Source: Patagioenas fasciata (lineage: Eukaryota > Chordata > Aves > Columbiformes > Columbidae). From it: DNA of 64,000 nucleotides. Positions 1 to 64,000 of this stretch are shown here, in pieces (position 1 is the stretch's first letter; the number at the start of each line of letters is the position of its first letter). Position numbers and translations under genes: made by a program. The stretch is from assembly GCF_037038585.1 (NCBI RefSeq), contig NC_092520.1, positions 149,977,104-150,041,103 on the forward strand. The letters run 5' to 3'. The notes beneath the pieces were generated by a model. It ran no database searches, was not told the DNA's origin, and saw only the letters and a program-made list of their open reading frames with translations.

Positions 1-180
1 AAGGTTTTAAACGCTTTAAATTCCCTGGTACTTAGTAAGTGAAACACTGTATTGAGACACTGGCAAAGAAGCTGGTCAAGCAGGCAGTGTCAGTGTCCTG
101 CAGCTCCTGGGCTTGGAGATCAGTTGTAGAATACAGATGTGGAGATGATAGTGAGAAGTGATGGCTAGTCAAACAAGTAA

Positions 181-184
181 TTTG

Positions 185-213
<29 letters not shown>
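181..213. repeat. Poly(T) tract
   Basis: An uninterrupted run of about 33 T in the intron. It could be the poly(A) tail of a minus-strand retro-insertion, but no body is recognisable beside it. The length is likely polymorphic or assembly-sensitive. Confidence 0.9.
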
Positions 214-216
<3 letters not shown>

Positions 217-1867
217 AAAGATTATCTCATACAAATGATTAGGTGGTTCTTTGAACAACCTCACAAGCTTTAGGAATGAGCAGCTAGTATGGATATGGCA
301 ATCAAAATACAAGTATACCTTTTATGTGTAATAGTCATGTATGTTTGGGATTTTTTTTTCTTACTGCTGTGACTGATCTCTCGTTTTTTATTAATGCCTC
401 AAAAATTGTTTGAGAGTACACAGTAAATCAAGGAGGAAGAGAGTTTCTAAATCAGTCAGGTTACAGCAGGCAAGCCTGTATAAATAATACATTGCCTCTA
501 TTGTCTTTACAATGTGCTTGTGAAATCTGGACATACGTGGTTATCTATTGCAAGTCATGAAGACAGCTGGTTTGGAGAAATTTAAGAGTTATGGGACTGC
601 ATCAGAGAGGGTGGAGACAGACTTGTTAAGCTATTTCAGTGACAAAAAGCTCTCAAATAGCTGAGGTATGAATTTTGATCCAGATGATGGTAGATTGTGT
701 TCAAAAGGTATTGGGTTGAAAATGTGTAATTGTGATTTTTTGATCAGAAAAGAACTAAGCCTGACTTAGTCTAAATAGTGCCTCATGAGCTAACTCTAGC
801 TCATTGGAAGCTTTCATCTGCTACTATTGCTTGTATTGCAGTAATACTCTTTACTCTGTTAGCATACTGATCTGGTGCAGAGCTTATTCTGCAAGATTTA
901 CTGATTTAATTCTTGGCAGGATTATCAATTGTCCAGAATTAATTGCTATGAAAATACTGAAAACAGAGAAGCTAAATTTTCACTTCTGTTAAATGTGTTG
1001 CTTCCCACCCCCACGCCCTCCCCTGCAGTTTCAACTACTCTGACTTCCTTTTTAACAAGAGTAAAATCCATCCTCTGGAGGCAACCCGTATCTATTTTGA
1101 ACTGAGTAAATCTTAAGATGAAGTCTTCCTTTTTGCAATAGGTATTTGGACAGGCATGAGAATTATTCAGTAGTTATAGGTGTATCCTGTGAGAAAAAGG
1201 AAATAACTAAATCTGAAAGATTGTTTGTAGAACAGACAGCAGAATTAACACAAAGGATTAGAGATGGAAAAGGTGATGAAATGGTTAAACTTGTAGGTTT
1301 TGAGGGCTGGGTGAGTAACTAATAGCAGGTGGTGAATTTAGAAGATCATGGGGTAAAGCAATTTAACTGCCACGTATATCATTGCCTGGGGGCTTCTTTG
1401 GAACTATGGGGAAGGAGGTTGGATCATTGGCTTGTTTTCCACTGGAATCGTACACTCTGTCTAAATTCCAGGAATTAATGGTTTGTGGCAGCCTGGGGCT
1501 GGCTCAAACTAGAATGGTAACAACTTACCAAAAAGAAAATGCAGAGACTTTAATTACTTTGTTTGTGTGATTTGACTTTGCTACTGATTCTATTAGCCTC
1601 TGGACTGCAACTGTAGAACATTTTGTTTGAGAAGATTAATCAGTTACGGTAGAATTCCTTTCAAGCTCTGCAGTTATAGCACCTTTGAAAAGAGCCAAGC
1701 AAGAATTGTGGTTAGACTGGGACAGGTAGACTCTGTGCTTGTTAAATGCTGAAACATTTAATGTTCTTTGCAGGTCATGTAGTGTACCCCAGAAAAGTTT
1801 AGCCTTAATTAGGTGTGCAAAATGTTAGCTTTTTATTCCAGTGAAGTAGATTTGCTTTAACTGCAGA

Positions 1868-2030
1868 GTGTTGTGGAGTCTCCTTCCCTGGAGACATTCA
1901 AAGCCCGCCTGGACACATTCCTGTGCGACCTCACCTAGGCGTTCCTGCTCCAGCAGGGGGATTGGACTAGATGACCTTTTGAGGTCCCTTCCAATCCCAA
2001 ACATACTGTGATACTGTGTGATACTGTGTC
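1868..2030 (+). mobile_element. CR1 LINE, 3' fragment
   Basis: The sequence shows the standard avian CR1 3' end: the block around CCTTCCCTGGAGACATTC, the stretch reading GACTAGATGACC, the GAGGTCCCTTCCAATCCC block, and a terminal microsatellite of ATACTGTG units. It is heavily 5'-truncated (about 160 bp), as most CR1 copies are. It is in sense orientation to WNK1, in intron 4, about 1.4 kb upstream of exon 4a. Confidence 0.92.
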
Positions 2031-3119
2031 TGTTTTGTTTGAGTGCAACTGTAACAACAAAAAAATTTACAAGCAATGTCAAACTTCCAATATGCTTTAT
2101 TTGTGATACCGGTAAGCTCTGTTAAAATGGATATGGTAATCAACAGTTGATTTTTTTTTTTATAAAATGTCTAGCTAAGCAGTTGGAAGGACACTCAACG
2201 TAGCAGGATCTTTAATGACCCCTTTTCCTTTGCCATCTCTAAAGTTTCACAGCAGCTAGTGGAGAGGATTTCTAAAATGCCCAGTAATAGGTCAAAAAAT
2301 GTTGCTTTTGCAACACTGTTGTATGGTATAACAAGAACACTGGTATAGTTGTAGTATACTTGAGGAATTAAGTGTGCTGGTTTGGGATAAAAAGTGATCT
2401 TGATAATGAAAAGATTGAATTTTATCACAGTTTATCATCACTAGTTGGTCAAAATTAATTTGCTTGATTCACACTTTAAAATGGTGTACATTACCTTTCT
2501 TAGCATTGCTCATTATGTCCTTCCAAAAGCCCTGAAGCTGTGGACAACTCATTTTATTAGTAAACAAGTTTCACAGTGACTGTTTGAAGCTAAATACCAG
2601 GGGGGAAAAAAAAGATGTCAGACTTCAGGTTTAGGTTTGGAATTTAGCAAGAGGCATTAGACAATATAACTCTGTGGATTATTTATACACATGTGATGTA
2701 AAATAAACAACAATGCGGCTTTCTAACTTTTTCCAACAGTTTGAAAATCATTTTCAAATCTTTGTTCCCTTAGATTTAAGCACCCAGGAAAGGGAAAGCA
2801 GATGATGTTGCCAATGGTAGTAGAATGCAATAGTCAGGAAGGAGGGTGGTGGAGTGAATTATGTTATCCTAGTGCTGACTAGTGTTTTATTAGGGTTAAA
2901 TTGTAGTCAGCTGTATGTATGCTGCTGTAGCTCTGTGGAAAGAGGAGAAACAGCAGCTGCCTTTATCCCTCTGTACAAAACTACTGCCAGCAACCTTGGA
3001 TCGGAACACCACACTGGCCGACCTGTTTCCTCTGTTTAAAAGTGTACTTGTGCAGTGGTGGGAGTGAACAGGGTGATGACCCTAAGTGCAACACTAAACT
3101 ATGGCAGAAAACCTGGGTG

Positions 3120-3492
3120 GAGAATAATCAGAGCGTCCAGGCGGGGGGCGGGGACACGCGGGAAGTAAAGGATCCCTGTGCTGCCTCTTCTTCCTCCTCC
3201 TTACAGCTTAGCTGGGCAGGCAGAAAAGGATACCCTTACCTCTTGCTTGTATTGATTCTTCCTATTCAGTGGTTGAGTGGCAAAAGCAGATATTGAGCTC
3301 AAATCTCTGCAGCCTCATGTACTGGACTTGGAAAAGTACAAGAGGTATCAAACAGAAAACAATGCTCCCTTTTAACTTTGATGTCTGCTTTCCTTCCGCT
3401 GTGCGTTAAGTCCACAGCCTAGTGGATTCTCATCAGAAACTAGCACCCAACTAACTCTTTGGTGTGCGCATCTCTCTTTTTTTTTTTCCCTG
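3120..3492 (+). promoter_or_regulatory. Candidate KS-WNK1 internal promoter and 5' UTR
   Basis: This stretch just upstream of the exon 4a ATG holds a GC-box of Sp1 type (GGGGCGGGG, 3145-3153) with CpG-containing neighbours (ACGCGGG at 3155-3161) in an otherwise AT-rich intron. A pyrimidine run precedes the ATG (3471-3490). No convincing TATA box was seen. The start site is unknown, so this is inference from position and composition. Confidence 0.35.
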
Positions 3493-3582
3493 ATGGATTT
3501 TACAAAAAGAGAGGTCTGTCCCATATTTGTAATTGTTAATTCCCACTGCTGCTGCTGCTCTCACAAGGATTGCAGTAAAGAG
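3493..3582 (+). CDS. WNK1: WNK1 alternative first exon 4a (kidney-specific KS-WNK1 start), coding part
   Basis: An ATG opens a 30-codon frame, starting MDFTKREVCP, then IFVIV, then a run of four cysteines and one more cysteine near the end. It stops at GAG|GTAGGT, a good donor. The phase is 0, as needed to join exon 5 at 7836. In mammals, KS-WNK1 starts from an internal promoter in intron 4, and its exon 4a encodes 30 residues with a cysteine-rich hydrophobic segment (VFVIV) needed for WNK bodies in distal tubule cells. Length, composition, phase and location all agree. The product would lack the kinase core but keep the autoinhibitory, acidic and SPAK-binding parts (1980 residues if all constitutive exons are used). 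The 5' UTR limit is not defined. I compared with memory of the mammalian exon, not an alignment. Confidence 0.85.
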
Positions 3583-6500
3583 GTAGGTAAGAATTGCAGC
3601 TCTATAGAATAAGTGTGTGTACGCACAGGAAGGGATTTTGAGGATGAATCAAAATTCTTGATAGATCTGCTGAGCTGTTTTATGTTTGCATAGATTGTCT
3701 TTGACTTTTAAGCTTGACTGTACTTTATTCTCTATAATTTAAATGTAGATTAAAGTCCTGAACAGCAGTGCTGGAACACTTCTTGCTTATGGTATTTTCT
3801 GTCTGTGGTGTTATTCTAAATCTAACTGTTCTTTTAAATATGGGGTTGGTGAGGGTATGTAACACTTTGTCTTCATTTTGGTTTGGTGTAAAAGCTATAC
3901 GACACTGATTGTATCTTCTCTTATGAAGTAGATGATATTTTCAGTATCTCTTGCATTAGCACAAGATGCTAAACCACTGGCCTGGTAATCTGGTTATCTA
4001 ACTAATGCAAAAACATGTTTTTAGGCAAAAATTATGGAGAGGAGTTCTGGGTAGCATATACTTCAGTGTTTAAAGTATTTTGAAAATCTAGTGTTTTAAA
4101 AATACTAACTTGCCTAACAATACCTAACTTGCCTTTAATGGATCAAATAACCATGTAAATGTGGATGTTGAATTTTGGAACACACTTTTTTCACCGGATT
4201 GAAATCTGATACAATCACAAACTTTACCACATCTAAAAGAAATGAAATATGGAATTTCTTCTTATGCTTAACATGAAGACTGTGAGATAAGTATTTAGTT
4301 CTGTATCACTTGGGCTTTGTGCTACCTAGATATGTGCCCAGATTTTAGAGGTGCTCTCAAAATGTAAGTGTTCAGTGGGTTTTATTTTGAGTTGGCATTT
4401 ATTTCAAAAGAAGCAGTTCTACCCTTCTTAGCCATTTCATTTCTGCAAGCCTGAAAGCTGGTGCAGCAGTGTAGAGAACCAGGCTGGGGAGCTTCATCTG
4501 ACTGGAAACTGCTGCAGGCTTTTTTTGGCTGGATTTGTTTCAAGTCTGATAAAACACCATCATCTGGTTCATTATTCAGCTGCATAAATGCATGTGCCGG
4601 TAAAAGGAAGGAAATGGCAGAGGTGTGGGAATGGGAGATGGAGAATAGGAGATTGTAGCTTTCGACCGTGCTGCCAGTCCATGCTATTTTAGATAGCTTG
4701 AGAAAATGATGATGATTTTCATGTGTGTCTGTTATACCTATCTATACTCCCCCCTCCTCCCCCTCCCCCGGACCCTGCAAGAGCTCATCTTTCTTTAGCA
4801 AACTTGGAAGAATGCTGGTGAGATTTGGATGTTTAGTTCTCCTTGACTGCCACTAGGGAATAGGACTAAATTTGAGTTATCCTGGGTTGAATCCTAAGGA
4901 GTTTGGGGCTCAGGAGAGGCATATAGGAATGTGACCATCTTGCAGTAAGTATGGTGAAAACCAGGAAATACTGAATGGCTTAGTGTGTACTTGAGTGCCT
5001 TTGGGTTCAGAAAGTAATGAACGTATGCTTGGCTGCACAGCTCCTGTGCTTTTAAGGACACACCTCAAGGTTATGTGAATTGCAGGGCCTGGCCACCTTT
5101 GGTTTCTCTGTGATGGCAGGTTAAGGTGTATATACAGCTCTAGGTAGAAAAGGGTTTACTGATTTATTGATTTTCATCATTCATAGTATCCTCTGTCTTG
5201 TTATATAGTGCTTGGAGGAGGAAAAAAAAAGTTTTTAAAAGCTGATGGTACTTGAGTAGCCTGAACTTGACCGTAAGGGGTGCTTGGCCAGCACTTTTCC
5301 AAGAAGTGGAACAAACTGAGAAATAGGTAGCTGCTTGAACACAGAATCCTCTGTTGTTTTCAGGCCTCAGTGTGAGATTCTCTTCGATTTTCTGAGGAGC
5401 AGTTAGGAGCAGGGAAGCTATGCTGGAGGGGACTGGGAGGAGCTTCTCCTTCGAACTGAGCTCTTGGTTTGGAATTCACAGAATGGGATATTGCAAAATG
5501 GCCCTCATGGAAGGGCTTGAAGATTTTGGACAGGTATTTAATTTCTTTTAGGATACAGAAACACAGAGTAGCAGACTGAATCACTGATTTTTTTAAGATT
5601 TGGTCTTAGCTTTACTTTTTCAGGCTTCTTGCAAGAGCAGAGCACGTGGTAAAATAATTAACAAGAAAACTCGTGTTCTGGCTTTGTTACGTTAATATTT
5701 GCTGTACCAGTTGTCTTACTCATCTTAGGCTGTAGTTTTTCTGAAATTAGATTGCTACAGATCTGACATCTTCATTCTACTGTTACAGTGTAAGTGAACG
5801 TACACGGAGGCTGCTGTTCTATGGGGCTTGAGCTATTTTAGGAAACATAGACATGTTAAATAAACAATCTTTGGCACATTTAGGTAAAAATATGTACAAT
5901 AAGCAGTTACACAATTATTGCATAGGTTATGTATGTGTACACAGGAGTGTGTTTAATTATGGATAGAAACATCTGTCTCTACATATATGAGCCTGAACTC
6001 CTGGGACTATTTTAAGCTTGGTCATAATTAAAGGTGGGGGTGTCTGACTAGTCTGCTATATGAGCAGAGACACATGCAAACAGGTACTTGATGCCAGTAG
6101 TAAACACTAAAACTAGTTTCATAAATACCTTTATAGTGCAGGGCTCTGTGGTGTCCCGCAAGGGAGCGGGAGATTTATGGTATGACCTGGTTACAGTATT
6201 AAACTTACTCATCCAAAAGTTGTTCTGGTATCTTACCAGCTGAGGCATTGATCTCCAAAAGTCTAAATGTTCAGTGAAGCTTTTAAAAGGATTAGGTTAA
6301 CGTTCACTGACAGGCTGTGTTTCAGAGCTTACTGTAGTCATAACAGACTCTTCTGTGAATTTCAATTGCCAGAATCTCTTAAGAGCAAATTTTAGAGCAA
6401 AGAACTAGATAAAACCTTCCTGTTAAAACAACATTTTGGTTATCAAGTGAAAAACTGTGTCTTTCTATAGCTTTGAGGTTTTTCTTATACTTTCAAAAAT

Positions 6501-7835
6501 TCCAGTTACAACACCTTAGTAAAATGTAATGATTCATAACATTGTTGTCCACTGAAAGACAGGACTCTTGTGCTTCTCCCAGTCTTGCGTTTGCATCTTT
6601 TAAAGTTGATGTTGGCAGTGCCCTCTTCTGGAAGAGTGTGGTAGAGAATATTTTAGGTAGTGAACAGATGAAGTCAATGCGTTGTGATGCCTGGCCAAGT
6701 GGGGGAAAAAAACTATCTAAATGTAGATGGAAATTATTATTGTATTAAGTCTCCATGTTCAGTTACATGAAGGTCCGTAGTCGTAAAGGTTCTGGTTCAT
6801 AGACTTGAGACGAGTATATGATTTAAGGATTGTTTGACTTGAAAATGTGGACTCTTCAGATGACAGAATTTAAACAGGATGTCTTCATCCTCTCTCGTTC
6901 TGCTGTCTTAAATGCAGAGTTTGAAGCTAAAGGCTGAATCAAATAAAATCAAGTGCCGAATTTTGCTGTTGCGGACAATTGCCCCTGAATTGGAGCTGCT
7001 GGCTATGATTAAGTGATGAAATTTGGCTCTCTGCCTGCAGTGTTTTGCAGAATTCCCAGATGGACATATCTCATGGCCTGTCTACTTTATAGATATGAGT
7101 AGCTGATCATACTTCGATTTTATTTTGCTTTCCCACAATGGCTTTATCATATATTGGAGAAAGGATTGCTGTGTGTTGTTGGAGGACTGTAAAGATCTGT
7201 ATCGCTAAGCTAATTTTCCTGAACTCAATAGCAGTAATGCAGGAGTGTGGTTTGAGCATAGTAGGTCTTCTCAGAAGAGCTAAGATACAGGAAAGCTTTT
7301 AAAAAAAATAATAAAAAAAAATTATACACTATGCAAGTTATTTAATGATCCAGTCAGATATTCCGGGCTAAAGTTTTTCCTGTAAAATCAATCTATGCCA
7401 AAATTACTTCGTATAGTGACATGTCAGAAACATTCTGGGAAGCAGCAAATTCCTTTGAAGACTGTGAAGTTAGTCATGTGGGTTCATGCATTAGTGTTAC
7501 AAAGGAAACATTTAATTCTCAGTCCTGTCTGTGCACTCACCTCTAACCAATGTAACTTCCATGGAAATTAAATAATTCTCTTATCATTACTGAGAACCTG
7601 TGTGCCAAAGCCTTCTGTTACAGAAATGCAGCTGAGAAACAGGGAGGAAGAAAAGCTTTTGCAAAAGTCACTAACAAACAGATGAACAGTAAGATTTGGG
7701 TCAGATTTTTCTATAATTTGCACTAGTAAGGAATTCAGGCCAGTTATCTGTTGAATAAAAGTGGTTGGTCTGTAAACACAATCAAAACTTAAATCAAATG
7801 AGCCTTCTAGTTTCTCTGTTACTTGTATGTTCCAG
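3583..7835 (+). other. WNK1 intron between exon 4a and exon 5
   Basis: This stretch is noncoding AT-rich sequence ending in the exon 5 acceptor TTCCAG. I found no repeat family, RNA gene or supported open frame in it. An A-rich run lies at 7301-7321. Confidence 0.6.
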
Positions 7836-7924
7836 GGTGTCAAGCCAGCCAGCTTTGATAAAGTAGCAATCCCTGAAGTGAAGGAGATTATTGAGGGATG
7901 CATTCGGCAAAACAAAGGCGAAAG
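7836..7924 (+). CDS. WNK1: WNK1 exon 5 (kinase C-lobe)
   Basis: The 89-nt exon starts in phase 0 with GVKPASFDK and ends inside an Arg codon (AG|A) at GTAAGT. It encodes the [13 protein letters not shown] helix near the end of the kinase C-lobe. It is the first exon shared by full-length WNK1 and KS-WNK1. Confidence 0.97.
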
Positions 7925-10900
7925 GTAAGTGCTTTCTTTTCAGGTAGAGATATTACTTATTGTCTGAGTCTTTTGCCTGTGATGATACCAGATCCAGTTA
8001 CTTCCTGGGATGTTCTGTCTTCTGCTGAAAGTTGGGAAGCCAATGTTACTTCTGCAGCCTCTATTCTTTGGTAGATTCTTATTCAATGATTGTTCTAGGG
8101 AGTTAACAGTGTCAGCAAAAGTACACATGCAATAGTAACCATCCATGTCAGTTTATTCAGAAATTGTACAACTTTTATTAAAAATTTGACCGAGTCAGCA
8201 AAATAGTGAAGGACAATTCTTCTGGCTTTCCAGGTATTTGGACTGTTTGGTTGGTTTTGGCCTCCCACTACTCTGTTCAGAGTTAGTTTTGTCAGTCCTT
8301 TTTGATTAACTCTTGAAGTTTAGTGTCGTCTGGCATTGGTGTGTATTTTTAGTTTTTGTTATTTTTTCTTAGTTTTAAACAATTCTGATTTTTTTTTTTT
8401 TCCTGTTTTTATGTGATGTACAGCCACAAAATTAATTTCTTGCCATTTAGTTTAAGTGGTTAACTTTTAGATTACTGCTGTTAATGCTGTGCATATATGA
8501 ACATAGATCTTTTTTTGTACCTTCAGGACAAAACTTCTAATTGTGCCAAACAGAATGCAAGTTGAACTGGTTCAGAAGAGTATAAAATATGAACAGAATC
8601 ATGCGATGCTTATCTAGTGCTGAATTTACTAGATGAGGCTTTTGATAAGATCTTGAAATAGAATGAAATACATATTTGGATTTCTGTACTGATTTGGAGA
8701 CTAAGGGTTTTGTGTTGGATTTTAATGTTTGGTAAAACCGTTCTTCAAGGTTTCTTATTATTTTAGTCAATATATATCCTGTTCAGCTGGCATAAATCTG
8801 TTGGCATGTCTTCTAACCATTGTGTCATATTTTTTTTTAATATATCCTTAGCGTTGTTGCATTTTGTTTCTTCATCATGCTTTTAAATAGAAATTTGAAT
8901 GATGGGCTGTCAAATACATGAGGGAAGTGTGAAATGTAGAAGGGGGGGGATCACCAGGCAAAAATGTTTCTTAGTAATTTATGAAAACATAACTGTGTGT
9001 GCTTTCTACATACTTTCCCAATATGCTAGATATGCTATTAAGGACCTTTTGAATCATGCCTTCTTCCAAGAAGAGACCGGAGTACGGGTAGAACTGGCAG
9101 AGGAAGATGATGGAGAAAAAATTGCCATTAAACTCTGGCTGCGAATTGAAGACATCAAAAAACTGAAGGGCAAATACAAAGATAATGAGGCAATAGAATT
9201 TTCCTTTGACCTGGAGAGAGATGTCCCAGAGGATGTAGCACAGGAAATGGTAAGTGTTGGTGGTCTTACAAATCCTCGGAATTACTGGCATTCTCTGGCA
9301 GTGAAATGTAGTCTGTGAGTCTCTGCATTTGCTGTTGTTACCATCTGGAAATAAACCCGCTTCAGAAGTCTGCGAACGAGAAGTTAGTGCCAGAGAACGG
9401 TAGCTTATATTGTAGCACTGCAACAGTGGCTGTCTGTGACAGTCTGAATTCTGTGAATGTATCCTCCTTCAGGTGGAATCTGGCTATGTCTGTGAAGGGG
9501 ATCACAAGACGATGGCAAAAGCTATCAAGGACAGGGTATCTTTGATTAAGCGAAAGCGAGAGCAGCGTCAGTTGGTGCGAGAAGAACAGGAGAAGAAGCT
9601 TCAGGAAGAAGGTAGTCAGAAGCAGCAGCTGGAGCAACAGCAACCATCAAGTGCTTCCCATGCAGGGTCAAAGCATGCCCTATCTGTCACTGGTACTACT
9701 CCTGTCCCCACTACTTCAGCATCGGTTTCTACACAAGTGGAGCCTGAAGAACCAGAGGCTGATCAACACCAACAACTCCAGTTCCAGCAACCCAGTATAT
9801 CTGTTCTTTGTAAGTGTGTCAGTTGGTTTATTTAGGAACTCTTGCACTTACACAATTCCCCGCTTTAGAATCTTAAACTTCTGGTGGATTTAGCAGTAAA
9901 TATCTTAAGATGTTGCTGTCTGCCATTGCTGTCTGCTGAAGAACATGAGACCACTAGAAAGCACAGCACAATAAGATGCTTTCCTGTGCCTTAGCGGAGC
10001 CAAGTCTTGGCACAATTCGCAGTCCAGTGTCTTAGCACAAAATCATTTTCCTTTGTTACAAATTAATTCACTAAATTAACTGGGGTGCCTGAAGCATGAA
10101 CACAAGTTTTAGTTTTTGCTGCCCTCCCATAGGGACAGTATATTCCAGCCCTGTGGAAGGCTGTATACTCTTGCACCAGTGCAGTTAGAGCTATTAGAAA
10201 CACTGATGTGAATCCTTGTAAATTTACATGTAAGGTGGGAGTGAGATTAATGTACAAGCATTTCAGCTTATAATTTGCTTTCTGAAAAAAGGTTTCATTT
10301 TCTGTTTTACATACTATACATGAAAAGATGAATTAAAACTCTAACTTTTCCTCTTTTGCCATCCCAACATATGTATCAGTATTTGAATAATCATGGTAGA
10401 TGAAAACTTGTGTATTAGAATGGTGAAGTTAGAAAGCAACTTACTATCTGCTTTTTTAGAAACAGGGTTTTAAAATTCTCTACTATGCCTACATCAGGTT
10501 CATCTCCCAGCCAGCACAATAGACCAGTATTATATGTCTGTGTAAAATTAAATAAATAAAAATAAGTATTTAAAAATCCTGAAAGATCACTGATAACAAT
10601 GTGGAATTTAAGTTTCTGTTTCTAGTCTAGCCTTTCATAAGAAGCATAGTTAAGTATCTTGCCAAAGAACTCCTGAAATTGCTGATTTTTTTCAGAGTTT
10701 GGGGGAAGGCATATTGATAAGGAATTACTGTATTGAGGAAGAAAAAAAGACATTTTTAATGAGCTTAAATATTATGAGGTAAAATGCTGACAAGGTCCAT
10801 GTGACATGGCACAAACATCAGTCTAATATTTGATTGATTATAATAAAATCTTTAAAGTAACGAATCCTGACTGCAGTTCTTGAAATGCAGATTTTTATCT

Positions 10901-13900
10901 TTAACTTCTGCAGCTGATGGGACTGTTGACAGTGGCCAAGGGTCATCTGTTTATACGGAATCGTGCGTGAGCAGTCAACAGACTGTGTCGTATGGTTCCC
11001 AGCACGACCAGTCAATCTCAACAGCTGCCGTCCAGGGATATCCAGCTTCAGTTGGCCAAGTGCAGTCACAGCAGCATGGAGGATATCAGCCACCTGCAGC
11101 GGTAAGCCAGAACTTACAGTATTGCAAACGCATGGAATTAAAACTTTATTTTCTATTTCTCTTGAAGGGATGAAAGGAAAGTCTGACAGGCATTTTTCCA
11201 TGTATGTGTTGTTTTGCATGTGACACAAATTCTGCATGGGAGTAGTTAAGGGGCTGTTTTTGCAAGGTGACTGAGTCTAGGGAGGCGGGAGGGAAGTGCA
11301 AGGGCACATTTGCCTTTAAAACTTTTATTTAATATTGAGTGCAATTGAGCAGAATGATGGGTTAGGTTTTTTATGGATGAAAGTAACATCGTCAGAACAA
11401 GACTGTCTCATAAAAGCAAGCATACAATCTCACATGGGAAGGTGATCTATGCATGCATATATGAAGTTACCAGAAATCAGGCTGTTGGTTTGATTTGAAG
11501 AAGGAATTAGAATAGTTTGAGCTACTGTATGAAATTGCTATATATGTTCTGTGAGGCTTTGATTACAGATTCTTCAGGTAAGATTTTTTTAACTCTTATA
11601 GAATGCTGCATGTGAGAACTCCAGACTGGAAAAAACCCACACCCTTGTTCCCAATTTTATTTCTAGCTTTTATTGATTTGTTCATCAGTTGCCATGCGTA
11701 TTCCTTTTCCCTGGAAAGTCTGCACTGGGCACAAATACTTTTCCTACTATGTTCATTTGTGTTGCCCTTTTATTTTGTTTGTTTGTTTGTTGTTTTTTTT
11801 TTTTTCATTAGTATGTTTCTAGATCTGAGTATAAGAGTATGCAGAAATCTATTCTAACTATGGAGTGGAACTTCTGCTGTATTGTCTTCAGTGGTTCCCT
11901 TGTCACTTGTTTTTTGCACAAATAAAAACGTAAGCCTGAAGCAGAGACATTATGTTATAATGTAGTAATACCATAAGAGAGAAGATGTGACACTTAAGAC
12001 TGAGGGTGCTCACTTTTTTCCACCTGTGGTTGTAGGCTTCATTACAGAATCATCGGTGTTAGTAGCTTTTTGGAAAACATGCTGGTTTCACTCACAAGCA
12101 AAGCATTTCCATCTTTTTTCAAAAGCATTTACCCTGAAGTGTGTGATGCTGCTAGTCTTTGATCAAATGAGTTTTCAATCCCTCTTAAATAAGCTCCGGC
12201 TCTGGGTAAGCCATATTTTGATATGTGGGCATATATTGGAGCACAGAAACTGCTTGACAGTCTTGCCATGGCTAGCTCCCAGGTTGAAGGACCACAGTCT
12301 TTTGAGAGTGCATGGGAGAGCAAGCAGATGGCAGAGGTACAGTCAGGCTGCTCGGTTCAGTACTAAAATGTGCTCATGCACTGTGATGATAACAGTGGTA
12401 CCAGGATGTTGGCAGAACAGAGTAGAACACTACAGGAATTACTGACAGTTTGTCGAGAAGACAGGATGGCAAGTCAAAATGATATTGACAACTGGCAAAA
12501 TGAGCTTAAAAAGAAGAGTAGTGCAGTTCAATCAGGACAAGAACAAGGTTCGTGCTTAAACAGAAATAATCAACTCCACAAGTACAGGATGAGCAACAAC
12601 TGACTAGGCAGCAATTCTGACCCAAAAAAAGTCAGGAATTACATCAGACCATGAACTGGATGTGGTCAAAAACATGATGCTGTTGTGAAAAAGGCAAACA
12701 CCTTATATGCAGTAGTTCTGCTCTTGGCCATTGGTAAACCTTTTCTGGATACCCTGCTTGAGCGAATTTGAGGGTGAACTGGGAGAGAATTCAGAGAAGA
12801 GTGACAAAAATATCCCACTGGAAATACAGAAAATGTGGTTTATGTGGGAAGATGGAAGTAGTTAAACTGAACTGAAAGATGAACTTGAGGAGAGAAGGCT
12901 GTAAAGGCTGCTGTAAAATAGGAGGAGGCCAATCAGGTCACAACATTGTCAGGTAGAGTAAGAAATAATAAGCCCAAATTGCAGCATGGAATTATTGTTT
13001 GGGAAGGGTTTTTTTTCTAACCAACAAGGGCAGTTACGTATTGCAGTCTCCATCAGTGGAGATGTTTCTGAACAGTTTGGATAAATTAGAGTCAGGAGTG
13101 ACATGTATAACTAGTCCTGCCTTGGAACAGGTGAAAATTATGCGTTAAGTATTTATTTAACCTTTTGAGTTCCCTTATGCCTCTCTCCCAAATTTTTGAG
13201 CAGTCTAGCAAGATTGCTCACATTACAAATCAGATCTCTCGTTGATATCTTGAGGATTTTTTTCCCCTGAAGGTCTGTATTTGATTTCAGTTATGTTAAG
13301 AAATTGTGGATTATATCCATAAGAGGCATATACCATTAGAGAAGGAAAACTTGCAGTTGGAGACTGCCTCTTTAAAACACTGTCTTTCCATTCAGTTAAA
13401 AAAAACCAAACAACCAAACAAAACCCAACCAAAAGAAAACACACACAAAACACAAACCAAAAATAAACCAGTGAAACACAACAAAAACCCCAAAACCTAA
13501 TTCTGATTCTTCATATTCAGTTGGATTGTTGGATTTTGACCCATGACCTTCTGGATTGTGGCAAGATTACAAAATGCAAATGCTTTTATTGTCCCAGTGT
13601 TTGCAAAATGCTCATCGAAGACTAATTTTTCTGAATTTGCCACACATTCAACCAAATTCTTTTCCACAACTCCTGTTGTAGAATGTGTAATGGTTAAATA
13701 TTTATGTTAATGTTTTAGTTAATAAAGAGCCAGTTGCATACAGTTAGTCCACTTCAAGCAGCGAGGTGCCCAAGCAGAGGGATTTGTGAGGTGTTCTCTG
13801 AAAACACACATCTTGTCACTAAACTAAGGATGAATATTTGAAAGCTCATCAGTTTCTGTTTGGGTTTTCTTATCAGGCTACCAGGTGCTGTCAGTACCTA

Positions 13901-16900
13901 CCCTATGGGCCACATCGGTGACCCCAGAGAAAATATTTTCTCCTTTATGTTCTGCATTCCACATGCTTCTTGTAAGGGTGCTAGGCAATGTCCCACACTA
14001 CTCAGTGACCTAAGGCAAACTTGGGTCCTCAGAGGTGCACATAGCCTGTTCCCAGTGTGTGTTGGCATTCATTCAGCATTTCTCATATCTTCTTGCACAC
14101 ATAGTAGTCAGTATTGGGCCTCTCATTGTGTGTCTGTGTTTCTCCTCTACCTCATTATAGTTTTTGCTGGTTTTGTTTTTCATTTTGTTTTGAAGTGTTC
14201 AATTCTTAACTTTTGTTTTCCTCCTTTAGCCTCAACGTGATCGTAGCATGTCAGTTTGTGTCCCCCACCTTCCTGCTCTTCCCTCTATGTCCTGCATCCC
14301 TCTCAGTGCTCCTTGTACCCCACCACCAGCGCTGTCTGCACCTCTTTCTCCTTTCTACCTTCGGACTGTCCCTGAAGAAACCTTTGCAGAAAAGCTTTCT
14401 AAAGCCCTGGAAAGTGTCCTGCCCATGCACTCAGCCTCTCCACGCAAGCATCGACGCTCCAGCCTGCCCTCCCTCTGTGTCAGTCCTGTATGTGTTACCA
14501 TTTGCCTCCTGGCACAGTAAGATAAGTTATCATTAAATACATCCTGAGCTTCGGGCATTTTTAAAATGAGAAAATGAAGAGCTGATTCCTTATTCCTTAT
14601 ACTGTGCTGCTGGAACGTTGATTTTTTTTTGGAAAGCAGTACATTAAACATTATCAAACAGTTGAAAACTGTTCGTTTCTTGTATTTGAGGATAGTAGAA
14701 AAGTGAATCAGCCACTTGTACCAGAGAACGTAAAGGGAAGACTAGTTCTTATGCCCTTAAATCAGAAGACCAGCTTATTTTCCAATTTCTAAGCAAACAT
14801 TGAATATTCATTAAACCATCCATAAAACAACCAGCTCTTAAAGCTTGGTTGCTGTGCCTGGTTATTCTAAAAGTTTTGGCTAGCTGTGGTAGTAATAATA
14901 GAAATTCATAGCATTAATATGAAAACTTTTGAGAATTTTTCAGTAAGTTTTTATCAGAAATGCCACTTCAACTGCTGTTTGATGGGGAAAAAGCCGTTGT
15001 TTCGTGTTTCTCAGAAGATTAGATACAAGGTAGCTTTCTGGACAGGATGTAGTTCTCAGTTTTGGGCTTCAATTTACATTAAATAAATTTTGAGAAACAC
15101 TTCCCTGTAAGTGAAGTATGTGGAACTAGTTTTCAGAATAGGAAGAGTTCTTCATCCTGTATGACCTTCTTGTTAGTGTTGGTCAATATGGAAATTTGCT
15201 GCTGCTTTTCCAGAAAAAGGGTCTGTGGAGAAACGGAACAATGTGGAATTGGCAACTTCTCAAAGTCATAAATGGCATCTGTCTTAAAGACAGCATATTT
15301 GTTGCTGACTTTGGCAGGTTTTTTCTTTTCCCTTTGGGTTTGATAATATGTTGTTTCTCTACATACTGTAAGCAAGAGATTAAAAAAATGCAGAGTTACA
15401 AAGTTACTTGGTATGCTTACATAGAAGTCTCTTTAGTGAAAAGTTCCCTACAAATCTTAAGTAAGATGAGCCTCATATGCAGTAGTACATCAGACGGAGT
15501 GGAATTACCTGTGGACTCCACTGTTAATAAACCTGTGAATGTTTTATTGTCCAGACAAGAATTAGACTTATTTCAGTGAGTAGTAATATCTTATGTGAAA
15601 AGTTATGATTAAAACTGATCAAAGGGATCCAAACAGATGATCAAATTGGGCAGAATCAAAAGGCTCTGCAGTATTATAATAGATTTTTTCCATCTGTGGG
15701 CTGGAATGGTTCAGTTTTGTCTTGTACAACATATCTCTGTAGCTCCCTGGATTGCATACAGACCACACTCCTGACAGGACACTAGCACTGGGTTTTTTGT
15801 ATTGAGTAATATTAAGATTTAATGCCGTTTTAGCTTTTAAATGCGAACTAGAAGCTCTACATTGTTGCTGCTATCAAGTTCTGAGTTTTCATATTCCTCA
15901 TATGGCAGTAACTGCAGGGGTTTGATTGGCTTTCAAGCGCTGATCACAGTGGATAACCTGTGAGTATAAATCTCATTACACTGTCAGGAGCAAAACTGGT
16001 TTATATTTGTGAATTACTGGAATTGGACTGGAAAAGCAGCTCTAACACGAGCAAATGTTTCCATTTGTAGCCCTGCCCGCCATGGATGTATTTAATGGAT
16101 ATTTACAACTCACCTAAATTTCCTAACTATTGTGTGTTTTTGACCATGAATTGAGTAGTCATTCTATAAAGTTACTTCACAGAACTGCCTAGTGAACTGT
16201 GCATGTTGATGTGCTTTCACTTTTAATGTATGAATTACTTGTCTTGTTCATGTCGATACAGCCTCAGCATCCGCGTGGGGGAACACCAACGTTCCCAGAT
16301 TCACAGATATTTTTCCCAACCGTTCATGAACGGCCGGTGTCTTTCTCACCACCACCTGCCTGCCCGCCGAAGGTGGCAGTCGCTCAGCGGCGCAAGAGCA
16401 CTTCATTTTTGGAAGCCCAAACTTGCCACTTCCAGCCATTGCTGAAGACTGGCCAGAATTTAGTTCCACCTGGTGGTAGTCCCACCAATTGGACACCAGA
16501 GGCGTTCGTTATGCTGGGCACAGCAGCTCAGAGAGTCGCTGGAGAGCCTCTGCATGTGCAAGTTAATCCTGTGTTTGAGCCAGCTCCTGTCCACAGTGAC
16601 TATAGATCTGGACCAACACCTCCAGAGGATGCTCACTACAGAATGCATCCAGAAGCTGTATATTTGGTGGGCATGCACTATCCATCACAGGTATCGGAGC
16701 AGTATGATCAAGTAGCTTATAACTCTCATGCGACTGAACATTTGAAGCAGGTCTCTGAGTCAAACCATGGGCAAAGTGGTCCTCCACAAAGCTCTGTGTT
16801 CGACTTTCAATCGGGGCAAACATATCTGGCAAGACATATTCAGAACCTGAGGCTGGATTCTGGCATGGGTCCCCTTTCTCCATTATCCAGTGTTTCAGCT

Positions 16901-19900
16901 CCTCTGAGTGCAGATCCTGCTCAGATGACGTTCCACCAGGTATTTGTTCCGCACTCTGCCCCAGCTGTGCTCTCTCACAGTGGTGATGGCAGAGCGAGCT
17001 GTGTCTTTGAGTTCCATGTCCACACACCGACTTCTGCTCCAGCAGAAGGGGCAATTTTACCCCAGCGAGTCTACAGAAGTCGCCGGGGCTCTATGGAGAC
17101 CAGTCAAGAGGAATCCACTCAAGGCGTAGGGTCGCACGGTCGGCTTCAGCCTGTGACAGAGGAGCAGTGTCACTATCTTGGTCCCGAGTTAGCAGGTCCC
17201 AGAAGGGGCTCTGCCAGGCGGAGCTGGCCGGAAGGAAGCCCAGAATACTCCAGTGATTCCTCACAGCTGACTTCCTCTGACACTGGCGATTTCCAGTCTC
17301 CTCCTCCTACAGGGGGGTCATCTTCTGCTTTTGGTTCAGACTTCTCATTGCCCATTGTTCAGCTGCCTCAGAAGGTATTGCAAGAGTCGCAGCTCTTCAT
17401 CTGCTTCCCCCAGGGAGCCTCGACTCAGCAGGCCTTGTCCACCTCGCTTCCATCAGGACCACCTGCACTCTATCCTCAGGTTACAGGAGCAAACCCTTCC
17501 AGAATTTCTCTGCTTTTTATAAGTCATACCTTGTACTTTAAGGGGACCCTTGTTCTTACACTTGCTACATGTGGTTCTAAGTATTAGCATTCATGGGGAT
17601 GTCTTTCCACCGAGTCAGTAGTACATTAGGATCTCTTTAACTTACCAAGTTGCAATGAAATAATGGGACATCAGCAACCACTTGGTCTGTGTTCAGCTTC
17701 AGCTGAAATCCTGGCCAGGCTTTTGTGTTGAGGTTAACAAATGGTCAGTGTTCCTCCTGGGATTAGTTTGGCTTTTGGCGAGAAATAGCTGGAGTACCCG
17801 ACTGGCTTTTAAGCAGTGGGTTTAATGACATGTGTCTTCTCCAGTTTGAACCAGCAGCGATAGTAAAACTTGCTTTGTATTTTTGTTCCTGCTCCTTAGC
17901 TATTTAATGTGTTATTTGAAGTTGAACTTCTGTATGAATAATGTTTCATTAGATAACAACAAAGTTAATTTGATGGCTGTCCAAAACGCAGGAGTTTTTT
18001 TCTGGCCTTGGTGCGAGAACGTGAGAAGAGAGGAATCGAAGGAGCTGTATTATGTCCTTGTACGTGGTTTTGGAAATGTATTTGCAGGATCGTTAGAGAA
18101 CTAAAGCTGAGTAGTAAATTAGTGGCACAAACAACTGTTGCTATTAATAATAGATATTGTTCCTCATAAGCCTAGAACATGGTGTGCCTTTAAAAACCAA
18201 AATGTGAGGCCTAAAGCTTACTTTGGAGGTACACGTTTTATCAGCATATGTGGTATTTGAACTTGCAATAGTCAGTAACACGTTTGTACACTGTGACTGT
18301 GAGGCGTATGTGTGTATAGATTGTGTCTGCACTTCTAGTTTGAAACTTTTCATAAGAATTTTGTTTGTGAAAAGAGAGGATTTACTTTAAGTAGACTTTT
18401 CTCCTTGCTCTTTCTGTTCTTGGAATTAGGGGTTCTCTGATGTTTTAGTTATTGGAGTATTAGCAACTTTTGGATTTGTGTGAAGGAACCGAAGGAGAAT
18501 ATTTTTTTGCTTTTTGTGGTAAGATCAAGAACTCAGTATTTAAGTATTTCTGTATAGGATGCAAAGGTGTTTTATTAAAGCTGAAACAGCTTTAATCACT
18601 AGTCTAATAGACAGTAATTTCTATGCTGTAGGAGAACTTGTGGAGTGAAGCTGTTACTCAAGAAGTATGAAAATTACTTGGGGATTGTTTCTCCATAAAC
18701 CACCTGTGTTAAGCTTCAGGAGGTGACTTCTGATGGATGTAAATTACATCTGGAAAACACAATAAGGGATCATGATTATTTTACAGAATAGAAGTTTTGG
18801 GATCTTTTATCTAATTCATTAAAATATTAGAATTTGAAGCACAAACTGTGAGTCAATGTGAACAGATGTTACAGCAGGGGGATATAGCACGTGTTTAGAT
18901 CCTAGCCCATGAGGGCCTCGAGCTTCTAAAACAGCAAAGAAAAAAATGGTTCTTTTTATTGGCAATCTGCTTTCTCCAAAGTTTCTATAATTTACAGTAG
19001 TATGTAATTTTAATAAGCTTGTTCCTAATAAGCTTCTACAAGCTAAACGATCACAGCATTCAGGAATTTTAGTAGACATTTCTGATATGATACATATGCA
19101 CCAGATGTTTTTCTTACAAAGGCAGTTAACCAAAGTGGTGCATGTTCAGAGAACTCATCTGGAGGTCTTTGTCTACTTGTCTCCCAGGATCTGATAAAGA
19201 AATATAATAGTCACAAAAATAATAATGCAAATCCTGGGATCTGATAAAAAATGTCAGCCACAAAAATAAGAACAAAAATTCATTCCATTTTCTTCTACAT
19301 CTTCCACATTCATTTGTATGCCACTCATCCATTTTTTTCGTTGCTTGTTCATTCAGAAATTCTGTCTTAGCTAGAACATTGACCGCCAGATTCTTCAGTG
19401 TCCAATTATTGAATGGTAGTGAGTCTGAAAATTTTTTCTGTCTCGTATTTTGACATGCCTTTCAGAGGGAACTCATGACATGTACATGTACTGGGTACTT
19501 TGTTACTGGTCTAGAATGCTGTATATCTTTTTTTTGTTTGTTTTTTGTTTTGTTTAACAGATAGCTTTGTTTCCTTCTAGCTGCCTCCTACCCCCCACCT
19601 AACTGTGTTTAGAACACATGTAAAGGTAAAACTTAATGCCTGTATTTCCAGTTATCATACCCAGGCATCCTGCTCTTAAAGCGTCATCAATGGAAGAAGC
19701 AGCTGGTAGGCTGATCTGTCTCATGTTGAGGGGCATGTGGGTTGCAAAGACTTCCTGTATTGGTTGTTTTGGAAGACTTAAAAAGGAGTTCAGTAGTTTT
19801 CCAGGTTGTTCTGCTTTGTTCTGGCTGTTGTCGTTGTATTTGACCAAAAGGACTGGTTGTCCTAAAAGACAGCTAGAAACCTGTTCCAACCAGATCATTC

Positions 19901-22900
19901 CAAGCAGAAATTATTTTAATTGCCTGTTGCAGAAACTAAAGGGGATTTTAAGCTGATTTGCTGTCTTTTTTTTTTCCCTCCTCTAGACACAGGTACAAGG
20001 CCAGTCAGCCTCAAGCAGTGCATCAGTGCCATCCCAGCCTACCCAACATACTCAGCAGGTGAGATCACAGTACCTAAACCCAGGGCTAAAATAATTTTAG
20101 TATAGGTTTTTGATGACTCTTTAAAGGGAATTGTCTACCTATGGTCCCCTCTTCGTCCTGTAGTTTTGGACAAAAGCAAAGGAATCTATGCTACGAGATC
20201 ATCTGCATTGGTTCTTCTGAAATTTATTTTTAGAATCATGTTATTGCTTGTTTTCATGTGTCTGTCTTTCCCAACTTCCACCTGAGCTTGCAGTGGAAGT
20301 CCCATTCAAGGGAAGGCATGACAGGAATTACAAGTTAAGCAATCCAGATTTCATTCTCATGATTTTTTCTAACTGGAAATAGTATCTTCTGCATCCTCTT
20401 CTCTTAACTGCCTTTTTGTCCTTTGTAGAATCTTTATTTTCATTTTCACAGGTGAAATAATTCTGTCGCAAGTTTTGGTGCTAATAATGGGGTTGTATTA
20501 GTAATGCTAATAAGTAATTACTAAAGCTTAATAGACTCGGCATATTCAGAAGAACCACTGATGTAATTTAGGAGGGAGTAAAAAGTAGAATTTAAATAAG
20601 ATATGCTTTAAAAATTTCTTTGGGGGAAAAAAATAGCTTCTGCTTCGTTTCTCTGCTACAGAATGCACAGCAGCCAGCCTCTTCTCAACAGCCTGGACAA
20701 TACCAGCTGCAGCAGCCATCAGTTTCTGCTGGTGCCACTCCCACACAAACTGTGTCTCAGACTCAAACTTCACAGATTATGCCAGTGCCTCAGGCAGCAG
20801 CTGGGACACAGGTAAACAAAATTCTTCTTTCTAGCAGAAGATTTTTGTCTTCTTCACTGCTGGTAAATTCAACATGCTGCTACTTTCACTTTTGTCATCT
20901 TTTCTAATGTTCCAAAACATTCATCCAAATAATAGTGTTCTTAGTGTGCTACAACTGTCAGTTTTGCTGGAAAATAGGTTGGACACCCTTTCTTTCACAC
21001 ATGGCAGTCATGAGTAATTTGAGGGAGGGATAGCACTTCCATGCACAAAGATCTTTAAATTGTCAAAAATATCATGAGGTGTATTAATGAATGGTATATT
21101 ATGAATAGATTTTCAGGAACTTGTCATTTCTCTGCTTCCCATCAATGTCTACCTTTGGCACCATTATGCGTGTAAAACATGTTCACTTATTTAGGTAGTA
21201 GTAGTATTTAGGACTGCCTTCTCCACTCTCATCTTTCTTACTCAGCTCTTCTCCTTTACTCCCTGGTCAAGAAGCTTCTGTTACTGACTATTACTTAATT
21301 TTGGCTCATATCTCTAGCTTGAACATGCGAACCTTGATTTTGTTTTAAAATTGTTGTTTTGTTGCTTGTTCATCTAAACTGCCTTTCAAGTTGCATCATT
21401 TGCTGGCTTTAATTGACATATATCCCCTGCTATTCTCTGAGTGCTGGCGCAGTGGCTTCTCATTCTCTGTTGCTCCCCATACCCAAAGTTGACAGATTTG
21501 TTGAAAGATTTGCGCTTCTTTTCTGTAAGAAGGCAAGCTTGGCTCTGGGAACAGAGTTGTGGGGAACTCAATTCTGTTTATGCACAAGTCAGTGCTTCAA
21601 GGTATTTGAACGCTGCTCTTTCACCCTCTATGGGTGTCTGTTTCAAGAGCCTGTTGAGTTCTCCAGGGGAAGTGTTGCGAAGTGAGGACCTTTTGGAACT
21701 CCAACCGACTTCCCGGCCACTCTGCCAACTGAGCTCCCCACCATTTTTAACAGAGTGCTATAACTTGAATAATTCTTTCTTTGCCTAATGCATAAAAAAT
21801 CTGCTTTCTGCAACCTTGCTTTAAACAAAAAAAATCTATCTGTATTTTCTTTACCTCCCCAGCTTCCTGTTTCCCAACCAGTGTCGATCATCCAAGGCGA
21901 GCCTCAATTACCTGTTGCAGCACCTTCTGTCCCTCAGCCTTCAGTTGCCCCATCAGTCCCCATTGGCTCTCATTTTCTACCCATGGGACAGCCCTTGACA
22001 ACTTCCATGGTTCCCCAGTTCTCAGTCTCACAGTTGCCCGTAGCAGCTCCTCATGTGTCAGTGGCTCAGCCGGGTTTCCAGTCACTGCCCATTTCAATGG
22101 CAACTGCCATGAATCAGCCATTGCTCACACTGGCAACGTCTGCTGCAGCAACCACTGTCCCTGTAGGACCAACCGTTGTCCCTAGCCAGCTTCCCACGCT
22201 GCTGCAGCCTGTGGCTCAGTTGCCCAGCCAGGTTCTCCCGCAGCTCCTGCAGCCGGCTGTCCAGTCCGTGGGATTGCCAGTCAGCATTGGACAAGCTGCT
22301 GAAGCTTCACTTCCTGCTGGAGATGCTCTTTACCAGGTATTGTTGCACACCAGCAGAGCTCCACATTTTTTACCTGTTCCTCTGAAGTACTGGATCTGAA
22401 CTGTGTGCCCTGACCAACCCACTTCTCATAAGAGAGCCATTAAGCCACAGAGATGAATTCTGTTATGTGGTAGAGGGTGGGGGGGAAAGAAAAACTCCCT
22501 GGACACCTCAGTGCTTTGGGTTTTTCATATTTGGCATCTGAATTTGTTTAAAATGACAGGATCATAGTACAAGACCTTGGTCAACCACTATGTGAAAGAG
22601 GACAGCTACACATCCAGGAGATTTGTCAACTTGGAAAAAAGTTATTTTTAAAATGGGGGATGTGTGTTGGAAAGAAATTCAATGGCAACATATTCAGCAA
22701 TGTCAATATTTCATTCCAAGTCTAGGGAGGGGGTTGAGGAGGGGGACATGGATATTCTAGACATAAATCAGACAGCATGGATCTTGAACATGAACTAAGT
22801 ACCTGGTGCTAGTCATGAAATGTTAGACTGTTTGGCACAGGCTGCATCAGCTGCTTTGTGGGATCACTGTAAAAATGGCATTCTGAGTAATGACAAATGA

Positions 22901-25900
22901 GTGATTCAGCATGATTGTTCTTCTGGAACAAAAATTGTATAGATATAGAAATATCTGCGTTGGGGTTTTAAGGGGTGCTGTAGTACAGAAGCTGTGTGTG
23001 GGGCAGTTCCTGGGTCAGCTCATCACGAGAGGACAGGAAGAACACCAGAGAGTTTTTGCTGTTAGTCTCAGGAGTCAGCAGCAGTTGCATAACACCTTCT
23101 GAGCAGTAGTTGTTCAGCCTGAAAATTCTTTGAACTCATTTCAAGTCTCAGACCTTAAAATATTAAGCCAAGTAGGCAACTGTAAGAGCTGGGAGCTGAA
23201 GACTGTTTTGCCGAAGACTTGGAACTTTGAGTAGGAGTTTGCTTGTTTGAGCACGGTGACTCACAAGCTGAGCTTTGGCTATGTGAACAGTTTGCCCTGC
23301 TTCTCTGGGAAGATAGCCTTTGGGAGTGCTTGAAGTATGGAAGGTTGGAACATGCCCCTGAAACCGATACTTTTTCTTTTTTTAATCTTGTTTCCTAATT
23401 AGCTTTGATGCTTGCTAACTTGACTCCCTCGTTTCTATTATAGGGCTTCCCATCTCGGCTACCGCCTCAGTACCCGGGTGACTCGAATATTGCACCTTCC
23501 TCTGCTGTGGCCTCTGCTAGCATTCCTTCTGCAGTACTGTCCCCTCCCTTACCTGCAGATGCAATGGCTCAGCCAGGCTTTCTTGCTCCTGTTGTGCAGC
23601 CGTATGTGGAGCAGAACGTTTTAGTTCCCATGGGCAGCCTAGGAGGACAGGTTCAAGGGCCCCAGTCTACAGTGAGTTTAGCACAACAGGCCTCATCTGC
23701 CTCCTCGCAGCAGGCAGTTTTGGAGGTAAATATATTGAATATAATGTCGTGATACATTCAGGGCATTTGAATTATGCAACAGTGTATATGCGTGGGGAAC
23801 TAGTCCCTTCCATGCTTGTCTTCAGTTGGGAATTAATATTTTAAATGACCTTTTTCTTACAGCAGAATGTCATGCCAATGTGGGGACCTTGTTGCCACTG
23901 GCTGTTCTGTTGGGAAGTGAGTGTGCATCCTGCAGGCAAAAATCTGTTAACACTTCACTTCTTGCTAGTACTGTAAAACATTTTTGCCATATCAAAGACA
24001 AGCTGCAACTGATAGCCTTTGAGAATCTGTCATGCCTATTCCCTGCAGCATTGTTCTTGCTAGGGAGAATTTGAATTGTCTTTGTCTTCTGCATTGGCTT
24101 GTCTTTTGCACATTCTGTTAGTAAGACTGGTTGCATGGCAAACTGTAGTGACATGTAGCAGTAGAAAGGATGGCTGATTTCCCACCCCTTTGCAGATGAT
24201 GATTTGCTTCACTGCAGTTTGCTCAAGAATTTTTTTGTAAATTAGAGCTCTCTAGATGCCAGCTGTTTGAAGTTCTAAAAAGGGAGTGCTTTCAGCTTTA
24301 CAACTGATTTGGGTGGAAACACTGAAGACCACTGGGTTACTTGTATAGGAATGGTATTCTTTGGTGTGGTTGTTGATGTAGGTTTCTATCCACAGGGTTC
24401 TCAGGGAGTCTCACAGACTGCTCCTTCAGAGACTCTTCCAGCAATGCAGCCTGCTCAGTCTACCCCTTTGGCTTCCTCTATGGATAGGTAAGCATTGTTT
24501 TCTTTTCACCAAGCTGAATTTCAGTTTCATGTGTTAGATTATTCTTTCTTGGGTGATATCTAGATATCTTTTTTCACCAGGGCTATTTTTTTTTTCACTG
24601 AGAGTGTTCTTGAGGATGTGAGGAAATAAGCTTCCTAGAGGAAAAATGGGTTAATGAGAATTGGAATAAGTTTTGGTTTACAGCAAGGTATGGACGGAGT
24701 AAACAGAATTGTATATAGTGATTTAACTTCTAATGCTTTTTTATTTGTCATGTCAAATGGATCATATGGGATGTTTTTCTGTCCTTTTGGCACTTAAACA
24801 GAATTCAAACTCCAAATAGCTTGAAAACACATTCAGAAGATTTATTTGTATGACTCAGTTTGCGAGAGATATGTAGCTAAATAAATACTATTAGAATTGC
24901 TCTTTGGGCACACCCTAAGTGCTGACAGGTCTCTTCCCTACTACATGATTAACAGGCATCTGCTGCTATCCAGGAGAGAATACTGTCTGGTATGGTAAAG
25001 TGTATTGTTGCGGTTATGGAGGGCATGGATACTCATGTAAAGTTTGTTCGTTTTTTAGTGCACATTCTGATGTTGCTTCAGGATTGAGTGATGGCAACGA
25101 GAATGTTCCAGCTTCTAGCGGACGGCATGAAGGGAGGACTACTAAACGTCATATGCGGAGGTCTGTCCGCAGTCGCTCTCGCCATGAGAAGACTGCTAGG
25201 CCAAAACTGAGAATTCTAAATGTAAGTATTTTTATATTTTAGTGACAGTTTGGTAGTGATTATGTCTTTTTTTGAGTGTAAAAATTTCATTTGCTTTTGA
25301 GGAATGCGTGTCTTGTGTGACCTTGTCACCTCTCTGAGCACACAAGTTACACTGCTTCTGGAGTCAGCCTTCCAAATATAATCTGTTTAGAGTATTTTGG
25401 AGCATTAGTTATGGCAAAATTGGCTTGCTTAGCCACAGGTGATTCCACAGACTATTCTGGAATAATTGATTTAGTCTTACTAGTAAGGGTAGTCCAGTGG
25501 CCTGACCTGTAAACTAGAAAGCAACAAAGGAACATCAGGAGTTTTGGAGAAGTGTGGATGAGGTGAGCTTGGGGGTTTGAGTAATTGGCAGGTCCTCAGA
25601 TATGGATGCTGTACATGGCACTGTTTATTAGACTGGAAAAAAGTGTGTTTGCATCAGAGGAGTACCTCTGGTTTGTCTCTGTGGTTGTACATTCTCATGC
25701 TTTTAGTTTAAACTGTTATTTTCTTTGCTTTAGGTTTCAAATAAAGGTGATCGGGTAGTGGAATGCCAGCTGGAGACGCACAATCGGAAAATGGTTACTT
25801 TCAAATTTGACCTGGATGGCGACAATCCTGAGGAAATAGCTTCAATTATGGTAAGATATATTTTAGAGATGAAGACTTGAACACTGTCTTAATCACAGTA

Positions 25901-28900
25901 GTAACATAAGCAGTCTTACCTTCTCATCTGTGTTTCAGAATTACTCTTCCCTGTAGAACTTGCTCTGTAGAGACACATTTAAATTAGATTACCCTGTGTC
26001 ATGGAATAGAACTTCCTCCCTTTTTGTTGTGTGTGTTTTTTTTTTTTTTTTTAATTTAAACTTTTATTCCTGGACTAGTACAATCTGAATGCAACTGAAA
26101 TTGTTTTAGTGTCACTGAAGTGAGAGGGAGTGACAAAAAGCAGCATCTTTGGCCAGATGCTTAGACACCTGTGCAGTATTCATCTTTTAGCTTGGAGAGG
26201 TGGGAGAATAATAAGTGGTGTGTGCTGGATTCATACCTGTTAAAAGGAAGCAAATCAGTAACATGGGTAAAATTATCTCTTTGCCACTAATGGCTTTCCA
26301 AGAAAGAGGAAAAAGTTGGTGCTTTGCTGTGTATGTGTATTGGCAGTGTAAACAAGTCAATAGCATGAAGGTAAATGCTAAGACATATGAAAAGAATACA
26401 CAGATGTTTTTCCCTCATACCTGAAGTGATCCTATAGAGCATCAGTAAAGTTAATTTAAAAAAAAATAATAATTCAAAACAAAAAAAGCCCTAAATAACA
26501 AAACCTGCAGATATTTAAAGATTAGTAGAAGCAAAATAAGTGAACTGTGCATACAGAATGCAGTCACATAGTTGAAAGTGTGCACTTAGCTAATTGAATC
26601 TGAAACTTTGCGTTCATTGCTTCTTATTGGATGTTGAAGAAACTTTTGATGATAAGACTCTCTGGTTTCCTTTTAATCAGAATATTATTAAGCAGACCCC
26701 ATATGGGTATCTTTCATTGCTCCACTTAAAGCTCTGAAGGTTTCTATAGCTAGTCAGTATTTTGCAATGCAGAGGCCAATATAAGCACATCGTGCTTGTC
26801 TTTCCTTTTTCTGAACCAGCGTCCTGGAAACTTGATGCAAAAACAATGTCTCAGGCTTTACCTCTGAAGCACTTTGTCTTGTCTTTCCAGGCAGAAGTGC
26901 TGTGACTGACAGTTTTACTTCTCTTTCATAGACTGTCTCTAACAGCTTTACCATGCATTATTTCAGGAGACAGAATTTTCTCATGGGTCAGCCCAAACTA
27001 GGAATGTCTTCTGAAGTGCCAAGTATACTTGTTTAAGCTTGTTTCCGCCAACGTAAGCAGCAGAATTTAGTTTTATAAAGCAATACAGTGTATTGAAACT
27101 AGATAAGCTGCACGATCTTACTCTCCCTGTATAGGCAACATAATTAATACTTGCATTTTTGTACTACAGCCAGACATTGGTGAGTTGGATAGAGAAGTAG
27201 TTCTATATAGCATGGAAAGAAAGAAGCACAGACCACATCTTGGAATACAGAATTTTCAGTTTTTGTTAATATTATAGTTTCTTTTAAATGTGGCTCTTAA
27301 TGTGCATTACATTGGATGTGAGGCACTGCAGTAAGATAAGGCTGTTAATTTTAAATGTTACTATGCTAAGCAAAGAGTGAGGTGCAAATTTGATGAAGAA
27401 GTGAGACTGAATTTAGTTCCAGAACAAAGAGTAAACCAGGGCAAATACTTCTGTGCTGGAAATAATTTTAGAGACAATTGTTTTTCTCTAAGGTGTCAGT
27501 ATCTCTATCTTGTACCTAAGAACAGGGAGGACAAACAATAACACCACAAGTAAATTAGGGTTATTTGATATATAATTTTGAAACAATTTGTGGAAAATTA
27601 TTGTTGCTTTGTTCTCTTTACAGGTGCAGAATGAGTTTATTTTAGCAACTGAGAGAGACTCGTTTGTAGAACAGGTACGAGAGATTATTGAGAAAGCAGA
27701 TGAAATGCTAAGTGAGGATGTCAGTGTGGAGGCAGAAGGTGATCAGGGTTTGGAGAGTATGCAGACAAAAGAGGATGGATTCTTTCCAGGGTCACAGGTA
27801 TGTAAAGGACGGATTGCCATAGCTGTTTTTATTTTCCATTTTGGGTGGTATGGTTTTGTGACTGGAGCTAGTTAGAAACTAAAACCTTCTTTCATGAGAA
27901 GTATCAAAGCTTAATAATTAAATGAAAAGACAAACATAGAAAGCTTCATATCAGGGTGAGAGCCTTAAAGGAATTAAAAAAGCTAAATAATGCTAAATAA
28001 ATTGGGTTTTGATGTGTTCCAACACTTCTGAAGCTTCTGAATTTCCTAAGTGTCCAATAAATAGACAGTCTTAAACGCTGAGGCTTCTTGGATTTGAGGT
28101 TATTGTGAGGCAGGACACTAAAAACCACAGCTCTGTGCTGCTAACTAAACACTGAGAGAGCCTTGACTTGGGTCCTCTACTCATCAGTCTACTTACTAAG
28201 AGATCAGATGGCTTGGTTAGAAAACACAAGTTTTGAAACTTCTTGCTGGGAATAAGAAGGTGTGACACTTCCTGAATCTCTGCCTTATTTCCACCCAGAA
28301 CTAGCTTGAAACATCCATTTATCTGCAGAATATTTAAGGAAATCAGTTGGACTGCCTGTTAACAAAAAAGTGTTTAGATCAATTTTTTTATATTGACAGT
28401 CACCAAGTGCTCTAGAAGCACAGTAGCTGACGTTTACCTGGGCAGAATTCCACTAGTTTGGCAATGGTGGTTGGGCCCAAGGCACCACTTACCTTAAATG
28501 CCCACATTTCAGTAAGCTAGCGTTTTAAGAACTGTCTTGTGGGTTTCTGTTTCAGAATAGAACTTTAAATTTTATCTTACTTTACAGAAATTAGAGTTCA
28601 AACAGCCAGATCCTACATCTTCCATGCCACAAAGAATAGGTAAGTCTTTTGTGATTTTTTTTTTTTCCAACAGTTACCTTTTTCTGTTTCAGCAGATGGG
28701 TGCAGCCAAGTTTTTATTTTGTATGATGGAGTGCACATTCCATGTTGCAGGTTATGTATTTAGCTACAACCATGTATCACTAAATATGTAACTTCTTTCT
28801 GTTTAGGGGTTCCTCCTAGCTCCTTTACCCAGGTTGTCCATTCTGCTGGAAGGCGGTTTATTGTCAGCCCTGTCCCTGAGAGTCGGTTAAAAGAACAGGG

Positions 28901-31900
28901 CCTTTTCACATCCACTCTTCCTGGAGGTAAAGAAACTTCAGATATGGGTAAGTAATCTGAACTCCTAAAATCTGAGATTCAAGCCATATTCATCAAAACT
29001 ATGAAGTTATTTAACTAAACGGTTCCTAAACACCTCTTTTAAATACTTGGGGAAGTAAGGAACTATCTGTGCTGGTAAGAAGTAATTATAAGTTGGGTAA
29101 TATTATGCAGGATTCTCAAGGAAAAAATATTGATGGTCTGTCTGCAAGACTTTGAAACCTTAACTCTGTATTTTACTGTAAGCCTGGATTTATAATTTTA
29201 TTATGCTGAGAGGTAAATGTGATCTCAGTCTAGTAATAGACAGTAATACTGTAATGAACCTTTCTAAGTGGGCTGATATTATTCTGTTCTTCCAGTTTCT
29301 GCATCTCCACTGCATGGTCCTGGAATGAATCTCTCCCACTCGGCATCATCACTGAGCTTGCAGCAAGCTTTCTCTGAGATGGGACATGCTCAGATGACAG
29401 AAGGACCTAATACAGCTCCTCCAGTGTTCAATCAAACAGTACCACCATTTCCACCAGCACTTTCTACCATGGCGGGCAGTGGTGCGCCTTCTGCATCTGT
29501 GGCTGCTTCTTCAGTATCTGTTCCCTCCAGCACAGGTGTTTCTCTTCCAGGATCTGTTACTTTGCCTTCAGAAAGCGCAGCTGTTGGAGTTGCACCAAGT
29601 GCAAGTGTGCCAAGCTCTATTTCTCCACCTCCAGCCTCACAATCTGGACAGCAGTCGACTGGTGTCACTTCCAGTGTGAGCGCCCCTTCTTTCTCCTTAT
29701 CTGCCACGTCCCAGCCTGCTCAACCAGCAACTGGAGACATTGCCCCCAGTATCAGCACACCCTCTTCTTTGGCACTGCCATCTACCCAGGTTTCTGGTGT
29801 CACTGGTCTTGGTGTCATTGCACCAGCTGTGACATCTCAGTCTACTCCTCAGATTGTAAGTAGTATGGCAGGACCACAGACATCGGTTGCTGTGTCTCTG
29901 GATCAGAATGTGGCTTTGCAGCTTTCTCAGCTGAGTAGCAGCAGCTCTGTCTCCAATCTGGCAGAAACAACAGTTGTAAGTGCTCCACAGTCAGTACCTG
30001 AGAGTGGGCAGTCTATGGATCAGCAGCTCTGCAGCACAGCTGGCTTATCTCTTCCGATCTCTGCACCTTTATCATCTTCAGTAGCAACAAGTGCATGTGG
30101 TTCAGTCACTCAGCCAGTGATACATCCCTTACTTGTCCCATCAGGAATTACATCGACACCTGTCCTACCCCAGATTCCAGGTGCAACACCCATATTGCCC
30201 CAGGTTCCCTTACCTGGTGTGTTACCACAGCCAGTTACTAACTTGCCTGCAGTACAGCAAACTTTGATACACAGCCACCCTCAACCAGCTCCGTTACCCA
30301 ATCAGCCACATATTCACTGTCTGGAGGCTGATGCTGATGCTCAGTCTAAAGCTCCTGGTATCGATGATATAAAGACCCTGGAAGAAAAACTACGGTCTCT
30401 CTTCAGTGAACATGGTAACGTGGGAACAGTGCATCCATCAGTATCTCTGGAGACATCCTTGGTGATGGAAACCACAGTAATTCCTGGGATACCAACCACT
30501 GCTGTCGCACCAACGAAACCCCTGACATCCATTAGCACTTGTATACCTCCCAGCAGTTTGCCTCTTGGACCAACTGGCGTGCCAGTGCTGACACCGGTTG
30601 CCACTCCTGGGCAAGTGATCACCCCGGTCAGCTATATTTCAGCATCAAACAGCGTTGCAACAGCAGTAGTGAAACCAGGGACCTCTCCTTCAAAGCCCCC
30701 TCTTAGCAGGGTACCGGTAAGAAACGCAATGTTTGGGTGAATATACAAGTACTGTAGGAAGCAGGCTTCTTGAGCAAAATCTCTTTTCTAAAGCAAAATA
30801 TTTATTTAGGCAGGGTTGTCTTAGGTTGTTTTTATGTGTCCCAAGAGATGGTTTGTTTTTTTTTTTTCCAATACAGACAGAAATTGTGTACTGTGCCTCT
30901 GAGAGATCTCTCTAGCATCACTATTGATTTTTTTCCTACTCCTGAACTACAAGGAGTGAAACAACTGTGGAGTGTTCTTGGTGGATTCCTTTGGTGTTGT
31001 TTTTTTCAGATAGAATTTTGAAGGCTTGCTTTAAGGAGCTTTTTATCTTGTACACGATCACTAGAATGAGACAGGGTGGTTTTATGTTTTGTGAAGTACT
31101 CAGGATAAGATTAGCTTTGCTTCTTCTCATTAGCCTGTTCTTGAAGGCAAGGGTGAACCCAACTGAAGTTGTTTTTTTTAAAAAGTCCTCTACTGCTTAT
31201 GTGGTGCCTGGATATTCTCTTCCTTCCACATGTTAGATTTGTGAAACCAGGATTTTGGGAAGTTTAAAAGATCCCTGGATATCTGAAAACATATATGCAT
31301 ATTTTCTTTTAAATGATTCCCTGTGTTGGGAGGCAGTGCATTTCAATACTTTAAACTATTGGTAGCCTTTTCTTTTCAGAGTTAAATGGAAGTAGATTGA
31401 AGAAACTGTCAGGTGTTTAAGAAACAAAAAAACCTTAATATTCCTTTTTGTTTCTGTAATATTCTTTTCCACTCACCAGTGCTTTGTGTTGGTCTTCTTT
31501 AGCCAGCCTTGCTATTAACCAGTTTCAGGGCATGTGAAGTGAGCTGATGCTCCTGGCATCTCCACTCATTAGTAGTCTTTCCCTTGCACTCTTTGTATCC
31601 AAAGTAGAAAATTTCTGCCATGGAGGAGCAGGAATATGTGCCAAGGAAGTTGTGAAGGAAATCCAGACACAGAGGCATTCTTTTAAATTGACATGAAGTT
31701 GAGAATTAGAAAAGAAAGGTTAGAAAATAATAGAAACTGGTATAAGTTCAGGAACAGTTGGAACAGTTAGAAACCTGCTAATTGCAAACCTGTAATTACA
31801 AAGGTTTGGGTTTAAATATAATCAATGTTTGGGGCTTTTGTCAGTTGTGGAAAAAGTACCTGCTCTCTGAAATCTTCACTTAGGTTTTTTTTCAAAGCTT

Positions 31901-34900
31901 AATTTTAGATTCACTTTCTGTATTTTTGTGCTTTAAGAAGCTTATTGCTTTGGTTTTATTAGGTTTATTAAACTTTGTGTGTTTTATTTTACGGCCATCC
32001 TGTTAACCTAGACAGTTCAATGTGTTTTGACTTTTCTTATGAATGTATTTAAAGTATGTTTTGCCTCTTATTTATAAACTAAATTATTAACTTACCCAGC
32101 TTAAAAATTCATCATGCCTCAGAACAGGTAATGTCCAGGTGTATGTTCCTAGTGCACAAAAAACCTGAGGTAATGCAACTTGGCGTAGTTCCTGCTGAAA
32201 CGTTTTGGGGAGGATAGATGACTATGGAGTGTATCTTCACCACACAGTTATTACTGCAATTTGAACCATTAATTAAGCTGTAACATGACTGCGAGCTAGA
32301 ACTGGTTCTGCTTGTTGAGGACCAGAGTAAACTTTGAGCCAAGATTCAGCAGTGCTCACCGTCATACAAGGGAAGGCAGCTGCCCAACGCTGTAACTCAT
32401 AAGGCTGTCATGTCCTTCTCAAACTTCAAAGTCATGGTCAAACCTCAAGATTACAGCTGAGAATAAGAATTCCAAATTGTGTAATGGTTCACTTAATTTC
32501 TAGAACTTCCCACTTCCCTAACAATGGAAATAACTAACTGGAATGTGCTATCTGACCTGGTGGGGAGGCTTTGATGTCTCCTTCTAACCTTTCCAGTCTC
32601 TCTAACCTCTTCCACATAACCTGGATGACTTCCCCCAACCCAGTTGCATGGCCTAGTCATCTTCTGTGGGTCATCAATAACAATACCCTTCAGGTTCAAA
32701 AAAGGTGATGAGTAAAGAGATTGGTGTGAGAAGTCTATCAGTCTGCTTCCCAACAAATGGAGACATCCTCAGGCATGACAGTTCCTGTTCTCAAGTCACG
32801 TTGCTTGGAACAGTTTGCCAGAAGCAGAGAGGTTGCTGTTGCTAATTGGCAGTTAACATAGACCTGTTGTAAGGAGACTGAGTGCATTCTTGCACCCTTT
32901 TATAAATTAGGCTTATTGGAAACTTAATTGTGTTTTGGAAGAATTATTGTAGCATTTCTTGCAGGCTTGAAAATAATATCCCCAAGATGCTTTGCTCCCA
33001 GACACAGCAGCTTGTTTAAACTGGAAATTTTGTTGCCTGAAGATGATCTGTATTAAAGAGATTAAACCCCAACTTTGTTGCAAAATTCTCTCAAGACTCT
33101 ATGCTAACTCCCCAGGAAGGAAGCCTCTACAGAAAAAAATGTCGAGGCTTCTTTTGTATGACATGACTGCCTGTAGCTTGGTATCTGATCCTTCTGTTGT
33201 TTTGTGTCTGATGGACTCGCGTTTCCTCTTCGTTATCCATAGGTGCTACCAGTAGGTTCTGAACTTCCGGCTGGCACTCCATCCAGTGAGCCGCTGCCAC
33301 CTTTTCCAGGACCTTCACTAACTCAGGTGCTACACGATGGCTTGGTGGATTTTATCTGATGCTTTTCCTTCAAAGAGCATGTTTAAAACTCTCCATTGCA
33401 TGTTATTAATGTCTTTGTTTTTCTTTTCTTTTGACTGAGTAACCCCTTTTGTGTAACTGTAGCTGTAGCCAGAGTCACTTCAGCACTGGATATGTAGCCT
33501 CCCCTTCGGGATGCTATACCCAGTGTCTGAAGTGCAGGAACAATTAAACAGGCTTGGGGTTTTTTAGTGTGTTAACCTGTTTTTTTTTAATCATAACACA
33601 GGTCTACATAAAACTTGAACCGGTTTTCTTCTTGAAAAGGGTAGAGTAGCAAAATAATAGCCCTTTAGGGAAGGCAGTATATACTGCAATTAAATGTTAA
33701 TGAAAATGCAATATGACTGGCTTTGCGAATTCCTGGTTTTGTTTGGTTTTGTAGTTATTACTACACTTTGGTTTCACTAGGCTTTCAAATTTGAAAAAGG
33801 TATTTGAAGCTCATGATCATAAACCTGAGTCGAAATAAAACCGTGGCTTCCCTTGCTCATATTCTGTCCTTGTACGCAATAGTTAGTGTGGATATTTTGT
33901 AGGTAAAGCAGACAGGTGATCAGCTCAAGACCACAAAGATTAAATTTGTCTTCACTTCTCTTTAAAGAAAAGAAAGGAAGAAAAACCAAAACAAAATAAA
34001 TGCCCCCTCCCAAACCAAACCCAACCTCTAATTGGAAGAACTCTATTAAGACAAAACTGTTTTTGGCATCTACTGAATATTGTGCAAAGAGATGTAACAT
34101 GGCAACACTTCAGTATGCAAAGAAAAGCTGAAAAAATAACCAAATAAAACCCATAAGACAGAACTGTGCTACTTTTGAAAGAAGTTTGTTGAATAAACAC
34201 AAAACCGGCTTTCTACAGAATTGTATTGAAGTATATGTGGCACAGCATTATCATCCTATCTTTATATTCAAACCTGTAAAGATATGATTCAGGTGGGTAC
34301 CTAGTGGTGCCTGCTTAAGGCTCAGAGTAATTTTGTCTTAGATGTAGTTGTTTCTTAGGTACATGTGCTCCTTATAGTATAAACCTCATCCACTTGTGGC
34401 TTAAGTCCACAGTGAATAGTCTTAGAACATATCCAAAAGCTACACTTGAATTGAAGTCTGTTCTTGTTTATAGAAAGGAACTATTCGCTTAAGTCTTAAC
34501 TGTAAAGTAACTCCAATAAAATAGTATGAACATTTGTACCATACTTACTGACATTATGGCTCGATTTCTTTTTCGTTTGCTTGACCACTGAGAAGTTGAA
34601 TGCAGACTGAGCTAACCTTGATAAAGTCTTCTCCATAACACTCTGGTAACTTACACTCATCTCTTGCAATGAAGCTCTTGAATTCAAGTTTCACCTGTGG
34701 AAGGGAATTTAAAAAAAACCCAACAACTTTAAAGGCTATTTTAGTTCTTTGCAATCTCCTCCTTTTGTGGGATTTACAGTAGCTTGATGAGAAAACTTCT
34801 ACCCGAGAGGACTGAAGCTGACTGTCATGCCAAAGGAATAATGTTAGAAAATTTAAACTGTGTTAAGGCAACTTTGGTTAATGAGCTGTCATGGCTCATG

Positions 34901-37900
34901 TTCTACAGCTACAACTGTAAAAAACTGAATTACATGTACTAGGGTGCTGATCTTCAAATATACCATTGGAATGGTATTTCCATTTCTGTCTTTCAAATGT
35001 AAGAACCATGGTATTAGTTGTTCTAAAGACGTGAGTAGCATTGAGCAGCAGGGCCTGTTAACTGCTTTCGTCTAGTTTTATGTAGGTTATGACATTAATA
35101 GTCCCTTTTAACTTTGACTTTTTTCTTCCAGTGCTCTCTGTGCAGAAGCTCTGTCTTTATTCAGCAGTTTCTCTGATTCTCCTAGTAAATGTCATTATTT
35201 TGTGATCACTCAAGAATCTCTCTTAGATGAAGTTTGCATAGAGTTTGTCCTGGAGGTTAGAAAGGAAAGTCTAGTGGACCAGTTAGTGTGTGCTCAAAGT
35301 TGACATCTCATCCCATCTACTCCTGCTCTACCACCTTCTTGGTCTTCATCTGATGGAGCAAATGAAAATCAGTGACCTTAATCAAAGAGTCCTCATAGAT
35401 GGCCTCTGTGTCCAGAACTACTTCTTGGTTGTTTCTTCTTTTTAATGAGAATCAGTCCACTATTTGGAAAGTATTATTTGGTGTGAAAAGGCAGAAATTT
35501 GTGCTCTTTATGTAAGAAAGCTGAGAAGGTGAATGTATGGCTCTTGAAACCTGTAATGGAAAGGAGTGCTGCTGTATTTGGTTTTACACGGGTTCTCTCT
35601 GGCAGGCTGAATGGGGCATGTTCCTGCATTGAGTAATCAGGAAATGGGTATCTTCTGCATCCAAACTGAGCAAGACGCTGAATAACTTTCATAGTTTTTC
35701 TTCCAGCTTTTTTTTCTTCTTCTGGAGGCAGAAGCTGGTTTGTGTCGTTCAGCCAGTTCTTTCCGAAGCATGGTTTAGCTCAAGAGAAGATGACTAGAAT
35801 TTGGTGATAATTCTTATCTGTGTTCTTACCATGAGCAAGGGTAGCAAATGGATCTGGAGGCAGCTGGTTAAAATCAGTCATTCTAAGTTCATAGTCCTTT
35901 TTATTGTCATTGCTTGAAACTGGGTATGTTAGTAATATTTTCCCCCAAACTCAAAGCACTTGTAGCCACTTACGTGACTCAAGCCACTGTACCAGTGCAA
36001 AAGGCTCTTCCTGTTTGTCGTAGGTGTTCGTGGCAGGATTTGTGGTATGGAGGAGGCACAAATCTAGATCCCTTTCTTGTCCTCTGCAAACAGCTTACCT
36101 AATTTCACTTCTCATTTGAACTCTAAAGCCTGTCTGGGAGTGAGACAAAATTGGATGAGACCAACTGGATCAAATCTAATTGACTGTTAAAAGCCTTTGT
36201 TGCTATCACATAATACTATCTGGAAAATTACTGGCTTCTCTTAGAGTAGGTAGGCTTGCCTTCCTCACTGCTTCTATCAGTGCCTCATTACAGAACTTTG
36301 GGCGTTTTTTGTCTTAGTACCAGACTCCTAATTTGCAGACAAAGTACTCATCATCTCAAGGCTGGTTTTGGACATCTTGTTCCTTAATCTTAAATACCTG
36401 TTCTGTTTATTCCTTAATTGCTTTTTGAAGTGTATTTAGATTAATATTTCAAGCTTCATTTTGGTACCCTTGTTCCACATGGAAATCTTTATTTCCTGAT
36501 CTTTCTGGTAACTCAGCTCTTTGTTTACTTGAAGCACATATCTTCTTGTGAGCATAAGTGATGAGAATTACACAGTATTTCAGGTGAAAAGTCCTCTTTA
36601 TTTTACAGTTTTATTGAATTAAATTAGCTCACTTGTCTGCTAAGCAATTGAATTTCTGAATGGAGAAGTCTGCATCTTCTTGTGCTCCTTTTTTTATTTG
36701 GGTGGATTTCATACAGGGTTCATTGTTCTTAGGTTTTTTGGTTGTGTTTTGAAATCCACAATTTGGAAAGAATGCCATCCTGGCAACCTGCTGAAAGCAT
36801 CTTTATGCTTTTGTATAACTCTAACTTTCAATTTCTTGAAAGTGGAAGGCAATGTTTGTATGTTGCTGTGACTTCAGCTTCAGTTCTAAAACCCGATCTA
36901 GCTTTTTAATATAAAAGACTTGGAAAGATTAATGATGCTAAAGTATCAATGAAAGTTTCTACTCCATAGGGTTGTTGCAACTTAGTCATATTTGCCAACA
37001 TTTTCTTCTTCCATAGGTGTCTTATGGGTATGACCCTAATTAATAATTTTGAGTGAATCCAAACTTTTAGGTGATTCTTCTTCTCTTCCCCTCCCCAATT
37101 CAATGGCCAAGTTTGAAAAACATCTGGGATGCTGTCTTGAACAGCTGAAATCTGAGTGATAAGCATATCTGAGAGCGATTCTGCCTCTTTCTGTCCTTCT
37201 CTTCAAGTCAATTGATCCAGATAGTTTCTCTGAGGGAACTTAAGTGTGGTGTGTGAGGTTTTTTAAATTTTATTTTGTGTTATCCTCAGGTTTGCTTTAT
37301 CCATGCTTACCTTTGAAATTATGGGCATGTTCTTAAATTTTTCTATGAATTTTTTTTTTTTATTCTAATTGACTTACTTTCATCAAGATTTTAGATAATC
37401 CGTGGTACAAATTACTTTGGTTATCCTCCAACCGAAAAATGTAGAATCAGAGGCTCGTACCATCTTTGCTCAGTTCTTAAGAGCAGGAATGCAAACCTCA
37501 TGCTAACTTCAGGAAAAACAGGAGTTTCAGTTGATGCCTTTTTGTTGTTGTTTGGTGGGGTTTTTTGTTTGTTTTGTTTTTGTTCCCCCCCCCCACGTGT
37601 TACTTAAATTGCTTCCAGTCTTACTGTGCTATACGTGTTTACATATAACATGTAGGATCCTGATGGAAATATGGAAGCTGTACTGACTGCTTTAAATTTT
37701 AATATTAAATATGGCTGTTTCTCAAATGTGATGTATTCTTCCCAGGCTGGGACTGCTGTTTACTCTTTCCTTTCTCAGTCCCAACAGCCACTGGAAGATC
37801 TGGATGCTAAGCTGAGAAGAACCCTTAGTCCAGAGACTGTTCCAGTGACATCTGCTCCTGCCTGTGTACGTTTGCATTGTTGGCAGCTTAGTAGTCTTGA

Positions 37901-40900
37901 AAAACTTTAGTGTTTTCTCAAGGTCATGCTCTGAGGTCACTGCCTTTAATGTGACTACACCAGTATTTAGGCTTTTAAAAATAAAAAAGAAGAGTCATCT
38001 TCCAGTTTGTGGGACTGAGTCAACCAAAATAGGAAAAAATCTCTATGTTGCAATAGATTATGTGTTTCCTGAGGCTGGTTTTGGTATTGGTTCTTAATCC
38101 AGCTTTTCTGGTGATGTCATTAATGTCACCAAACTAGAAGGGGAGTGACTGTATAACAAGGAGAACGAGCACTAAACAATACATGTCAGTCTTAATTTGG
38201 GAGGGATGTTTAAAGTGTGGAGCTGAAATTTTAGAAGACTCTAATAGCAACCTTGGATGCAAAATGAAGGTAATGATTGACATTGACTTATGCGTTAGTT
38301 CTGCAAAGCAAAAGGGGCTGTTCTGCCCATGGCAGAATCTCTTGCTGATGTTGGTTGCTTTGGGGGTTAAAAACTGTTGCATTGGTCTTGTTGCAGGTCA
38401 TACTTTGACCCTGGTGGAAATAAAAGCTTATGTGATGTGCAGTAGGGTGGATTTGTTGGCATTCAATCAAACTGCTAATTGTTTTAATTTTATTTTGTTT
38501 TGTTTATCCCCTTGAACCTGTAGTCTCTGCCCTCAGCAGCACCTACAACGGTTACTGGGCTGGTGTCCACAGCAACACAGTCTCTGAAGGATGGTAAGAC
38601 AACCTTGATTATTTTAGATGGCTTCTCAGCATAGAGATATAATTCGAAATTGAACAGACTAGCGATTTGGAAGGATATAGTCTTTTTTAGTAGGTCATAC
38701 AATGGCAGTTCTTTAAGAGGTTCATATTAGTTTTTAGGAACTCAGCTGAAAATTTCCACGTTAGGCCGGGAGAGGGGAAGGTTATGTGCATATTATAATA
38801 ACTCACTTAGGATGTAAAGCTGTCCAAAATGCTAAATTAAGACTTGCAAAGACTCTCCAGTATGCTGCTAAAGTACAGCTTCAGGATTTGGAGGAACTGT
38901 TTTCTGTCTTGTGTTGTGTTCTTGGCAGCAACAGTAAGGCTTCTCATTTTGCATCATCGTGCTGTGTTCTATATGCAGGATACATCTTCCTAACTTAAGA
39001 GTGTTTGCTTTCTATTTAAATAGACAAATTATGTTTAAACTACTGAAAAATTAAGAAAGGTAGTAGGAAAACCAGATTCCCTTCTGGCTGCTTTGGAACA
39101 ACTGAAGGCTGACTGTATGATCAGCAATTGAAATCTGAATGATCAATGACTTTAAATCAATTCAACTGTTGCAGGGGAATGGGGGATGTAACCCAACAAC
39201 TTGCAAAACAGTCTGAGAACTTTTCTGTCAATATTCCCCTAATTGTTTTAATTTCTTTTTTAAAAGAAACTGTTAAGGGGGATACTAACTTTATTTCTGA
39301 ACTATCCAGTAAACATTATTTATCTTGCATGTGCCTCTGAAGTTCAATGGCAAACCTTCAGAAGCTAATAAAAGCAGTAGGAAAAGAAAATATTCCCATT
39401 TTGGTATGTCAATAGTGAACTGTACTGTAGAACTCATTTGTCCACTAGAAAATGAGTCGATTTTTGCCTGCTAAAGTTCAGAAGGCAAAAGTAAACAAAG
39501 CGGGAAGTTACTTAATAAACACAGCAAGGTGTCCAACAGAACTGATTTAAAAATAGAATGTTATTTCTCAGCTTTGTAACCTTATGCTGCCAGTGCATCC
39601 AGCAACAAACTTAGGAGCTCACACCTAAGAATCCAGCTCTGAAAGCTTCAGATCGACTGCTTCAAGTAAATGTGGTTTATAGCATATCTTCAACTTACTA
39701 CTTTTCTATTAATAAATTGTCTCAGTGTTTATGAAATTCAGATAGTCAGTGTGGGTATGGAGTTAAAATAAGCTTTTTCTTACATGTATTTCAGTACTGT
39801 TTTTTTATTCTTTGGCTGTTTCACGTCCGTGTTTGAAATCAGTGTGCATTTTTTACTGCTAGCTGAAAGTGTACTTTTAGCAAGCATACATATATATACG
39901 CTTTAGCAAACGTGTGTGTGTATATATGTGAAGGGAAACTTTATAGAAAAATACTTAATGTTGACTTTGCCGTATGATATTCTGTATGGTAAAGCTGAAA
40001 AAATAAATCAGGTTTCATGAATCCAAGGGCCTGTTAGGAGTTAACTGGTATTTGAGTTTGCAGTAGATAAAAATAAATAATTAGAATTTCAATAATTTGT
40101 AGCTCATTGTCTTCTTAATCCCATTCTCCTTTTGCCTAGCTTCAGCATCATGTGGCGGAGAGAGCAGTGCTTTGCCTTCCACAGCAGGAGCCAGTGTTCT
40201 CCAGATGGGACGGTTTCAGGTAGGAGATGTTGAACTGCTTTGGTTTTTGATACAGGATCTTTGCTGAGCTATTCCTGCATAGTGCCAGATCAGTGTGCCT
40301 CATGGTGGGCTTTTGTGTCAGGAGAAAATGCCCGTGTTAAGCCTCTGAGGGCAGGGATTTGCGCAGATGCTGTTTTCGTTCAGGGCAGAGGTTGCACTAG
40401 ATTATGCAGGCGTAGAACTGTGAATACAGCAGTTTATTAGGTCAGGCCTTAGCTGCGTAACTGTTGGCCCTGGTCTTTAATGTTTGCTGCTTTTTGGCTA
40501 ACAATGATCAGATATTCACTGTGTTATGTCCTGGTTGTAAAGAAGGTCCCCTATGAATCAGCTCTGTTTCTTGGAGCTAAACCTCCAGATTGCCAAAAGT
40601 ACTATTAGTATTTTGTGTGGCAATGTGGTACTTGGAGGGAAGCAGCAGCTTCCTTTGTGGCATTCCAAGGAAACCAGTTATTATCCCGTCTCAGATGCAT
40701 CTTACTATTAAGATAACTAAATGCATCATGTTAAGGAAGAACTAACTAAGTCTGCATGATTGCATTTCTATTTTAGGTATCCGTGGCAGTGGATGATGTG
40801 CTAAAAGAGGGTGACAAACCTCAAACTAAGCCGGTGCAATTTGAAACCACCTCTGCTGATTCTTCGTCTCTTTCTGGCAGTAGCCCAGAGAGTACACTGG

Positions 40901-42804
40901 TAAAGCAGACTAGCAGTCGGAAAAGTGAGCCCGTTACCGACTCTTCCTTGGATGTGGTAAATGGCATTCCTCAGACAGTTCCTGTGCTGCAATTACCAGT
41001 AGATGTTGGGCAGCCTACTAAGGTCGGGCGCTTTCAGGTAACGACAACAACGGATCAAGTGGGGCGCTTTTCAGTGTCCAAGACTCAGGATGAGATCAGC
41101 TGTGCAGAGAAAGAGCCACTGACTCTTCCTCTCTCTGTGGACTTGGAACAAGTTGCTTCTTCAGCTGCAGCTCCAAAGAAAGAGTTGGAGTCAAGGCAGT
41201 CCCCACACATGAATGGTCCGTCCTCTGAACCGGAGGCCGCGTTCTTAAGTGGGATGGCTAAGGATTTGGATGATGGCTCGGGGAGCCCAGACTCCCTCCA
41301 ACCCCTGGGGTCGAAGATCAGCCTCCCCGTTCAGAGCCTTAGCAACTCATTCAACTCTTCCTACATGAGCAGCGACAATGAGTCGGATATTGAAGATGAG
41401 GACTTGAAATTGGAACTCCGTCGGTTACGGGAGAAGTAAGGCTTTTTTCCTTCTGTGGTCACGTAGGAAATACATGTAACGGAATTAATATGAAATACAT
41501 CTGTGCTTTTCACAAAGAACAAAAGTAAACTTTTTAAAAAACTCAACCTTTGCTAAGTGTCAGGACCCATTGTCACTGTTTGTATGGGAAGTAAGATTCT
41601 TTAGTGGGAAAGTACTACATAATTATAACAAAAGAGGTATATAAATGTTTGTTGTGCTTAATTTTCTAACCTGTGACCTTGTATATGTTTGTATGTAGAT
41701 TGATTGCTGTATTGTGGGTAAGACTGCAGAAGTATAGAAGTTTTGCATATCACAGAAGTTTAGTAGTTAGTAGGAAGATGGTGTCTCATTTGAAAATGAC
41801 ACACAGCTATCTGCATTTCTAATACGCATTTCTGCAATTTCTAATGGTTCTCTTGTTCCTGAAGAATCCTTGTTGGCTTAGGAAAAAAAAAAAAAGCCAA
41901 GCAATGTGACTTACCAATTTATTTATACTGCAAGTTGGACATTTTTAGGGCAGCTAGCAATTTTAAATCCTTGTGTATGCAACTGCTCTGAAAAATAACC
42001 CTGAGGAAATACAAATGTAAGTCTCCAAGGCCATGTATCTCAGCCAATGAGTAATCTAGCTATTCATGTAGCATTTTCATGGGGAATGATTTGGTCTTCT
42101 ACGATAGGTGTATGTTCTTGTTTGTATTTCCATTTATCCTGGTATTATGATTACAATGTTGGCAACTTTGTGCTGGAATTCTAGGCAGGCTTAGGGCGCA
42201 ATGGAAAATGGCAAGTGTTCTGCCATGTATGTTCAGTGGCTTTTCGTGGAAAAGATTTATTTCCTCCTTTCTTAAATGTTAATGGGAGTTTGACCAAAGA
42301 AGCTGCTCAAGCTTGACTGGAGGGGAGGGTTTGTGTGCATGCATGTATATACATACAATTTCTGTAAGTCATACCCTTTTGTAACTTGTCAGGCACCTTA
42401 AAGAGATCCAGGAGCTGCAGAGTCGGCAGAAGCAGGAGATTGAGTCACTGTACATGAAATTGGGAAAGGCCCCGCCTGCAGTAATTATCCCCCCAGCTGC
42501 ACCTCTTTCAGGAAGGAGGAGACGACCTACTAAAGGAAAAAGCAACAAGTCCAGTCGTAGCAGCTCCCAGGGAAATAAGAGCCCTCAGCTATCAGGTAAG
42601 ACTTTCTTCAGTTTTTTGAGTAGATAAAACAGACAAGGTCCCATCTCTTATTCTTAGATCTGTGTCTCTGTCCTGTCTTCCAGAGGGGGTTGTGTGTGTT
42701 CCAGTTCCTCCGCTGCCTGAATTAAAGTAGTGATTTGTAACTCTGACTAAGAAGAAAACTGTAAAAATACAGTGTGGGGGAAGACTTTGGTTTCTTTTTT
42801 TTTC

Positions 42805-42835
<31 letters not shown>

Positions 42836-45800
42836 AAACTGCTCTTGTTGCCTTCTGAAGCTGATTTTGCATAATAGGGCTGGTCTCTTCAGTCGTATTC
42901 AGAGTTGTTTGGGGTTTTTTTTCTACTTTAGCAGTACTTAAGCATGGCATTACCAGTGTCCTTACACTTCAGTAACTTAGTCACAGTCGATGTATGTTAA
43001 AGTTGTGATTTTTTTTTTAATGGAGTTGCAATTTTTTTATACTAACAAGTTAAGAAACAGTTTCAATTGTCAAGGCTTCCTTTTCTTATTAGAGCCTTTT
43101 ATATAATAAACAGAACTTAGAAAATAGTTCTATTTACTGGTTGAATGACATGGACGTCAGATGCTTGCTGGGTAATTTCAGATGTCTTTCAAATCCTGTA
43201 GCATTGAATAATCAACATTGGAGGGCCAGCACTGTGAGCAGAAATATTTGTAACTGCTTCCTGCACATTCACTTTGGTAATTCCCACTTTACGCTGCAAT
43301 TTCTGTATCCAGTCACCCTGGCTGCTCACTTCTGTTTTGTTATAAGGGAGCTCTGTTTGAGCATGTGACAGTGAGCTAGCACAGAGTTGCCTTAAGCATT
43401 TTTCTAGTCTTACGGCTTTCTCAGAATCTGGAGTAGTTCCCTCCTCCTGCCTTCCCCTCTCTTGCTTGGATTGTCATGCCTGACCAAAGGATAATATCCC
43501 TTTTTTCCTCCTCCACATCATTTTTTCCTGTATCACTAGTGTAATAGCCCAGCTGATCATCTGAGTTACATGGTGCAGTGATTTCACTGCCTAGTAAACG
43601 TTCCAGTCAACATTTCCTCCGTTTTTTCTCCTGTCCCTTGGGAACAACGGCAGAAGTTTCGAAAATGATGTGGGGAAACTGAAACATTGAAAGTCTTTTC
43701 GTCTTCCTCCTTCTTCTAGGCAATCTGTCAGCTCAGAGTGCACCGTCAGTCTTGCCCCCTCAGCAAACTCTTCATCCTCCTGGTAGTGTACCAGAGACTG
43801 GGCAGAACCATTTGTTACAGCCCCTCAAACCTTCACCTTCTAGCGAAAATCTCTACTCTGCCTTTACCAGTGATGGTGCCCTGTCGGTACCAAGCCTTTC
43901 GGCACCGGGCCAAGGTAAGACTTTAAGTGGAATTAGTGTCGAGTCTTGCACCTTTGTTACTGGTGAGCAAGCAACTGACTTGATGACACTTGATTTTTAG
44001 TACATAGCATAAAGTAGATTGATAGTCTCCAACCAATGCGTGGAGGCTGAGAAGGGTGCTTTTGCAGCTAGATTTCTACATTCTCACGTAGGTCAAGTGT
44101 GAGATTGTGGAAGTAGTGAACAGTTAGTGCATGGCCCTGTCTGCTGCAAGGGAGGCATCAAGGAGAATGCAAGAGAGTGCAGTATGGTGGTGGCAAGCAA
44201 TGCTCTGCTGACCTGGGGAGAGGTATTAGCTGGAAGGATGAGGAGACAGATGAGAATGAGACTCAGAGTCCTTCTAGACCAGGGGTGTCAAACTGATTTT
44301 CACCAGGGGCCACATCAGCCTCACGGTTGCCTTCAAAAGGCCAAATGTGATTTTTAGGACTGGATAAACATAGGAGTAGTTACATTTATCCAGTCCTAAA
44401 GTCACATTCGGCCCTTTGAAGGCAACCGTGAGGCTGATGTGGCCCCTGGTGAAAATCAGTTTGACACTCCATGTCTAGACTTACGAACTACTTTGGCTGT
44501 TCCTTCAACAGAATTTTTAAACAATAAAGGGTAAAAAATGCTCATGTTCTGCAGCTGTGAGTTAAAGAATTGTCCTGCAAGGAAAGAGTTAGCGTAGGAG
44601 GGTGGAGTGGTAGGGATAATAAATTCTTCATTTACTTAAGTTGCGGATTGCTTGTTATTAGTTAGTATGTTACCAAATAATTTCTCAGACACAGCTCTGA
44701 TTTATTTGGTAGGGAGGGCTTTTTTGCTTGCCAATCGTTAAGGACGTGATAGCTTGATTACTTCTCTGAACTTAGCTGTTTCAGTTTCTTTTTTCCCTTG
44801 AACATCTCTTTGAAAAGCTTTCCCATAGACTGAGTACATCAATTCTAATGCGTGTTTTTGGTGAAACTGGAGAAGTACAAACAGAAAATAGAAACAGACC
44901 TTTTGAAAGAATGTTTTATAATTTTTTTTTTAATGAGCTGTTTCAGGTATTTTGGAGTGACTTGAATTATTTCCCTGTATCTAGAGTTGTGCAGTACCAT
45001 TTTATAATTGGGTATTTTTGCCAGGATTTAGCTTTACTATTGATTGCAATGCTGTTGTTGGGTCACGTACTGGAGAGTAACACTGGAAACTTGGCCTAAT
45101 GTCTGGAGGTGTCGGAGGGAGTGTCTTCACTCCGTATATTGTCTACATGCTCTTTGGTCCACACCTTGAGGCTTATTCTTGTGTGTCACGTTAATGCATT
45201 TCACCCTTCCAACCTCAAGTTGCTAACATCTTGTAGTGGTGTTCTGTCTCTTCTCCTCTCCTTTCTCTGTTATTCCCGTTTTTGTTTTCTCACAGGCTGT
45301 GCGAAGTTTAACTGTGCATCTGACAGAGTGACGTTCAAGCCTGGTGGCAGGAGGACCCGATTTCTGAGTACGCCCTGCTTGGCTCTTTGTGTGTAACACC
45401 TTTACTCCTTCCTTGTCTGTTTTTTGTTTTGTCTCTTTTTTTCTTTTTTTTGTTTTTTTTTTCTGCTGCTTGGATCTGTTTCATGCAGCCCATTCTCGTC
45501 TCCCACCTTGTATTCCCTCGCATCCCATGGCTCAGCTGAGCTTCTCTTCGCACACCTGTAGAAGTTTGGGTTCTCATGTTAGATATTTGCTGTTGTTAAA
45601 CTCATAATGATGGACACTCATTTTCTCTAAGCTTTTGGTGGAACCTTTTTCAGGACAGTTCAGTGTAATGACAGAAACTGGGGAGAGTTAGCAGGTTGTG
45701 GGTGCACAGGCATTTCCTTCTGGCCTGCCTTAGTAATTACACTTCAGCATATGTTAGTTGGCCTGACACTTGAAGGGGAGGTATCATTCTAGTGGAACAG

Positions 45801-48800
45801 CAAAAAAAGATTTGTTTTCCAAATTATTCCTTTGTTGGACCCTACTGGAACTGGGGGGAATATGTTGACTTCCTCCAGCAGAATGCTTACTGTGCAACTC
45901 GGATGTGTGTTTGCATGTTCTCAGCGCTAGTGCTGATTACAGTGCAGAGCATTGATGCCACCTGTAGGCAGTTAATATTGATATCTTAGCTATCCATCTA
46001 CTGATGAACATAAAGATTGAAGTGTTGAGTGTTTTAAAAACACTTAGAGATGTTTTCAGGCAAACTCAAAAGATCCTTTACCTACTAATGGGCCCAGGTT
46101 TAGAAGGTTTTGCTGTGAACTGGAGATACACTAGATGTTCAACAAATAGCAGTAAAGGTGGGTAAATACACATCTTCAGACATCCTGTCAACCCTCATGA
46201 GTTACCTTGTGGCCCTTTTCAAAATCCTTTCATTTGTACTTACATTAGGCTGGATTTAGAAGAGAGCCTCAAACTTCTGATGTGATTGAAGTAATGATAC
46301 GCTTGAGCTGAGGCTGCTGATGACGCTTTTTATTGGGAGTGCTGCAACATCTCCCGCGCTCCTTCTGCAGGCTGGACCCCTTAAGCTTCTGACATTTGTT
46401 TCCCACCCTCTGGAATGACTTGATATGAGAAAGCTTAAAGTGCTGCAAAGAGCCCGTCAGCCGCTGCTCTGCATGACAGCACCGTGTGTCTGTAGCGTCT
46501 GTCTCGCTACAGCTGTCAGCAGCTCGGCTGAGCCGCAGAGGTGTGTACAGAAGCTCGGTTTGGCTTTCTGCAGAGACAGCCATAGCGCAACCAGCTCCAT
46601 CCTGGTAGAAGGGGAGGAGTCAGAGGGAGGGAACTTTTTTCCCCTCCCCAGGTTGTTCAGTTTTGCAATGATAATTCTAGCCCACTTAATTGGATTTCTG
46701 GAGGTGTAAGCACTAGTGGTATTTAATTTGTCAAGCTGAGCAGCTTTAAATGGCTTTGCTAGGTATATTAATGTGCAGGTGTGCAGTAACTGACATCTGC
46801 AGTCTCAAGATTTATGGCTCCTTTTTTGGGAGAAGTTAAATTCTTACTGGAGCTAACTCTTTAAAATAACCTTTAGGCTGGCCTGTCCTTTTTTGGGATA
46901 GGGAATACAAAGAACAGCCATTCACTTTCTAAAATTGGCAATGAAGTGAATACACGAGTTATCATTTACTTATGAGGCCTCGGCTTGCTGCAAATTGACC
47001 GTCAGCTGGCTATAAGCATACTTTGGCATGTATAGCTCTTGCTTATGGGACTGGTGCTAAGGATTCCTTTCAAAAAGCATGTTGTAGCTGTCCTGTAAAA
47101 GCTGGTCACACTTGGCATGGCGCAGCTTGGCCTGGCACTTGGCTTATTGCAGGTTGCTTGCTTCCTGGAGTCTTGTCCTTGAAATGCTGTCGCAGACTGT
47201 TGTGGAGAGTGACAACTGGAAAAGATGCTGGGTTAGGATCAGTGGTGTTGAGGAAACAGTGCAGTGATTGATGCTTTTAACTGTGCAGCTGGAGAAACAG
47301 AGCGGTACAGCTTGGCAGGGAATGTCTGGACTCTATTCCCCAGATCTGAGAAAACAAGGTGACAAACTAAAAGCACTTGACCTATCAGATGAATATTTCT
47401 CATGTTGTAAACCTGTTGAACTTTGTAAAATGGTTCCTACCTCCTGACAAATATGGAAGGTATACTTGCGTTTTGTTTTATGATAACAGCCAGTTGTGAC
47501 AGTAATGTCTCCTGGCATTCTTCACTGCAGTTTGGGAATTCTGAAGAATAAATGCAGGAGGCTGGGCTTCCTTCTGAAAGTACAACTCAATTCAACTGTC
47601 ACACCAGTCTTTGGGTTTTTTTCCTAGAATGTCCCAGTAGTGACAAGAGCCCTGCTGTGCCGTGTCCTCTGTTTCTCACCCAGCTTTTTGTACTGTTTGC
47701 TGATACTAAACGTTTCTCACTGTTTCTCTTACCTTTAACAAATTACTCTCTCTTTGTGCTTCAGGGAAGATGGTGAAAAAAGTCTGTCCTTGCAACCAGC
47801 TCTGTAGTAATTATCTTATTTCTGTTATCTCCGATCCCTGATTGTAAAGCTATTCATCAGCTTTTTCTGGTCACTGAAGCCTTACCTCCCTGACTCTGTC
47901 TCCAGCACAGCATCTGTCTATCTGTGTTATGCCCTCTATTGTGAACTCTGTCATTAGTATATTGAACAGTCTGGCTGTTACTCTTGCAGACAAGTGGAGG
48001 CAGGCGAAACCTCACCTTCACTGGGGAACTCTTTGCTCCTCACTAATGAGTGAGCGAGTTGAGCGTCGTTGGGGTCAGTTGCTCGCTGTAATGTGCTGGG
48101 GTCGCACCTCTGAGCAGCTGGTTTGTTTTCAGATCTGATGGGGTTCACCACCTCAGTGATGGATCCCATTGCAGATGCTCCTTCAGCCTTTTAAAAGAAT
48201 TAAGAGTAAGCCACGCCTCCCCAAGCAAGAGGTGTTTAGAAAAAACCTGTGTGTGCTCATGTTGTCTAAAACTGTTTTAAAGGTGTCTTTTTGACTGCTG
48301 GCTTATAGAGGGGAAATAAAGAAGGGCAGAATGAAGGCATTATAGGTAGCAGGCTGGAGAGAGAGAAGCCTGTTTCACGTCAGATCCTTCACGTCAGAGC
48401 AGAACTGGGGATGGCTGCTGTGACCGAGCAGGAATGTGGGGGGTTGTTTCCATTGAACGCTGCAAGTTGAAGCACTTTGTTTTCAGACTCCTCTGGATGG
48501 CAGTTTCTGAAGGTGGTGACTACATCAGCGCTACAATATGAAATTCCTGAGAAATTGTTTTTAAAATTGACATTACGTGGGAGCTTTAGTAATTTTGTAG
48601 CTCACCTATAATGATGTAGGCTGGTCTGTCTGTGACCTGAGGTAGGAGCTCCCTGACAAAATCACTTTTGGAGATAAAACTCTCTCAGCCTCCCACCTTT
48701 CCCACCCTGAACCAATCCAATCCTTTTCAAAGCATTTCGGCTTTCATTTAATGATCTTTCACATTTTCAGCTGAATGCACTGTGGTATATACCTTTATTA

Positions 48801-51800
48801 ATCCTCTCCCTTCCTTGGCCTGAGGGAACTCTCCAGCATAGGCCCAGGATCCAGGGTGCTTACTGACTAAAGTGAAAATGTGAAATACCAGAATCAGATA
48901 CTGGCCATCGTGAAGAGAATGAAAGCGAGTGTGTCAATCCCTGCATGGACCCTCACTGTGGAATGTGTTTACTACTCATTTTTGACAGCTCCCCCCAAGT
49001 ACCTTCTCCTTGCTTTTGTCTCATTTATCTCTAATTTCACCTTTCATATAATTGCTCTCATTAAATGATTGTATTCTGAGCCCTTTCCACATGATGCATG
49101 CTTCAGGTTCTTGTTGTTTCACTGTAGATTTTCCTTGCCACCGTACAACATGTTATTAACACGCTTCATCTGAGCTGCAGCTGCACACCCTGGTCAGGGA
49201 ACCTTGTCCTTCCCTTTCCCTGGTCACTGTTGCATGTAACAACCGCAGCCCCACCTGTGGGCACCCCGACCGGGACACACTTCCATGCTTGAGCTGGAAC
49301 TGGTGGGAGGCATACGTGTCCTTCCCTCCTCAGCACTACTAGAGGCAGTAACACTTGGCTTATTTGTCCTGCATAGTAAGTATGTCACCTTCCTAATTCA
49401 CTCCTCAATACAAAACATTCCTGCAGGGGTTTGGAGCCAGTTCTTTCTTTGAAACAGCGGTTTGCAAGGAGTGTGGCTGTTAGGCAGGGCAAGTGGCTGT
49501 CAGGCAAGAGACGGTGACTCTGCCATTTGGCCTTTGCAAAAGAGAGGTGATTTTAAGTAAGCTGGCATTTTTGATGGTCTGTTTTTAATCAGTCTTCTTC
49601 AGAAATGTCTGCCATAAACTCGGGTTTTCTTGAATTGTCCAGTTGCAGTCTTCAGAGTGAGCAAGTAGAAATACTTGAGGAACTTTGAGAACCAAGTAGG
49701 TGAAGATGTATGCTTGCAAGGAGTGCTGGGTTTAGCACTGCAGTGGCCAGATGCTTATTTTCTTGAATTGCATTGGTTTTCTAATGAATGAACTTGTTAA
49801 ATCTAGATTTATTTCACCTTTACCACATCTTTCAGAAAAAGTCTCTTGCCCTTGTGGTTAACCATCATTTCATGAGGAGATTTGCAATAGGACTGGGAAT
49901 TTAGGAAGCTGGGAATTACTTAATATGCAATTTCTTTGATTCCTATTAGGAGGTCTGCTTTTGAAAAGCTTAAATTGGAGTGCAATTGTGTGATTATATT
50001 GTGAAGGGCACAGTGAGGCTACCTAAAACAAAGCTTCTAGATTTTTTTTTTTAACAGGGCAATGTTCGGCAAACTTTCTATCAGACCAAAGCCTGGTACT
50101 GATGCATGAAGGGTTTTTTGTCTTCTTGCAATCAGCCCAATGAATAGAAAAACACGTCAAAGCATGTCTGAGGAACTACTGTCATTTCATTTCTGCCTTC
50201 TTTAAGCTGTATTAGTTGTTTGCATCTGAAATGCTTGTTCTTCTGACATAGGAAGACTGAACATAATGGCAAAAAAAATTCTTTCTGAGACAAAAAGCAA
50301 AAATTTAATGCGGTGCAGACCTTCCCCACTGATCCTGGCTGTTTAGTGGATGAAGACAGTCCCATCTGGTTATCCTCAAGAACATAAGTATGGCAGCTAT
50401 TGGAAACAACAGTTGCTGTTTCTCACTGTGGCTTCTTTGTATAATCTGAGTGAATTTTTTTCTCTTCATTTTACAAAGTGGAGATAATTTGCTACAGAGC
50501 AGCTGGTGATGCTGATTGTACTGCTCCTTATTCAGCATCGTCCTCCAAGGTGGAATTGACCTGTGCTGATAGTGGTTGCTGCTAATTAAAAGGTGTAAGA
50601 TGAGAGAGTGGCGTGACCGTACTGTCATTCAGTGCTGACATCTAAACTGCTTTTTCTTCTACAAAGACTTGTAGGCTGCTACCATTCCCTTCTTAAGATG
50701 ACTACTAGCAGCACTTCTTCACAAGTAAAACATATCTGTGAAATACTCTTGACCTGAGAAAATGCCTGCGGGAGTCCTTGTAGTTCCCACTTCAGTACAT
50801 CCTAGAACTGAAACTTAGAATTAATCTGCATGGCATTTTAACTGGCTCTCTGTTGATGTACCATTACCACAACTATTAAATTTACGGGAGAAAGATGATC
50901 TTTAACCCAAGTTTTGATGCCCATTTTGTGTATTTGTAGGGACCAGCAGCACTAACACAGTCGGGGCTGCAGTGAACAGCCAAGCACCCCAGCCTCAGCC
51001 CACTGCTATTGCCTCCAGCCGGAAAGGGACTTTCACAGATGACCTGCACAAGCTGGTAGATAACTGGGCCCGAGATGCCATGAACCTTTCTGGCAAGAAA
51101 GTTGGCAAAGGGCATAGCAACTATGAGGTAAGATGTAATCTGTGAACATTTCTGGTAAGAAACTGTCTGTCTCTTGCTATCTCATTAGGGTGTCCAGCAC
51201 AGTACAGTTCATAGAATCACAGAACAGTTTGGGTTGGAAGGGACCTTCCAAGGTCATCCAGTCCAACCCCCTGCCATGAGCAGGGACATCTTCAACTAGA
51301 TCAGGTTGCTCAGAGCCCCATCCAGCCCGGGCTTGAATGTCTCCAGGGATGGGGCATCTACCACCTCTCTGGGCAACCTGGGCCGGTGTTTCACCACCCT
51401 CACTGTAAAAAATTTCTTCCTTATGTCTAACCTGAATCTCCTCTCCTTTAGTTTAAAACTATTACCCCTTGTCCTATCCTAACAGACTGTGCTAAAAAGT
51501 CTGTCCCCATTTTTCTTCTCAGCCCCTTTTATGCACTGAAAGGCTGCAATAAGGTCTCCCTGGAGCCTTTTCCAGGCTGAACAACCCCAACAGTTTCTGT
51601 GTAGCTTGGACAACTGCTCTAGAAAACTGTTGGCTGTATCTTCAGTGTGCAGGACTGTATCACCTGCTGTGGATGGAAAAGGATAACTAAAGAGGGGGGC
51701 CACGATGTGTTTCTTGAGAACGGCTTGTGGACCAAGGGGTGAACCTGAGGTTTTGAAGCACAGTTGTGTAACTGTTCCTGGGGGTTGGGTTTTCTTTCAG

Positions 51801-52115
51801 GGCCCTGGAATGGCAAGAAAATTCTCGGCACCGAGTCAGCTCTGTATCTCTATGACATCTTCCCTGGGTGCTACGCCCATCTCTGCAGCATCAGCTACCT
51901 CTTTAGGTCCCTTCACAAAGGCCATGTGCCCTCCACAGCAGTACGGTTACCCAGCAGCGTCTTTCGCCGCTCCGTGGAGTGGGACAGGTGGTCCGGCACA
52001 GCCGTCGCTCGGCCAGTTCCAGCCCGTAGGTGCCGCGTCTTTGCAAAGCTTCAGCATCAGCAATTTGCAAAAATCAATCAGCAACCCTCCAGGCTCCAAC
52101 CTGCGGACCACTTAG
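7836..52115 (+). CDS. WNK1: WNK1 serine/threonine kinase, exons 5-28 (5' part outside window)
   Basis: WNK1 is a chloride- and osmolarity-sensing cytoplasmic kinase that phosphorylates SPAK/OSR1, which then control NCC, NKCC and KCC cotransporters. I joined 24 constitutive exons: 7836-7924, 9030-9249, 9473-9809, 10914-11101, 19987-20058, 20662-20811, 21863-22336, 23444-23725, 24396-24487, 25059-25221, 25734-25850, 27624-27797, 28588-28639, 28807-28947, 29296-30716, 33243-33326, 37779-37865, 38524-38593, 40140-40219, 40777-41435, 42393-42595, 43720-43914, 50940-51127, 51801-52115. All are GT-AG, every phase joins, and the sum is 5853 nt (1951 codons with stop). The order of segments follows human WNK1 as I remember it, from GVKPASFDK in the kinase C-lobe to the C-terminal [11 protein letters not shown]. 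Numbering as human exons 5-28 is by homology. Exons 1-4 lie upstream. Optional cassettes are listed separately. Confidence 0.97.
9030..9249 (+). CDS. WNK1: WNK1 exon 6 (end of kinase, autoinhibitory/PF2-like domain)
   Basis: The 220-nt exon runs from [12 protein letters not shown], the end of the kinase fold, through the PF2-like domain [13 protein letters not shown] to DVAQEM. The FSF motif of the WNK autoinhibitory domain lies at 9199-9207. The acceptor is TGCTAG, with a weak pyrimidine tract; the donor is GTAAGT. Confidence 0.97.
9473..9809 (+). CDS. WNK1: WNK1 exon 7 (coiled coil and KLHL3 acidic degron)
   Basis: The 337-nt exon carries [13 protein letters not shown], then a charged coiled coil ([14 protein letters not shown]), a Ser/Thr-rich linker and the acidic motif [10 protein letters not shown] at 9740-9769. 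In mammals this acidic motif is recognised by KLHL3/CUL3, and its mutation causes familial hyperkalaemic hypertension. It is intact here. The exon ends in phase 1. Confidence 0.96.
10914..11101 (+). CDS. WNK1: WNK1 exon 8
   Basis: The 188-nt exon encodes [16 protein letters not shown] followed by a Gln/Ser-rich stretch ending PPAA, in phase 0. It is followed by two optional cassettes before exon 9. The human counterpart reads [16 protein letters not shown], by memory. Confidence 0.95.
12770..13130 (+). mobile_element. Degenerate CR1-type LINE remnant
   Basis: Diverged blocks match the CR1 3' region in order: GGGAGAGAATTCAGAGAAGAGTG at about 12780, GGAGAGAAGGCTG at 12889, AAGCCCAAATTGCAGCA at 12970, TCTAACCAACAAGGGCAGTT at 13016 and CTCCATCAGTGGAGATGTTT at 13048. 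The copy is much more eroded than the CR1 pieces at 1868 and 51210, so it is probably from an old subfamily. The edges are approximate. Confidence 0.6.
13398..13500. repeat. A/C-rich low-complexity tract
   Basis: Purely A and C-rich sequence made of AAACC and AACC-like words, interrupted by CACACA. Such tracts are common in bird introns. It is translatable only as a Lys/Thr/Asn/Pro string and is not a gene. Confidence 0.85.
14230..14487 (+). CDS. WNK1: WNK1 alternative exon between 8 and HSN2 (neural-type cassette)
   Basis: A 258-nt (86-codon) phase 0-0 cassette with acceptor CTTTAG and donor CCT|GTATGT. It encodes [16 protein letters not shown], a Ser/Pro-rich part, then the well-conserved [19 protein letters not shown] and [11 protein letters not shown]. 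The same segment precedes the HSN2 block in long human nervous-system isoforms, as I remember them. It is spliceable in or out without a frameshift. Confidence 0.9.
14488..16261 (+). other. Intron between the two exon-8 cassettes
   Basis: 1.8 kb of AT-rich noncoding sequence. I see no repeat family or supported exon. Confidence 0.6.
16262..17479 (+). CDS. WNK1: WNK1 HSN2 exon (large neural cassette)
   Basis: A 1218-nt (406-codon) phase 0-0 exon with acceptor GATACAG and donor CAG|GTTACA, which is weaker than its neighbours. It encodes [79 protein letters not shown], and [15 protein letters not shown] near the end, all recognisable from human HSN2. In humans this exon is included in sensory neurons, and its truncation causes hereditary sensory and autonomic neuropathy type II. 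The frame is open throughout. A 163-codon open frame on the opposite strand (16563-17054) is a shadow. Confidence 0.95.
17480..19986 (+). other. WNK1 intron before exon 9
   Basis: 2.5 kb of noncoding sequence. It contains an imperfect tandem duplication of about 47 bp (19186-19279, two copies sharing GGATCTGATAAA and CACAAAAATAA). I see nothing else in it. Confidence 0.6.
19186..19279. repeat. Imperfect two-copy tandem duplication
   Basis: Two adjacent copies of about 47 bp both contain GGATCTGATAAA followed after a short A-rich spacer by GTCACAAAAATAA or GCCACAAAAATAA. It is a small local duplication without apparent function. Confidence 0.65.
19987..20058 (+). CDS. WNK1: WNK1 exon 9
   Basis: A 72-nt exon encoding [17 protein letters not shown] and a Gln/His end, parallel to human QGQSQGQPSSSS. 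A second AG six bases inside (CTCTAG|ACACAG|GTAC) could serve as an alternative acceptor and drop two residues (Thr-Gln). The phase is 0-0. Confidence 0.92.
20662..20811 (+). CDS. WNK1: WNK1 exon 10
   Basis: A 150-nt phase 0-0 exon encoding a Gln/Ser/Thr-rich linker ([15 protein letters not shown] ... [13 protein letters not shown]). It matches human APPQQTVQYSLSQ ... VLPQVSAGKQ in position and composition. Confidence 0.92.
21863..22336 (+). CDS. WNK1: WNK1 exon 11 (proline-rich, alternatively spliced in mammals)
   Basis: A 474-nt phase 0-0 exon starting [20 protein letters not shown] and ending LPAGDALYQ. It is rich in Pro, Val and Gln. In mammals exons 11 and 12 are the variable proline-rich cassettes that differ between tissues. 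Their 0-0 phase here allows the same skipping. Confidence 0.95.
23444..23725 (+). CDS. WNK1: WNK1 exon 12 (PPxY-containing proline-rich cassette)
   Basis: A 282-nt phase 0-0 exon beginning [20 protein letters not shown]. The PPQY at 23462-23473 is a PPxY motif, a class bound by NEDD4-family WW domains. NEDD4-2 is reported to act on mammalian WNK1 isoforms that carry these proline-rich cassettes. [15 protein letters not shown] is also conserved with human. Confidence 0.94.
24396..24487 (+). CDS. WNK1: WNK1 exon 13
   Basis: A 92-nt exon encoding [13 protein letters not shown] and ending SSMD plus two bases of a Ser codon (phase 2). It corresponds to human STQGVSQVAPAEP ... LASSVDS. Confidence 0.92.
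25059..25221 (+). CDS. WNK1: WNK1 exon 14
   Basis: A 163-nt exon encoding [20 protein letters not shown], then a basic stretch [20 protein letters not shown] and RPKLRILN, where the second PF2-like (CCT-like) domain begins. It is almost identical to human. Confidence 0.97.
25734..25850 (+). CDS. WNK1: WNK1 exon 15 (second PF2-like domain)
   Basis: A 117-nt phase 0-0 exon encoding [19 protein letters not shown] and [15 protein letters not shown], the core of the second PF2-like domain. This fold type binds RFx(V/I)-like peptides in SPAK/OSR1 and WNKs. Confidence 0.97.
27624..27797 (+). CDS. WNK1: WNK1 exon 16
   Basis: A 174-nt phase 0-0 exon: [20 protein letters not shown] then [20 protein letters not shown]. 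It closes the second PF2-like domain and begins an acidic linker. Confidence 0.97.
28588..28639 (+). CDS. WNK1: WNK1 exon 17 (short)
   Basis: A 52-nt exon encoding [17 protein letters not shown] and ending in phase 1. The matching human segment is KLEGEFKQPIPASSMPQQI. Both splice sites are strong (TTACAG, GTAAGT). Confidence 0.94.
28807..28947 (+). CDS. WNK1: WNK1 exon 18 with SPAK/OSR1 docking motif RFIV
   Basis: A 141-nt exon encoding [20 protein letters not shown] and PVPESRL. RFIV at 28854-28865 is the first of four RFx(V/I) motifs in the C-terminal half, which dock the CCT domains of SPAK and OSR1. Confidence 0.97.
29296..30716 (+). CDS. WNK1: WNK1 exon 19 (large Ser/Thr/Pro/Val-rich exon)
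   Basis: The 1421-nt exon is the longest constitutive one here. It starts near [20 protein letters not shown], passes through a low-complexity Ser/Val/Pro/Ala region and ends with conserved [20 protein letters not shown] and [18 protein letters not shown]. The low-complexity part is diverged from human, while both ends are conserved. It begins in phase 1 and ends in phase 0. Confidence 0.96.
30717..33242 (+). other. WNK1 intron 19
   Basis: 2.5 kb of AT-rich sequence without recognisable repeats or exons. Confidence 0.6.
33243..33326 (+). CDS. WNK1: WNK1 exon 20
   Basis: An 84-nt phase 0-0 exon encoding [20 protein letters not shown] and FPGPSLTQ, nearly identical to human. Confidence 0.96.
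33327..37778 (+). other. WNK1 intron 20
   Basis: 4.5 kb, noncoding and AT-rich, with a G/T-rich then C-homopolymer stretch at 37543-37596. I recognise no repeat family or extra exon in it. Confidence 0.6.
37779..37865 (+). CDS. WNK1: WNK1 exon 21
   Basis: An 87-nt exon encoding [19 protein letters not shown] and ending TSAPAC at TGT|GTACGT. An overlapping GT two bases earlier (GTGTAC) would break the frame with exon 22, so 37865 is preferred. Confidence 0.93.
38524..38593 (+). CDS. WNK1: WNK1 exon 22
   Basis: A 70-nt exon encoding [20 protein letters not shown] and LKD, ending in phase 1. It aligns with the human segment VSMAAPTAITEAG. The acceptor is CTGTAG and the donor GTAAGA. Confidence 0.9.
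38594..40139 (+). other. WNK1 intron 22
   Basis: 1.5 kb of noncoding sequence with a small alternating AT/GT stretch (39887-39929). No exon was seen. Confidence 0.6.
40140..40219 (+). CDS. WNK1: WNK1 exon 23 (first part of an RFQV motif)
   Basis: An 80-nt exon encoding [17 protein letters not shown] and ending LQMGRFQ. The second SPAK/OSR1 docking motif RFQ|V is split by the intron after Gln (40211-40219 plus 40777-40779). Confidence 0.94.
40777..41435 (+). CDS. WNK1: WNK1 exon 24 with two RFx(V/I) motifs
   Basis: A 659-nt exon starting [12 protein letters not shown]. It carries RFQV at 41029-41040 and RFSV at 41065-41076, which dock SPAK/OSR1, then [20 protein letters not shown] and [10 protein letters not shown], the start of the C-terminal coiled coil. 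It ends in phase 2. Confidence 0.97.
41436..42392 (+). other. WNK1 intron 24
   Basis: 957 bp of noncoding AT-rich sequence with a short A run (41882-41894). Confidence 0.6.
42393..42595 (+). CDS. WNK1: WNK1 exon 25 (C-terminal coiled coil and basic stretch)
   Basis: A 203-nt exon encoding [20 protein letters not shown], the coiled coil associated with WNK-WNK interaction, followed by [19 protein letters not shown], a basic stretch that could act in nuclear import or lipid contact (inference). It ends in phase 1. Confidence 0.97.
42790..42831. repeat. Poly(T) tract
   Basis: About 40 nt of T broken by two C. It is a simple repeat in intron 25 with no attached element. Confidence 0.9.
43720..43914 (+). 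CDS. WNK1: WNK1 exon 26
   Basis: A 195-nt exon encoding [20 protein letters not shown] and [19 protein letters not shown], ending GPGQ plus the first base of a Gly or other codon (phase 1). It can join exon 27 directly or the 26a/26b cassettes. Confidence 0.96.
43915..45295 (+). other. WNK1 intron between exon 26 and cassette 26a
   Basis: 1.4 kb of noncoding sequence that contains the foldback element at 44280-44473. No other structure was recognised. Confidence 0.6.
44280..44473. mobile_element. Foldback hAT-type MITE (194 bp) with target-site duplication
   Basis: The two arms, about 90 nt each, are inverted copies with only about five differences, joined by a loop of about 12 nt (ATAGGAGTAGTT). 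The left end reads CAGGGGTGTCAAACTGATTT. The reverse complement of the right end reads CATGGAGTGTCAAACTGATT. TCTAGAC flanks both sides (44273-44279 and 44474-44480), seven of the eight bases expected for a hAT target-site duplication. The CAGGGGTGTC terminus is hAT-like. No transposase is present, so it is nonautonomous. Confidence 0.85.
45296..45367 (+). CDS. WNK1: WNK1 alternative exon 26a (neural-type cassette)
   Basis: A 72-nt phase 1-1 exon with acceptor CTCACAG and donor CTGA|GTACGC. It encodes [20 protein letters not shown] and RFL. It matches a segment found in mammalian nervous-system WNK1 isoforms between exons 26 and 27, as I recall it. It can be included alone or with 26b without a frame change. 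Confidence 0.9.
45368..47764 (+). other. Intron between cassettes 26a and 26b
   Basis: 2.4 kb of noncoding sequence with a T-rich run shortly after exon 26a (45420-45463). I see no further exon or known repeat. Confidence 0.6.
47765..47806 (+). CDS. WNK1: WNK1 alternative exon 26b (42-nt microexon-like cassette)
   Basis: A 42-nt phase 1-1 exon preceded by CTTCAG. It encodes [14 protein letters not shown], a basic Cys-containing peptide, and ends at A|GTAATT, a weak donor. Joined to exon 27 the next residues are RTSST. The human neural isoform carries the same peptide next to the 26a peptide, by memory. Read-through of the donor would reach a TGA 13 codons later. Confidence 0.88.
47807..50939 (+). 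other. Intron before WNK1 exon 27
   Basis: 3.1 kb of noncoding sequence. No repeat family or extra exon was recognised. Confidence 0.6.
50940..51127 (+). CDS. WNK1: WNK1 exon 27
   Basis: A 188-nt exon encoding [20 protein letters not shown] then [20 protein letters not shown] and DAMNLSGKK, ending SNYE in phase 0. [12 protein letters not shown] is strongly conserved among WNK C-termini. Confidence 0.97.
51210..51592 (-). mobile_element. CR1 LINE, antisense 3' fragment in intron 27
   Basis: On the + strand it begins with the CR1 3' end in reverse (ATAGAATCACAGAACAGTTT, GGTTGGAAGGGACC, TCCAACCCCCTGCCATGAGC) and continues through ATTTCTTCCTTATGTCTAAC to CAGGCTGAACAACCCCAAC. It is about 380 bp, 5'-truncated and well conserved, so relatively young. 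It ends about 210 bp before the last WNK1 exon. Confidence 0.95.
51801..52115 (+). CDS. WNK1: WNK1 exon 28, terminal coding exon
   Basis: The last coding exon starts [20 protein letters not shown] and ends [13 protein letters not shown] before TAG (52113-52115), which is essentially the human C-terminus. The acceptor is TTTCTTTCAG. Confidence 0.98.
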   Translation, partial: GPGMARKFSAPSQLCISMTSSLGATPISAASATSLGPFTKAMCPPQQYGYPAASFAAPWSGTGGPAQPSLGQFQPVGAASLQSFSISNLQKSISNPPGSNLRTT

Positions 52116-52921
52116 CCACGCTCGGAGACCACACTGGCTAGACCTCGGGACAGGACATGGGGAGGGAGATGGGGCCCTGTATCAACAACTAGTGCTGCAA
52201 TGAACTGGTAGCTTGCCAGACGGGGAATGAATTTCTCTTTTCCAACCATTGCTGTCAACTCTCTGTAAAGGGAGTTTCCCCACACACTTTGAAGGGGGAG
52301 GAGGATGATCAGCATCCTTATGATGGGACAGTGCTTTTGACCAAGGGGTTCTGCTCTTGTTTGGAACAAGAGCTGTGAAGAGGAGTCACTGGGTCAGTTA
52401 AATGCAGTCTTGCTGTACAATTTTTCTGTGGTTTGAGGCTGAATCCACACGTGTTGAGGTGGGAGAGCGGGCTCCTAGCATGAGGCTTTAGCACGCTTCT
52501 CGTCTCTCCCTGAAGATCCAAGCCCGGGAGAAAAGCTGTCCAAATCCCCCTCCTCTCCCTCTCCCCAGTCATATCTGGCTCCGAAATGGTGGGGCACACA
52601 AATGGACTTGCAGTGCAGCCCGTGCTTGATAGGTCATTACTGCTTTAAGTAAGATATTAACAGCTTTGACTGCAGCATTAGAGCAATTTAAATTGTTTAA
52701 AAATTTTAAAAAGTTCCCTGCGGACATGTACTTACCATCAGTTTTGATGTGGAAACACTGTGATATATAAATGTTGTTGGACAACAGTAGTTTAAAAATG
52801 AGTGGAATATAGAGGGTTAAAAAAGTTAAAAAGAAAAAAAATGGGAAAAAAAGCTAGCTATATCCTTATACTTATTGGAGACACTTTAACTTTTTCCTTT
52901 GTATTTTCATTGTATTAGATA

Positions 52922-52927
52922 AATAAA
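52922..52927 (+). terminator. Candidate proximal WNK1 poly(A) signal
   Basis: AATAAA about 810 nt after the stop codon, with T/GT-rich sequence downstream. It would give a shorter 3' UTR isoform. Confidence 0.4.
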
Positions 52928-54582
52928 TGTGAATGTAAAATTGTATAAATTAATGTACTTGAATACTTGTCTGTTCTCCCAGTATGCTTGCTGGATATTT
53001 TAGTGCCTTGGACTTCTCTTGCTTCTGCAGTTAGCGTCGTCTTCCCAGCAGACCCCCAGGTGGACAGAGGGCAAGTTCAGAGGAGGCTGGATTGTTTGTG
53101 CCTCGTGACTGGGACACTCGAGTTGATTTAGTGACGCCGTTACTGCTTGGAGTAGGTGCGTGGAGGGGGAAGTCATGGAGGCAGCGAGTTGGAGCAACAT
53201 TCTGTGTGTTGGGGAAACTTGTCCAGGTGGGCAGATTTGAAGTTGCTGGTGTGACAGGGGCCAGGTGGAGGCGGGACAGAGGGTTGTGGGTGAAGCTAAA
53301 CCGGGACTAACCAATATCGTCTACAGAGGCAGGAGGTGTGGACTGGAAACAGAGAGAGGATGGGGAGAACGTGTATCTTTGGGAAAGGCCCAACTTAAGA
53401 TGCAGTGTGACTCCACCTGCAAAGTGGTGAAGATGTTTGGTCAGGATATGACTTGAGGGAGAGGTGCCATTGCTTGTTGGCATGGGCTTGTCTGCTGGGA
53501 TTGCTTTTCTTACTTCTTTTTTTTTCTTTTTTTCTTTTAATTTTTTTTTTTTGGTAAAAATCCATTTAAGCCAGGAATAGACTGTCCTGGTGTGACGTCC
53601 ATTGCCGGCAATGGATGTACTTGAAACAGCCGGCATCAAAAAGTTTCCTCTGTCTTATTTGGAGGATTTACAATTTTGTTCACTCTTAACAAATTTCAAG
53701 CTGGTACCAGGACTGTAACTATCTTGTCACCTCTTTAGGAACTGTACTGTACCTTCTGCTTTAGTCATTCTCCCTTTTCATATTTAAAAAATACTGGTTT
53801 CCTCTTCAAAGTAAAAATAATACCAAGCCAGTATTTATGCAGTGCTGCAGAAAGCTGCGAAGGATGAGAGTCCTGCGTGCTGGTGCTGGGGAGCAGCTCA
53901 CCGATGCCCTGGAAGCTGGTGCATCACAGAGATGTTAGTTGCCTGAATTTGTTTTTTTCGTGGAGCCTTAATAGAGAGATTGTCTGTCTGCGGATGTTCT
54001 CACTCTTACTTTTACAAAGAAACACATCAGATCCATTCCTTTCCTGTCACTTCTGTTTTTTTAACAGCAGTTTTGGCAGCGGGGGCAGGTACAGGCTGGA
54101 GAGGAATGAAGGGCTGAGAGCGAAGGCCAGTGGCAAGGTGGCTGGGCTGCAAGTCCCTGAGATGTGGAGGTTTGTTCTTTGTAACTGAGGTGCAGGCTAG
54201 AGCCATGGGGTAAGAGGGGAGGCTCATGGGGTAGAAAGTGGGGGTGCCCACGGCTGAGTGAGACAGAGAAACCCCCGCTGTCCCTCCCCAGGGACGTGGG
54301 GAGGTTTTCCGAAGCGGTGCGAGGGGAGAGGCGTGCGCTGGGAAACGGGAGCAGCGACAAACCCGGGGCAGTAGTGGAACATGGGGAATATTCATGGCAG
54401 GGGAACCGATCAGCTGGATGCAGCACATGGTTATTTAATTTTGATCTAGTGAGTTTGAGGTTGTTTTTTCACTTAATGTTATGCAAGAACTGGTTTTATT
54501 TACCATTGATTTTTTTTTTTTGTTTGTTTGTTTTGTTTCCCCCCCCTTCTCCTCCTGTGGATGAATAACTGAAGTCTAGAGG

Positions 54583-54588
54583 AATAAA
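54583..54588 (+). terminator. Candidate distal WNK1 poly(A) signal
   Basis: AATAAA followed by a T-rich stretch (54607-54625). Confidence 0.4.
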
Positions 54589-54715
54589 CTAATGCTACTG
54601 AACTGTTAAATTATTTTGTTTAATATTACACTTTGAGTATCTTTTTCCACATACAATCTGTTTCTGAATTACAAGCGTTTTCTTTACATTATTTAACAAA
54701 TGTACACTGTAAAAA

Positions 54716-54738
54716 AATAAAAATAAAAAAAATAAACT
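54716..54738 (+). terminator. Cluster of AATAAA signals, likely 3' end of WNK1
   Basis: Three overlapping or adjacent AATAAA hexamers follow TGTACACTGT. This is the last strong cluster on the + strand before RAD52 sequence, so it is a reasonable distal end. Confidence 0.4.
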
Positions 54739-54759
54739 GAATTGAAACTTTGGGCTTCC

Positions 54760-56180
54760 CTGGCCGCAGTTAGTTGTATGTTTTGCACTAAACTCAGGCA
54801 CCGCGCTTCCTGCACGACTGCGCTTTGTGCTGCGATTTGTTTCCTTTGTAGAAACACTTAAGTCATTCAAATAAACCAAACCTGCTCTTGTTGAGCTCTG
54901 GGTTTTCTCGTTGAACAGCAGGTTCCAACTTCTCCATCTTCTTCCTGGAGTGATTTAACTGTTACCCGTTTATCACAGGGGAAGTACAAGAAACCCATTT
55001 AATGAGATTCTCCTCAAAAGCAGTTTATCAGCAGTCAGCCTTTGGCCTTTTAATAGAACACGCTGAAACAAGGTACAAGTGATTCAGAGAGTGGATCTTT
55101 GTGAGAGGAGGGGCCTGAGGGAAAGGGAGGGAGGTGTTGGGAAGGCCCCGTTCTGGGCACAGGAGAGTCCTGCTCCTTTCCTCTTGGGTCTGTACCCTCC
55201 TCTCTGGGGTGCTGAGAATAAACTTTTTAGTGTGGCTCTATAATACGAATTCCATCCCCAAATTTCCGACAGTGCCTGGTAAAGAGTGGAAGTATTTTAC
55301 GGGGTCATTCTCGAAACAGCGGTAGACTTGCAGGAATTATTTGGTATTTCTAAACACTAATTGCTGCTGCATTTCTTTCCATTTTAAGAACAGCTTCTGT
55401 TATGAGTCATGCTGCGCAAGGCCTTAAAGGGAAAAAAAAAAGCTCCAAGTATAAGTTTTACTGCCTCCTTAAAAGGGACCAATCCTGGGAGACTTATTGC
55501 GGTGACTCCTTGGAAAGGAGGCACAGGTCCATTTGCACCGTTTCTGTAAAAAAGCTGATGCAGTTGCGTTTGTATGAGACGTCTGGAGCAGCCTTGAATA
55601 CAGTAATTCTGAATGTCTGCACATTCCCTTCCTAACAGGTATCTGATTGCAGCAGCGAGTGCAATGACTCAAACATGTGGTATGTGTTTCTTCCCTGAGC
55701 TGTCCTGAAGGCAGCACTGAATTGGAGAGAAGTTAGTATGGTGAAATATGAAACCATTTTCTAGACGTAATCTATTACAGTGAATTAAAATCTGTCCTAT
55801 CTTTCCATGCTGAAGTCAGTCCTTGTTCTTTGTCCTGTTGAGGAACTGGATAGCAGAGCATCTTCTAAGCAAAAAGGACCGATTAAGTGGTGAAGGTTAA
55901 GTAGGAGGAACAGGAATAAATGCTGAATACTTCAAATGTATTTACACGGGGGTTGCTTTAAGAGACTTGAACAGATAGAGCAGTGATGGCAAAGCATGGG
56001 AACAAGGTCCTGTTTGAAGTCTGACATTGATTTTGGGGTTGGATTAATCAAAGAGTTTGTGTGATGTATTTTTTTTTTCCAGGTCTAGCTCTAACTTCCA
56101 GTCCTGCAGTATCATCCTCCTTGTCTCAAGCACTGCACTTCTGAAAAATACTACTGTGTCCAGTTAAAGTACTGCTTAAA
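54760..56180. other. Intergenic region between convergent WNK1 and RAD52
   Basis: About 1.4 kb with no supported gene or repeat family. One acceptor-like site with a strong pyrimidine tract lies at 56064-56082, followed by a 20-codon open frame. I treat it only as a curiosity. Confidence 0.5.
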
Positions 56181-57105
56181 AACTCTTTATTTGACCTTCT
56201 TACTGGAAAGAACAGCTGTTGCTTTGCTCAGACGTTTAAAACCCACTTGCAGTTTTCCGTTGCCCAGATTCAAGAGAATGCAAAGCTGTACAGACGTGGT
56301 GGGAGCCTCTTGAGCTTCCTCCTCATAAAAGGTCAGAATATGTTTGCTTCTCTGAGTTTGTTAAACAGGAAATGAGTTGTAAAGATTTGAAGGGTATAGA
56401 GGCACAAACAGCTACAAGTGTGGATAGTTTTTCAAAATTTCATGTTTATTTTTATTTTGGAAGTTTGTTTAAAAACAAACGTTCGGCTCCCGTTCATTTT
56501 ACAAAGGGTCCAAGCAAACCCTGCCCGAGGTGCAGCAGCCTCAGCGCACTCCTGACCCTGCTGCTGCTGCAGGGAATCCCACAGGGCTGCAGAATGAGCT
56601 GAGGAGGAACAACGGGCTCTGACCCCGTTTGCGCAGCTGCAGAGTGAACAGGTGAGCTGTGCAGCAGGGGCTGCTGCTGCTTTGCACGCTCAGCTGCGCT
56701 GAACAAGACCACAGCTCCTGGGCTTTGTCATCTGACCATTACCCACCCCCCTCCTCATTTTACTGAAAAATCTGTGTGCTGAAATGCAACACTGAGGGAG
56801 AAAGATGCTACAAATTGCATCTCATTTTAAATATTCTATTGCCATTTCAGGCAACATTTGTGTAATATCAGCTTGTAATACAGCCACAAGTCTAGTGCTG
56901 CAGAAGCACAAATGATTGCTCTTTCATCTGAAACATGTAATAACCTCGAAGTACATGAAGCTCTTGTTGGCTGTATTACGCTCTTCTGTGTTGCTTCACA
57001 TACAGGAAAACCCATTAATGCGTTAGACTTCCTCACATAATTCGAACAGCCAACTCCAGTCTGCTGATGTAATCCAGTCTGGAGGTAATGACACCACCAG
57101 GTGTC
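56181..57105 (-). other. RAD52: RAD52 3' UTR (extent inferred)
   Basis: The minus-strand sequence after the stop has AATAAA at 56456-56451 and 56450-56445, and again at 56191-56186. Either could end the transcript. Confidence 0.5.
56445..56456 (-). terminator. Candidate RAD52 poly(A) signals
   Basis: Two adjacent AATAAA hexamers on the minus strand, about 650 nt after the RAD52 stop. Confidence 0.4.
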
Positions 57106-57164
57106 CTACGTAGGTTCCAGCCTCCTTTTCTTCAAGCTTTGACTTCTCCTGTAGGGGCTGCACT
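57106..57164 (-). CDS. RAD52: RAD52 terminal coding exon with C-terminal NLS
   Basis: A 59-nt coding exon after acceptor [26 protein letters not shown] and TAG. Human ends SHRKSQDMKKRKYDPS. The basic KKRR agrees with the C-terminal nuclear localisation signal. It is too short to be found as an open frame alone. Confidence 0.92.
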
Positions 57165-60100
57165 CTGCCAAACAGGGAGACAGGGAGAAATGGAAGTTTC
57201 TTAAACCTTTTTTCCTGCTTCTAAAAGTGCTCCTCAATTATTTTTCTAGCTCTTCTTTGATAGGACAGTTGGATGGAAAAAACAGGTAGTTCTCCTAGCT
57301 CGCTATCACAGCATCTGCAGCCAGGTCCAAGGAAAGAGGAATGTTTCTCCCACTCTGATTTACTAATCCAGCAGCACTTCTTTCAAAGGCAAAAGCTGTT
57401 AAGACAGAACTTGGTTGTTTTTTTTGGTAGAACATACCTGGGCCATGCTGGTTGGCACAGCTGCCATTGCTCACGATTGCAGGAGATGGCTGCAGTTGTG
57501 CACGTCGATCAGAAGCTTTGTGGTAATTCATTCTGTAAGGTGTCCTGTTACGAGTTGTCATTTGATGACGTCCACGGGGTGTTTCAGGTGTCCGGTGTCC
57601 AGCTGCTGGGTCTGCCACTTTGTGACCCATTATCTTAAGATCAATGGTCTCCAAGGAAATGTCCCAAAGTTCAGGATCATCTAGAACGAACGCAAAGGTG
57701 ATCAAAACAAAGACGACGCTATTGTACTACGGTAACTCCAGGTCGAGCCAGCTCTCTTCCTACAAGTGGTGGCCACCACAAAACTGAAATTGTAAAGCAT
57801 GTTTTCTGTCAGCGCACAGCAGGGAAACAGCACTGCCCCTGGTCCTCTGGACTTAAACCATGTCCAGCCACTGTGGTGTGTGACCCAAACAGCCACGGTT
57901 ATGTTAAGACACCCCTGACCCCCACACATGTTCTGTTTCTGTGCAATATCACTTGAGGAAAATGGTTTACTGAGGAGGTGTGACAACTCTACCAAAAAGC
58001 ACAGTGTCCAGCCCTTGCTAGTGATGGACATAATGTCACTGCCACTTGAGCAAGGTTCATATTGCGACCGTCAGACTCATACCCACACTTCCATTATTTC
58101 ACGCTCTTCAGAACTTGAACTTTTACGCTGTGTTCCGAGGAGCTGATTTAAACGCTACTGATTTAACAGGCTATTATCACTTTTTGGCTGACCTGCAAAG
58201 AACTCCTCTTCTATTGCCAGCTGCTGCTGTTCTGCTGTCGGAGTGCTGTGTTTTACAGGAGGATTGGATGTGGCTGGATGGAGGTAACAGAAGAAGAGAT
58301 TAATATTGGAATACAGAAGAACACTTCTGCTCCTTTTTAACAGAGCATGAGTCTGAAATAAGCAGCAGCTGCCAACAGGTACCTTCTTTTTTTCCAAGAG
58401 CTGGTTATATTTTGGTAGCAGTATGTGGAACGGTGAGATTCTGTACCTGATGATGGCCAGTAAGAGCAACTGCACTGCTTTAAACTGTTTTTTAGCCAGT
58501 GTACACCACCCCCAAGTTCCTGCCTACCATATAGCTGTCCCAGCTTCCCCATGAGTAAAGAGCAACATATCAGTAGCTAATGCAACGTGGTTGCAACCAC
58601 CTCAGGGAAGTGCTGCGGCCTCAGCTTGGGTGCAGCATGTTAATGGTACTCTCAACAGCCACTGTGCTGCATGGAGCTTTGGGGTCATTGGGCAGTTGCA
58701 GTTTTAATGATGCAGTTTTAAAGCTGATATTCCTGACACTTCAAGAACATTAGGAGGAAAAAGTACAATGATCCTCCTTGCTCTGGTCTCACAGGTGTGC
58801 CAAGAGAACAGTACAAAAAAAAATGCAACTGGCCGGGCTCCTGTATGGAGGGTAACACACGCCTGCCAGTAGCTGTCCTTGAAACTGACAATTTTTAATG
58901 CCAAGTCTTACCATGTTTGCTGCCAGGAGTAATTACTGGAGCCTGATGCTTTTTCTCCATCTGTTCCCGGAACTGCTGCTGTAGCTGCTTCTGTCGCAAT
59001 TTACGCTGGTAAGTGGCATCACACTCAATGGCTAAGGAGTCTGTACTTCTGCCCCTCACCCCAAGTAAGAACAAAGTTAAACAGGATTTCAGAAATGACA
59101 TTTTATGAAGAAAAAAACCCCAAAAACATAAACAATTATATCAAGAAAAATCCCTTAGACTTGCATTTTATGGCATCTTCCAAATTGGGCTGTTCACATG
59201 TTTTAAAAAGTACAGTAACTTCTAATACAGGTTATAAAATAAACTTCTAATAGCAGTCTCACCTGGAACTATTGGGCTGCTTCTGATCCACAATCACTAC
59301 AGCAGCCTCTGTCTGACCAGGCTCACAAGTAGGTGCCATCTCACAGTGTTGTCTCCCTCCTGCTTTCTGCCTTTCCAAACAGCTATTGTATCTTGCTTTC
59401 TCAATTTCAGGCTCATAGTCCTCTCTTTTAGCTTTGACCAAATCTAACTCAGGGGGTGTCTGGTAAAGGAAAGATAAAAAAGGAAAAGCATTGAGAAATT
59501 TCCTTCATTGAGTTAATAAAATATGCACAGGCTTTTTCTATATGGTATTGTTGAAAAAATCTAGTTTGTTTGCTCTAAGTGGAATGGCAAGTTAGGAAAT
59601 GGAAATGCATTTTCAGTACAAACTCATTCAGTTAGTTAATCACTGAATTCATGCAGCTTTGTGTTAGTGCAATAGTTCAGTGCTGCAGGGCAGGCAGCCC
59701 ATGTCTCTCGGTACTGCGCTCCCTGCAAATGATTACAGATGCAGAGGATCGATGCAGAATTCTGCAGCTGCTCAGACAGTCTCACGAGTCTGTTGCTGAG
59801 TGTGTTTTGCCCGTTCCATTTTCATGCTTGTGTAAAAAGGCATGGCAGACCTTCACACAGCTCTGCAATCATGAGGTCACCGAGGAAGGCGCACCATTCT
59901 CTTTTTATTAAAGACGAGGTGGTTTGGCTCTGTGATTTTACCAATTTGTGGCAATGCTGCTAATAGACAAGAACCCCGGCAAAGCAGAGATCTGTGCCAC
60001 CTTTGCCTGGCAAGGTGTCACCTTGGGTCTGCTCCCACAGGCTAAGTTAGCCAGGTAAAACTGCCTCACAGCTCTAGCCTGACTAGCAGAGGTCTGGTAA

Positions 60101-63028
60101 ATCCTAGTTATAATGAAGGCAACTTTACTATGAAACTCCATGGCTCAGCAGTTGTACAAAGCTTACTTTTTCCCCAAAGAGCAAGGTAGGAGACTGCCTA
60201 GGAGCCTCCTGCTCCCAGCTGGTACACTTCAGGAGCCAACAAGATTAATATTGGTTCGTGAGGTGCAACCTCAGTAATAGCCAGGACAACTCCAATACTA
60301 TGAAAACCGCGGTGGTACATCACAGCATACTTATAAATTATAAAAGAACGGGGTTAAAGTGTGGTTGTCACTGATGAAGATGTACATCACAGTTTCTTGT
60401 CTCTGTCTAGACCAAAGACCTCCTCAAGAGGCGTTTCTCCATGGTGTTGGTTACCTCAAAAGTTTCACTGTTTGACCTAGTGCTTCACAGAGTAAAAGTA
60501 ACCGCAGCTCTTCCTTTGTACACTGAAAGCTAAGGAAGTAAGGAGTCTGAAAAGCAAAGCAAGATGTAATGTGATTTCTTGCTGTTCAGTAAGGATAAGA
60601 ATCATATTATGGGAAGGAAAGTGTTCAAGTACACATCAGCTGTACTTCATACATTCAAGAGCCAGTAGTATTGTGTCAGCTATTTAAAACAAATTAATTG
60701 GAGTGTAGATCATCCTAATGTTATTCCTCATCTTCCAGTAGTCAAGTCAGGTACATCCTGCTGTCATAATTCAGTTGCAATATTCAGGTACCAACGCGTT
60801 TAGCCCAGGACTTGTGGGTGCCTGCCCTGCAGCCACCGCTGCCGGCTCCTTCACTGCACTGCCTGGGAAATTCAAGATTGGTTTTGTATATTTTGTATTA
60901 TTTTCTCTATTTTATTGGTAGCATTAGTAAAGCATTTTTAACTTTTTCCAACTTGCAAGTCTCTCTCTCTCTCTTTTCCTCCTATTGCCTTTCCTTGATG
61001 GGGAGGGCTGGGGATGGGGGATGGGGGGTTAACAGAGCATCTGCCATGGTTTATTGTCACCCTCCAGTAAACGGTGACAGGGTGAAATACAGGAGGACTG
61101 TAAATTTTGTTACAGGGACCACGCTGAGTTCATTTTCCATCTAGCTGTGATGTGTATTAGGGCCTGGTAGAGTTCAAACATGGGTTAGTTGAAGGACAAA
61201 ATAACTATCACTGCATATACTGACATCACTACTGTATGGATTTGGCTTAAAATTAAGTGAAAGGTCCAATCACAACAAGCAGCTTTGGTATGTTGTCGAC
61301 TTGGTATTGTTTCTATGATATCCTGGGCCAGGCATATTAAAAAAATTATTTGAAGGAGGCAGCCTTTCTCATGGAAGAACGTCCTATTTTCTACCAGAGC
61401 TCTCTAAAGTCTAAAGAAAGATCCTTCTTCCTGCTGCCCAGTGGTTGACATATAGGCTGTCAGCTTGAGAGACTTCAGGACTAAATGAAATAGTCCTGAT
61501 TTTGCAGGAACACCCAGAGGAGCTGTACCTGCTTTAGGGTAGGTTACACAGATAATAGATGTACTGTCCGCCTGTTCCTCTGCCCTGCTCGCAGCTTCTG
61601 GTTTTATGACCTATTACAGCAATTGGCAATTGTGTCACTGTATGCAGCTTTTTCTCATCCTTTTTTTTTTCTGATTCCTGAAAAAGTCCAGTAATAAGAG
61701 GAATATGTCAAGTATGATTTAAAAAATTAGTAATAGCAAATGGGATTTTGCTACCACTGACAAGGAGAAGAAACTGAGAGATTCGTTCTGGCTTTTGCCT
61801 TATAGAGGGCAAAAGTACACAGGAAAGAACATACACGCAGCCTTGACAGGTTATTCTTCCAAGGCCTTCCATTTCACCTCTGTGATGAATATATGACTTG
61901 ACACTGGTACCACTGCTGCTGCACATTTAAAGCAGACATGGCCAGATGAGAGCGACGAACTGAGTTGCTACAACTGACAAAGCCTAAACAGTCTTAAGAC
62001 TGCAGCACATGGAGAAAATGGTGCCTAGACTGAACTAGTTTGAACAGTTTAGTGCTTTCTGTGCTAACATTTAAACTGCTGTGAACACAGATGTACACGT
62101 TACTGGCACTGAACAGAGAGACTTGGATAACATGGCCATAAATGTCACGTGACATCTTGAGCAGGGTGCTATTTCTTCACCATAGTAACCCTGCTGCAAA
62201 CAGTCAAAATTTAGAGTAGTTGTAGTAAAATGTCAGGGAAGAGCTCTGTAACAAACAGTTCACACAAACTAGCAGGCAAAGGCTATTGGCCTTATGGCTG
62301 GGAACATTCAGGGTTGAGATGCACTGATATCGTTATTTATAATCCTTTTAATCTGAAGGGCCAGGAGCAGCAGGCATATCTAGGAATCCCTGCTCTAACA
62401 GCCCACGTGCTGTACCTGACGCGGAAGTTTATTCACAGCTCGTAGGTAGTCTTTGTCCAGGATGCAGTTTCCAAGAGCGTTCCCAAAGCACCTGAGAAAC
62501 AAGAGAGATCGCTGTGACTGAAAATAACACTTAATTCTCACTTCACTTCTGAAAACAAACAAGTACTGATCTTCACTTACTTGAGTGCCCTCTTCAGTCC
62601 ATCTGTCACTGCCTCCTTTCGTGCCTTTTCTAGGGACAAGGCCTTAGACTTTAGGCCTTCACTGACTCCATACCCCACGTCTTCATGGTATGAGCCATCC
62701 TGCAGGAAGGTTTTAAAAATAGTAAGCATAAGGGAATTTCTGCACATACAGCACTTCTTGCTAGATGCTGTACTCTCTTAAGCCTGATTACTTGCTCTTA
62801 GCTGGTTGTTCTATAGCAAGGTCAATGTTTTGGACATCACTAGTTTCGCTGGTGTAATACAGTGCTCGAGAAACACAGTCTGACCTTATGCATGAACTTT
62901 TATCCATAGCTTTGGGCAATTGCTCAACTATAGACAGAGCAAACACAAAAATCCACTTACCTTAAGCTGAACTTTCACAAATGCACAGACTCCCACATAG
63001 AACCTGCCGTTGTTGAGGTCAACAAAGT
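57106..63028 (-). CDS. RAD52: RAD52 homologous recombination protein, last eight coding exons
   Basis: RAD52 forms oligomeric rings that anneal single-stranded DNA coated with RPA during break repair in the nucleus. Read on the minus strand, the exons are 63028-62961, 62699-62581, 62491-62416, 59459-59263, 59048-58912, 58273-58193, 57680-57438 and 57164-57106. All phases join, giving 980 nt (two bases of a shared codon, then 325 codons and the stop). Human RAD52 has 418 residues and this part starts at about residue 94, so the predicted total agrees closely. It holds the second half of the annealing domain, the middle RPA-binding region ([20 protein letters not shown]), the diverged RAD51-binding part and a C-terminal basic KKRR. 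The first exons lie to the right of the window. Confidence 0.97.
57438..57680 (-). CDS. RAD52: RAD52 penultimate exon
   Basis: A 243-nt exon beginning [15 protein letters not shown] and containing [12 protein letters not shown], which matches human QMVTQNRTPHSV. It spans the RAD51-interaction region of the mammalian protein and is otherwise diverged. The donor is CAG|GTATGT. It ends in phase 1. Confidence 0.9.
58193..58273 (-). CDS. RAD52: RAD52 exon encoding NPPVKHSTP
   Basis: An 81-nt exon: [20 protein letters not shown] then IEEEFFA. The human counterpart is APPVTHSTPVTVSEPLLEKDFLA. It ends in phase 1. Confidence 0.9.
58912..59048 (-). CDS. RAD52: RAD52 exon with conserved RPA-binding region
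   Basis: A 137-nt exon: [20 protein letters not shown] then [13 protein letters not shown]. In human RAD52 the basic [19 protein letters not shown] stretch lies in the RPA-interaction region. It ends in phase 1. Confidence 0.95.
59263..59459 (-). CDS. RAD52: RAD52 exon encoding [14 protein letters not shown]
   Basis: A 197-nt exon. [20 protein letters not shown] and KARYNSCLE match human [20 protein letters not shown] and EARYNSCR. The rest is a diverged linker after the annealing domain. It ends in phase 2. Confidence 0.95.
60860..61085 (+). mobile_element. Possible endogenous retrovirus LTR fragment
   Basis: A T/A-rich block (TATTTTGTATTATTTTCTC) is followed by TTTTAACTTTTTCCAACTTG, a CT-rich stretch, a G-rich stretch and CCATGGTTTATTGTCACCCT with GGTGACAG at the end. 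This order resembles the R-U5 part of avian ERVL-type LTRs. No coding retroviral sequence and no target-site duplication were identified. This is from memory of the family only. Confidence 0.35.
60960..60973. repeat. CT microsatellite
   Basis: A short uninterrupted run of CT dinucleotides inside the suspected LTR fragment. Confidence 0.85.
62416..62491 (-). CDS. RAD52: RAD52 exon encoding [16 protein letters not shown]
   Basis: A 76-nt exon: [20 protein letters not shown] then KLPRQ, almost identical to human and at the end of the annealing core. Confidence 0.97.
62581..62699 (-). CDS. RAD52: RAD52 exon encoding the DNA-binding groove helices
   Basis: A 119-nt exon: [20 protein letters not shown] then [20 protein letters not shown]. 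Residues equal to human Lys133, Lys152 and Arg153, which line the inner ssDNA groove, are kept. Arg156 is Lys. It ends in phase 2. Confidence 0.97.
62961..63028 (-). CDS. RAD52: RAD52 exon encoding [13 protein letters not shown]
   Basis: A 68-nt exon in the annealing domain: [20 protein letters not shown] then QLK. The residue equal to human Lys102, a DNA-binding residue, is Arg here, a conservative change. Confidence 0.96.
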
Positions 63029-64000
63029 CTGGTGGAGGGAAAAGTAACACCTTAAATAATACAAGAGACTTCTGAGCCACATTTAGCTATTATTTTGTCC
63101 TTTGAGGATACTCAGAAACCTGGACCATACTTACTGAATATGCCCAAGATGCCGTATCATCTTCTATAAAATGGAGCGTGACTTAAAAAACATGAACTCT
63201 AGTTTGAGAATGCTGACTTGTATATATGCTCTGGGCATGTTACGTGATACTTTCTGATTATTAGTGGCTAGACTTGCCAAACAATCCCACCCTGCTACTA
63301 CATGTATAAACTTAAACATATGAAAGAAGGAAAAGTTGTAAATGTTACTTCTCATTCAGCTACATATGCTAGATTTTCAAAGCATAATATTTTTTTTCAG
63401 TGGGAAGGAAAGGTTTGAAGTATCAATTTACAAAACCAGTAATGGAAAGACAAACTGTTTTCTATTGAAGTAATCTCCCATTATATACTAGAAGTCTCTG
63501 GTTTGTGAAATTTTGCACAATGCTTTATAGAGGACAGACTGCCTAAAGCTTAACAGGTTGCAACACAACTCCCAATCCAGCAGCTCTAATCTACCTTATT
63601 TTACAGCAAAAGAAGTGCTATGTAATATACACAGGGCACTCTAGTTGCCAGTCTTGCAAGTCTGACGTGACATACGTCTGAAGCGAAATGCTTTGAAGTT
63701 CAAGTAACTGTACTCTGGGGTCCAAAAGTTCTTCTCATCTGGTTTATTTGTTTGATTGTTTTGTTAACCTGCTGGAGGTGCAAGCCCCTTTTCTACCCAG
63801 GAATTTTAAACCAAACGTAACAGAATCCTCTGTCTCCCAGTTTCTAAAGAATGACTTGTTATGGCATGATTTGAAAAAAGATAGATGTTTGAAGGATGTC
63901 AGTCCTCTCTTGACTGAAAAGGTGGGAAAAAAGAAGCGGTACAGAATAGACAGAAATTGATGAAGTAACTTGCTTTATGTCTAGAGTCTACCAGCCTGAG
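63029..64000 (-). other. RAD52 upstream intron, running off the window
   Basis: I looked for the preceding exon (human segment VINLANEMFGYNGWAHS) on the minus strand and did not find it. The rest is noncoding, with short unsupported open frames. Confidence 0.6.

Follow-up and report, generated by a model that had tools for sequence, protein, structure and literature searches.

Organisation of the locus

The window, the whole stretch of 64,000 nucleotides that was analysed, carries on its plus strand the part of the WNK1 gene that extends from a point inside intron 4 through the last coding exon (Table 1). The gene was identified by exon alignment, by the match of its autoinhibitory domain to a WNK1 structure (PDB 2lru) and by the Pfam domain OSR1_C. 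A probe from exon 4 had no credible hit, the best one in the window lying on the minus strand with an E of 1.4, and the window therefore appears to start inside intron 4. The coding part of exon 4a lies within this intron, and the next coding exon found downstream of it is exon 5, which is common to L-WNK1 and KS-WNK1. In the same intron, the segment 1860-2020 resembles the 3' terminus of an avian CR1 element, and a 463-codon open frame at 16196-17584 resembles the HSN2 alternative exon of WNK1; the latter was kept out of the gene model used here. Downstream of WNK1, and in the opposite orientation, lies RAD52 (57298-59504, minus strand), where the frame 58898-59140 is matched by PDB chains of RAD52 (E 6.1e-10) and the frames beside it were judged by eye.

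Table 1. Coordinates of the WNK1 features within the window
Feature	Position	Strand	Basis
WNK1 exon 4a, coding part, predicted KS-WNK1 start, 30 codons	3493..3582	+	frame; orthologs in 64 other named tetrapod species; human exon 4a score
Phase-0 5' splice site GTAGGT of exon 4a	3583..3588	+	7.4 bits
Second (tandem) donor GTAAGA, frame-breaking	3587..3592	+	10.6 bits, top of 439 GT sites in 1000-7800
WNK1 exon 5, 29 residues plus two bases of a further codon; kinase domain ends here	7836..7924	+	exon alignment; same exon 4a-exon 5 joint in database proteins
WNK1 exon 6, autoinhibitory domain (CCT-like/OSR1_C)	9030..9249	+	PDB 2lru, E 1.5e-35; Pfam OSR1_C
WNK1 exon 7 with KLHL3-binding acidic motif (11 residues)	9473..9809	+	exon alignment; motif as printed in a section of PMC8174809
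WNK1 last coding exon	51801..52112	+	exon alignment; stop codon next, at 52113

Among 23 WNK1 proteins compared, the gap-free identity of the window protein is highest to that of the crane Grus (95.1% of 1825 positions). A FastTree phylogeny of 1655 columns, from which exon 4a was excluded, places the window bird among the neoavian birds and outside the Galliformes; this tree has a branch with a support of 0.544 beside the window bird, wrongly draws Apteryx inside, and sets Apteryx, Bubo and Limosa on long branches that perhaps reflect poor models.

A 30-codon frame in intron 4

The ATG frame occupies exactly 30 codons and is directly followed by GTAGGT. In the window bird it encodes the peptide MDFTKREVCPIFVIVNSHCCCCSHKDCSKE (translation of 3493-3582), which has six cysteines (C9, C19-22 and C27) and a hydrophobic run, IFVIV, at residues 11-15. 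An earlier note on this DNA had picked out the frame as the bird counterpart of exon 4a. Translation bore out its coordinates to the base, and the alignment with human exon 4a is gapless with 18 of 30 residues identical; the identification is further upheld by the score of the human peptide, by the in-frame joint to exon 5 and by orthologs in the databases. The note's account of the composition needed amending: the four consecutive cysteines are there, but the total is six rather than five, C9 having been missed, and the hydrophobic stretch given as FVIV is the larger part of a run of five. All six cysteines stand at the positions of those in the human exon (human protein, row P0089).

When the first 30 residues of P0089 were scored without gaps against all six frames (BLOSUM62), the human peptide reached 122 at 3493, and its second-highest score anywhere in the window was 27. 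Forty simulated 64-kb windows, generated as order-1 Markov sequences, gave best scores with a mean of 26.9 (sd 5.0) and a maximum of 44. Searches of Pfam and the PDB with the 30-mer by itself returned no match. A single-sequence AlphaFold2 model of the 30-mer has low confidence (mean pLDDT 68.6, pTM 0.25) and contains two short strands (residues 12-15 and 18-21) and no long helix. An amphipathic helix is described for mouse residues 1-72 in part of PMC12321387; the model is not strong enough to be given weight in either direction.

Splicing and transcript start

Joining 3582 to 7836 preserves phase 0, as the earlier note had proposed in calling GTAGGT a donor that fits exon 5, and the frame stays open on through exon 6. 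The score of this site is reached by 7 of the 439 GT sites in 1000-7800, itself counted; the matrix was built from 17 donors of the same gene, some of whose ends were picked by eye, and these donors themselves score between 3.7 and 12.6. Exon 4a has a tandem donor, GTAGGTAAG, with the two sites spaced 4 bases apart (window 3583-3592: GTAGGTAAGA), and the downstream site, of which the note makes no mention, outscores that at 3582. Use of this downstream donor, 3586|GTAAGA, would break the frame and lead to a stop after 8 extra codons. Since the database proteins of other species have the phase-0 joint, productive splicing is expected to use 3582.

A long pyrimidine run lies immediately 5' of the exon 4a ATG, and the 40 bases preceding the ATG contain no AG. 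Three short ATG frames start upstream at 3317, 3362 and 3381, all of which end before 3493 and could form part of the transcript leader.

Orthologs across tetrapods

Residues 1-70 of the joined exon 4a-exon 5 model gave 5789 database matches, and the best 120 of these were examined. Exon 4a adjoins exon 5 in 112 of the 120 (rows P0002-P0113), which comprise 12 bird species, 5 turtles, an alligator, a garter snake, 40 mammals, 5 frogs and one row without an organism. The exon stands at the N-terminus in 91 of the 112 rows, while other sequence comes before it in the remaining 21; exon 4 precedes it in Panthera and Molossus, for example, and its first residues are replaced in P0093 and P0110. 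In some predicted WNK1 proteins of carnivores and bats (P0042, P0044, P0051, P0073 and P0093) exon 4 is read into exon 4a in a cassette-like manner. Shorter queries of residues 1-40 recovered rows that carry both the OSR1_C and WNK CCTL2 Pfam domains without exception, 91 of 91 with the window sequence and 88 of 88 with that of the frog Pelobates, and the identifiers of the latter are all found among the best 120 matches to residues 1-70. Fish, coelacanth and lungfish are absent from the organism-named rows of these three sets (the best 120 of 5789, the 91 and the 88; P0056 is nameless), a gap that is no proof of absence in a protein search relying on shared 5-residue words and annotated proteins.

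The database proteins with exon 4a are mostly automatic predictions, and sequences in the database are grouped into clusters at 90% identity. The expectation that the exon would be missing from automatic annotation does not hold for birds in general, as it opens the WNK1 proteins that the database has for 12 bird species. A row with 100% identity, as expected for the bird's own protein, occurs neither among the best 120 of 5789 matches to residues 1-70 nor among the 91 matches to residues 1-40; the annotation of the window species may lack exon 4a, or one of the 90% clusters may conceal a copy.

Within exon 4a the window bird is identical to grouse (Tympanuchus) at 27 of 30 residues, and to crane (Grus) at 26 of 29 and zebra finch (Taeniopygia) at 27 of 29. 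Outside birds the identity is 25/30 to both alligator and loggerhead turtle, 21/30 to garter snake, 22/30 to sheep and 17/28 to Pelobates; the gaps in the crane, finch and frog comparisons were set by hand. At the protein level the exon is strongly conserved with respect to turtle and alligator; the identity between bird and turtle, free of damage to the frame, suggests selection on the protein.

Preferred and alternative readings of the frame

A frame of 30 codons is too small for ORF statistics by themselves, and cysteines come trivially from a TGC repeat. That the open frame and the cysteine run are both accidental is nevertheless refuted by a human exon 4a score of 122 where simulation reached at most 44 in 40 windows, and by orthologs that share the joint to the same exon 5; the probability left to such a coincidence is negligible. 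A genuine exon might still be decaying in this lineage, its sequence remaining after transcription or productive splicing was lost. Such a relic could be suspected from the frame-breaking donor at 3586, the best in the scanned stretch, and from the five of six cysteines found in 19 of 20 sauropsid species tallied. Yet the frame is intact, 25 of 30 residues are those of the turtle and likewise of the alligator, the phase-0 joint is used in database proteins of 12 bird species, and the window bird has kept all six cysteines and the entire hydrophobic core, all of which makes decay very improbable.

A different question is whether exon 4a is an internal exon of L-WNK1, spliced from exon 4 through 4a to exon 5, instead of a first exon. 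The long pyrimidine run right before the ATG would suit a cassette of this kind, exon 4a lies outside the first 36 residues in 21 of the 112 rows, and predicted proteins of some mammals (Panthera, Molossus, Canis, Vulpes) do run from exon 4 through 4a into exon 5. Against this, the 40 bases before the ATG offer no AG, exon 4a is N-terminal in 91 of the 112 rows, all 12 bird species being among them, and transcription of human and mouse KS-WNK1 begins at exon 4a according to the relevant part of PMC3365125. We regard the internal exon as very improbable too, at the same low level as decay.

The preferred reading is an alternative first exon: in this bird, which is probably neoavian, 3493-3582 very probably constitutes the coding portion of WNK1 exon 4a, with a predicted splice from 3582 to 7836. 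The frame has 30 codons, a phase-0 donor, an in-frame joint, the hydrophobic core with six cysteines, and orthology to the known exon. Judged from the sequence, it is a real frame and the bird ortholog of WNK1 exon 4a, first coding exon of the kinase-deficient KS-WNK1; the latter role is the most likely one by orthology.

Variation in cysteine number

The 112 rows yielded 64 named species, each of which entered the cysteine tally with a single protein, and the organism-less P0056 was omitted; the tallied rows are predicted proteins, and shared ancestry reduces the counts to few independent events. Six cysteines are present in 38 of 40 mammals (Meles meles among them) and five in the other two, both macaques. 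Four of the five frogs have six and Xenopus has five; in Ranitomeya the six are placed differently, with C9 absent and five in the run. Among 20 sauropsids, the window bird counted, 19 have five of the six and the window bird alone has six. Eleven neoavian species have lost a cysteine of the run, the grouse C9, the alligator C21, the garter snake C20 and all five turtles C27.

The four cysteines of the run are encoded in the window by a perfect four-copy TGC repeat (3547-3558), at which the 11 neoavian species have three. Slippage by one codon, as gain or as loss, is an easy route in such a perfect repeat. In mammalian KS-WNK1 the function is partly impaired when two of the six cysteines are changed and abolished when all six are, as reported in a section of PMC8174809. 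We offer as a speculation, and a rather doubtful one, that the 'six conserved cysteines' are not fixed and that the sauropsid exon repeatedly settles at five; if the number of cysteines governs the strength of condensation, birds would provide naturally occurring dose variants of this WNK-body motif.

Possible function and prior knowledge

In mammals, KS-WNK1 is transcribed from exon 4a and restricted to the kidney (PMC3365125, in part). Both WNK bodies and NCC activation depend on the 30 residues of mammalian exon 4a, which also heighten the sensitivity to CUL3-KLHL3; the published hydrophobic core comprises residues 11-15 and is accompanied by six cysteines (sections of PMC12321387 and PMC8174809). 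In the bird, a putative internal promoter in intron 4 would start the transcript at exon 4a, and this transcript would be spliced from 3582 to 7836. By analogy with mammals, the exon 4a motif would let the protein scaffold WNK4, L-WNK1 and SPAK/OSR1 in condensates of the distal tubule, the WNK bodies, and would confer sensitivity to KLHL3-CUL3; the KLHL3-binding acidic motif is retained in exon 7 of the bird gene. That this bird uses such a promoter, expresses the transcript in its kidney and relies on it for WNK bodies is inferred from the mammalian systems.

The earlier note had further argued that a bird exon 4a would move the origin of KS-WNK1 back in time. The antiquity of the exon is already in print: a passage of PMC8174809 states it, citing Boyd-Shiwarski et al., and one of PMC12321387 places the emergence of exon 4a at the water-to-land transition with two references (one from 2018). 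PMC8791634, cited by PMC12321387 for the water-to-land origin, nowhere mentions WNK1. Beyond birds, exon 4a is also found in database WNK1 of turtles, alligator, snake, mammals and frogs. These published passages and database proteins rule out both a novel discovery in birds and a shifted origin. The identification is right, and the exon is already known, published as ancient and annotated in many birds. Among the papers examined, from a collection with few subscription titles, none dealt with KS-WNK1 in birds, and no paper in that collection combined WNK1, kidney-specific and avian kidney. KS-WNK1 and coelacanth occur together in two papers, one of which uses the word in connection with a different gene; a review from this pair is also where KS-WNK1 appears beside reptiles and beside birds. 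Among the 20 papers listed of 75,036 with at least two of the terms KS-WNK1, evolution and chicken, the one with all three has chicken as the name of a promoter.

What the present analysis adds is a confirmation, at the level of sequence, that birds have retained exon 4a, of which mammals need the 30 residues to form WNK bodies. Because they keep it, the bird kidney is a fair place in which to test the age of the potassium-response machinery.

Comparison with mammalian and other avian exons

The window exon resembles exon 4a of human and mouse KS-WNK1 in its gene and intron, its 30 codons, its phase-0 joint to GVKPASF of exon 5, the hydrophobic core at residues 11-15 and the six cysteines. It differs from the human exon at 12 of 30 residues, three of which lie in or beside the core (P10, I11 and V15). 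Residue 11 is isoleucine in the window and valine in the human exon; in the mammalian protein, the change of V11 to alanine abolished the ability to activate NCC (PMC8174809, in part). Closer to home, in 12 other bird species, including Taeniopygia, Grus, Theristicus and Tympanuchus, predicted isoforms of WNK1 share the same exon and joint and have exon 4a at the start. In 11 of these 12 birds exon 4a is 29 residues long and its run comprises three cysteines, whereas that of the window has 30 residues and a run of four; Tympanuchus also has four in the run and lacks C9, while the window bird possesses all six.
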